Source: Hetaerina americana (lineage: Eukaryota > Arthropoda > Insecta > Odonata > Calopterygidae). From it: 64,000 bases of DNA. This document shows positions 1 through 64,000 of this stretch, in pieces (the first letter of the stretch is position 1; each line of letters starts with the position of its first letter). Under the pieces are notes generated by a model. The model was not told the origin of the DNA, searched no databases, and was given only the letters and a program-made list of their open reading frames with translations. A program made the translations under genes and the position numbers. The stretch covers positions 8,196,610 through 8,260,609 of the forward strand of contig JAKTNV010000014.1 in NCBI GenBank assembly GCA_022747635.1, written 5' to 3'.

Positions 1-130
1 GACCGGGATACGAACCCGGATTCCACGGTATCCAACCGAGGGCCTTCGCTGAGGGTTCCTCTTACTAAAGTAGCTTAAACGTCTAAAGCACACGGCCGGG
101 TATCGAGGGATCCGGTTCGAACCCAGGGAA
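1..130 (-). repeat. tRNA-like SINE head fragment
   Basis: Read on the minus strand, positions 1-20 give a tRNA T-arm-like sequence, with GGGTTCGTATCCC matching a pol III B box. A second B-box-like GGTTCGAACC lies at 112-121, and because that core is self-complementary it can be read on either strand. This suggests one or two tRNA-derived units cut by the window edge. No intact cloverleaf could be drawn, so a functional tRNA gene is unlikely. A degraded SINE head is the more economical reading, but no second copy was matched inside the window. Confidence 0.35.
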
Positions 131-1094
131 GGGAAAAAATTTTTAACAGTTTTAAATAGTTTCTTTAATCTATCTATATTGGCAGATCACTCCGTTTAAG
201 TGACTGTCGTCATATATACCGCAATTCTTATGGTTTAATAAACCAAATCGTTTCCAAAAAATGGATGGAAGAGAATTCGCCGTGATAAACGAATATTATT
301 TTATAAAAGACAAACCGAACACTTAGGAAAAACTTATGGAACATAATGATGTGTATCTTTGTATTCGATTATAATGGTTTATAAGTAGTATCATACATTT
401 CGGGGAGGCAATATACGTACAGGAGTCACCGAACGTTCCGGATACCGTTGAGGTCACTACTCCAGAAAACTGATATTAATCTCTTAAATGACGATCGATG
501 ATGGAAGAGTGTAGTTGTATAGCAATGTTAAAACATTAAGAAGAATTTTCAGGGAACACGTTTATAATATTTTGAATTAAAAAAATGAGATGGTGAAGGC
601 ATCAGCAAAATAGACGCCACAATCGCTCAAAGTTCATCAAAATTAAAATGGTTCTTGTAGAACATGTCTCGAGGCCGGTTTCCAGCTTTTTCAGCGAAAT
701 CCGCCGGACTAAAGGACTAAGTCACTCTGGATGTAATACTCATAGATACAGTGCTGAAACGCAGGAAACCAAGGAACAGCTCAAGCAATGGGTTTCCAGC
801 ATGGAGAGACTACGCCAAAGAAGGCAAATACCGTCTCTCAATCTGGAACTGTTATGGCGACTGTTTTTCTTTATTACTAGATTTTTGGAGAGGCATGAAA
901 GATTTTTCCAATTGAGGTATGAAAAGTAGATAATTATTTTGATTGCTGATTGAATGCTGAGGGGTTTGATAGGGGGGAAGATGTAAGGCAAGCGATGCAG
1001 GCGCAGAAATGGATAAACACCTTTGACAGAATTAAGAGAGGATATAAGTTTTCGGGTATTCGGGAATGAAGAAAATTGAACGGAGTGTGGAATT
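131..1094. other. No recognisable gene
   Basis: AT-rich sequence. The 93-codon open frame at 648-929 has no recognised domain, no splice context and no repeat similarity that I could see, so it is treated as chance. Confidence 0.5.
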
Positions 1095-1300
1095 GAAATT
1101 AAATTTAAAATACTTCGCCTTTCCACATTAATCACTTTTATCACTACCTAGGTTTCGTTATGGTATAACATCATCAGGTAAAAATACAAGTCAACAATAC
1201 AAGACTTGTATTTTTACCTGATGATGTTATACCATAACGAAACCTAGGTAGTAATAAAAGTGCTTTATGTGGAAAGGCGAAGTATTTTAAATTTAATTTC
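1095..1300. repeat. Foldback element with 97-bp arms
   Basis: Positions 1095-1191 and 1204-1300 are reverse complements of each other with about three mismatches, separated by a 12-base spacer. Both arms carry CCTAGGTTTCGTTATGG or its complement. The structure would form a long, almost perfect hairpin in single-stranded DNA or RNA. No coding capacity is present. It resembles a foldback/MITE-type element or a recent palindromic duplication; the family is not recognised. The flank just to the right (1297-1330) is shared with a second, weaker hairpin near 55.8 kb. Confidence 0.85.
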
Positions 1301-1330
1301 CACCAAGTGACGCCAGAAACTGTTTCATTT
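1297..1330 (+). repeat. Short repeat shared with 55786-55820
   Basis: The sequence TTCCACCAAGT, then a few variable bases, then AGAAACTGTTT(C/T)ATTTA occurs here and again at 55786-55820. Each copy lies directly 3' of an inverted repeat, so the hairpin plus this motif is probably one repeat family or the end of a larger element. Confidence 0.6.
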
Positions 1331-1429
1331 AGTATTGTGGAATGTCAGGTCGTCTTTTTGGAAGGAGCTGAAAATGGTAGAGATGATCAGAGTATGTCCA
1401 TACAAAATCTTAAACATCGAAACTAATAA

Positions 1430-1860
1430 AAATGAAGCATGTTCATCTACTATATTGAAATAGGCTTACTATTACAGATCGTCATGTGGCTGTTTTAAAA
1501 TTAATCTACAGTACAAACGCCCACGACTGACCGACAAAAAATTCCTTTCCATCTCGGTAACGCACCACCTTACTGCTACGCAGTTGTAGCCACAAAATTG
1601 ATGGAGTTAAGAATGCAACTCCTCCTACCAATTTGGCTCCCTCGGAGCACTATTTGGTCCCTGATGTAAAGAAATGGGAGGCGGGAAAGAAGTTTTATTC
1701 GAGCATGTTGAAAGCGAAAACAAATGCGCATTTTGCAAAGTTGAAACAATCGCATCATTTAAAAGGTATCAACATTCTGGAGCAGTGTTGGGGCAATCGT
1801 ATAAGCCTAAAAAGAGACAAGGTTATAACAAAAATGTTTTACCCAAAAAAAAGTTAGTTT
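1430..1860 (+). pseudogene. mariner transposase relic, C-terminal half
   Basis: Two frames joined by a frameshift near 1625 give the C-terminal half of a mariner (SETMAR-like) transposase. Frame one (about 1550-1625) reads LGNAPPYCYAVVATKLMEL, matching the second catalytic block (family: HxDNAPPHxSxxVxxKL). Frame two (1633-1857) reads LAPSEHYLVPDVKKW, matching the third block (LAPSDYxLFPxxKKW), then KGINILEQCWGN, like the family's C-terminal GIxKLxxRWxKC. The aspartate of the second block has become G, and the third is E where the family has D. With the frameshift, the copy must be dead. The N-terminal half is not visible upstream; weak similarity starts near 1480. No terminal inverted repeats were identified. 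Confidence 0.7.
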
Positions 1861-1869
1861 TGCTCCTAG

Positions 1870-3024
1870 ACAGAGTTTCAAAACCACCTTAGTATCGTAT
1901 TCATCCCACTCGCCACCATCCAGTATTGCACATCTACATTATCAGAGTAAACTATCCATCCCCTCCGGCATACCCATCCACGCTTCCCTCTCTCTGCCCC
2001 CGCCAGAATAATAATAATTTTCAGTGAATTAAAATCTTTATTTATTTTCAAAAATATTTTGTTAAAAATGTATTCAGTAAAAATGATGTTATTCCACAAC
2101 AAAGAACTTGTTACCCCGTACACAAGTTCCCGTTTGTTGATGTATGTATCTATAACATGCCATACATTAATATTCTTTAATTAATTTATGATAGGATCGA
2201 TTAAGAAATAATAAGGTAGTTTTGTAATTATCAAAAATTGGTCAAAAATTCAAATCTAATTTATAATTTCACTTCAATATATTGTAACACTGGCAGATGC
2301 CAATCGTATTGCAATCCAATTTTTCTGACTTACTCTTTCCCCCAAGTATGTTGTCGCGAATAGTTGATGTAAAAAACAAATATTTTTAACGATTCGTTCG
2401 GGTGTCTTTCTTATTTTGTGACAATTTTATGTTCTCCCGATGTGATTGAAGGGGTGAATTACAACTTCTACGTTGAATGCAAGCCACACGCGATTAACAC
2501 CTTTGCTACGGGTTTCAAATCTAACTCCGAGTCTTAGTAAATCTAAAACTTCACATCCCATATGTTGTACGTAGTAAACACTCTGCGTTCTTTTGTACGA
2601 TTTTTACCGAATTTAGAGCCTTTTTCAAACAAAACAAATAAATGTCTCACGTTAAGGACATTGACTTCTGTTTCTTTACATTTATCATAGGATAAATTGT
2701 TATTTAATTCATGTATATAGGTATTCTTTGTTAACTATGCGATAAAAAACACATTACTCTGATCAGTTTTATTTAGGAAGCACAACTCTTAACAGCAGAA
2801 ATTTAAATTAAAATATTTACTCCGTTTTAGTTTGACTCTTGTCGCTATAAAGAATGGAAACTAGTAAGTGTTTGCATAAACTAGATGAAAAAAATACAAA
2901 ACGTAGGAGGTAAACAGATTAGAGCATGATGTGAACGGTTAATTCAAGAGTGAGCGTGGAGGCAGTCCCCTTATGACATGGCAGAGGATGGTGTGAGGAA
3001 ATACTAAGCCATGTATGTCCTCTG
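1870..3024. other. No recognisable gene
   Basis: AT-rich non-coding sequence with frequent stops in all frames. No repeat family was identified by eye. Confidence 0.5.
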
Positions 3025-3300
3025 GTGATTTTACCCCTCGTGAAATCATCAGGTTGGACAGAGACATTGGTCACTGAGGGTGAGACAGTAGGATGGAGGG
3101 ACGCATTTGTCTCCGGTCGGCCTCAGGGCGGACTGTTCGCTCCCTCCTACCCCCTTCCCTTCCCGTCACTTTCTGCCGCTACCGGCCGATGTCTCGAGTC
3201 CCTGGCGGTGCCTCCGGGACCCGCTGGGCATCCCCACTATACGATGCGTCTATTGCAGCCGCTTTCCTTTCTACGCCTCAAAAGAGAGTGATAAAATAAG
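3025..3300. other. GC-rich island, unassigned
   Basis: Markedly richer in G+C and CpG than its flanks, with three overlapping short open frames on the plus strand. Such frames arise easily in GC-rich DNA. No domain, signal peptide or convincing splice sites were seen. It could be a regulatory island, an exon of an unseen gene, or part of a GC-rich repeat. Confidence 0.3.
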
Positions 3301-5189
3301 AGATAACACGAGACGCACGAAGACAGGAGAGCCATTACGTAAGGAAAAATGGACCAAAGTGGAAGGAGGGGACGTTTCCTCGATGACGTAAGAGTGAACA
3401 TGACATTCATCTCCGTAGGTTCTACACTACAAGCTCAGTCACAAGAAAAAGTAAAGATTTTGAGTTCTAGGTAAAATTTGGTATCCGCTGCTGTTGTAAA
3501 ACTCCATCCATCTAATACTCCGCAAGCCACTGCAAAGGGTGTGCGGCTGGGGGTGTTTGAGCACAACGTTTTATTTATAAATACATAATTCAGCTACATT
3601 AACACATGATCGTTAACACACTGATAGGATTATCTATCTCATGCAGCAATAAATGTGTTCGAGTAAAGTTTTAAGTTTTTTTTTAATTAGGAATGTAGAA
3701 TTGATAACTATTATATATAAATCATATGAAATTCAAAATAAATGTATGTACTTGGAAAATAAACAGATTTTCTCGACAAAAATCCACTCTAAAAAGCATG
3801 ACAAAGTGCGCTATTAACGGAACAGAAAAAATAAGATATGGAGAACACCTTTTCCCAGGATTAGTTATTCTGATCTGTGATTCCTTTACCCGGAATACGA
3901 GGAGATTAAGATGCTACTGCGCTATAGTTTCACAGATTAAAATTGAAACGGATGCACATCAAAATATAAATATATCAGTCACAGATACTGAGTACAGCAA
4001 TTATGCTAAACCCAACATAATAAATAAATATATTCTACTCCATTTTAATAAGCCAGATTTTTACAATAACTAGATAAAAATATTAATGAATATTCAATCA
4101 ACCATGAAACTAAATGTAGAAATGTCACGAGGTATTCGCTTTGACTCTAACTTTAACCGGGATCCCTCGTTTGCTTCAATGGTCAAAGCTTTCGAGCCAC
4201 TGACAAGGCGAATGCATTTTACTCTGTGAAATGTTTGTACATGGCGGATAAATCAGTCAAAGTAACTGTCGCGCGACCCCACGCAGTTATTTGAATTACG
4301 CCGATAAAATTATTTTTCTGATTATAGCTAGGTTTTTCCGCATTCAGGTTTTATGATGCCATCGCAGGAAATTCTTTGAAGGAAAGTAATGAAGATGTTT
4401 CGCATTTTTCTCCAGGAGGAAGGATCTATAAAAATTCTGCGGAGAAAATCGTCTCCGTAGCTAAGGTAGCCACTTGAATTCATATTTAATAAGAAGATAC
4501 GGAACCTTTTACATTGATGTATTAAAAAACAAATGAAGAAGCCATTTAGGAACATAAAGATTAGGGAAAGAAGACAGATAACGAAACATAATTAGATGAA
4601 AATTTTAATTTCACAATTCAAAACCCACGAAATATTTACTGGTTTTCTGTATCAGTTTCAGCATGAGGGCTTCATTACTTTCATGCTATAAAACCACCGA
4701 ATACATTGCTTTGGGAACAAGGCAGCAAGCATATAATGCACACAAGATCACATAGAATAAGCAGGGTGTATATTAACTTCAGAGCAATGTATATATTTGC
4801 AATTACTGTCTCAAGGACAATAGGTTAACAGTGATTCAGGTAACAAAACGGCTAAAACTAAGCAAACCACTAAAGGACTTCAATAATGAATGCCAAAAAA
4901 TTGTACTTCTTTTTTTTACTTTTGTACATAATATACACAATTCAATACAAAATAAGTATCTTTAAGTTCTAATGGTCCAATGCTCTTTGCTGAGCACCTA
5001 TAAAGTCTATCTATTGGGAAGCTTGTGCACGGATACAGCGCTATCAGGATCCCATCGCCATGGCCCATATCCCATAGGCACTAAATAACGTTTCAAATTA
5101 TGGCAATCTAATTAGGATATAGAATAATTATTTGTGTTTTTGTGTACGTATTTTTCTCTATCGACAAGAAAAAACGGACGTAAAACATT
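3301..5189. other. No recognisable gene
   Basis: AT-rich. The open frame at 3726-4073 (115 codons) is lysine/isoleucine/asparagine-rich, as expected of chance reading in AT-rich DNA, and matches no family I know. Confidence 0.5.
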
Positions 5190-5700
5190 AAGAATAAATG
5201 GTAACATGACGAAGGAAAAGAAAACAGGGAACCTAAATTGGGAGAAAACAAGAAGTGACGGTTATAAACAAAGGGCAAAGGGTGAGTGTCGCAGGATTGG
5301 AATACGAAGGAGGGGAAGGAGGGTATTGGAGGAGAGGAAAAAAGGGGCGCAAAAAGAATGGGAGAGAAAAGAACTGGAAATGGAAAAAGGGAGGTGAGGT
5401 TGGGGAGAAAAGACCCTAAGGGTGTTGGGGTCAAGGAAACGAGGTGGATGTGGGCGGGGTCTGTGCTTCAGCGGTCGGAAAAGATGACTTAAATGTTGGC
5501 TCAGGAACACCAGGTTTGGTAAACTGTTGGATGGCAGGCCTTGGGAGGTCGTGAGAGGTCGAATAAGAACTGGAAGGCATCAGGAGCAATGTAGGGGGGT
5601 AGAAAAGGAGACGTTGGGCAAGAGGGGAGGAGCTGGAAGCACTCGAGACGCAATGCCTTAGCAGGGAAATGTTTCGCTGGGAAATTTTCCACGAAAATGA
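5190..5700. repeat. Purine-rich (G+A) tract
   Basis: About 500 bases in which the plus strand is strongly G+A biased. The short frames here, rich in K/R/E/G on the plus strand and P/S/F/L on the minus strand, are a by-product of that bias. No gene is supported. Confidence 0.6.
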
Positions 5701-6739
5701 GAACGTCGCTACGGCACGCAGAATTGAATGTTTTTTTTAAACAATTGGTATGAGATGGAATAAATGCAAATGCTCATACTAGGAGTTTGCGAGAGATTTT
5801 TTCAAAAGAATGACTGTCCAGGGCTTGCAGAATGAAAGCAAATAATCAAAGCGTACCAGAATAATAAACAAACCATCCAAATTCCCTTTAAAATCTGTCG
5901 CAAACGGTTATGCCAACTATAGAGAACTTTTTCCACGCATCCCAAAAATTGCATATTGCACCAAACTGTTGAAAGACCCAAAACAAACACCGGTAAGGAA
6001 ATGTATGCTAACAAAGCTATTCATTTTTCATTTGCTTAAATATTCTGTTGCTGTCGTCCGTCAAACAACTGATTCTTAATTAATTTAATAAAAAATCACG
6101 GTACATAATGTTCATCAAGTATTGGCCAACAAGGATTTAAATCTCTTTATCTCATTGGCAATAGCACCAATATCCCCACTGATAAAAAAATCCATCTCAG
6201 ATGTAAGATGTTATGTTAATAAACCATTCCATGAAAATAGGAACGATCTTGAATATTTAAATCCCTGATCGCAGTTGGATCCTGTTTTGCCTAGAAACAA
6301 TGTATTCTTTGTTTTTCCCCAGCAATTTACGAATAAAATTCTTGAAAAATTGTCCTTAGCCGTACGAAACAAGCAATTAAATGATAGAAAAAAACTGTGA
6401 ACTAAATCTAAATGAAAAAATAATTACTAATAATAATAAATCATTAATTTTAGCCCAACATCGGAACTCATTATTCAATGTTTTTCTTAGCTTCTCAGCT
6501 ATTACTACTATTTCCATTTTAACTTCAATATAATACGTGTAAATCAGAAACGTAATTAGGGATATGGCACGTAATAACCAACATTTCCTTAAGGGCGATG
6601 TGATTTTACCCTACATATTGGATATTATTTACCCAACGATTCGTAAGCCTTAACTGACAAAACAGAAATATACTTACATGTACAGCTTACAGGTAACCTG
6701 TGCCTGTAAGTTCCATAGAAATTATTACAATAACTCATT
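5701..6739. other. No recognisable gene
   Basis: AT-rich sequence; nothing supported on either strand. Confidence 0.5.
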
Positions 6740-7005
6740 CTCATGCTCAGCATAGTTTCTGTTTTCCTAAACTCCATCCAAAATAGCTGTTCTCTTCGTC
6801 CCTTTTCGTCGCCATTCCAATACTCTTCAACATTCCATTACCTCTCAATAACTCCTACATCCACTTCTCCTATCTTTGTATTTCACCCAAAAGTGTATCT
6901 CTTCCCATCTTACAATGTCCAGAACTCCATCCTTTGTTTTCCAATCTGTCCATTTTATTTCCTTGAAACTTCTCCACGTCCACATCTCAAAATCCTCGAA
7001 TAGTA
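6740..7005 (-). pseudogene. LINE C-terminal relic (RTE/endonuclease-RT type)
   Basis: Read on the minus strand with frameshifts, the segment gives FEDFEMWTWRSFKEIKWTD, then VLDIVRWEE and YKDRRSG. This follows the order of the reverse transcriptase C-terminal region typical of arthropod endonuclease-RT LINEs (LEAFEMWxxRRxxxIxWTxxxxNxxVLxRVxEER...). The catalytic RT core is not visible, as expected for a 5'-truncated copy. On the plus strand it appears as a pyrimidine-rich tract. At least two frameshifts make it dead. Confidence 0.65.
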
Positions 7006-7662
7006 TACGACTTTTTATATGGAGCGTCCTTATGCATGGGTGGGAATATAATAAAAATTTAAGATTTCGCTTTTTAACGCGAGGTATCTGCGTGTTTAAC
7101 GTAGTGCCACACTTTTATTCATTGATTTCATATTAATCGAAAATTCTCTCTTAGGGATATTTATCAAAACAATAGCAAAACACTTAACAACATATACCGT
7201 TGATTTTCTGCATTTGAAAATAGTGAGAATGCATAAATAACCTTCCAAACCGTTACATTTTTGCAATCGTGGGAAAAGCGAACCTTATTGTTTCTTTGTG
7301 GTTAAAAAAGCCCTTGATAAAAGGCTAATTTTTATGCCGTGCATTTCATAAAAAACCTGGATTCTGTTTTTCTCACACCGAGCGATTGAATGAGGCAGCA
7401 TTTTTTCCTTAAACAATAGCATAGCATAGCGTAGATCGCTGTAGCATTTGTTAGATTCCAAAGAAAGATGCAACTTTTCAATAAGATTTCATAAACATCT
7501 AGGATACATTTCTCTTGTCCCTTATAATTTATTTTGAAATCATATTGTATATAAATGAATTTAGAAACATGTCTTTAAGAACCGAAAAATTGCGATTAAT
7601 TTAGGATTTAGGACATGTTCCCACATACCCAGGTAGGAGGGACATTGAATTACTTAAGCTAC
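7006..7662. other. No recognisable gene
   Basis: AT-rich sequence between a LINE relic and a foldback element; no supported feature. Confidence 0.45.
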
Positions 7663-7923
7663 GATCTTGTAGCTTCGAAATGCACTTGAAAATTAGTAAG
7701 TTGCAGTCGTAGTCCTGGTATTTAGTAGCCTATAGTGAGAGGGTTCGTGTCATGTTGCATTCTATTGTTTTCATTCGATAATCATTTGATAATGTGATCA
7801 CTATCATAGAAAAATTGAATAAAAACAATAGACATGGCTTAAATTCTCTCATTGCACGTTCCTAAATACCAGGACTTAGACTGCAATTTACAGATGCTCA
7901 AGTGCGTTTGAAGCTAATAGATC
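7663..7923. repeat. Foldback/MITE-like inverted repeat, about 260 bp
   Basis: The left arm (7663-7797) and right arm (7798-7923) are imperfect reverse complements around a central GTGATCAC. Shared blocks include AGTCCTGGTATTTAG, TTGCAGTC and TCTATTGTTTT. Arms differ by substitutions and about 9 bases of indels, so the copy is older than the foldback at 1.1 kb. There is no coding capacity, and no clear target duplication was identified. Confidence 0.8.
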
Positions 7924-8429
7924 AATTTGCAAATAGTTAGTTGACAAATTTTGGATCGTATTAAATTAATATTCGAATAATCTAGATAGATTATTATTTA
8001 ATCTACTAGTTTGAAGGGAGAAAAAACGAGTGTCAATAAAGTAACGACTGAAACGATATATGATATTATTTTCATATTGAATATTAACATTTATAAATTT
8101 TAATAATCATTAGGATAAGTTATGAAAGTAATATTAATTCTTGTGGAGTAGTAAACAAGAAATGTTTACAGCGTTTTTCCTGGATAACGACCTGCGGAAC
8201 AACAACCCCTTACCACTTGAAAAAAATGAGGTCCATTCACAGTTATGAAAGCCCAACCCTAAAAATCACGGCGTGCTTTTCTTCTGCCTACAATCCAGAT
8301 ATCGCAACGAGTTTATATGCCCAGGAAATTTTGAATTTATAGCTTCCACCTCGGGAGAATAAAAATACATAAAAAAGTCCACTCTCGTTTTATCCTTAAA
8401 CACATTCTGCTCTCCATTTCACCCGACGT
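7924..8429. other. No recognisable gene
   Basis: AT-rich non-coding sequence. Confidence 0.5.
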
Positions 8430-9060
8430 TTTGTCACCCCACGTCTTCTCTGCGGCTCTCTCCGTGTTTACGGGAGTGCAGGAGAGCAGGGGTTCGCGGT
8501 GGGAAGGGACGCCATGGGGATCCGGACGGAAACTGTAAGAGAGGGGGAAAGAATGGGAGTAGATGGGGAAGGTGGAAGATGGAGGGAGAGTGGAGGGCAG
8601 AATGGAAGAAGAGACACGAGTAAAACATGAGGAAGGGATGGAGAGAGGAGAAAGGGATAAGAAAAGAGGTAAAGATGGAAAAAGTAAGGAAAAAGATAGA
8701 GAAAAGGCAAGGGGATACCCAGAACGCCTGCTGCGTGGATATGGACGTGTGTTTACCGTTCCAGAGTGTTAGAGAGAGGTAGATATCGAAAGAGGGAGAG
8801 AGTGAGAGGGGGGGAGCGGGGAGGGAGGGAAAAGATCGGTAGGTGGCGTGGTAGGGCAAGGAGAATACGAGCTATGAAACGAGGAGGAGGGAAGACTTCC
8901 AAGGTCTATAAAAAAAGGGGAGAATGGGAAGATGGAAAGTTAGGAAAGAAAGTTTGGAGGAGGTTAGGGATTGGGAACTGGAGGGATTCGAAAGAAAAGA
9001 AGAGACTGAAGGTATCTTAAGAATTGACAGAGGGAGGGAGAAATGAGAAGAATCCTTCGC
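8430..9060. repeat. Purine-rich (G+A) tract
   Basis: About 600 bases with the plus strand dominated by GGAGAG/GAAAG words. The 141-codon minus-strand frame at 8434-8859 is rich in proline, serine, leucine and phenylalanine, as expected from reading CT repeats, and has no domain. It is best treated as low-complexity DNA. Confidence 0.6.
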
Positions 9061-9559
9061 GGAGAGAAAACAAAACTAATAACGAGAAATAAAAAGCAAA
9101 CTACGTAGATACCTATATATCAAACAGAACGGATTGGGCGAGAAAATGAGTACAAAGTGAGACCAAAACTACACAATGGCTTGCGGAAAATTTTAGGAAA
9201 GAGCGGAGAAGGAAATTAGGATTTTGATAGCGTATCATATCTGATAGGTAAAAATAACCATATATATTCCCATTCATTCTTCTGAAAAATTTAAAACCGT
9301 TTTTCATTCACTGTTGTGTAAGTGGGTTCTGTCGAGAGCATTCAAAAATACGTACCAGCAGCAATCAAACTATTACGAATTCCTAGAAATAGGTTCCACG
9401 AAGCGACATAAAACTGAAAACATTGTGGTAAGGATAAACGCGTGAAAACCGCGACGGAAACGGCAAGGGAAGAAGGAAGTAAGGGGGAGATGGAATGTAG
9501 GAGTTAAGGGAAAGTAGGAAGTGAAGGAAGAGGCAAGCGAATATCCCAATTATTCATCC

Positions 9560-9725
9560 AAAACCGCACTTGTCTTTCGACGGATGAGATTGATGCCCAA
9601 CCTCGACGCCTCTCAACCCTCGCCGAAACCCTCCAGGCAACCGCACACGCACATGCCCTTGGGCGGGACCCGAACCCACGACCTTCACCGTTTGGGAAGG
9701 GGTCTCGATCCCCCAGAGCCTTAAT
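9560..9725 (-). repeat. tRNA-derived SINE fragment
   Basis: On the minus strand the tRNA-like portion carries a B-box-like GGTTCGGGTCC (9662-9675 region), preceded by GGCTCTGGGGGATCGAGACC. The layout matches a tRNA-derived SINE head followed by a tRNA-unrelated body. It lies at the edge of a GC-rich island, and the long minus-strand frame across both is not a gene. Confidence 0.45.
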
Positions 9726-10200
9726 GGGCCGGGGAAATGTGGCGGCAGCGAGAGAGGAGGAGGGCGACGTTGTGGAGCAGGGGATGGGGGGGATGCAGCG
9801 GCAACGAAGAGAGCGTCGGAGTGGGGGTAAGTCGGGGAAGAGGAGATGGTATGGATTACAGCAACGAGGAGAGCCGGAGGGAAGTGGATGTTGGAAGAGA
9901 GAACGGGGCGACGAGGGAGGAGTGGTTTGAGAAATGGGAGTCTGGGGTGAGGGGTTGGAGAGGGAGAGGATGTGGATGGGCGGGAGCGCTGGCCCAAGCA
10001 GCAGATCGAAAGACGTGGGTCGGATGGCTGGTCAGGGGCGGGCGGAGATGTATGCGATGGAACCCCGGACGGAGGGGCGCCAGCGGCGATGAAAGAGTTG
10101 GGTCGGAGGGAAGGAGTGGGTGGGGGCGGGAGCCAGTGGAGATGTCGGCCTGCGGGCAGCAATAAGGGAGAGACGGTCATTCGTCGTGAGATTTTGTGAA
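9726..10200. other. GC-rich, purine-biased island
   Basis: G-rich plus strand with many CpGs. Overlapping open frames on both strands, including a 208-codon proline-rich minus-strand frame (9554-10180), arise because stop codons are rare at this composition. That minus-strand frame crosses the SINE fragment, which argues against it being a protein. A promoter-like island cannot be excluded. Confidence 0.4.
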
Positions 10201-11051
10201 GAGCTCAGGATAAGCAGTAAACGAGTGTAAAAGGGATGAGTGCACCAAAATTGGTGGAGAAATTCCAAGATATCAATTTAAAGATCATCTTCCCTAACCC
10301 GAGCAATTTAACTGGGGGAATAAGTGGATGAGACCAACAACGGCGTTTGGGACATTGGAGTCACTCTTTCGTTAACTGATTCAACATCCTAATCGATTAA
10401 GTGTCTTTAACTTGATTGCATTAGAGATGTCATGTTATTTTTCCAAGGCAAGTTTGATTGCAATACTTTTAACTTGTGCGCCACGTGACAACATCTATTT
10501 CCACTCGTGAGTTTTGATGATAATTATAAAATCAAGATGCATTAACACACTCCAGCTAATCCGTCAATTGATTTCACTTCTCCAGCATTTTTTCCAAAAT
10601 ATTACTCAAGGCAAAGGTGAGAATGAGGCCAAAGCGATCACAACCATTTCTTAAGCCCATTCATTTCTTAAGCTTATTTGCGTATTTCCTAATGCCAGAA
10701 AGAGTTTTGAGAGAAAACCACAGAATTTATAAACGGTAAAAACCCTATATATCAGGAAAAATGTTGAAATTTTATCCCGATTACAACCCGAATGGAATTT
10801 TGCAAACATGCACATACTTAACCCAATTACATGTAAACGGCTTCTATTACTAGAAATTGTGAAGCTTGCAACCAGAACTTCCTCGGAGACCGCAGGCAGC
10901 ACAAGGCAAAACCTGCCCCCTCTTTCTTCCTGATCAGTTAATGCAACACGCCGTTGGGAATAATAAGAGGGGACGTCTTCTGTTCTCTGTCAAACAGCAA
11001 CTATGAAAGTACAATATAGTTCTACCCCGGTGTATTACGCGCAGAAATTCG
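10201..11051. other. No recognisable gene
   Basis: AT-rich non-coding sequence. Confidence 0.5.
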
Positions 11052-11210
11052 TCTTGAGTCTTCCACCGCGTGAGAGTCTCCATTCTGGCCGAAGTTTCGA
11101 TGCTCGACTGCGGCATCATCTTCAGGAATACTCTTGCCCTGAAGACGATCGCCGAGTCGAGCATCGAAAAGCCGGCCAGTATGGAGACTCACCGAATGGA
11201 AGACCCAAGA
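11052..11210. repeat. Inverted pair of Penelope-like ends
   Basis: Arms 11052-11126 and 11138-11210 are imperfect reverse complements around an 11-base spacer. Each arm, read outward, starts CCTGAAGA(C/T)GAT and continues GTCGAGCATCGAAA, then GGCCAG(A/T)ATGGAGACTC. A CTGAAGA-(hairpin)-CGAAA(C) signature is typical of the region just 3' of the ORF in Penelope-like elements, which often occur as inverted pairs. The family call is inference; the inverted repeat is directly visible. Confidence 0.55.
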
Positions 11211-12698
11211 GGAATTTCTTCACACAACTATGAAACTACTCGAGTTGAATCTCGTGTTTATGCAAAATGTCCAGCTGTACTATATAAATACAAAGTATTT
11301 TCTAAATAACCATTTTACACTTTTGTTCGTAAAGGCAAGATAAAAATATTAACGACAGAAAACTGCAATAATGTTAAAACAAAACTCATTTTCAAGGCAA
11401 GATGAACTAGCGAAAGATGTTAATTCTCATCACGAATAACTCCAAGTTGGGAAGCTTTGGCGCAAATAAATTGTTTATGAGAACTCTAAGAAAAAATATG
11501 CATTATGAAGTGGAGATTGGGAATAACACGTAGGTATTGAATATCTAAAATTCAAGAAATTCTCACGAACGCCACACTAAAACAAGAATAAACCACCTTG
11601 AATAGCTGCTCCCTTTCCATATGACATACGCCGATCACATTTTACGATAGGTTTTCCCAACAGACTATAAAGGAAGACGTACTAATAAATTGTCAAAAAA
11701 CGCAAGCCCGTATTTTATTGCACTATATCTTCCGAGCAGCATGGAAGCAATTGAATTGAGCAGCCGCAGAGGAGTTAACTTGGTAAAATTTCGAGGAATT
11801 TCCTTATATCCTTACTTCTCCGTATAATCCAAAGAGCACAATAAAGAGTTTCATAGCTACAATCAAGCCATTCATGACATACCCGAAATAGGTCACCGAT
11901 CTTTTATTGACGAAACTGTGCCAAAGGGATATATTTTTCGATCAGGTGTCCATTTATCCCACTATCTTAAATACATAGGAATAACATGTGCATTTCCAGA
12001 ATAGGGAAATTATGATTAAAAATTACTTTAACGGTTCATCTAAAAAAGGAATAAGATAGTGAGACCACCGTTTGATTTTCTTCATATTATCATTACCTCA
12101 TGAGTTCACGCTTGATTTCACCTCCCTACATCCCTGAATATAAAATTCTAATGTTGATAAATTGTCAGAAATTGATCAACTTAGCAGGAAAACATAGATA
12201 CATCTTTTAAATAAATGACCAGAGATGCAAAATATATAATATTAACAATGCAATTTAAATTCAGCTACTTTAAAGGGATTTGAAAATGACAACATCAAAA
12301 GCATAACGGATAATTAAATTGTACCTAAATTAAGTGACTAAACATATTTTTGCATGTAATTAAATTATTGTTAAATTTATAGACATATAAATGACTTGTG
12401 TCCGCAAAAATTAGTAACAATACTGAAATATACTCGGTTCATTTTCAACTTTACGTATGATAAATACTTTATTTGTCAATTTTAAGTCCAACGAATTGAA
12501 GTCCATTTTTTTACCATAAAAAACAATTTTAATATCACCCAAAATTTAGAGAAGCTAACACTCATTTGATTTTACTTACATTATTGACTGAAAGAATATG
12601 AATTTAACTTACTCTGCAAACCGCAAGGCATTAGACCACAAAATGTGGTATCCTTCTCTCTGTAGCTTTTAAGAAGAAATAGTTTTCAATATATACTA
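11211..12698. other. No recognisable gene
   Basis: AT-rich non-coding sequence; no repeat recognised. Confidence 0.5.
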
Positions 12699-13451
12699 CG
12701 AGGGTCATCCGGAAAGTAGTACCCGTTCGTGCCGCATGAAGTGCTGACGACGCGAGTAGCCGCTGGACGAGGTCAGATAGCTTCAGTGGCTTGTCTGCCT
12801 TCTCTGAGCCAAGTTGCGTGACGCTAGCATTGCCTGTGTTGTTTCTGTGATTGTTTACAATGTTTAAAAAAATTGAGAACGCCGCCAGTTGTGAAGTGAG
12901 GGCAGTGATTAAATTCCTCAATGCAAGAAACGTTCGCCCATGTGATATTCATCGCCAATTAAAGGAGGTGTATGGAGACAATGTAATGGACGAGTCGTCT
13001 GTTCGGCGGTGGTGTCGCAACTTCAACATGGGGAGGGGGAACATACACGACGATGAGCGTTCGGGGAGACCGTCTGTCATTACAGACCAACTGGTGAGCT
13101 CAGTTGACGAATTCGTGAGGAACGATCGGCGCGTCACAATTGATGACATCTGTGAGCATTTTCCCAATGTTTCTCGAACAATTGTTCATGAAATTGTTAA
13201 ACACCATCTGCATTATGCAAAAATTTGTGCAAGATGGGTCCCTCGCGTATCTCAATGAGCTGGCGGCGAAGGACTATGCAGCAGGAATACAGAAACTTGT
13301 CACACGTTATGACAAATGCCTTAATTTGCTTGGAGATTATGTTGAGAATTAGTTTAAAGTATCCTCTTTCAAATAAAATTTTTTATGTTTGTTAATATTT
13401 ACTTTTGTGTCTTTATTTCACGAACGGGTACTACTTTCCGGATGACCCTCG
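12699..13451 (+). mobile_element. Internally deleted mariner transposon
   Basis: A 753-bp element bounded by perfectly identical 33-bp terminal inverted repeats beginning CGAGGGTCATCCGGAAAGTA (12699-12731 and 13419-13451). It is flanked by the expected TA target duplication (12697-12698 and 13452-13453). Full-length mariners are about 1.3 kb, so roughly 500 bp is missing. The transposase remnant inside lacks the catalytic domain, making this a non-autonomous derivative. Identical inverted repeats suggest it moved recently or was kept mobilisable. Confidence 0.92.
12851..13352 (+). pseudogene. mariner transposase, catalytic core deleted
   Basis: The frame at 12851-13258 encodes the N-terminal DNA-binding part. 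It has a HTH region with DIHRQLKEVYGDNVMDESSV and RRWCRNFNMGRGNIHDDERS, the linker GRPSVITDQLV, the second HTH with DDRRVTIDDI-like spacing, and it ends at the conserved CARWVPR. A second frame (to 13352) then gives the extreme C-terminus AAGIQKLVTRYDKCLNL followed by GDYVEN and a stop. All three catalytic aspartate blocks between them are absent, and the join near 13245 changes frame. A DNA-binding peptide of about 130 residues could still be made in principle; such truncated proteins can interfere with transposition, but that is speculation here. A start at 12860 is also possible. Confidence 0.88.
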
Positions 13452-13617
13452 TATATTCCAGAGATCTTGCTGTGGCATAAGCGAAGTTTTGTCATCTGCA
13501 TCTGACGAAGACCATAAAACGAAACTAAATGTTAATTTTTTTTCCAAACGTGCTCAACACGTGGTAGGGAATTCCTAAAATGTTATGAATTTGGGTACAA
13601 TAATTAACAATTTAGCC

Positions 13618-13750
13618 AACTCTGGTGACGGCTGGGTATAGTCTCCATCTGCCAACTCTGAGGCTGCGTATTTGACTCCCAATGAGGTTTTTTCTAAATC
13701 TAGGGCTTGGCTTTTTAATTGTCTCCGTTGTTATTTTCAAGGTCACAAAT
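13618..13750 (+). repeat. Partial tRNA-derived SINE (same family as 58352)
   Basis: The stretch CTCTGGTGACGGCTGGGTA...TCTGCCAACTCTGAGGCTGCG...TTTGACTCCC aligns with the SINE head at 58358-58420 (GGTCCTGGTGGCGGTTAAGG...CTGCCAACCCAGAGGACGCG...GTTCGATTCC). The B box is degraded (TTTGACTCC). The tail was not recognised. Confidence 0.5.
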
Positions 13751-14577
13751 GTCTGTTTCCGGAGAAAGGATATATAATTAAGTGAATAAATTGAAGATGT
13801 TAATTGAAGTAAAATCAAAGTCTAGGTACTTTCATAGGCATTAACTAAAATAAGAGACCAAAAGGATTAACGAGCAGCATTCCCTAATAGCATACGTGAT
13901 ACAGACGACTTAGAGCAAATTGGGTTCTCACAAATTTAACTGATTACTTCCAGCTTAGGATGGTACTTCAGGGAGAAAGGGCCCCTTGTCCTCGATGAGT
14001 CACTTCCGCCGCCCATCGGGAGACGGAAGAAACCCCTTCTCCCCGTTTGGGAGCTCCATTTATTCGGCATTAAGTATATAAATCAGACGACGGAAGAGAG
14101 GGCATGAGCATGAAAGCGTTTAACTGCTGGGGCATCAATCAATACATTTCTACTGAGGGGTGATGTACACTCCGCCTTCGGATCGGGAAATGAAATGGCA
14201 CAAATATGTTTCTCACAGAACAAATTCAGGAATAGGTACACGTACATTTAAAGGCTCAAATAGAAAATAAAAATCTGAAAATTTCTTCAATAAGTGCCAA
14301 AGTTTTCACAGAAAATTAAATATTTCGGTACAATATATTCTAGGTATAAGTACAACGGAATAAAATCTGTGATGTTTCGAAAAACGCACATTGGTATTAC
14401 TCTTCTAGTTACGCTGATGAGCGACGATCGATGTGAAACTAAGACCTTTTGCAGAACGTTCGATACAAAATAGCATACGTTTTCCAAATAGGCCACAACA
14501 TTTTATGCATCCAGACCCCACTAAGTAATCTTGCACAATCCGTATTAAATCAGCCGTCACTATAATGTGAACCTGAT
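13751..14577. other. No recognisable gene
   Basis: Mostly AT-rich. A slightly GC-richer patch at 13980-14120 contains a TATATAAA-like motif near 14075 but no supported transcript. Confidence 0.4.
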
Positions 14578-14892
14578 AAAAAGGGGATCGGGACTGGTGC
14601 GGTGGCTATCATACTGGCTTCCCACCCAAAAGGCTTGGGTTCGCACCCAAAAGGCGGTGTTGAATATTTTTCAGAGGTATCTCGATCCCTACTTGAGGTG
14701 CTTTGTGGAGGGCATTTTAAGTGAGTACGCAGTCCGTCGGATGGGACGTTAAGCTGCGGACCCCTTGGCGTCTTTCGTATAGAGCCGCCTAGGCCGGGTT
14801 TCTCTCCACACTTCATCCTTTCCTGTCCATCCCCAATGGCGCAAATGACCTCAGTGGTCGGTTGCCTTCCCTAAATACTTCTACTACTACCA
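14578..14892 (+). repeat. tRNA-derived SINE, family C, forward copy
   Basis: Head: GGGACTGGTGCGGTGGCTAT...GGCTTGGGTTCGCACCC, with A-box-like and B-box-like (GGTTCGCACC) motifs. Body: GGACCCCTTGGCG...TTTCTCTCCAC...TGTCCATCCCCAATGGCG. Tail: a CTACTACTACC microsatellite, as in many arthropod SINEs. A second copy in reverse orientation begins about 235 bp downstream. The small open frames crossing it are not genes. Confidence 0.75.
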
Positions 14893-15126
14893 GATAAAAA
14901 ATATTCTACCATGAGTGATATAAAGAAAATTTTTTTCACCACTGTCGAAAAATTTCGGAAATTGCGTGGGGGCGCTATTTCCTATTTCTTACACCGCAAT
15001 TTGAGTATATCTCGAAGAAAAAGCGGAGATATAGCAAAATATATTTAATAAGTAGTCAAACTAAATACCATGGAGTTGGCAAGCACAATGAATGCATCCC
15101 AAGTATCATCACTGCGGGAAAACAAA

Positions 15127-15320
15127 GTTCAATGGCGTAGTAGTAGTTTTAGGAGAGGCGAATGACAGCTATGGTCATTTACGCCACTGGGGATGGATGG
15201 GAAAGGAAGCGTGGACAGAAACCCGACGACGGCATTAGCCTACTAATAACGAAAGGCGCCAAGGGGTCCACAGTTAAACGTCCAATCCAACGGATGGCGT
15301 ATCCACTCAAAATTCTCTAC
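15127..15320 (-). repeat. tRNA-derived SINE, family C, reverse copy
   Basis: The reverse complement aligns with the body and tail of the copy at 14578-14892. It shares GGACCCCTTGGCG(C/T)CTTTCG, GGGTTTCT(C/G)TCCAC, CCATCCCCA(A/G)TGGCG and a CTACTACTAC tail. The tRNA head is missing, consistent with 5' truncation. Confidence 0.72.
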
Positions 15321-15510
15321 GTCAGTACGTTAGCCACCCTACCACCGCAAACCCGTAAGTGACATGGAGTACCCGTATGTTATTGAGGGGGAAAAATCAC
15401 CTGAATAACACATATTGTATTTAAGTACGCATAAGCATTTTATTATGTGCGGACAATACCTTTACGTACGAGCTCGTAGCTATTTATTGGTTCCATGCAG
15501 TTTTGATAAA

Positions 15511-16339
15511 TGGTCCTTTCCAAAAGTAGTAGGAATAACTTTTTCCCGGATAGGCGGACGGAAGGGCCGAGGTTTCTCTGGCTGGGTGTGAGGGAGTGGA
15601 ATCTCAGTAACAGCTGGAAGGCAGTGGCAGTTGGCTCCCAGCTTTGCTGAGTGCGGATCGTTTGGTTGCAAAACATTTATAACGCGACCTCGTTACGCTC
15701 CGTTATGAACCAGTTATTGGAATTTTCGGGTGTTGTTTTGTGACAAAAGTTATTCCTGAAAGGTAGAGAAGATGAAGAAGACGCCGAACGTTCAGGACGC
15801 CCTTCAACCTCAAAAAAGTGACGAAAATCTTGCATGAGTGAAGAATTTGTTGGACAGAGATCGTAGATTAAGTGTTGGTATGGTTGCTGATTATTCATTG
15901 GCATGCCTAAGAGCGATGTGTATCGGCTTGTGCCCAAATACATGGGCACGAGAAAGGTGTGTGTGAAGTTGGTGCCGAGAGAGTTCTCGGACGAACAAAA
16001 GGAAACTCGCACGCGGACGTGACAAGGGCTTCTCGACCATGTGAGTTGTGATCCAAATTTTACAGGTAATACGCCACCAGACTTCTTCCTCCCCGTCACT
16101 TTAAAACTGTGGTGAAATGACGTCACCACGGCTCGGTGGAAGCGTTACAAGAGGCCGCGATGAGGGAGCTTAGCAGCATTCCGGGCGCCGCCTTCCAGAA
16201 GGCGTACGAGGCGTGGGAAATCTGCTGGCAGAGGTGTGTGGACGGATGGTACTATTTCGAAGACTTTTGAGTAAATGTATCAACTCTAGCAATTAATTCT
16301 TTTTAATCAACTCAGTCCTACAACTTTTGGGAGGGACCT
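15511..16339 (+). mobile_element. Internally deleted mariner relic
   Basis: The left end GGTCCTTTCCAAAAGTAGTA (from 15512) and the right end, read inverted, GGTCCCTCCCAAAAGTTGTA (to 16338) match at about 23 of 29 positions, as decayed terminal inverted repeats. Element length is about 830 bp against about 1.3 kb for an intact mariner. The family differs from the 12.7-kb copy in both ends and protein sequence. Confidence 0.75.
15700..16270 (+). pseudogene. mariner transposase relic, core missing
   Basis: Frameshifted plus-strand blocks in the right order: EDEEDAERSGRPSTS (linker after the first HTH), NLLDRDRRLSVGMVAD (second HTH), then GTRKVCVKLVPREFSDEQK (the conserved RKV-WVP block) and LLDHVSCDPNF. 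The next block is PPDFFLP, corresponding to the third catalytic block (APCDFFLFP). Then comes ALQEAAMRELSSIPG...FQKAYEAWEICWQRC with the terminal YFEDF before a stop near 16270. The first and second catalytic aspartate blocks are absent, so about 110-120 residues were lost internally. Stops and frameshifts confirm it is dead. Confidence 0.78.
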
Positions 16340-16724
16340 TGTAGGTCTGTTACACAATATGCCATCAGGACGGTGCAAAGGAGGTATGAAAGACTGCATG
16401 TAGTCTCTAAGGTCTCCTTTCAAGGTTACCAAGAGTTATTGATTAAAAAATAGTACAGTATAATAAAACAATAGATCCTGAAAGATAAAATTTTCGACCC
16501 AAGAAGTTCTGAGTTCGAGAGAAAATATTCCAGAGGATAAAGTTTTTATTAAACTACTTGTATAAGAAATCTATCGTCAAAATATCTCATTTTGAGATAC
16601 TTAGAGAGCTAGAAGAAAATACTTGGCAAAGGCAAAGGTATCCTAGATTGGAATAAGGACTTTAAATAATCAGTGATCATGTATTGTGTTAGCTCTAACG
16701 CAGTTGAAAATCATATGTTCTCCA

Positions 16725-17400
16725 AGTAGGTGTCATCGGACCTTATTTATTCCTTCTTTACTTTAACGATATTAAATTTGTGTTAATATTACAAGTCGCT
16801 CGTTTGCCGACGACGCAATGTTTTACGGAGATATCTGTAGTATTGAGAATAGCGCAGCATTAACCGATGACCTTAATCAGACAGCGTTGATGCGATACCA
16901 TTTAGAATTACATTACAAGTTAAAGAAGTGTGCAGTAATGATTTTTAAGTAGAACCATGTCTCTCTCGGGCATTTACTGTATCGAAAATTGGAAATTAGC
17001 AAGCGTCAACACGATTAAAAATTTACGCTTCACCTTTACAACTTCTTTAGGGTGAAACACAAACGGGGAATATGTGGACAAGCTACCCAGTAATTAAGAG
17101 TTATCAGAAGATCCTTGGGGGAAAATGTGACGAGAGAGTTAATGACTGCTTGCTATATTTCGTTGGTTTATTCTCCTTTTCATATGTTGCTCGGGGACCC
17201 TCACGAAGGGGGAATGGTTTCCCAATTAGACTGTGTGCAAAGAGTGGATGCTATATTGGTAATTCGTTTTCATGATTAACGTTAAAGTGTATCTACATAG
17301 ATTATTAAAAGAACTAGAGGTTAGGAATAACTCACGACGCAAAGGTCAACTACCAGAATAAATCTTTTTCATTCATTAGAAGTGGGTCTCTGCTGAGATG
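16725..17400 (+). pseudogene. Jockey/CR1-like non-LTR reverse transcriptase relic
   Basis: Plus-strand frames give QVGVIGPYLFLLYFNDIKF, matching the RT block GVPQGSVLGPLLFLLYINDL, then FADDAMFYGDICSIENSAAL, the FADD catalytic box with the usual spacing. LTDDLNQ and LKKCAVMIFK follow (family: LNxxKCxVMxF). Further down, GDPHEGGMVSQLDCVQRVDA (17188-17250) matches the C-terminal WxPHxxxxxxxLExVQRRAA region. Frameshifts and stops interrupt it, and no ends were found. The first half of the ORF, including any endonuclease domain, is missing. Confidence 0.8.
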
Positions 17401-18300
17401 ACGATAATTATTGGCCCTACCGTATTACGGTGGGAGAGACCATGGTAGTAAGTTAAAATATTTTACTGCCCATTATTTTTATAGTTTTTGGATAAAGTAT
17501 CATGCTTAATGGTAACCATATGCATAAATAGGCAACTCAATAGCAATTCCGCGGCATATTATAAGGAGTTTGAAAAATAAAGAAAACTAACCATGGCATT
17601 CAATAAAACGCAATGTTCTATAGCAATGAAAAGTACACAACAACCTGCCTAACAAATTGATAAACCAAGAAAAGCAAATAAAAATGATTTCCGCTTTCCA
17701 GAATAAAAAAATGAATTTCGATGAATGCGCTTCCAATGCTGCGGATTATCCAACCAAGTGTTCGTACACATTTGTAAATTGGAATCAGTATTTTGATAAT
17801 TAAACTTTAAATACTAAGAGAGTATTTCCTCTCGAGGTCTCCCGGTTTGGGTGATTATAACTTCCAAAATACTTCTTTAAAATAAATTGGAAATCCAGAA
17901 AACTCGGCATGAGATATCGATCAAAAATTAATTATCTGCAAGAGATTACATACTAATTTACGAGAAGTAGAGACACTGAGAATGCATGGTTTAGACTTTT
18001 TTTAGTTACCAAATTTCATACCCATTTGGTATTTATAAACATTTTTAAGGATATCCACTAAGCAATATCTCCATTACGAAAAACTCAGGTTTCATACATT
18101 CGAGATCTCTTTACAGAAACAAGTAATACAACCACATGAAACTCGCAAGCCGTCAAATGGTTGCTTTGGCGGGGGCACTAGAACACAAGCTATGCATGTA
18201 GAAATATTAGTTTATTCAATTATTTCAATAAAAATGTGCTGATATATACCTGTATAAACACTCATGACCGTAAATATAACGTTTCACACTCACACAAAGC
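17401..18300. other. No recognisable gene
   Basis: AT-rich non-coding sequence. Confidence 0.5.
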
Positions 18301-18650
18301 CTGTCCGGAAAGAATCCGTTCATGCAATATTTTGAGAAAAAAGCTTACCCAGAACAATGAGCCTTAGTTCCCATAGAAGTACTCCCCTTGGGACATCAAA
18401 CACTTATCCCAGCGTCTGTTTCCTTTTTCAAAACATTCGAAATAGCCCTTTTTCCAAATGGCCATCCTCCCTGGCCTGCATACCTCGTTGCATTCTCTAT
18501 TCATCTTGACAACGTCTAGAATTTTGTGTTGCAGTTGCACACGACTTAATCAAGCCGCAAACGATTACCCAGATATTCTAAAAAAGGTCATCGCTAGAGA
18601 TGAGTCATGGGTTCGCGGCTATAACCCTGAAATAAATGCCTAGTCTTCCA
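18301..18650. pseudogene. Rearranged mariner relic, two inverted pieces
   Basis: The minus strand at 18364-18444 encodes YFECFEKGNRRWDKCLMSQG followed by EYFYGN and a stop, a mariner C-terminus (CFxxWxxRWDKCVxSQGEYFEGN). The plus strand at 18545-18643 encodes NQAANDYPDILKKVIARDES followed by WVRGYNPE. This matches the first catalytic block (IITGDESWVYGYDPE), including its aspartate. The two pieces lie head to head in opposite orientation, so an inversion or two insertions occurred. CTGTCCGGAAAGAATCCGTT at 18301 may be the terminal inverted repeat beyond the C-terminus. Confidence 0.65.
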
Positions 18651-20937
18651 AAGACTCGGTTGAGTATTGAAACCATCAAAAAAATACTTCCAGTATTTTT
18701 ACAAAACAAACTTATTGTTATAGCTCTCTTGATGAAATTTAGCATCATTCTTGCACAGCCAAGAATCACATTCCTATCTTTTTTGGTATCTTTTGGCTTC
18801 AAACGGCTCAGACAGATGATACGACGAAGACTTGTATGCACCGAGAAGAAGCAAAATAAAACTCAATCAAGTCATTTAACCGCAGTAATATATGGGGTGG
18901 TCAGTAAAAAGTTATCATAGCCCGGAATTTCCCTCGAAAAAATTGGATATCTTAGCTTGTGTTTGATTGCTTAGCTTACATTTTTATGAATGAGTCTCAA
19001 TAATTTTTATTTCAATATTGGATCCCATCAGCGGATACCGTTTCACTTTGACAGAAGTTCAGTTCGCCTACGCCTGCTTCCGACGATGAAACGTGATTAC
19101 CACAAAGGTGTTTAAACAATCTGAGGAATAGGAAAATGTAATACGCATACATCTGGACTAAATAAAAGACGAAGACCACATTTCACTTTGACTTCATAAG
19201 AGATTTTTAGCAAAAACACAGGTGAAGTGTGTTGATGAAATGTATTGGTATAGAATCAAGCCTGTTGCCTTGGAATATGGTCTTTTGCGATTGATATCGT
19301 ATTAAAGAATTTTCATGATATCTCTATAGCACGAGTTTGGTTCATAAACCGTTTCCAATGTTGATACAACATAGTTATGTTATGTACCCTGATATCGAAA
19401 TATTATACCCCTATAGCTTTTCCAGCAGAAGCCTGTATTTCGCTTTTTTGCCATCGGAGCTCTGCAGTTTGCTCTCTGAGTGGGAATGATGTAGCCAAGT
19501 TTCAACTACAGCTAAAGCCTTCCAAGGAATTTTTCAACTTCCCAAAGCATTAACTTCAACCGTGAATAAACTTGTACACGCCGGCCTTATTTTTCTGGTT
19601 TGAGAAAACTCGGTTAACCGCGCAAAAACACGTCTCAGGAGTAATTTTCCTGTTACCAATGTGTGGGTGGGACACCAATGAAATTTCCGATATTTCTGAT
19701 ACTACCCATAATGGTATTTGACGACCTTCTATTACAATGGTAGCAGCAGTTTTGAAGCGTATTTATGTGCAAACAGGGACTAAAGTTCTAGGTACACCAT
19801 CCTTTGAAATTTAGGCCCGTACCGAGAGTCGTTCCTACAAAGCGAGCCTTTACTTAGGCACAGGTGAGAACGAAGAGAGGATTTCTGTGTGAGAAGCATA
19901 AGGCTCTCTTTTTTAAGGAAGTCTACTCGAACAAAGGTCGGCTCAGAGTTCCCTACGTTTTGGCAGGTCAGACAATGGAAATATTTGGATGCGAGAGGGT
20001 TTTTTTTTCCACTATCGGTGTGAACTGCGATCATGACAACCGATTGTGAAGGCAACCTTAGATAGACGGCCTTCAGTACGAGCCTTAATTCCTCCCTTCT
20101 TTATACAATTGAAACTATCTTCTACCTGTTCTGTAGGGAAAAGCCTAAGCCTTCCATAGCATCAAATTTATGCCGACTAACGATTTGTTCAGGTGCATAG
20201 AAAAATTCCATGTAACCTCGTGTGCTACCTCCGTCGTTGCCGCAGGAGAAATGTATATGTTGCAACTTGCATTGGTTACCGCTTGCGTAATTCAATGAAA
20301 CTTGTCTAACATATAAACCATACAAAAAGCTAAAGAACAATCATTAATGGTAATTTTTCATGATAAATTATGAATATATAAGACTCATGATCTTATTTGA
20401 CAGACTTCTATAATTTAATATTCAGTGATTCATGCGACAATGAATAAAAAAATGGTTTAAAAGTCTGTCAACATTTTTCCGTGCCATATTATATTCAGGG
20501 AATAGTATTTTCTGCCGAAAAAAATATTAGAAATGTTTATTTGGTGTCTGTATCGATATTTAACGCGTATATTGGAAAGTTTTTTCTAGATTTACACCCT
20601 TTCAATTTGGTAGCAATCTGTTGTACTCTTTTAGATTAAACTGTACAGATAAATTGGTATTAACTAGTAAATGAATGTTTTTGTATCTACTCAGTGATCC
20701 TAGTACGCAGAGGTATTTTTTTAAATCAGGGATATTTTAAATTTAACCAAAAAATTCGCATACTTATTTCACAAAGTATCCAATTTATTTCATAGATACG
20801 AGATTCGCCATTAAATATAGATGCCTTTCTTTAATATCTAGCGCTATGAACCAATTCATTTCGCGATTAAAAACCGAGAAATGCTTACGTATTAACGGCC
20901 GGTAAAGTGATGCTTTTTATAATTTATAGATAAAGGC
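18651..20937. other. No recognisable gene
   Basis: Several short open frames (for example 18636-18920 and 19780-20055 minus) show no domain I recognise and no convincing splice sites. Probably old, unrecognised repeat or unique DNA. Confidence 0.4.
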
Positions 20938-21227
20938 GGGTCGCGGCAGTAGAGCGTTGAACTACCGACCGGAAGGTTTCCCGATCAGTTGCCAGTCTGT
21001 TTGCCCGATCAGTTGCAAGCCTCCCTGGGCACCCTCAGCTCCACCCAAGCTGTGTGATTTTTTGGGTACCAGATCTTCCCTGGGAAACCATAACCGGCCC
21101 ATGGAAAGGAACTGGCCCTCCTACCCTGATGTGTGAATGCCACATGCCGTATAGGGCTTAGTACTGGGTGAACCCTAACATCACCTAGCAAACCGACCTT
21201 CGGGTTGAATACTGAGTTTATGGTTTC
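20938..21227 (+). repeat. tRNA-derived SINE, family A (altered B box)
   Basis: Begins GGGTCGCGGCAGTAGAGCG and ends CGACCTTCGGGTTGAATACTG...TTTATGGTTT. It aligns over its length with the copies at 35754, 38983 and 27201 (minus). Shared body blocks include GGGTACCAGATCTTCC, TGGGAAACCATAAC, GGAAAGGAACTGGCCC and GCTTAGTACTGGGTGAAC. Where other copies carry GGGTTCGATTCCC, this copy has a duplicated CCCGATCAGTTGC, so the pol III B box is destroyed. Confidence 0.88.
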
Positions 21228-23383
21228 TATGTTAATAGATATAAATATGCAGCAAAATATTTTTGTTCCAGTAAGTTCATCACTCGAGGCAGATCCACAG
21301 GCTTTTTTCATACCATTCGTGCGTTAGCCTATTAAATTACATGAAATCAGCTCTAGCCTAAATTATTTTTCACTTACTTTGTACAAAAATATAGATTAAT
21401 TGATGGCACTTCCGCGGCAAGTATTCTAAATATATTTTGTATTTAAAAGTGTGAATATTTTATTTTTGAACTAGAGTGATCCTTCATGTAGAGGAAAACT
21501 ATATAGTAACTTCTCCTTTAATGAACATTTGAACTTTCCTCTCAAAAACCGTATATTGCTCATTTCCCTAACTGTGACCCTTTACAAAAACAGCGTTCAT
21601 TAAGTGCTGGAGTGCCTTCACACACTGGCTTCTGACTTTGGAGTGCCTTCACACACGATCACATAATGTGATTGCTCCACGTGAGCCTTAACTTTAGGGT
21701 GAGTAAATCGTAATATGTTTGTCGCAAAGGTACACAGGAAGCCGAGTGATAGTCGTCAGACTTTTTGTCGGATATGCTTTTTCTAAATTTGTTGCGTTCT
21801 CAAGATTTGGCATGAAAAATTTAATAATCCGGTCACAATCACTCATCGAGCGATACATTCACCTTGACTGTATGCAAGAAATAATTGCACGGAAGGATGC
21901 GGACCTATTACGCTAAATGGATCGTCACGGTGTAGGATAAACTCATTTGAAATTTGCACTTATGAAACGCAGAAAATGTTTTTGTTTGCTAACCTTTTGG
22001 CCAAATAAGATCAACACACAACCACTTTCTTTATACTAAACTTGTGCATACCATCACGTTGGCAAATAGCCATCAACCGCTGTCTTTACACCATCAAATT
22101 TAATTTAGATTCTTAATTTGCTATCAAGAGGGTTCAGCTAGACGGCGAGCTAAGATATGCAGAAAGTTAAATTTTTTTAGGCAATATGAAGTAAAAAACT
22201 ATACCTAAAGCCGTGGAACAGGTATCAATTTTTAATTCAAGACATAGGTTCTCACACCTCCAGTTTGCTACCACTGCTCTCACTTTTACAAACGTCTGTA
22301 TCTGACGACCTAAATAAATGTTTTTCTAAAGTATATATGCATACCCTTGAATTCCTTTTAAATTCGTATTATTAATTCATTCCATCAAAGGCTTCCCATA
22401 ATGCCTACCACTTTGGAGATATCCGATCGAAAAAGCACTCATTATCATTTGTTCATCGACGACTCAACTCATCCATTCATCGAAATACAATGAACAGAAC
22501 GGAAACTACCTTCGGTGGTACGGTTCATACCATAAACATGAAGCAATTTAGGGTTATGGGAAACACTTAGTCAAACGCATTACGTCGAAGCAACCAATAA
22601 ACACAACAGTTTACGGGATGAGGCCCTAAACCTCTTCGACTGGCAATCCCCTAAACGATAAAAATGTTATGCACTTCTACGAAGAAATGTTTTACGAACA
22701 CCAAAAACAGGAGTGAAATTATCTTGAATTGACTTTGAATGTTTTGAAGGATACAGCCTTAATAGTGTATAGGTCTAATGATAAAAAACTATTTTACTCG
22801 AGTTCAATTAGAATTCCACTAAAAATGTACACTGTAAGTAGATCAGCGTGAATCTAACATGCAGAGCTTCATAGGATATGAAATTTATCTTCAGAAATGT
22901 AATTTCGGATATTTCAATATTTATTTCGCTAGAATAATTTGTTACTAGTTAATAGGATCCTCATTATGTTGGTTTGATTGTCGAATTAGATCATGAACAG
23001 CGAGGAATTGCCATATATGGAAAGCATTGTGACGAATAACTTAGCAGCGTATTCAGAATATTAGAGGAGTCAGACTGAGAATCAGTCAAAAAACAAAAGT
23101 TCCATTACAGAAAAAACATCTTGAGAAAAATTGGACGGTGAGGATCTTGAAAATGTATAATTAGTCTGGTCGTACTACGGTAGCAGAGATCTTAAAATAA
23201 GACTAAAGAGATATATTCTAGGACCGACAGATTTTAGTTGTCATTTTTTTCGCGAAGAATACGGCATTACAATAATTGGTATTTCATTGGCAACAACTAT
23301 TTAAATAAAACTTAATATAGATGCCGATGATCTAATATCTGGAATGGAATCAGCTCAGTCAAACTCTCTAATGGGAACATACG
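21228..23383. other. No recognisable gene; small tandem duplication
   Basis: AT-rich. The only visible structure is a 31-bp period repeat: TGGAGTGCCTTCACACAC occurs at 21608-21625 and 21639-21656. Confidence 0.5.
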
Positions 23384-23879
23384 TAGGGGCGTATTTACCA
23401 GTACGCCAACTACGCCATGGCGTAGGGCGGCAGCTCTCAGGGGGCGGCACAAGTCCCGGAATTTTTATTTCATCTGTTTTTTCAATTTTTTTAATGCGAA
23501 CTTATTGATTCAAAATCCCGCGCGTTTTCTTTTTTAGAAAAAAGGTTCCACCATAGGCCGCCAGGAGCTCGAATCCTGTGTTTACATCAGTCATTGTCTT
23601 GCGAATGATCACGCTATTAAAAAATTGTAATTTTATTATCAGTCAAAGTTGATGGAATTCTAGTCTTGAACATTAAGTACCTCAAAAAAAATATTATACA
23701 TATTTCATATGAATTATCTAGCGTTTCCTTTCTAAAGTGTATATTTTGTATAAGTACTTGAAAAAGAATAAATGGATACACTCTTTTTATTAACGTGTAA
23801 ATGTAGATAATTAATTCCTTAAGGGGGCGGCAGACATTGACTATAGCGTAGGGCGGCAAATGGGGTTAATACGCCCCTG
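23384..23879. mobile_element. hAT-type MITE, 496 bp
   Basis: Left end TAGGGGCGTATTTACC and inverted right end CAGGGGCGTATTAACC form short terminal inverted repeats of the hAT type (CAGGGGCG...). The flanking 8-mers AACATACG (23376-23383) and AACTTACG (23880-23887) match at 7 of 8 positions, as expected for the 8-bp hAT target duplication. Subterminal blocks GCGTAGGGCGGCA and GGGGGCGGCA occur near both ends in direct orientation. The interior is AT-rich with no transposase, so the element is non-autonomous. Confidence 0.85.
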
Positions 23880-23887
23880 AACTTACG

Positions 23888-24239
23888 TGGTACTATGTTA
23901 ATGAGATTTATACAAATATTACTTGGAAACCCTACACCCTTTAGGATATTCAACGCCTGGCTATGGAGTAGCGTGAGAATCGCTGGTTTAGATACAGTCA
24001 ACCCCACTAGAGACAATAGCGAACAAAACAGCCATCGCGCCAACTCCCTCAATTCCCCGTCCAACAAAAGATAGGAATGATTAAGACATCCTTGATTCTC
24101 TATCCGGACCCACAGCTTTAAAAAAAGGCCACCTTTGGTGGTGACATTTTTATCGACTCCATCATCCGCAGGAGAGAGGCGATTATCTTCCGAGCGACCA
24201 CCAAAAAAAATGAACCGAAAAATGAAATAATAATTTTGG
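23888..24239. other. No recognisable gene
   Basis: Short unassigned stretch between the hAT MITE and a purine-rich tract. Confidence 0.4.
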
Positions 24240-24560
24240 CCAGTCTGAGAGGCTTATGGGGAAGGGAGCAAGGGCAGTAGAGCAGAAGAGGGACTGACTC
24301 AGCTCTGGAAAAGTGAGCCAGGCAGTGGAAGGACCAGGGGAGAGGGAGGGAATGGGGTTGAATGCGGGCGAAGAGAGACCCCCCCCCCCGTAGACTAAAG
24401 ACAGGGGAGGGTAAAAGAGCTGCTGCCTGGCTCGGCGGTCGCTTGCTCTCTGATGGGCGTTTTATGGAGGAGAGGCGTAGAGCGAGAGAGGATAGAAAGC
24501 AGCACCAGAAGTGCGTGGGGGTGGGTGGAGGAGAAAGAGAGAGGCGAAGGTAAAGCAGAT
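24240..24560. repeat. Purine-rich (G+A) tract
   Basis: Plus strand dominated by G and A with an interrupting run of C (about 24380). The frames 24362-24553 and 24511-24843 are arginine/glycine/lysine-rich by composition only. Confidence 0.55.
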
Positions 24561-26624
24561 GCTCAATGCGTTATGTGGGCATATGAAGACGGAATGTGGG
24601 CGTGAAAACGGAGGCCGAGGTGTCCCAGTAACTATGAAGATTTCTCTCGTTAGCAAATACCAAAATACGACAAGACTCACCAAGGCTATTAATTTCATCG
24701 CTATCGCGGAAATATTAATTAAGAGCAAAATATCATTAAAAGAATTACATCTAAGTTATCACAAAATCAGTCGTGACGCATACAAGAAAATAGTAGTACA
24801 TCTACAAGCAATTTTTAAAGCATGCTACTATACTGGCATTTAGCAAACTTTATAGAATTGTAAGCAAAGTTAATAATAATCTCAAAAATTATAAAACATT
24901 TGGGATTAATATTTATTTTCAAGAGGTGAAATGAAAATCGATTTATGAATAAGTAGGTAATATATATAGATTTTATTTGATGATAGTAAGGGAGTAGAAT
25001 TTTAACGTATCCATGTACGGGAGGTAATCTCGAGTGAGGACGTTATATTTTATGAAAATTTTACTATTTGCAATATGTTTCTAATGGTGGAGAATTCAAT
25101 GTCACTTGACACTTATAATTTAATATTTTTTATAATCCCAATTGTTTGAAAATTCAATATTTATTCTGAGTCTCCTTAAACTTGACCCAATGATTTATCT
25201 GGTCGTTTTTTCTCAAAATCCTCTTTCATTTCGTTCATGAGTATGGATGCAATATGAAATATTTAATCAAAATTTCAAAAATTGAGAAACTTTGCCCAAA
25301 TCATGATTTGCAGGTTGTTAAACTTCTTCTAACTCAACTCGTAATTCACACATTGTAAAGAAAAGGGAGTGATCAAATATTTCAATCTATTTCAAACAGG
25401 TTTCCTTTCAAGATAAATATTATGGGTCAGTTATTTTTTTAACTGTTTACTGGGTAACATAATAAAAAAAAAATTCATCAATTAAAAAGTTAATACAGTA
25501 ATTTTGCAATGGTAGACGCTGTTGCCCGATTAATGTTACAATTTTTTCTCCATGTCAATAATCATGTTCTAGATCTAAAGGCTAGTCCATGTGAGGGTAT
25601 ACTATATATTCCTGTTTAGCTATCACAGCCCCCTGTTTATCACGTGAACAAATCATTCGTTGTCATCCGCAACGTCCGTCACAAAACCCTCTATTTCCTC
25701 CAGAAGAGATAAAAGAAAATGCAATCTTGATTGCGCAAAACCACTGACATCCCGATTCCTGATAAAAATAAATGTGGGTCCTCATATCCAAATGTTATCA
25801 AGGAGATTTTCCGACTCAATGATTTCTACAAGGGCATATATATATATATTATTGAAAGGTCTGCTTCATCATAGTAAGTCATCATAAACAATGATGACAA
25901 CAGATTTGAGACTACAGAATTTATTACAATCGCAATGAATATGATTATTTGATATGAGGTAAACTTTTTCTCACACCTTCAACTTTGCCAAAAGAGGAAG
26001 TTCACTCAGGTAAGTGTCGCCCGACCTCCCCAAATTTGTCTCTAATTATTATAACCGATTTATTAACGCAATCTTAATACATCGAAGAAATAATTTTGGC
26101 CAACCTCAAGTCATTGTATTAGTCGTTCATTTCATGATTATGGTAACGATCGCAACAATCATTATTTGGTATACGATGACATGGTTTATTCAGGTTTACC
26201 AAGAGTTGGTTAAGGTTTCTTTTTAAAAATATGCAAATTCATGCGTAAACTTATTCTCAGGCGAAAATGCAGTAGACATGTTTATAGTATCTCTAAATTT
26301 TAAAATACCCACCATTTTTGCATGATGGCATTGCCGAGTGAAGCAGCCCTTTTCCCATCATTAATTTTCAGGATGATTTATTAAATACTAAAAATATATG
26401 TATTTCATTTGCCCTTATTCCCTATTCATATTAAAATTAAAAAATAAATAAACCCATGCAAATTTTATAGCCACACTGAAATGTTATGCATTACATTAAC
26501 CATTTATTTTGCTTCGGTATAACACTCAATGATATTATTTAACCTAAGGGCTGCGACAATAAAAGCAAAGGAATATTACCAGTAACGGTATTAAATACAC
26601 AAACAAGGACTATTCTCCTTTCAT
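24561..26624. other. No recognisable gene
   Basis: AT-rich non-coding sequence; no supported feature. Confidence 0.5.
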
Positions 26625-27058
26625 GAGAGTTTCAACAAGTAGAACCAGGAGGAAGCACGAGTATTCAGCATCAATGGAACTATCGTGAATGGGAATAAAT
26701 TAACGAGCTTGTACAGTAGACAAGCAGTTATAGAGGAGGATCGAGATTACCTTCCTCTTGACGTCCTTCAGGTCAATGAATGAAGTGCTTCGAGGATATG
26801 GCATGAAAATCAATAGAATGAAAAGCAAAATCTTATTAAACGGAAGGGAGAAGTTAACGGCAGAAATTGCCCTACTGAGAAATTAGAACAGAATACTTCA
26901 CCACGTCAAGTGCAGAATGGATCAGGCTAAGACGCTTAGGACTTGGAAGAAACTATTATCTTCAATTAATACGATTACAAGCAAACAGAGCAATCATTAT
27001 GTGGAATCACTCGTGTGCAGTGAGGTACTCCATGATCAGAGATACGGATCCCTGTTGA
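26625..27058 (+). pseudogene. LINE reverse transcriptase relic
   Basis: Frameshifted plus-strand blocks: SINGTIVNGNKLTSLYSR, then NEVLRGYGMKINRMKSKILL, matching the RT region after the YADD box (family: INGTxVxxIRYADDT...VNExSxxYGMKINxxKTKxM). KLTAEIALLRN follows, then a trailing RNKAIIMWNH-like region. The YADD catalytic box is not visible, being degraded to SLYSR. The copy ends just before a Penelope-like fragment. Confidence 0.7.
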
Positions 27059-27093
27059 GTTAAAAAAAAGGTTAGCCTGAGGAAAGGAAGTCT

Positions 27094-27200
27094 AAGTCTT
27101 ACTCGAAGAAGGCCGAAAACTCAAAAAATCTACAATAAGAGTGTCCTTTTATGTGTTATCTATTTTATTTGTGTTCTATTGTACCTTCCAAATGTTATGT
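27094..27200 (+). repeat. Penelope-like fragment (copy of 35383-35492)
   Basis: Aligns closely with 35383-35492. Both read AGTCTTACT(C/T)GAAGAAGG...CCGAAA(A/G)CT(C/G)AAAAAATCTAC, then GAGTGTCCTTTTA(A/T)GTGTT, ATCTATTTTATTTGTGTTCT and CCAAATGTTAT. The GAAGAAGGCC...GGCCGAAAGC signature resembles the 3' portion of Penelope-like elements. The other copy has an extra CTCGGAGAAGGC. The family assignment is inference; the shared repeat is direct. Confidence 0.65.
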
Positions 27201-27447
27201 TTGGTAGGTGATGGTAGAGTTCCATAGTATTAAGCACTATACGGCGTGTGAAATTCCCACATCAGAATAGGGGGGCCAGTTTCTTTCCCTGTGCCCCTTG
27301 TCCCTGTGTTCATGGTTTCCCAGCTTTCCCTGGTACCCCAAAAATGACAAACCTTGGGTGGAGCTGCCGGTGCCCAGAGTGTTTTGCTCGGGAATCGAAG
27401 CCGGGACCCTCCGGTCCAACGCTCTACCCCCTGAACCACCGTGACAC
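27201..27447 (-). repeat. tRNA-derived SINE, family A, reverse copy
   Basis: The reverse complement starts near GTGTCACGGTGGTTCAGGGG, contains GAGCGTTGGACCGGAGGGTC and a B-box-region GCTTCGATTCCCG, and continues into the family A body (TGGTTTCCC / CTGGCCCCCC / GCCGTATAG). It is truncated at its 3' end (left side) directly against the Penelope-like fragment. Open frames here are shadows of the SINE. Confidence 0.85.
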
Positions 27448-27465
27448 ATACACACACAATTGGGG

Positions 27466-27890
27466 CCGCACTATATGCTTTTTTGATGGGTCAAATTTAT
27501 TGAAATCAGCAAATTATGCTGCCACGTGGAAAAGAGGGCAACGCGTCAAGAAGGAGATATTTGCCAACTGAATACGCACCACCTTAACGCTCGTCCCACT
27601 CCGCCTTCCTTGTCACCGAGTACTCGGCCAATCACAAGGTGGCAATGCTGCCCCAGCCGCCTTCCAGCGCTGATTTTGCACCGTAAGACTTCACCAGAAA
27701 AAAATATAGCTTGAAAGGCAACCATTTTGGGAAGCTGAATAACGTCATCAGGTCGTGGGAAGGTGTCTGGACGAGATTTCGGTCGACTCCCAGAAAGTGT
27801 GCCGCGACTGTCAGGGGCGCTGGCATCGGTGTGTCGATGCACAAGGAGTGTGTCGGTGCTATTTTGAAGAGCGTTTTGAAGATCAAGTGA
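27466..27890 (+). pseudogene. mariner transposase relic, C-terminal half
   Basis: Plus-strand blocks in order: FFDGSNLLKSANYAATWKRG, then QRVKKEIFAN, then a degraded WILHHDNA block, then SHSAFLVTEYSANHKVAMLP and QPPSSADFAP. A stop codon replaces the residue before D in the third catalytic block (family APCDF; here AP-stop-DF). Then come KYSLKGNHFGKLNNVIRS and, in a shifted frame, QGRWHRCVDAQG...CYFEER. This is a mariner C-terminal half of yet another family. The SINE at 27201-27447 abuts its 5' side, so the N-terminal half was either never present or replaced. Confidence 0.75.
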
Positions 27891-28729
27891 GAAACCAGGA
27901 AGACTGCAAGGGATAGGGAGTCGACACAGGGACTACGTAGAAAGGGATCACCAGGTGGACTGTACAAACTTTGAGATGCAACAGATTTGTTGGGAATGTA
28001 TAAGAAAAAGAAAAGAATGAGGGAAATCCTCACGAGGAAGGCAAAGAGTAAAATTCCTGAGCGAAATAGGAGAGAAAAATTACGTATCAGGGATAAAGAG
28101 GACCAGCTTTGGAGGTATAAGAACGGATGATAACAGTGAACCAATCTCAAGATTAAAAAAATAATGATTTATATCACAATGGTTTCCGGGGAAATATTGA
28201 TTTAAAAAACATAGTTATAATTAATTAATTAATCAATAGCCATGACATTTAAAACAATCTAGCATGCAAATGGTTAAATTAAAGTCTTGTTTGAACGATC
28301 GTTCGAAAACTCATTAAGAATAGCGCAATTAGACAGTTATTTTATTTAAAGAAATTTAGAATTTTCGACAATCTATATTTTAAATATGAAATCAAGCGGA
28401 CAATATCAACAATGCTTCCCGAGATGCATTCACCGAGTTACATCACAAATGAAGAAAAGACAAGCGCCCTACAACTAATGACATCTAATGTAAGTTCAAT
28501 TATTAGAAATCAACGGATAAGTCGGTTATGAGTTATTCAACTTAATGAGCTGCGGTATTTCTAATGAGTTAAAACTTTTAATTAGGTAATCCAAACAATT
28601 ACTCAAAATTATCATTTTTTTCTGATACAATACCTAGAGCTTTTGGATATATATTTCAGAGTGACACGCAGTAATCATACAGTGGAACATCAAACTACAT
28701 AAACGTGAATAATTTCGGACCCTTCATAT
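27891..28729. other. No recognisable gene
   Basis: AT-rich apart from a purine-rich patch at 27900-28130; the 172-codon minus-strand frame (27632-28150) runs across the mariner relic in the antisense sense and is rejected. Confidence 0.45.
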
Positions 28730-29210
28730 ACGGATTATACGCGCGAACCCTCCCCATACACAAATATGAAAACCACTCACGCAGACCCTGGACCTCTCAT
28801 TTGCATCAAGTCACCGCATCTAGATAGGAGCCACATACACTTTGGTCGCCCAATTTCGCGCTCGGTCTCTTAAGCAAATCCCTCTTCTGAATAAGATAGA
28901 GTGAGGACGCGCGAATCTCCTTAAAAGCAGGGCCAACTACGAGGTTATCTCGCCTGGAGAGGCGTATCTCGTTATGATCTGAATGAAGAAAGACCGTGAG
29001 GCACTCACCTCCTCAGCAAGTCGAGAGGGGGATGGTAACAGGGGCGGAGATAACGAGTTGCCCCCGTGTTGAGTGAATTGGCCTCGAAACGATTCGTTCC
29101 AGCAGGTAATGAAGATGCAGGATGAAAAATACCCAAGACGGTGCGATATGATTAATTGCTCGCAAGCTGAGCTCCCAGAGATAACGTGGACTGGGCAAGC
29201 ACATTAGTAC
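28730..29210 (-). other. GC-richer island with possible minus-strand splice donor
   Basis: This 480-bp patch is clearly richer in G+C than its flanks and carries no repeat I recognise. On the minus strand, the open frame 29013-29204 runs into GAGGAG|GTGAGTGCC near 29005-29012, a consensus splice donor. It could be a non-coding or coding first exon of an unseen minus-strand gene, or a conserved regulatory patch. No domain is visible in the 63-codon frame. Weak support only. Confidence 0.2.
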
Positions 29211-32200
29211 AGTGAAATGGTGTTTAATGAATCAATAATGCTACGTGATAATAGCAAATATGTTATTACGCCGTAAAACATTACCCCAAAAAGGTAGGAA
29301 GCGTTGGTAACAGCTTCCATGAAACACAGTATCTCTTAAGCTTCATTCATAATTTAGAGAACCTAGGAGAAATTAACAATGACTCTCTAATTTTTAAATT
29401 GTAGTTTGTTAGCATAAATCATATGTATTTAATTTAAAATATTTCCTTCGGTAGTTTCTAAATAAGATGTTATTCAGGTATTCAGCGCAAACGATACGGT
29501 AAGGAAGATGCATAAAATTTGAGAATCTACAATAAAGCTGGCGGCGAACTGTTTGATTGGCCAATCATCCTAGTTGGCAATTAACTCATTGTTAATAAAA
29601 TAATTTTAACAAAACACTACACTTATAAATTGCAACTAAACACTGAAATGTATTAATAGGCCGATCACATTATGGTAGAACAGATAATCAATTAAATTAG
29701 ACGCATTACCTGTAGAACAGGTATATTTCAGTTGTCATTTTCCCATGAACGACACAAGGTACCTGAATGACTTTATGCGACTGCTATAGTCAAGAAAATT
29801 ATTTTTTCCTCGTTCCCATTAGCCTAGAATGCTGCGTGCAGCCAATTTAGCTTCAGTTTTTGTCCTTCTTGTTGCCTACGGTTCTTCTCGTATGCGTAGA
29901 AAGGAATAGTTAACTTAGATAGAGATGTACCTACGCCGGTATAAATCTTCATCTACTTATTAATAATTCAAATATGGATATGTTGTAACTAGCAATTAAG
30001 AAAAACTTAATATTTTATGCTCGATGTCAGGTGTGCATTCACCCCTTCGCAACACCCTAGCAATGACTTGCAGGATACCATGTAGATGTAGAAATAAAAT
30101 ATACAGTCAGAGCATACCTTATCGTATCCTTCAGAGTAGAAAGCAGCATTAAAGATGATTTATTAATGCTGACCCTCATCATTCGGATGATTATCAATGG
30201 TAGCTTATATTTTTTCAGATTTTTTTGGTTAACTAAAATGCTAGGTCATAATTCAATTCTTAAATAAGTCTGCAATGAACAAATGCTGTGTCATACCCAC
30301 TATCGAGTATAAGATACCATTGACAAATATGACTTCCGTTTCATTCGCGCAGATGATTAATATTATGATTATTTAGGTTATACCTCGAAAAGAATTTTTA
30401 ATTATGTATGTTTAAGGTTACACAAAAAGTTATTTCATTTAAGTCTAAAGACGATTTGGTGGCGGAAAAAGTGGAATGCGAGACTTAAAATATAGATGCT
30501 CTGGGTTTAGTCTCAATGTGAGTGGACCTCCCTTAACTTATAATTCCCGAAGAGGAACGAAGTAAGCGGGAGCATGGGTAATTCTGATGAATTATTAAGC
30601 AAACACAATGAAGGTATTTATTCATTTCGTCATTAAAGGAAAGACGGCAATTTCTGACTAGCATTTAGGGCCACTAAAACGTCGCCAATGTCATCTGAAA
30701 ATTGTTTAAAAAGAAAAAAAAATTTTATTTGCTGAAAAAAATTATTTTTTTTCTTTTTACCGCTTCAACAAGTTAAAATTTGCAGAAGAGTGGATTTTAT
30801 TTTTCCAATTACTTTTAAATATTTATGAAATTACTAAAAAAAAGCTTACCACTTGTTAATAAATATATCTAAAAACATAAACTAGAAATAACATGTATTC
30901 GTCCATTGTAAATTATTAAATATAAATTTGGAATATTAGTTGTTTAAACCCTTGACTTATGTAATTAAATTAAATTTCCTTCGAATGACTTGATTAAATA
31001 TACATATAGCCGGTGAAATAATGAGAAAATATTGGTTAGAAAAAAATATCAAAGAGGAAATTATAAACGACAGAATGCAACAATTTCATGAGGTAACACA
31101 GCAATCAACAATATGAAGCAGAGTATAAGTCAATAAAATTTAGATTTTAGGAAATGTATGTGAACGAATGCCACAAGCATGATATAATTGGAATGAAAAG
31201 TCGTAGGCCATACTCTTTCAAGAAAAGCAATTTTTAAAGAAATTATCCTAGGATATGCATCCCAATAGTAAATGTCACTTCCTTCCATTATACTACCAGT
31301 ATGCACATATTTTATGACAGTATTTCATCGGGCGAATTATTTCCTTTATTTTTACTTTATTCATATTTAAAACACACGTTCATTTGCCTCCAGTCAGGTA
31401 AATAGTACTTTTACAAGGTATCAACTAAAAATATAAGGAGGTCGTTATCAGTTTTCTTTTCGTAGCTTCTGTAACTTTTATCTTTCTATCAGTGCGAAGC
31501 AAGTAAAAGTAAATACCGTAACAATAAAGAAGTTTAACCTGAGTGAAGAGTATGTTTATATGCGGCCAGCGGCTATGTCTGTTTGACCGTTAATTATATT
31601 AAAATTTTGATAACCAAAATAAACTGTTTAAGTTTTAGCATGAAATTTTCGCAGCCGGCGTTTAAGCTACACGGTATGTCATGGAAGTGTGATAACATGT
31701 AGGACGCCGTATTTATTTCCATTATGCAGGGATGGAGGATTTATAAAATTTAAGAGAGTAATAATGTAACTTATAGCAAAGTAAAGTAGATATAAATGAA
31801 ATGATAATATATATAACGAAAGTATTCGCGTAACACGATAAGTTCAGAGGTAAATATTTAAATTAAAACCTCAGAATATAATTTTTTGTGAACTTTTTAA
31901 TTGAAGACTTATTTGAAAATTAATCTTTCATTAATAAGTTCACACTGACAAAATCTACTCGAAAAAAATAACCTTCCCAACATTTGAACTAAACTATCAC
32001 CATTATCACCGTCAATTTGTACAGTATTTTGGGGAATTTTTTCTATAGTATCTTTAATGAAAAAATGGCCCTTAAGAATACGAGGGCGATACGTTTAATC
32101 CTAAAACTATGCCGCACTTAAAAGATTATTAGGTCTTTAAAAATGTTGTAATCAAATTCACTTTTTCTTAAATATAATAGCGAGGCATAAACCAATGAAA

Positions 32201-35064
32201 ATGAAATTGAAAAAAATATGAGCAAAAATAATTTTTAAAATTAAAGTAGGAAATAAAAACAAAACTGAAAAAATTTTGGGTACTTGCTTAATTTAGAAAA
32301 TCATTCTATATTTTGAAATTGATCTCACTCAGCGAAAATATTCCAACTATGATCTATTTTGGATATATATTCCATACTAGATCTATTACAACTTTAGATT
32401 CTTTATATATTCCAACTAGATCTATTTTTAAAATTGCAATGATTATTTGAATCTTTCAAAACAATTAGAACCTTTTTCGAAATCACTCGATTTTAATTTT
32501 CATTTAAATTATTTTAAACCTATTGATATTGTTAACATTATATTTCGTATTTATAATTTTCAGTCATTTCTTTGAATGTTAAATTCAATGTGAAAGATGA
32601 AAACCGCAGTCCGAAGTTGAAGATTGGAAACGTTTTGAATATGGTGAGACATTTGTTTTTTCTAGTCATCTTAATCGTGTGATCGTAGTACAAATTGAAG
32701 ATATGGGTAATAGAAATACCCAAAAGGCAATGCATTAAAGAACCCCAGAAGTGTCGTGCGTCATTATAATTACAGAACAAGGAGAGGGCAGTTCACGAGA
32801 AGAAAGGTATTAAATGAGAGAATCGTTTTAAGAAAAGATATTACGTGAATGTAATTGAAATGCCAGTTGCAAGTAACATCACCACAGAGTGATCAAATTA
32901 GACCGACCTTCAATTCAGGACCACTAATTGTTTAGTGAAGAATTTTTGAATGGCAATAACATGATTTCGTGGCCGAAGTCCTTGTACCCCAGGCCATATT
33001 GTAGCTGTAAATAAAAGTAATCAAGCAACAACTCTTCTTCATACATAATTTTCCATCCAATAACGTTAATAGAACCATATCCTAAGTATTAATGAACTTA
33101 ACATTCGGAAGTATTGAATCACTTAGTAAATAAATGGTAAAAGTTATGGCCATGGGCAAATGAAAGTTGCCTTAGACACAGATCGCTGACATCGGTAATT
33201 TCAAGGTAACTGGATCCACTTAAATTTCAAAAACTTCCATAAGTTAATTTAGCGACTTCCAGAAAATGTCTAATGACAAATAAAATTGAAAAAAAATCAT
33301 TAATAAACAAATAAACAGACTAATTACTACCATTCGTCATCTAAGAATACAACTTTATTTATGGAACGAGCACCGAGTTCAAATATGAAAGATGAGAGAC
33401 GGATTTGATCTTCAAATATTTAGCTACACTTAATTACCTAAATGTTAGTTAATCCTCGCATTGAAACCAAATACTTTATAATTTTTATCTAAATGTTGGA
33501 ATGCGGGCTCAACATTGCATATCCTTTATGCAACAGCAACGGATTTCCCAATATAAATATAGGTTTCGTTTTCAGAGGCCTTAATCCTAATTTATCTATG
33601 GCCTAATTATCTATTATTCTTCAGCTCCAGTGCACTTATTTCCTGGATTTCAGAAATATACTTTTCAGTGTCGGGGTATACTCTCCGTAATCAAATACTT
33701 CAATTCTTCGTTTTAGGGATTACACAACTGATATTCCCTTCATCCATTACCATCCCGTTATACACTCACCCAGGCGACTGGGTCAGGAGGTGCAATATCA
33801 TGTATTATGAGAGATTGGGCACTTTTAGCTGATATTAAGGTTAAAAAAAAAACAATTCCCATAACTCAGTGCAAAATCCCAACTTTGATTACATTAAAAT
33901 GCTCGTGTAATGTCAATACGGAATCTGGAATACGATATGTGGGGAAACGTTGAGCCACGCAGCACACCTAGCCATAAAGGGAATAAAGTACTCAAGTTTC
34001 TCACTAATTCATTGAGTGCATATTACTGCACGAGTTATAATCACTGAATTTGGCAAATAAATAATTAAAAGTTACCCAACTGGAGGCGAAGATAGTCGAG
34101 ACCTCATATTTTTTCAGGACTCTCATAGGCCTCTGATTTTGGCATTTTAGTGTCGGAGTGTACCCGTCTAAATTTTTCATCTTGTCATGATCGCTACTAT
34201 CGACAGTCACCTCATTCCCTAAAAAGTCCATAGCGAAAGGAGTCTGAAAAAAGAGCTTGCTCTGCACGTTTCCCATTCATGCATATATTTTTAAAAGACA
34301 TGAAAAATTTTAGACATCATTATAGCCGAAATTCTCCTCGCATGGGTGCTTCTCAGCTTCAATAGGCTTTCCCTTATTTTATACCCTTCCGCGCTCTTTT
34401 TCATTTCAGTCGATTGTTAACGGTAAAAATTCTCCTTTAGTAAATTCATGTGTGTTTACTTTTAATTAACCAAAACGCCAAGCCCAAAGTTGTGACATTT
34501 CCCTCCAATCAATGATCCATTTACCAATTTTTGGCATTGATTTTTAATCGATTTTTGCCAAAAACCCTTGTTAAAAAATAAAAAATAAACACTGAACTAT
34601 GCCTCGAAATTCATCGCATATCTTTTATGAGCAGTGTTCCAAGTGATAAAGTTTCAACGACGTTGACATTACATAAAATTTCAATTTTTTTAGATCAAAA
34701 TTCATCGGTCGAAGTTTTCCATTTTATATTTCATTTTCAATAGCGATAAAATTCACAAGGAGTCGTCAAGGATTGGGTTTGACTGCTTTACAACATCCCT
34801 ATTTCAAGTAGCGTTATATAACTTCGTGTATTCTAAAGAAATTCCTGAAGAAATATTCTACTCCTTGACTTATTCCTCATTTTCATCAAGAGTTCAAGTA
34901 GGTTAAAGCTATAAAAGGTTAAAATATAATTTAATCTAATCAAATTATTTTGTCTTTGCGCAGACTGACGAAGCTAATCATAAAAATATTCCATTTTTTA
35001 TCTCGTGTTTCTACCCGTGACGATTGCCGTGAGAATCCCTCTTCTTAATTTAGGGATCAATTGT
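29211..35064. other. Long quiet AT-rich stretch
   Basis: Nearly 6 kb with no recognisable gene or long repeat, apart from a LINE-like 3' tail near 30.05 kb. It is typical intronic or intergenic DNA. Confidence 0.55.
30020..30095 (+). repeat. LINE 3'-end-like tail
   Basis: ACACCCTAGCAATGACTTGC followed by AGGATACCATGTAGATGTAG resembles the tail at 54896-54950 (ACACC...GGCTTGCGGGGTATTATGTAGATGTAGAT). A GTAGATGTAGAT-type tail after a short stem-loop is seen on several arthropod non-LTR elements. Only the last tens of bases are present. Confidence 0.4.
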
Positions 35065-35157
35065 AAAATATCATATATATATAATTATATATTATATAAT
35101 AAAAATGTATATATATATATATATATATTTATCTATATACATATATATACACACACA
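35065..35157. repeat. (TA)n microsatellite, first block
   Basis: Interrupted TATATA runs at the left edge of a 1.5-kb TA-rich complex. Confidence 0.9.
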
Positions 35158-35159
35158 TA

Positions 35160-35345
35160 TATATAAAAACGCAGATGTAGATTTTTAAACCATAGAGAGA
35201 CAAAGAAAAGACACACGTTTCGACGGTTCGGCCGTCGTCTTGAAGAGTTATTATATATTTGTGCGTCGCCGAAGAGCGTTCCATTTCGAAGATAAATAAA
35301 GAAATATATGGCACAATAGAACATATACTTAGAACAAATTAAAGA
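35160..35345 (-). repeat. Penelope-like fragment, minus strand
   Basis: On the minus strand it reads CTTCAAGACGACGGCCGAAC followed by CGTCGAAACGTGTGTC. This is a short hairpin ending in CGAAACGT, a hallmark of the 3' part of Penelope-like elements, here preceded by CCTTTTAAGTGTTCT. That block is also found, in opposite orientation, in the adjacent fragment 35346-35495. The small frames through it are not genes. Confidence 0.6.
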
Positions 35346-35495
35346 ACACTTAAAAGGTCCTACTTACTTACTCTGAGTCTTACTTGAAGAAGGCCTCGGA
35401 GAAGGCCGAAAGCTGAAAAAATCTACAATGTGAGTGTCCTTTTAAGTGTTATCTATTTTATTTGTGTTCTTTTGTGCCGTCCAAATGTTATATTA
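35346..35495 (+). repeat. Penelope-like fragment, plus strand
   Basis: CTTGAAGAAGGCCTCGGAGA...GGCCGAAAGC, then GTCCTTTTAAGTGTTATC and TTTGTGTTCTTTTGTGCC. It is a close copy of 27094-27200 and is in inverted orientation to 35160-35345. This gives a head-to-head pair centred near 35345, an arrangement common in Penelope-like elements. Confidence 0.62.
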
Positions 35496-35534
35496 ATCTT
35501 GTGAGTTCTTCAACACCATCGATATATATATTTA

Positions 35535-35572
35535 TACAAAGATATATATCGATAATCAATATATATATATAA

Positions 35573-35635
<63 letters not shown>

Positions 35636-35675
35636 TGTATATATATATACAGGTATATATATGTATACAGGTATA

Positions 35676-35714
<39 letters not shown>

Positions 35715-35753
35715 TTGTTTTAAGAATATATATATATATATAAATATATATAT
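35535..35753. repeat. (TA)n microsatellite, second block
   Basis: Long TATATA runs with CAGGTATATATATGTATA interruptions. It ends exactly where a SINE begins. Open frames of alternating Y and I residues are artefacts of the repeat. Confidence 0.95.
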
Positions 35754-36030
35754 GGGTCGCGGTAGTCCAGTAGGTAGAGCGTTGGACTGCTGACCGGAGG
35801 GTCCCGGGTTCGATTCCCGGGCAAGGCACTCTGGGCACCTGCAGCTGCATCCAAGCTGAAGTGATGTTTCGGGTACCAGGTCTTCCTGGGAAACCATAGC
35901 TGGCACAGGGAAAGGAACTGGCCCCCCTACCCTGATGTGTGACTTTTCACACGCCGTATAGGGCTTAGTACTGGTTGAACTCTACCATCACCTACTAAAC
36001 CGACCTTCGGGTTGATTAGTGTTTATGGTT
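35754..36030 (+). repeat. tRNA-derived SINE, family A, best-preserved copy
   Basis: The tRNA-like head GGGTCGCGGTAGTCCAGTAG (A box) runs through GTCCCGGGTTCGATTCCCGG (intact B box) within about 70 bases. A roughly 200-bp body follows (GGGTACCAGGTCTTCCTGGG; GGAAAGGAACTGGCCCCC; GCCGTATAGGGCTTAGTACT), ending GATTAGTGTTTATGGTTT. It is embedded in (TA)n on both sides. The well-kept promoter boxes suggest it is the youngest copy here. Confidence 0.92.
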
Positions 36031-36044
36031 TATTGTTATACATA

Positions 36045-36225
<181 letters not shown>

Positions 36226-36257
36226 CGAAATCCCGCCAAACGGCGAATAAATACTCA

Positions 36258-36540
<283 letters not shown>

Positions 36541-37939
36541 CAAAAAATCAAACATCTGATAATTTAACAATGAAATTTCGCGAAATTAAAGCTCTATCTA
36601 TTGGACAGCCCAACTCTCATATCGGCATTCATGTGTAATGTAACCTACCTGATAAAACTGAGAACAACCAAGGCTGATTTTGTTTCAATTTCATTTTTAA
36701 CATCCATTTTAAAAATGAAGGGAACATGCCCATTTAAATAACGCACAAATTTCTCGGGAGCACAGCCATAAACGTCGCGTAGAAAATTAGAGAAATAATT
36801 CTAGCTTACAGATACATGAAACCGTTAGAAGAGCGAGACGTGAAAACAAAATACCGATGGATTCCAATGCGGACAATACGGCGATACCCAGCGCGCGCCA
36901 TATACCTTTCCCCTTTTCTTTGAGTTGTTATTAGCATATCGGTCCACAGCACTTCAAAATTTGTTTCTCAAGTTACTAGCCATTTCTAAATGATATCGAT
37001 ATCTAAATAAATGTATTCAGCATGCAAAATACATTATACACAGTGGAAACATTCAGAAGAATCTCTCTTCCTGGGTATTCATACCCCCTACCCCAATTGA
37101 AAGAGGGGTTGATTAGCGGATATATAAGGAAAAATCCATGATGAAAAATCGAAGTAATCCTGAAAAGTAACTGTAACTGAAACAGCAACGTTTTTCTTAC
37201 TCCAAATGTTGCTAAAATGTTTCACCGACTCCTATAGGACATTTTCATAAGTAACACGTGTTATCCCTTGCATCAATGTCCATACAATAATATTCCTTTA
37301 ATCTTTACCCACGTCACCTGCTTTCTATTCGGTGGAAAAAAATAATTTAAATGTATCTAATTGGAAACGGGTTTTTAAATAGCCTCTATGTTATTCCGAA
37401 ATAAGATGTCCACAAAAGTTGCCGAAGCAGCTCATAAATTCGATTTTAGTTTCTATCCGTTGAAAATCGATGTTTATTAATGCTCCAGAATTACCTATAC
37501 CCAGTCTTTATGTCTTTTGGAATGAAGAACATTTTAGTAAGAGGGTGTATGTAATCATCATTTTAAATTTGTGAGTTGAAAAAGCAATAATGAAAACATA
37601 TAAAAATGATAATAAAAGAGATCAAATCTAAACGGAATTCAATATAGTTAATTAGTTCACCGCCAAATCAAATAGGTCTTGTAAACCGATTCTTTTTACC
37701 TTTTTCTATGCATCTGTATCAGAGTGGCAAGGTACGATTTGACCTGAGCCATCAGAAAAAGACGCGAGCAGGACAAGTTTGAAAAAATAATTGGCAACAC
37801 GAAAGAGGATTTTTCTATCGTACTGACACACTTAGTTTCGGGGAGAAAAATTAACTAACTCAGAGTTTTCCTCTTATATACGTCTTTCATTCAGAAAAAA
37901 TATTAAAATGACGTACTTTTAAAATGCGTTTGATTTATA
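36541..37939. other. No recognisable gene
   Basis: AT-rich non-coding sequence. Confidence 0.5.
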
Positions 37940-38904
37940 GAGTGCGCTCCGAAAGTAAGGCAATTATTTTTTTAAGTTATTTATTGAACTGATTTGTACA
38001 AACACTTAAAAATCTTCCAAGTATTGTCCTTGGTACTACACCTTTTTTCCAGCAACCCTGCCATGACCGGTACGCGCCCTGGAAGACGTCTTCGGGCACT
38101 TCTCGCAAGGTCTTCGTCACAGCCGACTGGATCTCTTCTATGGACGAAAAACAGGTTCCTTTAAGGGCTACCTTAATCCGAGATGTCAAAAAGAAGCCTC
38201 CAGGGGTGACGTCAGGGCTATAGGGGGGGGGGGGGGTGGGGCAGCGTTGGCTAATGGAGTTTGGCTAGGTACTCGCGGACTCGCAGCGCGTTGTGGCAAG
38301 GCGCATTGTCGTGATGGACTTGCTAGATAGCGGAGATGTCTTTTTTCGTCCTGATGACCCTTTTAACAAGTAACAATGCAAAACACAACAGTAGATGACA
38401 AGTACAGTTTATTGGAAACCATAAGGATACTTAATCGATGGTCAGAGTCCAACGATTGTCGAACACGAGCCACATCGTTGTCGGTTTAGCTAGTTGACGA
38501 CCGCCCAGAGTGTTCGTCGTGAACCTCTTCACGGCCCTCCTTCAAGGCCTTTAGCCATCTCGAAACTTGTGAGTAGGGCAGAGCAGAGTCCCCGTAAGCC
38601 TCACGAATCATTTTGTTAGTCTCCTCCAGAGATTTTTTCAGAGATTTATAGAATGCTTAGCACAAAACTTCTCACAATCTCGTAAAGTTGCTCGATCGTC
38701 GATTCCATCTTTTTCGTGACACGGTCGTCGCGCTGAGGTTTACTACAACTGACGTTCTACCGCTTCCACGGCTTGAAGACCACTGAGGCCGGTTTTGCGG
38801 TGAAGCTTAGCGTTTTATCCACGTAATGTAAGTTATGTTATTCCACCCCAACACATAAGGGTGGCGTGGATTATTCAATTGCATTAATTTTGGAACGCGC
38901 CCTG
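37940..38904 (-). mobile_element. Degenerate mariner transposon
   Basis: Terminal inverted repeats: left GCGCTCCGAAAGTAAGGCAA, right (inverted) GCGTTCCAAAATTAATGCAA, about 18 of 22 matches over the aligned block, flanked by TA on both sides. Length is 965 bp, shorter than an intact mariner. The transposase remnant reads on the minus strand. Confidence 0.82.
37977..38720 (-). pseudogene. mariner transposase relic with internal deletion
   Basis: Minus-strand blocks in order: MESTIEQLYEIV (N-terminus, near 38710), MIREAYGDSALPYSQVSRWL (first HTH), KALKEGREEVHDEHSGRSST followed by a stop, then NDVARVRQSLDSDHRLSI (second HTH). Next comes VHHDNAPCHNALRVREYLAK, the second catalytic block with its aspartate, then PYSPDVTPGG, where the third-block CD is changed to GG. 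IKVALKGTCFSSIEEIQSAV follows near the C-terminus (ORF end 37977). The stretch between the second HTH and HHDNA, including the first catalytic aspartate, is missing. Confidence 0.82.
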
Positions 38905-38982
38905 TATTCTAATTTAGAGCTCTAGTGTAAAATCCATGCACGTGAAGTATGGTGTAATTTGAGGGGAAGTAAATGATAAAAT

Positions 38983-39255
38983 GGGTCGCGGTAGTCCAGG
39001 GGGTAGAGCGTTGGACTGCTGACCAGAGGGTCCCGGGTTCGATTTCCGGACAAGTCTCTGGGTACCTCCAGCTCCACCCAAGCTAAAGTGATTTTTCGGG
39101 TACCAGATCTTCCTGGGAAACCATAACTGGCACAGGGAAAGGAACTAGCCCCCCTACCCTGATAAACGAATTTCACTCGCCGTCGGGCTTAGTACTGGGT
39201 CCTCACCTACTAAATCGACCTTAGGGTTGATTACTGTGTTTATGGTAATGGTTTT
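38983..39255 (+). repeat. tRNA-derived SINE, family A
   Basis: The head GGGTCGCGGTAGTCCAGGGG and B box GGTTCGATTTCC (one change from consensus) are followed by the full family A body and GATTACTGTGTTTATGG. The minus-strand frames here are SINE shadows. It lies 79 bp beyond the mariner at 37940-38904. Confidence 0.9.
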
Positions 39256-39689
39256 AAATGATAAGACACTACCAAAATGCCCAAGGCCATGCCATAGGGG
39301 CACCAAAGAATTTATTGATGAATCAATTTTTTTTTTCATTGTCCCTGGGTATAAATTCAATAAGAAATTTAAAAAGGTTAGTTAATACAAGCAAAATCCA
39401 GGAGGTATTTTTGAAATTAGGCATAGAATTGAATTCACCTTTTTTAACTTATTAAAAGGAAATTTCGCTTGCATTATTTCGTTTTCGTTAATGTTGATGC
39501 TATAAACCATTTCCTCAAAATTTGCCGCCTTATCTTTTCATTATTTTCCGCAAATTAAAAAAAAATACTTTTCCATTAAATTTATTTCCTCAGGACATGG
39601 CAATCGATCGCAAAAAAATCTCATATTTCTAATATTCAAAGTTTTATTTTCTACAACACTCAGGGGTCACACACTAAAGTTTCATTCTG

Positions 39690-40020
39690 ACCAACTACAT
39701 CTACATGATGAGGTCGCCCTTCTGAATATTCATCCTGGTGCCTCCATCTCGGATCATAGAATACGGTGACACCCTGGGACTAGGCCATTAGGGTATTTGT
39801 TATTCTGTCTAATGGATCCGCCACGCTGGTCACGATTATGTGTATTTGATCGAGCATATCACCCATGATGAGCTTGATGGGTCTCCATCTCAGCGTTGTT
39901 AATGAGCTCATTTATTCTCGGCCTAATCACAATCTTGCGAACAATACATGTCTGCGTCGTGAAAATAGCACATGCGATACATAGGTATCAGGATCACCTT
40001 GCAAGTCGCATCACTGTAAT
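39690..40020 (-). repeat. Possible LINE 3' end, reverse orientation
   Basis: On the minus strand, a GC-richer roughly 300-bp stretch (GCATGTGCTATTTTC..., GTCCCAGGGTGTCACC) ends CATGTAGATGTAGTTGG, the same kind of GTAGATGTAG tail as at 30.07 and 54.94 kb. No coding block was recognised. Confidence 0.3.
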
Positions 40021-41389
40021 GGCAGTTTTTTTTCAATAGGGTTAAATAAGCGAATTTATTAAAATTTGTCATTTACAATCGAATTATTTCCATTCAGATG
40101 AAAATTCAAATAATACTGAATGAGTAACCAGTATAGAAGTTTTGATGCTTAGAACCGTCATAAAAGTGGATTAAAATTGCAAATATGTGGAAAGATTCCA
40201 GCCATCGTCGCATCTTCTTTTTCCGCAACACCTCGAACCATCATGTTGTTTTCTGCCTTGGTTTGGTATGAACGTACTGAACTTCGCAACTAAAATTTAC
40301 ATTAGTGACCGTGAAAAATCATTAGCTTAATTTTCACTGACTAAAACTTGGAACAATTAAGATGCAGAGGAAATGGCATTTGAGAATAATAATGCAAGAC
40401 AGCAAATCCTCAAACTGACTACGACCGTCGTACGCCCAAGAAACCAGCTACTTACACACAGGCTTGAAAATAATGTTTCTTTAGAATGCTGTAATATGCA
40501 TCACTCTTATTTCTCAACTTCACAAAAGGGTCATTTAACCAGACAGATTAGTCGTCCTTCATGAAATATGCCAAGCGGATTAAGATTTTGTGAGCAAGCA
40601 GTTTGGAAAATTTTGTTTCCCGGCTCAAATTACCCCAAAGGAAAAAGTTATTTGGGCCATTCTTACATATGCAAACTGAAATTTGAAGTTTTCCCCCGGA
40701 AACGTATTACAACCTTCGCCTCTCCCATTATAAGTACGTATGTTTCGTTACCCGCCCGGAAAAAAAGATTCGAAAACCAAATAAAGATTTGCCCAAATTA
40801 TAACCAAATGAGCTAGTATCCGTCAAGTTAAATTTTATTTTGGGAATATCTTACAATTTTCGAGCAAAATTCATAATTAATAAACAAGACTACAAGGAAA
40901 AAACCAAGCTATGGTTTCTCAGTTTCCAATTAGAACCACCCGGCATAAAATATTCCATTTTAAAATCAGTTTATTAATATTCCTTTAATATGCATCAATA
41001 AAATTAGCTGTCAGTATAGTACCTCAACTCATAGACCTAACGATATCGAAAAAAAAATTCTATGTTCGAGGCCCATCAAAAATATCACTAGAATGGAGTA
41101 TGACAGATTTTTTTTTAGAAAGTCGAGGTACTAGATGAATACCGTGACTGTCGTACTCGCGAATCAAATGCTCGTACTTAGATACACGATTTCGTGACGG
41201 TTAAATATGATAAGATTACAACGCATACTTCAACAAAAATTCACCGCCACCACAAACAGTCCGTGAGTGAAAGATATCCGGTTGAATAAAAACGCGCAAC
41301 AAGCGCAACGAGACACCCTAACAAGTTTTGAGGGAACATTTTGCGCCGAGAAATCCTCCACCGTCGACGAAATTCATAACGAGGTGAGG
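40021..41389. other. No recognisable gene
   Basis: AT-rich non-coding sequence upstream of the promoter-like island. Confidence 0.5.
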
Positions 41390-42300
41390 ACCCGGGGAGG
41401 GTAAGACAGAACATAAAAAAATAGGGAGAGAGAAAAGCACTTATTTCATTTTTTTAATGGAAGAAACAAAGAATAGGAAAGGAGAGGGAGAAAAACACTT
41501 GATGATCCGAACGGCGAATCGAACCTCTTCGCTCGAACGGGGAAGAAAAAAGAACTAAGAGAGAAAGGGAGTGGGAGGAGAGAGGGAGTGTGAGAAAGGG
41601 CAAGAGGATGAGGATAGTAGGGTAGGCACGATAGAGAACACAAGGGAGATCACACCGACGCGTCTCCCATCCCTTCACCCTCTCCCCCGTCCGACGTACC
41701 CCTCCCCATCCTACTCTCTACCGCGCGCATGCCCGGAGCCCTCCCGTCCCGCCTTTCCTACCCTCGCACCCCCGCAACTCCCGCGGAGGGTTTTACGGAA
41801 CGCGGCACCGGGAGTGGGCGCGGGAGGAAGCTTTCCAGCGGGCCGAGGCGAAGGACGGATAACTGAGAGTTGACGCGGACGCTCGGTGGGAACAAGCCGA
41901 AAACTCACGAGCGGACGGACCGGCGCCTCCGCATATGGGAGTGCGCCCGATCGCCCGTCGAGAGTGACCGACCAAGCGGCGAGTCTTGGAAGGGGACGCC
42001 TCCTTCCCCCTTCGGTGGAGAGACGAGAACGCGGATACGACTCTACTCACACAGTTTCCATACTTTCTTCAGGACCACCTCGACCTAAAAGAGAAACACG
42101 CCTCCTCCCAAATTCTTTTTCTCTCGCCCATTTAGCCCTTCCGCCTCAATTCTCATCCCCACCACCACAACTCTCCCTTTTCCCCTCTAATCAATCGTCA
42201 GAAGTATTTCAAACTTATGAAAAATTGAGTTTCTTAGAAAAGAACGCTTCCGGTGATACCCTACAAGGAAAAAATTTCTTTTTGTCGCGGTAGTGGTCGT
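41390..42300 (+). promoter_or_regulatory. CpG/GC-rich island, probable promoter and 5' UTR
   Basis: A purine-rich run (41390-41640) and a pyrimidine-rich run (41640-41780) lead into 41780-42060, the densest stretch of CpG and G+C around here. A gradual return to AT-rich sequence follows. It lies about 500-800 bp upstream of the signal-peptide ATG at 42595. Several overlapping open frames are compositional. A transcription start inside 41800-42100 is plausible, but no TATA box or single initiator can be chosen by eye. Confidence 0.45.
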
Positions 42301-42594
42301 GTAGGTTAGTGGTCTTCCAATAGCAAAACTTCAAACTGCGGTGATCTGTTTTAACTGACTTCGATACTGTTTTCCCCATTCCATTAGAAGAAAAAACTAT
42401 CCTTAAATGAACTACAAGTTATTAAAAAATAGTTTATCTAATAAGTGACTACTTAGCATCAAGTGTTATTTGTACATAAAAAAAACAAGAAAGTGTGCCA
42501 AGAAAGTTTAACAAGTGTGAATCCTGCATGACCACTGATACACGGTGAGCTGTTTTCTCGATATAGAAGCTGCTTTGCGACAACAAACACGGCG

Positions 42595-42661
42595 ATGAAG
42601 AAGAATAAAGGAAAACTTGTCTCGCTTCTAGTAAGACTCACGACGCTACTCTCATTACTGG
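42595..42661 (+). CDS. First coding exon with signal peptide (partial gene)
   Basis: The ATG at 42595 (context GGCGATGA, G at -3) opens a 22-codon frame starting MKKNKGKLVSLL and ending in a leucine-rich run (RLTTLLSLL). The layout is a basic N-region followed by a hydrophobic core, as in a secretory signal peptide. After codon 22 and one base (G, 42661) comes GTAAGT (42662-42667), a consensus 5' splice site, giving a phase-1 intron. A short signal-peptide exon with a phase-1 intron is common in genes for secreted or membrane proteins, notably immunoglobulin-superfamily adhesion proteins with long first introns. The identity of the protein cannot be told, as no further exon was seen in the remaining 21 kb. 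The alternative is a chance ATG-hydrophobic-GTAAGT combination, but the upstream GC-rich island argues for a real gene start. Confidence 0.55.
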
Positions 42662-45600
42662 GTAAGTTTAAATCTGTTTTCCGATTTGTTTTAGGTTCAT
42701 CTGGAAAGGCCATTTCATAAACTACGCCATATCGTTAATCCTCGACTGTGTTTTTAATTAACGTGATACCTTGACTTGATTTAAAAATTGACTCAAGGGT
42801 AATATATAGTGACCTAGTTCAAATGATCTATTCCCGTATGCAACCGTATGATTACTCTAGATGAACCACATTCAATTTTTAATTGAACACATTTTTCATT
42901 GTTAATAACTACGTTTTTACATAAACCCAAGTGAAATATAATACGCAGAAGGAGCAACAAATTTCAACGATCAAAATAACATTTCATCAATTTCAATGAA
43001 GAAAACATCCATATGTTGATGTTCGTGCATTCGCTTTAAAACATATTCTCACGTAAATTAATGCTAAAAATATGTTAGATAAAGCTAATTTAATTTTTTG
43101 CTGTCACATATAAGCTTCATTACAAAAGTTTCGTATTTATCAAACTCGGAGAGCGATATAATAAATCAACGGCTCTTTTATAATGGATTGCGTATTGCCA
43201 CGTTAAATAAGAACTCTATCGGGAAGTGGTCTATGTCCTTGCATAACGGCCAGAAGTGCCACGAAATCGCTAGGGAAGCGATCGGCAGTAATCCCTAGGG
43301 AAACAAAATTGAGTCGCAGAGGCGTTGTTGGGAATCGACGCGTACGGTCATGTTTTTTTCAAAATGCATAAATGAGAGCGGCGAAAGGAGTCTGCGGGAA
43401 AAAAACCAGGGACGTGACGTGGGTTCAACATAGAGACAAAAGAACGCGACGCATAAAAATACGCTGCAATCAATAATCCAAAATAAAATGAATCCTTACG
43501 TAAATCACAAAAAAAGAACGTTAGGACATAAATGCCATGGCAACAGTTGGTGTGGGACGAACGTTCTCACCAATATTATAACTGATTGTGAAAAGGTAGT
43601 GCTTCACGGAATACAGGACCAATAAGGGTCATAGGAAGCACTGGATGATTCTCTTGAGTCACCCCACTCCTTCCCCCCCTCCCGATCGACCCCCACGGGC
43701 TATTATCCTTCCTCCTGCCTCTTGAACGCCTCTCCATCCCTTCTTCCATCTCATGCAACCCCTTAACCCCCCCCCCCTAACAATCGCCTTCTACACACAG
43801 ACTTCCCCATCCATGCATTCACATCACATGGTCATCAGGGTCCCGCAGCTGGAGTCGCGGAGACGTGTTCAAGTGTGGGAATGCAAGAAATCTCCCGAAG
43901 AGAGAAATCTGGCCGTTTTTAGCCCAGCCGGCCGCTGCTGATGTCCAAATCCATTAGGGCGAAGGGCGAGGGGAGGGGCACGATTTTATCGCCTCAAACA
44001 TTCTAATCACCAATTAATAACAAACCGAGTCATTAGCCCAGTGTGGCCGGCGCAAAGATTGGTAAAGCCATGGGTCTTTTCGGAGCCACGGAAGACTCGA
44101 AAGCATTGATACTATTAAGGGGTTTACGGTCGCCAATTAATGCAGACTCAAAATGTGCAGCACACACTCGAATATTTTTGGAATTCAACATTCTTCACTT
44201 CACAGAGACATTATTTTTCTCAAATTTAATCTATTTCTGATTCATTTCCTCGTGCAAATTGGGATGAACTTGGCAGTTGAATCGACGTATAAACTCGTCA
44301 ATTATTTCTCCATATCAACCTGACACGTTGTTATCACATTATAAACCTTAAGTGACTCAAAATTCGTCTCAGTTTTTGGATGAAAAGCATTTGATTTCTT
44401 TTGAGTCTACCTTTTTATTGCATCAATATGAAAATATTGACGATACGTATTCAAAAACTTTATTTGATACTACAAACAGTATCAACGTGAATTCCACTTG
44501 AATTTTCATTTATCCGTCAGTTATAAATCAAATAAATATAAGTATCAGTATACTAAGATTTCAACTTAAACTCCCCTCCTCATCTTGACCTATTCTTAGG
44601 TTATTTTAGGTTGTTATTTTTTTGATAATTTGATAAAGTGAATTTAAATCTATCGTAAGAGTGTGTTCAAGGTAACCAATTGATTAAAATGTTTAAAATG
44701 CCTCATCCGAAATGTTTCATAAAGTTAAACATCTATCAATTATTAGGAATATTTTTTGAACACTCCTAAGCTATTATTTTATGCAAGTCAATCAATTAAA
44801 AATCACCAGGAGACCTACAATTAAATGGATTTACTGGAATTGATTGCACTTATTATTTCTTTTTGATGGTGAAAGAAGTAATTTTAAAGAATTTATCTCG
44901 ACAAGCTCTGAAATGGCGAAGAAATTGTTTCCTTTTTTGAGAATCCACCCTTAGATATTTTCCAGTGCGACAATAATAAATTTATAATTTTTTTTAGAAT
45001 TATTGACGGCAATGTGCAATATTCTCACGTAATTTTCGAAAAACATTCTTTACCATTAGTGTACTTAATTATAAAAATGACATTTCGAACTTACTATTAT
45101 TTACACCTACCAACGGGAAGCAAAATTCAGATTTAGAATCCCTATTATAAGGGAATAAGAACTACATGACTTAACGAGTAACCACCTGAGGAATTTCTCA
45201 TTCCCACTGATATTCAACTTTCGATCAATTGGATGCGGCCATCAGGAAGTTTCCGAGTTGAAGACAACCTCTTAATCTCTTTCGGAAACCATGTTGAAAA
45301 CCTTTGGTGAGCGAGTTGATAGCGCTGGTAGTATTTGCGTCTCATCATAGAAAACTCTGCGAGAGCGCAGAAAATCTGTGTATACTTGTACTTCCAAAAT
45401 TAGGAAATATTTTAACCTTCACTTGTTCCGAGAAATATCCAAAAACAAGGCACTAATGCGGGAGATAGGGAGGTTTGAGGGAATTTTCCAGGCCTGAAAA
45501 ATTCCGAAGCTGCAATGTCGGCGTCTCTGACTCAAGAATTCAAAGTAGTGTAAAATATGCTTTACTAAAGTTATGAATGTAGCTTGTGAATGAGTACTTT

Positions 45601-46571
45601 GGAATGCACTGGAAACAAAGAACTTTTTGGCATTAGTAAAATATTCAGAGCATTAAGATGGTAGTATTCCGCATTCAGTTACATTGAAAACCTATTATCT
45701 ATCGAAAAAAGTGAATATTTAAAAGGGCTTTTAAATAATTTATTGAATATTAAATTTTGATGTCACATAAAACTATGGTAAAATTTCAGTTTCTTAACCC
45801 CAGAAGTTTCATCAATAAAAGGATCTAAGGTCGTAAAATAACTATTGCGTTTCGAATTACCTCCATACTCTAGCCTTCAACATCAACGACTATTTTCGGG
45901 TTCTTTTATATTTTGCCAAGTTAGGACCAACTTAAGAAACTTTCCTTCTCCAACAGTATTACGTGAGGGTAGTTTAACTGTCGTGCAAGTATGGTACCAG
46001 TAAGGAACCCGTCAAGGAACAGATTGTTTTTAAATGTGTAATATATTAAATGATTTGTCAATATTTCTATCAAAAGCTTCCAATCACCCCTATGGTTTTT
46101 AATTATCAATATGTAGATTCGATATAAAATATTTAGGTCATATATTTAGACCTGTCCATAGCGGATTACCTAGAAACGTAGAATATTGGGTGAAATAGAT
46201 GTCTCAAGTACGAATCGCTGGAGTTAAATAAAAATGCCCGTGCAGCTTCGGAAGGATAGGTTATAGAGGTCACGTCCAAGAGGCGTGATACAATAATTGG
46301 TGATCGCGATGTAAAACCACGGAGATAATACCAGCGGAAGAGTAAAGAGGGCAGCAATATGCGTAAACTAATTTTTGATAACCAGAGGCGTTTGCACGAC
46401 TACCAGTAACAAGTATTTCGCATAATTTTGCCAATGAAGTCCCCACGCATTGTATTTAACACAAATTAAAAGAAAAAAATGATCAGAATTAACACTTTAC
46501 ATGCAACCCTATCATCATATCCACACTAATATTATCCAGTGGACCCATGCGTATGAGTGCGTAGAGTTCAA
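42662..46571. other. Probable first intron; no exon seen
   Basis: AT-rich, with a pyrimidine-rich tract at 43640-43780. No open frame with flanking splice signals and recognisable protein similarity was found. Confidence 0.4.
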
Positions 46572-47456
46572 GGTCTGTCCAATAAATACTCGAACTGAGG
46601 CCTTAAAAACTATATTTTGTAAACTTTAGTCTACATTGATTTTGTGCCCTTCAAAGTTCTATCCATCCATTGGTATGTATTTATTGCACCAGCTTTTTCA
46701 CAGTTGAAAGCACCCTTCGAAGTCCTGGGCAGCTAGGCCCTTTAGTTTTCTTGTCGTTTCTTACTTTATTGTGTCCACATCTTCCCAGTGATGCCCCCTC
46801 TCCACATGTTTGCATTTTGGGAATAGGCAAGAGTCACAATGGGTGGGATCTAGTGAATAAGGAGGATGATCAAGGATGGTGATTGAATTTTTTGCCAGAA
46901 ATAGGCGGACAATCAATGCTGAATGTGCAGAATCATTGTCATGGTGTAGGATCCATCCATCACGTCCGGTTAAAACAGTGTCCCTTGTTGATTTTCCTGA
47001 TTCAGCACGTCAGCTATCATTCGGACTGTTTTTCGACGATCGATAAGGACAAAGCACCGCACACGATCAATGTTGTCGTCAACACAGGTGGTTGAAGGTC
47101 GTCCCAGCCTTGCATCACCCGTGGAGTCTTGTCGGCCATCTTTAAAACGCTTAATCCACTTGAAAATGGACGTTTTCTTCAGAGCATTATCACCGTAAAC
47201 AGCTGTCAACATTTCAGTAATTCCTTGATTACTTTTACCGCACTTTACTAAAAAACTTGATGTCGATTTATTTGCTCGGTGATTTTTTCAAATCCTATTT
47301 TCGATAGATAAGAACTGGCACCATACGCACAGCTCGACGATCCGCCAAGCGCAGACGGCTCATTGGGTCTCAGGCGACCAGCGTTGCTATGGGCGTGGAT
47401 AAAGTCCGCGTCATGGCCGCCAGACTGCACCTGTGCGCATATGCATCGGATAGACC
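46572..47456 (-). mobile_element. Degenerate mariner transposon
   Basis: Left end GGTCTGTCCAATAAATACTC and inverted right end GGTCTATCCGATGCATATGC match at about two thirds of positions, as old terminal inverted repeats. Length is about 885 bp, so some 400 bp is missing compared with a full element. Transposase blocks read on the minus strand. Confidence 0.7.
46640..47300 (-). pseudogene. mariner transposase relic, first catalytic block deleted
   Basis: Minus-strand blocks: KITEQINRHQVF, then after a frameshift NQGITEMLTAVYGDNALKKT and SIFKWIKRFKDGRQDSTGDA (first HTH), LGRPSTTCVDDNIDRVRCFV and DRRKTVRMIADVL (second HTH). Then, after another frameshift and a deletion, DGWILHHDNDSAHSALIVRL, FLAKNSITILDHPPYSLDPT and HCDSCLFPKCK. 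The aspartates of HHDN and HCD are separated by exactly 34 residues, the DD34D spacing of mariners. The region holding the first catalytic aspartate (GDESW-type block) is absent. The element lies in the probable first intron, antisense to the candidate gene. Confidence 0.85.
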
Positions 47457-48234
47457 ACGTACCGTACTGATTTTAACGCCCTACACTTAGTACTGAGCAC
47501 AACACAACAGTTATGTGTGATTTACGTTAGCCGTCTTAATAATGGATAATGGATGAAAAATAGGCATGGAAAGGTCAAAATTAGGCTGGCACTAAGCAGG
47601 GAAAGTAAGAACTTAAGGACAGCCGTAGATAAAGTAACTAAGGACTTTACCAAAGGACTAACGAATGAATGAAATCCAAACATTACTGGATTAGAGTAAA
47701 GTCGTAATAAATTCTTTTTGCAAGCCGATTTGAATGTACCAAATGAAAACTGATTAACCGGCAAAGAATGTAGACAGAAAAGAATTGAATCGATACAGTG
47801 ACTCGGTAACAAGAAGAGAGAACAAACAAGGGAGGACGTTCCGATGTTTTCGGCTTCTCGTGAGCGAGAGGCAAAGACCGCAGAACGACGGCAAGTCACA
47901 CGGAAGCGGACTGACATAAATTTATTTCCGTCAGACGCGTTCAGTTCGAACATGAGAATTAGTGGCGGCTCATGTGCCTGGTGACACCTGTGCCTAACGA
48001 TAAAATCTTTGCTTTTTTTTAACTCTCTAGAGTACCTCGTCAGTCGAAAAATATGCACATGAAATGTTGATACTGGTTCGACGGACGGAGAATGAAACTC
48101 AATCATTAATATTTGCTATGCCAGCATTCATTAAAAGGAGTTAAACAAACATGGTGATTGGGCAACGAATTTTTAGTGGTATAAGAAACTGGCAAAATAA
48201 GTAAAGATGAGACGAAATGAGTGGCACAAAATTT
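47457..48234. other. Unassigned; no gene supported
   Basis: The 194-codon minus-strand frame (47522-48106) has no recognised domain and irregular composition. It may be part of the LINE copy that follows, or chance. Confidence 0.35.
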
Positions 48235-48600
48235 TTTATATGGACCGTGGCGCAGCATGGATGTATAATCTGATGCTTGAGACGAGTTGATGAGCGTAGA
48301 CGGAAATCTTTGGAGATCTAGGTGTCAAATAGAATGAAAAAATGAAGAAAATAATTTGGAAAGAAAGGAGAACAAACGCTGATGTTGTTAACATGCTTGG
48401 CAAATGGAGGAACTTGCCAGGGAAAATTAAAATAAGGTAGAAAAAGGGCGTGGAGTAAATATTGAAAGATAATTGTGTATTGAAGACCGTGATAGAAGGG
48501 AGAATGTTGAGGGAAGCGGAAGGCAAGAGGAAGGCAGGAAATAGGCTTTGTAGACAGCATTAAGGCAGGCAGAAGTTATGCAGAAACGGCGAATAAAATA
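48235..48600 (+). pseudogene. LINE C-terminal relic (endonuclease-RT type)
   Basis: Plus-strand blocks: a degraded LYG-W opening, VDERRRKSLEI, then IWKERRTNADVVNMLGKWRN, followed after small frame changes by LKDNCVLKTVIEGRMLREAE and GKRKAGNRL. This matches the C-terminal tail of arthropod endonuclease-RT LINEs (ExRTNxxVLxxVxERRxLL...GHxLRxDxLLKTVIEGRMLxKRxRGRxR). The catalytic part is missing. The minus-strand frames across the same bases are shadows. Confidence 0.75.
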
Positions 48601-51004
48601 ATATATACAAACAATAGGATTTTCTCGTGATACGTACGTAGTTGAGTTTTCAAGGAGTCTGAGCCCTACCTTGTTAGATAGAATAGCTTCGAATGCATGA
48701 AGATCACAAGTAATAATGTGGCCAACTGGATTATCATAATCCATACAAATTCATTAAACGCTCTTATTTATGGCGTATTGAAATAAAGAGTGACTCCATA
48801 TTTGCGAAATTAGACGATATTAGTTTTTTGGCCCCCGGTGGCGGTGTACCGTCTCCACCTACAAACGGGGGCTGTTCCTCGCTTGAATACATGTAGTTTT
48901 TCCTCCATTTAAAGTTTACAAGGGTATTTAAATTCTTCTGTTATGAACATCAAACACGTCAAAAAGTCCCACTTAGGGAATATTAAGGCTATTTTAAGAT
49001 CGATACTTAATAAATATATGAAATTACCTTCCTGCCATTGACATTTTGTTCATAAATGGAATACAAAACATGAGAAATAACGTTTAGCTTGAATTATTCC
49101 ATAAAGTTTTAATGTAGGATGATATATGTCAATGTTAAACAAATATTTAATCACCTTTGATGTGAAATAGAAACCATCTGGGACTACACACAAGACTGAT
49201 AATCATACAGACACTTCAGGCTCTCTTCCTCATAATCCGTCATTTCCGTATGTGAAAGCATTGCAGAGAAGAAACTCGTAGATTTCCTTTACACGGTCTT
49301 TGAGACAAGATGCTGCACTAATTAGTTCTGTATTCCCCTAAGGGAATCCAATAGCTACGATAAAGGGAGAATCGGCATTTCTTTATTATGCAACAATTCC
49401 ATGAATATTTCCGTAGCTCTGAAAATCTTACATGAGCCTAACTGTAATTCTTTGTCCTAAGCATCTGTCAAAGGGACGAATCAGTAGGAAAACAGTGGAT
49501 TATGTTTCATTTAAGATTTTCTTATGATTTCAACTCGTCATACGCGAATTTCATTGCGCCGGAAGCATATTTATTGTTCCGCTAAAGAATTCCAATTCAA
49601 ATATGATCATTTACTGCAGAAAACAGACTCGTACGATATTTAAAAAAAACAATACTTACCATTAATTTAATGAGTGATTCCGGGTGCTCGACTGAAACAT
49701 TTAGCGGGACGTATTCTGCCGACTGCTGGAGAAGGGGTCCATTTTTCAGCGAAGAATATAGTGAATCAGCAATGGAGAGCACTCTCTGAAATAAAAATAT
49801 TCTACGAAAATGATTTGACGCAGGGTATTATTATGAAGTATACTTACTTCATGTTCAGGCTTGCATAAATAAACAAGGATGCACTCTACGGGGCCACAAA
49901 ATTGACAAGGAGCCCATTAGCGCACAAATATAGAATGGAATTTAAAAAAAACCAATGGGAATACGGTAATCGCCCAAATAAAGGTTAAGCTGAATGAAAA
50001 TCCAAATAATGGGTATGTAAAGTCAATATATTAGCATCACCCTCCAACCCCGCTGCGCAGAGGGGACTTAAGCAGTCTGAATACCGACGAGAAGTGATTA
50101 ACAAGACTAGAAAAGGGACTAGTAGGGAGCGGAGTTTGGCAAGTAATATAAGGCGAGAGAGTAATATGTAACCTACTCAATGGGGCTTTATTTCAAAGTC
50201 TCTGGAAATGACATTTTCCAGGATTAAAAACATTGAAATTTTACACAGTTCACATCCGAGAACTCGACTAAGATCGAACACATCCTTCGTATATTAAAAT
50301 TGTCGTCTTGTGTAAATTTGTGCTGTTTTCCATTATATTTACACCGGTTTAGACCATCAGAATTTAAATGTGTTAAAATCATTGGTTATTATTTAGGAAG
50401 CTACTCGGGTCGGAGTAAATTTAAAAATGGAGGCACTTGCATCTACGTATGTTTGATATGGTATTTACTTCATATCTGTAAAATTTTCAAACATTGCTGT
50501 AATTGGAAAAAATGCTGAATTTTCAATCGCTCGAATACCAAAGCATTAATTGACTCTCGTCTATCGGTACAGATTCCCTGACTGAAATTTTTATACTTTT
50601 ATGCACACTCTCCGTTTGAAATGAGGTGATTCAATTTCTAAGAGCAAATTATATATACTCTAGGAATGTAGGATAGAAATAGGATAATTTTCACTGATGG
50701 GATTATCATCAAAGATACTTAAAACTTCATGGTCGAAGGAACTTCAAGTTCAAGTACTAACATAAGAATTCAACTATTTCGAAATGAGGATTTTTATAAG
50801 TAAATATCCATCTCCACCAAAGTTTATAGAAAGAGCGTTTTATTTTCACTACGAATAATTTTGTACTGACGAACATTACTTAATTACTGGCAATAGTCTG
50901 TACTAAAAAGTACGCTTGTACTTTCAAGCCCTGCATACCACGAAATAAAATATCTATAAATTCCTTACTTTATATGATCATAACTCATAATTAAATTCTG
51001 CATA
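48601..51004. other. No recognisable gene
   Basis: AT-rich non-coding sequence. A small GC-rich hairpin-like patch at 48832-48880 is unassigned. Confidence 0.5.
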
Positions 51005-51250
51005 CTTCCTTTTCCACCCTGCTTACCAGCATTCTCTCATCTACTGCTATCCTGGGTACCCCATTGTCTTTTTCAGTATCTCCTGCAACCACTTTTCCTT
51101 CCTTCTTCGGATGCCCCCCATCAACTCTCTCCCCCCCTAACACTCCCAAAACACTTTTCTTTTCCTTTCCATTTCACTTATTTCTATTCTACTCCCCATC
51201 CACATCTCAAAAGCCACGATTCTACTCATGCACTCTTGTTTCAGCGATCA
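51005..51250 (-). pseudogene. LINE C-terminal relic
   Basis: The minus strand reads RIVAFEMWMGSRIEISEMER and, across frameshifts, VFWEC and ELMGGIRRRKEKWLQEI. This parallels the relics at 6740 and 57610 (AFEMW...RRxxxI...ER...LMxxIxxRRxxWxGH). On the plus strand it appears as a pyrimidine-rich tract, so the plus-strand frame 51064-51333 is a shadow. Confidence 0.55.
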
Positions 51251-52459
51251 AATTTCCGATTCATTCAAAACTACGCCCTAAATTTAACTTTAAGTATAAA
51301 CTGAATATTTACTTATACTTTGACTTGGATTAATAATTAGTAACAATTATTCAAGTTTCTGATCGACGATCAAAAACCAGCATATCCATGCAAGCACATA
51401 TGGGTGTTAACTTTTCAGTTTAGTAATATGCCGGTAAGCAACCACTAGTTGACTCGGAAACATCCCCTTATTTAACAACTTCTGTCTGGTATAAAAGTAT
51501 ATCTCAGAGGATGCGAATAAAGGTTGCAGAAAAACACGTTACTTGCATGAGGTATATCCAAGATGTCAGAATAATCCTCAACTTAAAAAGCCTAAAGGTC
51601 CACATAATGGACCAATGGAAAATAAATATTGAATGGAATGAAATATTTCCTTATCGGTACAAAAGGGCATACTTTTTAAGTATTTTTTTATATTAAAAAA
51701 AAACTCCCTCCTTCTCACATCTTCAAAGTTCACATATTCAAAAGATGAGCAAAGCAGTTCATACAACCGTACTGCAAAGCACCAACTTAACATCTCAGCT
51801 CATCCAAAACCAGTGACCATAACTCTTTTCCAATGAAAAGAGTATATTTGTGGGATTTCATTGATAAATAATTTAGAGAGGCAACGACTCAAGCAGTTTT
51901 CATAACACAGCTTTCCACATCTGTTTGAATTATTATTGAGATATGGTGATTAGTGGTATGGTGAAGTACCTGTATGTGTTCTGAATTCTGATGCGAACGA
52001 GTTCTTTTTTGGGTTTGGCCTTTTTACATGATCACATCACTTTTATGTTGACTTCAATGATAGATCTCTTCTACCAGAATTATCACCTTTAAATTAAATC
52101 TTTTAAATTGAGTCCGAAGTGCATTTCTCCTGGGCTCTAATGCATGTCTTTTGACATACTTGCTTGAAAGAGATTTCCTTCTGTTAAATTCAATCCTACA
52201 TGCGAGCAACGCCTACAGTTGAAATTCACAACTTTCTGTGCATCACGCGCTCTCCGATATAATCCAAATGGAGGAAGGAACATGCATATACGATTAATCC
52301 CAACACGAGAGAGGAATCGAACGCACACGCTAATCCCTTTTAAAGTTTCCGAACGAACTCAGAGCGTCAGGTTTACGATAAATTTTCTGCGAGCGCGACC
52401 AATCCCATATCTGTGCAATGTGCGACCTTAAAAAAGATTAAATATGACCGCAGACCTGG
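51251..52459. other. No recognisable gene
   Basis: AT-rich non-coding sequence. Confidence 0.5.
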
Positions 52460-53620
52460 ATTCTCCACTTTTACGTTACGTGTGATCGCGAGGCGACGGC
52501 GCGGTGAAAATATTTTTGTAATTGTAGGGCATTAGAGCAGAAAGAACTGCGGAATGAGGGAGCGTTGGCTGTGCATTACAATCGAACGAAAAAGAAGCGG
52601 CAATGCAGCGAGAGGGGTAACAGGCAAGATCGGGGAGAGTGTGGGATAACGTGTAAAAAAATTCTCGTCGTGTGCTACGGTGCCCTCGGGACGGGGAGGG
52701 GAGTGGTCAGTCATGTACGCCCGTCTCGGGGAAAGCGAGGTCCGGCTCTTGGGGATGATGGCTCCGGCAAGCTGCGAAAACGGGGCGGACGGGTCGACGG
52801 TGCGGTCGGTGGTAGAATGGTTTTCGGTGATTATTGAAGGGGAATCATTTGGGATAGCCACCGCTGCTGCGGACGGACACGCCGGGGTTCTGGACTGGGA
52901 TATTGAGGAATGTTGTGAGCGAGATGTGGGAGGTTAAAAAGGGTTGAGAGTATGAGGGAGGGGGAGTTAGGGAGGCGCTACAGGGGGTGAGGTGAGGTGT
53001 GGGAGAGAGGGAACGAGTGGGGGGAAGCAGAGAAACATGGTCCGACGCTCAATTAGTAATTGGGGCGGAAATCAAACAGTTGGCGAGGGTTTGGTTGGAG
53101 TTTGGCCGCGAAATGAGGGCGATGGGGCGAATAGAGGCGAGTGAGGAAGAGGCAGAGATGATGTAGTTGTGGGGGAGGATGTTTGGTGTCGGTCATATGG
53201 GCGGAGGAGAGTAGAGGGTTTTTTGGGAAGGGTGGGGGCACGGTATGGAGAGTGTGGACTGGGGGCGTGAGTTCTGTGTACAGGTGAATTGGCCGGGCGA
53301 GGAAGGAAAGCAAGGAGGAGAGCGAGCGAGGGTGGGGGGAGGGTGGGAGGAAGGGTTGGGGGGACGAACCTGGAGGTGGAGATATGGAGGCTATCATCTC
53401 GTTCGAATCGGGCGGATCTCTCGGGCACAGACGAAATAAATCATTGAATTCAGCAAAACCATACGGAACGAAGAGGTAGGGAGGAAAGGATGGGAAATAA
53501 CTGACGACCGCTTCGCGTGCTGCCCCCTCGCTAATGAGTGGAAAACATTTCGGACGAAAACGAAAAAGATGGAGGGAGGGAAAGAGGGAGAGGCCTACGA
53601 GAATTTCGTAAATGATTCCT
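52460..53620. other. Second large GC-rich, G-biased island
   Basis: About 1.1 kb with high G+C, many CpGs in its first half (52480-52900) and a G-rich plus strand in the second half. Frames on both strands, such as 52680-52937 plus and 53053-53397 minus, follow from composition. It could be an internal promoter, an alternative first exon region, or a GC-rich repeat. No repeat copy was matched and no convincing ATG-donor pair was found. Confidence 0.35.
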
Positions 53621-54539
53621 GTCGTTCAAAATTCGATTTTTGTCGCTTTCAAAGAATAACAGCCGATTTCAAAACAATAAAGCAATTAAAATGTAAGAAA
53701 GAATCCTGATATTTTATATATTCAACGAAACCTGTATTCACCTGTGATGGGCCAACATCAAATTACAGTTATTATTACAATTACAACTATCTACAGTAAA
53801 TGCTTTAAAATTTAATTTAATTGCATAGGAAGATTAAACAGGGATTTTTAAAGTTTAAAAAAATTTGATATCAAAAACATTCATAACTCTTCCCACAATT
53901 TAGTCTTCCGATGGGATGTATTATGCCAGAAGTACTTTGCTTAAAGTAAGAGATTTTGTAGTTGAAACTTAATAATTTCAGTACTGGACTAGAAAATTTA
54001 GACAAATAAACGAATTAACTAAAACTTAGCTTTCCCGAAATATTTCATAGAGCAAAATAAACTATTGGCTAATGTTTTCTAAACTCAATCGTTAATTACC
54101 ACAATGTATTATCATTTTACAGTAAACTGTTGGCAGCACTATCAGAATTCAAAACTTAATTGAGAAAACGGAAAGCACTGGATAAATTTATATTAATCTG
54201 AGAAATACTCCTCTAAAGTTTCCGTCACAGCACCAAAAACATGCTGCAGTAGATAGTTTGCACTTCAAACATGACTTATGTTAATGCCTTTTGTAATACT
54301 AGATTAATCATTACTAAATTGTATTCAACACAATAAAAGGCAATGCGAAATGTGTCTTATGAATATAATCCATTAGAAAATCCATTCCTAATATACAATC
54401 CAATCCATTATTACGAATTCCAAAAAAATGATTAGTTGTATTTAAATGCATGCTCTTCCACTAACCTTATGTGTTTTGCTTTAATAACCCATTCAATCGG
54501 AATTACCTTATTAGTGCCCTGTTCATCTGTTTTTAAGTT
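53621..54539. other. No recognisable gene
   Basis: AT-rich non-coding sequence. Confidence 0.5.
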
Positions 54540-54955
54540 TCCCTTTCAGTCCCTCGTCCCTCTCCGCGGGGGCAAATTCCTGCTACCTGCAACGTTCAAC
54601 GTTGGGTCGCATTCCCTGCCTTTTAGAGACTCTTTGGGGGTAGAGTGTTTCGTGGTGCATTTTCATGTGGTGTTTCAATTTCTTGCTTGTTGTGTCCTGG
54701 CTTCCGTGTTGTAGGATGGCTTTCGTGCTGCATCATGGGGTGCAGTTTTTTAGTTGTTTTGCGGTATAGTATGTGTTTGCATGAGTATTGGATGAAGGGA
54801 TTTTTGCATGAGTGTGTGCGCTACTGTGGGTGTAATTTTCCGTGTTGTTTTTATTTTGGCATGTGGTATTTTTCCTTTTTACGGTTGGTGACCTAACACC
54901 CCCCGCCACACGCCTGTGCGGCGGCTTGCGGGGTATTATGTAGATGTAGATTCCT
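54540..54955 (+). repeat. LINE 3' UTR and tail
   Basis: A GT-rich stretch without homology that I recognise leads to ACCCCCCGCCACACGCC...GGCGGCTTGCGGGG, a stem-loop-like block, and then TATTATGTAGATGTAGAT. CCGCCACAC...GGCTTGCGGGGTAT followed by a GTAGAT tail is the kind of 3' end seen on abundant arthropod non-LTR retrotransposons. The Jockey/CR1-like relic at 16.7 kb could be the same family, but that link is inference. Confidence 0.5.
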
Positions 54956-55700
54956 AAATACTTTCATTAAAAACTATTGACTCAAAATGGTCCGAGGTTT
55001 TACGCCATCAACAGAACTTAGTCTATTTGTAAGGCGTTCCGTTCCTAGCGTCGTCGTGATTACGTACGGTCTTCAAATCGCAGCACTTGAAACACTCTAA
55101 ATTCTCCATGACAAAACAAACACTCACTGAGATGTATATGTTTCTCAATAGTGTAAGTCACTTGCTTAAAATGAGAAGAAATATAATCTGCAATCGACTT
55201 GTTTCTTGCTCAGCAATTACTTCGATATTTTGAGGCATTATTTTTCGTCAGCAAGTGAACAGAAAAGTTCCAAATTGTCGTAAAAATCCGTTAAATTAGT
55301 TGGAGCTTTATCTTTAACCATTATCTATTCAAAGTATGATTTTCAATATACAAGTTGGATGACATTTCGGCAAAAGTGGAGCGGAATATTTCGGGTATTT
55401 AGTTTATAATCCAGATGTAATCCGAAAATTTACTTTAGAAATACGTGAAACATCAAGTATACTAGTATCGCAAGAATTTACCCATATTTATGAGATCCTG
55501 GTATAATCAAAACACATAAAAATTCTATATTTAAGGGTAGTTAGTAATCATTTTGCGAATGGTACGCAGAAAATTCAGTCAAAGCAGTGTAAAAATCTAT
55601 TTTCATGAGTTTTTCAATCGGATAAAATCTAAAAATTGCCATTTGTAATAAATGGTCACGCATACTATCAGCTACTTAAAGTTTAAACACCAATTGATAT
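54956..55700. other. No recognisable gene
   Basis: AT-rich non-coding sequence. Confidence 0.5.
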
Positions 55701-55821
55701 TGAAAATAAACAACTAAGCTTTTCCTCATAGAAAGTTTTATACGTGGAAAAACCAAGTTGTTTATTTCAATTTCGACATGGAGATTTTCCACCAAGTCGC
55801 ACAAGAAACTGTTTTATTTAA
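55701..55821. repeat. Imperfect hairpin plus shared 3' motif
   Basis: TGAAAATAAACAACT (55701) pairs with AGTTGTTTATTTCA (55756-55769); the inner bases (CATAGAAAGTTTTATACGTGG) also pair partly. Directly after it, 55786-55820 repeats the motif found at 1297-1330. Family unknown. Confidence 0.55.
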
Positions 55822-57609
55822 TAACCATTTTTAATGTATTGCGATGGTTTTTTCTTTAATGGTTTCTTTGACACGGTTGGCTTATTTCAAATCGCCATTT
55901 ACGCAAGTCCTTGAGTTAGTTTTTATTCCATTACTAGAACCGAACATAAAGTGGTCAACGAGGCGAAAGGTAGATTTAAATGGCATTATAATTAACCATT
56001 GACTCATTGAACTTCATTTTTTCATCAGCTGATAGCCTAGTTTTACATTTTGAGTCTATATTTCACCATTTTCTATGAAGCAAATTTGTTTCAACATATC
56101 ATAAGACCCTTAATTCGCTAATTGCCAAATAATTTCTTATTATTCACTAAACATCGTTTTGATTAATAATTAGGAAGCAGCGTAGATGGATAATGGCTTT
56201 CAAGGAGCCTTTGTTCCTGTTTTCCATTCTAAAAAAATTTTTTCCACATGTTTAAAAATAATTAGAATATGTGACGCGTTTGCATTATTTTTTCTGTCAC
56301 GTAAACTAACTAATAATGACATAAGAGAAGGGAGAGAGAGGAAAATCAATGTACTGAATCCAGTTGATTGGTTCAACCGGAGCGTACAAACGAAGACAAT
56401 CAAATTTTCTCTCACACTATTTGTTTCATCAGTATCGGAATTTGACGTAAAATGTAATTCATTAAGTCCATGAAAACAAGAACCGTCAAAAGAAGAAGTT
56501 ATTACATCAAAATCTGAATTAGGGGCCAAAAAGAAGAGATTTCAAAAACACTTTTATCGAAGACTGAGAAGGGTTAAGAGAATTTCTTTCAAGGGAAACA
56601 AAAACCAGATGTTAAGTTATTATTAATTAATTTGAGTATTTTTTTAAATGAAGAATAAATTCTTAGATTAAACTGTTGAGTCAAAAAACTGCGTTTACTA
56701 GTGATCCATCTCAAGAAATGACTTTCACTTTGCTAACCGTCTTCTTTAGCCGTCCCCGTTGTCATCATATCGCTGGAGTATAATGTCATTTTCACCTGCC
56801 GTTAAGTTATCTACCATCTGAATGTTTTCAGCTACATAATTCTTCTTTCATCTTTCAATAGTATGAACTCTATCCAGTTTGTCCTCTTGATGAACGAAAT
56901 GTGTTCTCTCTTTCCCGCTGCTCATTTCCTATCTCATTAATAAGGCTGTTGTGGCATTACATGTTCTCCAGTCTTTTACAAAGCATGGTATTTTTAACTG
57001 TTTCATTAGTTATATTTCAATTACAACAGCGTGAACTATGGGTACATTTCATAGGATAACTATAACGTTTTGAATCCTAGCTATAAGAAAGCAGTCTTAA
57101 AAATTATTTCAAATTTAACGTAACTACATGAATATGTGAAAATAGTTTCTTCTTTCAGGTCTTGAAAATCTTATTAAAAAAACTTCTTTTATAAGGGATG
57201 TATTATGGATAACGGAATTATAGCAGTATCGGAAAATATTAAAAAACATTACAAAGGCAGAAAATTACGATGAAATGGATCTAAGTCAACTAAGTTCTTA
57301 GGTGAGAAAGCAGTAGACCAATCATCCTTTAATTTCAGTTAGTTTTCCCCAATCTTTCAATGGCAACAGATTCAATACTTCCCGAGAACTTTTGAGAATA
57401 GTCCTCACCACAAGGAAATATGTTCCATAGACATTTTTTAAATAACCTCAATTTTAGATGGAGGAACCGGATGTAGTTCGTCATCATCCCTCTCTCCAGT
57501 TGATTATCAATCTACAGGCGTCATAGGAAAACACTAGTCAAACCAGAAACAGTAATTGAAACGATACTTAAATCGACATTAACTAGCAGCAAATATTACT
57601 AGAATAGAC
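55822..57609. other. No recognisable gene
   Basis: AT-rich. The overlapping open frames at 56186-56529 on both strands have no recognisable domain or splice context. Confidence 0.45.
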
Positions 57610-57960
57610 TTATTAAACATTTTCATGAAAGTTACATTCAGAGTCTGCTTTTCTACGGATGTGAGAAATTGGCGATAGAAGCAATAGGAGTAGCATAAGG
57701 TTTGGAGGATATTTAAAATAGATGTAACGAAAGTGTGATGGAAAGAAAATGGAAAGACGGAGTAACAAAATCAGAATGACTTTCAAAGGTGAATGAGGAG
57801 GGAGCCAAATGGATGATGCTAACAAGAAGAGGAGGGGTAATTTTACTGGCTATACCCTGAGGCACGATATTATATTAAAGATTATTATAATTGGAAACAC
57901 GAAGGGAAAGAATTACAGCGATCTATGGTGAGCTCCAAGAAGGAATTAATGGAAAATGCC
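57610..57960 (+). pseudogene. LINE C-terminal relic
   Basis: Plus-strand blocks: SLLFYGCEKLAIEAIG, MERKWKDGVTKSE, LSKVNEEGAKWMMLTRRGG and, in a shifted frame, NFTGYTLRHDIILKIIIIGN followed by TKGK. The order matches the LINE C-terminal tail (LLYGxExW...IKWxDxVTNEEVLxxVNExxxLWxxLxRRRGxxIGHxLRHDxLLKxIIxGxxxGKR). Frameshifts and stops make it dead. The minus-strand frame 57613-57825 is its shadow. Confidence 0.75.
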
Positions 57961-58351
57961 AGTTCAGGGAGGAATGGGAGTCTGTAGAGATAGGCAGAGA
58001 ACATAAGTGTTTTGACTACATACCAACCCTCGGATTGATAATTCACGATGATGAGTCAATAATATTTTAAATCGTAAATAAGTCTTTTCACGGAGCATTC
58101 CGAAAGAGGCATGGGACAAGAGAGCTTTCAATACTTCGATTCAATCCAACTAGAATATTCACAAGAAAGACTCCATCGAGAAACTTTATGAGTACCAATT
58201 AAATTAAACGCTAAGGTAAATCACCAATTTATTTGCATGCATTTAAAAGAAACCATAAAAGGTTTTCATTGTCAACATGAACTGTAATGGCCAAATCATT
58301 GCCACAATACAGTTAAACACCTTAAACAAACTTTTTCACTATTTATATATT
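57961..58351. other. No recognisable gene
   Basis: May contain the remaining LINE 3' sequence; nothing firm. Confidence 0.35.
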
Positions 58352-58573
58352 TGCCCCGGTCCTGGTGGCGGTTAAGGTAAAGATCTTGCCTGCCAACCCA
58401 GAGGACGCGGGTTCGATTCCTGCTTAGATGCGTTTTCCCCCACCCAGGGCATGATTGCTCGTTATTGACTTCAATGTTACGTTTATGCTTAGGGTTATGT
58501 GGAAGAAGGGACTATCGTATTGTCTCTCCCAAATCTCGTTCCAATAAAAAAGACGTTAAATAAATAAATAAAA
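58352..58573 (+). repeat. tRNA-derived SINE, family B, full-length
   Basis: The tRNA-like head GGTCCTGGTGGCGGTTAAGG (A-box region) is followed by GGACGCGGGTTCGATTCCTG (intact B box GGTTCGATTCC). The body is about 110 bp (CACCCAGGGCATGATTGC; GGGACTATCGTATTGTCTC). The tail is GACGTTAAATAAATAAATAA. The head is shared with the degraded copy at 13618. Confidence 0.8.
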
Positions 58574-61500
58574 GGAATACGCACAAAAACGACATGAGTT
58601 TCAATTTTCAACGTACAACGAGTACTGGAGATTGATAAAACACGAAGTTCTTCAGAAATATTTCATGTTTATGAACTTACAGAAGAATTAGTAACAAGAA
58701 AGAGTCCTAAAAAGTTGCATATTGCGATTTTAATTCATTTGAAGAACTAAAAAAGTTTTACCAAAATAAAATAAAGACATAGAGTGAGGGTTCAGTAAAA
58801 TTTTTCCAACCCCCCAGTCAAAAAAAATAAACAAAAATTTTGCAATTTAGAAGCTCCAATGGATAAAATCTAACGTGGAGTTTAGAAAAAGAAATTTGAG
58901 TAATTCAAGCCCAAATAATTTTCCAATATTGCAATTGGCCAAAAATAAATTAGTACATTCCTCATTCCATTTAATTTTAGGCATGAGTAGTATTTATTGA
59001 AAGAATTGATTTCGGATTTTCGGTTTAATTAAAGATTGCCTCAAAATAAAAATAAATCAAGTTTTGTGAAAATAAAACGATTCAATTTTGAAAGGACGCT
59101 ACAAATACATTTATACACAAATTTTTACGTTTTCATTAAACAATTAAATATGCGTAGATTTGTATAAACATAGAACAATTTTATACTTTGACTCTATCTA
59201 CGAGAGAAAAATTAAATGTTTGTACAGAGATATGGAAAAGAGGAATTTCTGTGAGTAGATTTGCAAAAAGTTCCTAAAACAAAAGTCAGATGTCTTAAAA
59301 GATTAAAAAAATCTTTAAGAGCCATAAATAGTGAAGGAAAAACACGATTTGGAAGTGTCAACGCTTAAAAATACCTACATTTTAAAGCATAAAAAGATAA
59401 GTGCAATAGAAAAACGATAAATATTTTTACTACATTTTTCGTTAATACTATAAAATAACAACTTTAAGAGATGAACCCACCAAAAGCATTTGAGTGCACA
59501 CATTTCAGATAAGGTTTTTGATGTTATCAAACTCACTTGCATACATTACATTAGTTATCTCTGTCGCATTAAAGCAAAAAAATATAAAAGAGGAAGTCTC
59601 CGCTGACCTTCAGATAATTTCAAAACACACTTCCCTTAAGAATCAAATATACTGAAAACAAATAATTTTCAAAAGACCGTATTTGGATCAAAATCACTGA
59701 TACCTTGGCTTATTATGACCGTTCATCACCCCTCAATTGAATTTCTATAAACAGTAAAAGTAGGAGAGACGATGAAATTTTGATAAGAGTTTGGGAAATT
59801 TAGCAAATATTATAATCATAACAACGAGTTATTTCGACCGTGAGGTCGTAGTCAGAGCATACGATTTCCCAAGAGTAAACTTAGATACAAGCAAGGTAGC
59901 AGGCGATCAGTCGTAATTATCCTGCTATAATAGATATGCCCCAAAGCAAGGGTAATAAAACCTTGTAAGCAAGGGCAGAGAAACTCTGGCAAGCGAATCA
60001 ATCTTATCTGGCTTGCATTAATAAAGGTCTAAGTTAATCAACATAAACATTCCATTTTTCTTTTCCTAAATTAAGCTTATATTTTCCGCCCGATTTTCAC
60101 AATAATTTAACATTTGCGGTCGGGCAAAAGCTTCCCTTTTGCATACACCACCGTTACATCGCCCCATGATCTCATTTGTGTTCCCGGTTTACATTGGCCC
60201 GATTTGGATGTAGCTTTATAAAATGTGGTCAGGTGAGGAACTCATGGTTCCTCTGCGCTCTGTCGAACACAAAATTATTATGAAGATAAACAGTACGAGT
60301 ATTTCATTCAGAACCATTGACAAAAATCTTATTTGCAAGGACTAAATTAATGACCAATTCAATCATTTCCTAGACGATGCAACTTTAACGCGTAATTGTC
60401 ACTTGCTGTGAAATCTAGTCAAAATATTGACCATAGCTAACAACAGAAAGTGTTTCTACAAGTCGTGGTACCTTATTTAAAGCAATTTTCAGCAATTTCG
60501 TTTTAAAACAGATGATCGAAACAGCTAAACGAAACTATTTAAATAAAAAGATGATCGAAAATTGGAACGAACCCACTGCGCATTCGTCCATATATTTTCC
60601 CAACACATAAAAAGTGCATGGAATCGAGAAGAATATTCTTACTTTTTTCAAAATGTATGTAATATGCATTCTTAGGAAAATTTATGATAGAACGCTAACG
60701 GTAGGAAAGGAATACATCTCAACAAATTGCAGCTTTTGCTTATGAAGTCTGCCAAATGGAAAAGGTTTAAGCGTGTTAAGGGCAAGGGGTCCAATATATG
60801 ACAATATTTCCAACAATTAATTTAGTTATAATAATTTGATATATTTTAAGACTGAAACATCCAATAATATAATAATAATAAAAGTATATACCAAAATTTT
60901 AAGAAAAAAATTAATAATCAATGGACAATATTTCTATTTATTGGTTCATATGTACTGTTTTTCGCAATATATTAATATTACAGCGACATGGTTTACCAAA
61001 AACATAAACTCTACTGATTGTCATGGAGAATCTCTTCACGAAAGCAGTTTAAGGTGGTGAGGTATCTTTATTTTATTAATTATATCAGTCATCAAATTCC
61101 ATTCGCGAATGTTACTTTTTGGAATAGTGTGCGCATCGTAATGTGGATTTCTGTTTTAATTTTGAGGAAACGCGTCAATAAAGTCCTGTGTTACGGAATG
61201 AAAACCAAAATAATCATAAAGATGCGAAATGTGGAAAAAGGAATTAATTTTCCAAACCATGAAAATGAAACATTTCCAGAGTAACGGCTGAAACTGTGAA
61301 TTTTGTCTCAAAATTACTACATTTCCGTGACTCTTCCTAGCCCTTCAATCCATCATGAACCCACGGGTTCGAGATCATGGAAGAGCCCAAGGGGCATTAT
61401 TTCTCTGGCGCTAAGTATTGAGGAGCATCCATACATTTTATGATTTTTCTGCGCTTCAAAACTCCGGATTTCCGTTTAAAAACGGTGTTTACCTTCTGGT

Positions 61501-62364
61501 ATAATACTCTAGCTCCTCATAGTATCCATGTTCGGAACACAAGGATATATATATATATGACGAAAAATACCTCGAGCCTCCCGCGGTCTCCCCTGTGCTC
61601 GAATGCCTTTAAATGACCATTATACTTACTCGTAATCTGCCATCACGCGGCTGTGTCACTCGCAAACCTCCTGTTCACATGAGCCGAGGCATCCCCCCGG
61701 AAGCATCACGGGCACGAGGGATGGCGCAAATCCCACTCGATAACCAATTTAATCATTGATAATCACTGAAGCGTAGGGAGAGGTGGAAGTGTATCGTAGG
61801 ACAAAACCGCAGCGAAAACATTTTCCTATAAGCGGATCCCCACAACCATCCCTCTCTCACCGCCCCACTACCCACCATATTGCAAATTCCAGCCAACTGA
61901 AGGCCTTGCCGAAGGCTTCTGGCTCCTTCGCCTCCTCCCAATCTCCCTGAAGACTTTGCGTTCGCTTCCTTCAGCCCGTCCCCCAAATGCCATCGAGTCG
62001 GGGAAATGATTGCATCTTCTTCCACAGGCCTGATAATCTCATCTCCTTTCTGTCTGAGCGTGAAACCACTTTCCTTCTCGTCCCTATTATCTTAAGGAAT
62101 ACTAGTTCGACACCGTTCGCTCTCCGATACAATTTCACACTTGCATTCTAGGAAAATCCACTTATCTTTAAGTTGGCTGAAGTTGTGAGAGCTTTTATTT
62201 TACACTACAATGGTTATGACTCTTTTGAACGCAAATTGGGGCTTGGATGCGCGGAATAAGTCCGTGGTACTTCTATTAAATTAAAGTCATGAAAAAAATA
62301 CACACACACATTAACAAACATAAACAAATACAAATTTAGGCTGAGATTCCCAGATAGGCGGTGA

Positions 62365-62369
<5 letters not shown>
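58574..62369. other. No recognisable gene
   Basis: Mostly AT-rich. The patches at 60110-60260 and 61550-62070 are somewhat richer in G+C but show no coding similarity. A short TATATA run lies at 61546-61559. Confidence 0.45.
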
Positions 62370-62440
<71 letters not shown>

Positions 62441-62446
62441 TACATA
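62370..62446. repeat. (TA)n microsatellite
   Basis: About 75 bases of nearly uninterrupted TA followed by ATACATACACACACA. The Y/I frame across it is an artefact. Confidence 0.95.
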
Positions 62447-63206
62447 CACACACATTTATACTTAATTAAATGCAAACCATGATTTCTCTACGCGAACTAG
62501 AGAAGCTGTTTGTAACAGGAGAGTCAATAGGCAACATTTTGAACTATTAAAATGCAATTTATAACTCGACAGTAATCATAATTCAGACATGCTGCAGTCA
62601 CGTAATTTGTGCTTGTTTTTATTAGCAGTCCATAAAATTTAGTTCTAACAATTATTGTCGTAGCATTTCCATTTGAATTCTTTTTGTGAATTATTTCGTA
62701 TTAAAAAAGCGTAATCTTATAAGAATATTACACTTTCAGAATTAAATTAAAGTAGAATTAAAAGATGCAAAGAATCGCAAATTAATTTGATGCATAAATT
62801 ACCTAAAAATTGAACTAAATTTTGGCTACCTAAAATTCTGCTTATCTTATCCGTAGTTAAAATGTTTTGTTTACTCCGCCGGTCCCAAAAGTCCCAAGTA
62901 GTGACGCGAAACGAAAGATGCAAGCCCCCAGCGGTCCAGCCTGTCCATTACGGGAATTGAAAGAGCGTGCTGAAATATGCAAATCAAAATCAAAGGACTC
63001 CCACTATCGATCCAGCGCAATTGACTGTGAATATGCTTCAGGAGTGAACGATAACAAAATGACGAATAAAACCCATACGCTTAGTCAGAGCCGATAGTTT
63101 CTCGGGATTCTTCAAAGTTATTATTAATCCGAAATCCATATGGAACATTCAAAATAATACTAAATTTTTCACCTCTACTTCATCGCATGGAATCTTACTG
63201 ACATAA
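62447..63206. other. No recognisable gene
   Basis: The 76-codon frame at 62867-63097 is not obviously repetitive but has no domain, no signal peptide and no clear flanking splice sites. An AT-rich flank surrounds it. Confidence 0.4.
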
Positions 63207-63480
63207 GGCGGGTCTGAGAAGTATCCGACCTTTGCTTGTTTAATATTTTTTTTATTTTGAGGGTTTTGTGACTTTTGGATGTTCCCAAAATTGAAAATGG
63301 CGCTCAAAGGAAAGCGGTCCGACGAAATCGAGACAATTTAGAGTAATACGACGCGTGAGTAGAAGGCCATTCCAAAATCTGCGCTCGAGGACTGCTTTGA
63401 GATGTAGAAACACCGCTGGGAGCTTGTTGTTCAATCAAATGGGGACAATTTTGAAAGATATCACGGCCCAGGTGACGAAG
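63207..63480 (+). pseudogene. mariner relic: 5' end joined to transposase C-terminus
   Basis: GCGGGTCTGAGAAGTATCCG (63208) has the form of a mariner terminal repeat. Only about 60 bases later, the plus strand reads FWMFPKLKMALKGKRSDEIE, the block just after the third catalytic residue (DFxLFPKLKxxLKGxRF). Next comes SNTTRE, then IPKSALEDCFEM, a stop, and KHRWELVVQSNGDNFERY, the C-terminus (RWxKCVxSxGDYFEGD). The whole N-terminal domain and all catalytic aspartates are deleted. No matching right-hand repeat was found before 63650. The minus-strand frames here are shadows. Confidence 0.72.
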
Positions 63481-63839
63481 ATTAGCACCAATGCGGAGAT
63501 ATGAACGCAGATGGGGCAGCTTTCGGACCCACCTCGTACTTAAAATCATCAGGAGGTGGAAACCAACCGACGAGAACACGTAAGTTCGGTTGACAAGAAT
63601 CATCATTACAAATCTGTCCGTTGCCCTACACGTATGTCAATAAATCATGAATTATATTAAAAGCATGGAATAGAAAAACCCAGTTCTGATTCAAGATTTT
63701 GGATTAACCCTGGAACTAAAAGGTGCTACATTTGTAATATTTTGTCAATATGGCAGAAAATAATATATAGCTCCACACTGCATAATTAAATAGCTCATTC
63801 GTGATTTCTGTACAATTTATCTCTCTTGTTTCCATTCAT

Positions 63840-64000
63840 AATGGCATTTGTTTTCTTCCCTCTACTTTACATGCCCAGAACTATCCCTTCCATTGCAATA
63901 CGTATGTAGTATCCCACTGACTCTCAGGATCTCTTGCATCCACTTGTTTTGTCTTCCTGCAATTTCCCCGAAGCCGACTTTCTTTACCTAGAAAACCCAG
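63840..64000 (-). pseudogene. Possible LINE C-terminal fragment at window edge
   Basis: On the minus strand, RQNKWMQEILR lies in the position of the RRxKWLQEI block seen in the relic at 51005-51250. The two share the DNA words ATCTC(C/T)TGCA(A/T)CCACTT on the plus strand. It is cut by the end of the window, so the call is tentative. Confidence 0.35.

Follow-up and report, generated by a model that had tools for sequence, protein, structure and literature searches.

At one place in the genome of the calopterygid damselfly Hetaerina americana a start codon, a short hydrophobic leader and a consensus splice donor lie in direct succession, which raises the question of whether they open a real gene, and which one, or have come together by chance. 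The place lies in the window, by which the whole analysed stretch of 64,000 nucleotides is meant (C444:8196610-8260609, in a searched genome of 1.63 Gb). Sequence comparison supports, with a probability of about 0.96, the reading that positions 42595-42661 are the first coding exon of a Beaten path (Beat) family gene; the exon is very probably real and would carry most of a secretion signal. The features concerned are the following.

42595..42661, + strand: coding exon 1 of the probable Beat-family gene (residues 1-22 and the first base of codon 23)
42662..42667, + strand: 5' splice donor GTAAGT, intron phase 1; the protein results when it is joined to the acceptor at C444:8631060
42662..64000, + strand: window part of intron 1 by the reconstruction of protein P0001 (21,339 of 391,789 bp), running on to C444:8631059

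Start codon, leader and splice donor

From the ATG at 42595 run 22 full codons, MKKNKGKLVSLLVRLTTLLSLL, followed by a single base G and then by GTAAGT, exactly as the original prediction had read a 22-codon leader with a phase-1 donor. On the contig the 67 coding bases occupy C444:8239204-8239270, and they encode the signal peptide's n-region and the greater part of its h-region. The donor stands in the context TGG|GTAAGT, and 32 of the 6437 GT sites on both window strands score at least as high on a donor weight matrix. The prediction had also held this to be the only place where start, leader, donor and an upstream GC-rich island coincide, and for the first three a scan at exon 1's own values agrees: it returns one site on the + strand of the window and none on the − strand, and neither strand of the 200 kb that follow has one. 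The thresholds of the scan are post hoc, namely exon 1's own donor score and 8-residue hydrophobicity, a net N-terminal charge of at least 2, 12-45 codons and any phase, and looser ones bring up a second + strand site in the window, at 57809-57927 and in phase 2. By chance, as estimated from 6.4 Mb of first-order Markov sequence, a 64 kb strand is expected to contain 0.11 such sites, or 0.01 when phase 1 is required. Taken alone, the leader and donor scan is only suggestive of a real exon.

Upstream of the start codon the sequence contains two further features, the first of which had been predicted as a GC-rich island and coincides with the CpG maximum of the window (54 CpG, the highest count among 500-base windows stepped by 100).

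41501..42100 (approximate), no strand assigned: GC- and CpG-rich island by CpG count, a probable promoter or 5' untranslated region
42528..42548, + strand: short upstream open reading frame of 6 codons and a stop, in the presumed 5' leader

Several acceptor-like sites are also present upstream of the ATG, at 42073-42388, and an upstream non-coding exon is possible for them.

The public protein and the six-exon gene model

When the leader is used as a query against about 5.8 billion proteins, only one protein among 36 candidates is reached at E<=10, and it is a record of 372 residues named "uncharacterized protein [Hetaerina americana]", here P0001. The match is weak by itself, being 9 residues long by BLASTP with an E of 0.019, and gains its weight from the reverse comparison, in which P0001 residues 1-23 are identical to the product of exon 1 (tblastn E 1.2e-6) and other parts of the protein are placed, in a search of the whole genome, on the + strand of C444. 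Six exons on that strand, joined at GT-AG junctions, reproduce P0001 letter for letter. The exons beyond the window are listed here.

C444:8631060-8631268, + strand: exon 2, with a phase-1 start, coding for the end of the signal peptide and the beginning of Ig domain 1
C444:8804290-8804425, + strand: exon 3, by the P0001 reconstruction
C444:8806913-8807046, + strand: exon 4, by the P0001 reconstruction
C444:8809961-8810453, + strand: exon 5, by the P0001 reconstruction
C444:8814693-8814772, + strand: exon 6, ending in TGA and coding for the hydrophobic C-terminus

Exons 3-5 together encode the rest of the first Ig domain, the second Ig domain and a linker. The coding sequence of 1,119 bp is spread over a coding span of 575,569 bp, with introns 1-5 of 391,789, 173,021, 2,487, 2,914 and 4,239 bp. 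Intron 1 is in phase 1 and ends at the acceptor CTTCTTTTTCCCCAG|GTTTAG; it splits the signal peptide, MKKNKGKLVSLLVRLTTLLSLLG|LAQG, and across the junction the frame is the right one for a signal peptide whose cleavage site is of the AQG|L type, in line with the general rule for such sites. Exon 1 goes beyond chance because the full protein is matched and the six exons reconstruct it exactly.

The closest protein that is not P0001 itself, among the best 120 of the 472 homologues found at E<=0.001, is LOC124157390 of Ischnura elegans (P0002), which has 76% identity over the full length and, like P0001, four cysteines and a similar hydrophobic C-terminus. Both proteins have the same start, and their leaders align without gaps, with 15 of 23 residues identical, in the same place before GLRNVRLSMPPA; beyond the leader, 98 of 117 residues are identical at 24-140 and 88 of 117 at 141-257. 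The prediction had asked whether the ATG is lost in relatives, and at the protein level, in Ischnura elegans only, start and leader are kept. This conservation is independent support for the view that exon 1 is translated, as judged from sequence.

These results bear on two other readings of the exon. One is that the leader and donor are coincidental and were erroneously taken up by the public protein; coincidence alone is not absurd, given the post hoc scan and its expected rate, the public protein could be a prediction, and the joining of a 392-kb intron to merely 67 coding bases is a link open to gene-predictor error. Against it stand the ungapped Ischnura leader before the same residues and the in-frame signal peptide with its cleavage site that the junction produces, so that this explanation is hardly credible. 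The other reading accepts exon 1 and takes it as one of several alternative first exons, with other promoters and leaders in the 392-kb intron used as much or more. An intron of this length, of whose 392 kb about 221 have been read, has room for further promoters; moreover, several proteins of Anabrus simplex (P0003, P0004, P0008, P0012) have different N-termini and similar Ig parts, although they may be separate paralogs. On the other hand, the best 120 of the 472 homologues include no Hetaerina protein besides P0001, whose cluster holds one member, the Ischnura leader is conserved in the same position, and a second leader and donor site at exon 1's values is absent from the next 200 kb, which together make alternative first exons improbable.

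Intron 1 and its contents

The donor in the window and an acceptor 391,789 bp downstream give the exact protein, and therefore 42662-64000 belongs to intron 1 and the mariner remnant lying there is intronic. The original prediction had proposed that the gene codes for a secreted or adhesion protein and has a very long first intron, most of the right third of the window being intron and the transposon relics there intronic, and it is borne out on each of these points: the downstream acceptor is in phase 1, and the protein appears to be of an adhesion or guidance type.

46973..47287, − strand: mariner-type transposase remnant (HTH_48) in intron 1, Pfam HTH_48 at 31.8 bits with a cut-off of 24.1

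Nothing but this − strand HTH_48 is found by Pfam in any of the six frames of 42660-52662 or of the three + frames of 33000-42601; among seven single open reading frames searched in the same way, two contain HTH_48 and five give no match. A tblastn search detects no further exon of P0001 within the window or in the 200 kb after it, and neither a tRNA nor an Rfam match at gathering score is present in the window. No exon stands out convincingly when the first 221 kb of intron 1 are examined with a home-made exon scorer, whose best + strand score is 25.2 against 66.8 on the reverse strand; the scorer is weak, having been trained on only 11,352 bases in five frames, two of which are probably sense and antisense of the same stretch, and it came out empty-handed over a stretch beyond which exon 2 in fact lies. 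Consensus-like recursive-splice sites over 221 kb number three on the + strand and five on the − strand, none with a good acceptor score. Searches of the genome with two Pfam domains did not lead to the gene either: of the 149 I-set matches, obtained by scoring 150 of 648 candidates, none lies on C444, and the 62 with Neur_chan_LBD include two on C444, at 15.28-15.29 Mb, which do not indicate the gene.

Mobile elements are seen elsewhere on the contig as well. A nearly identical pair of mariner-type fragments lies at 12851-13255 (+ strand) in the window and at C444:8414720-8415124 (218111-218515 when counted on from the window); the two differ at two residues by eye, the first matches HTH_48, and the pair suggests a recently active family. 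Long open reading frames inside intron 1, at about 149199-152171 counted on from the window (C444:8345808-8348780), look by eye like an endonuclease and reverse transcriptase retroelement. Long introns are not confined to the Beat gene on C444, because the two halves of the first Ig domain match at places 217 and 111 kb apart in two of 14 paralogs.

The encoded protein

P0001 contains Pfam Ig_3, Ig_2 and ig matches above cut-off in the first half of its ectodomain, while the second Ig domain remains below cut-off (C2-set_2, 18.3 vs 21). In the AlphaFold2 model, computed from 20 sequences (mean pLDDT 76, pTM 0.57), residues 2-24 form an N-terminal helix, the strands of two Ig-like domains are modelled with confidence and the linker with low confidence, and there is a helix at the C-terminus. 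The C-terminal hydrophobic helix, at residues 357-371, is followed by no cytoplasmic tail, and cysteines are found only at positions 49, 116, 163 and 239.

Membership of the Beat family

Beats are described in PMC5578738 as proteins with two Ig domains that occur in secreted and in membrane-bound forms, and Drosophila has 14 of them. P0001 resembles established Beats over its ectodomain: Drosophila Beat-Vc (PDB 9nsf) is aligned at residues 31-251 (5e-28) and Drosophila Beat-Vb (PDB 9np7) at residues 28-181 (1.1e-22). It has a hydrophobic leader followed by two Ig domains, both of which are spanned by the Beat-Vc alignment. The gene can with confidence be assigned to the Beat family from its sequence. 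The nearest relatives of solved structure are Beat-V and not Beat-I proteins; Beat-Vc and Beat-Vb belong to another Beat cluster than Beat-I, and their Drosophila partner is given as Side-VI in PMC5578738. Five of the best 120 of the 472 homologues carry a Beat name, and every one of these is Beat-Ia (3e-68 to 3e-66).

Sixteen further loci of H. americana have a Beat-like first Ig exon (on C693, C804, C915, C1, C2, C1026 and at C444:6.86 Mb); the weakest is C2:18.27 Mb, at 30.9 bits, and the loci at C693:4.17 and 5.68 Mb hardly differ in exons 2-4. A pyrimidine-rich phase-1 acceptor stands near a GLRxV-like start in all 16 of these paralogous Ig1 exons, an observation on the acceptor side only, and acceptor-like sites of other phases are also seen in 8 of the 16. 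This hints that the Beat genes of this species may commonly have a phase-1 intron ahead of their first Ig exon.

Relation to Beat-Ia

On its place within the family the evidence is mixed, and the gene can be called the counterpart of Beat-Ia only as a likely assignment. Drosophila Beat-Ia and its orthologues (P0054, P0059, P0079) show 47-49% identity over 64-70% of P0001, and the two have in common a signal peptide directly before LRxVR and then two Ig domains; in Drosophila Beat-Ia the signal peptide comprises aa 1-26 and Side is bound via the first Ig domain, according to PMC9743010. P0001 differs in being shorter than Drosophila Beat-Ia and in lacking its Cys-rich C-terminal region.

This last difference also speaks for a competing assignment, under which the gene is not the Beat-Ia counterpart but another Beat paralog, such as one left by an older duplication, and has a partner different from Side. 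When D. pseudoobscura Beat-Ia (P0059) is compared with the genome by exon 2 alone, three loci score above the gene (C693:77.88 Mb with 84.7 bits, C915:8.65 Mb with 81.6 and C804:37.73 Mb with 80.1, vs 76.7), and none of the five Beat-Ia-named proteins ranks the P0001 gene first by that exon. Among 119 insect homologues the best exon-2 match is the C693:77.88 Mb locus for 50 and the P0001 gene for 38, and the remaining 31 are distributed over six further loci, including C915 with 20. The order is reversed when P0059 matches at E<=0.001 are summed over exons, as grouped by position by the analyst: the P0001 gene is then best with 76.7+44.6+42.8+28.4 = 192.5, and the runner-up locus reaches 81.6+32.6+30.5 = 144.7. 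A tree likewise unites P0001 with all five proteins named Beat-Ia in a group of 116 leaves (support 0.80) that includes none of the seven Hetaerina paralogs entered; it was built from 156 columns and 126 of 127 sequences (P0017 was removed because of its gaps), with seven of the 16 paralogs and with other Drosophila Beats left out, and its homologue set, gathered with P0001 as query, is biased. Inside that group the neighbours of P0001 are other odonate, mayfly, katydid and cockroach proteins, not Beat-Ia. Considering both sides, a different paralog is the less probable assignment, yet one that deserves to be taken seriously, and correspondence to Beat-Ia is retained as the likely one.

Implications for Beat genes in Hetaerina americana

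If the gene works as its sequence suggests, transcription would presumably start in or near the CpG-rich island, and intron 1 would be spliced out of a primary transcript that measures 575 kb or more. The leader would direct the nascent chain co-translationally into the secretory pathway and would be cut off before LRNVRL, and the C-terminal hydrophobic segment would hold the protein at the neuron surface by a GPI or short membrane anchor. There the first Ig domain would bind a Sidestep-family partner on target tissue in axon guidance, as for Drosophila Beat-Ia and Side. A far more speculative proposal, which we regard as quite improbable, is that the 392-kb intron 1 and the 173-kb intron 2 act as a timer, with about 565 kb between start codon and exon 3. 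If this were true, the guidance receptor would appear hours after the gene is switched on, and an intron length maintained by transposons would set when axons respond to a Sidestep-type partner.

Exon 1 is itself ordinary, of a known kind of gene and already within a public protein record. What is added here is a Beat-family, axon-guidance-type identity, assigned by comparison, for a protein named only "uncharacterized", together with an exact gene model; and a true first exon of 67 bases, 392 kb from the remaining gene, would thus be detectable by reading raw sequence.
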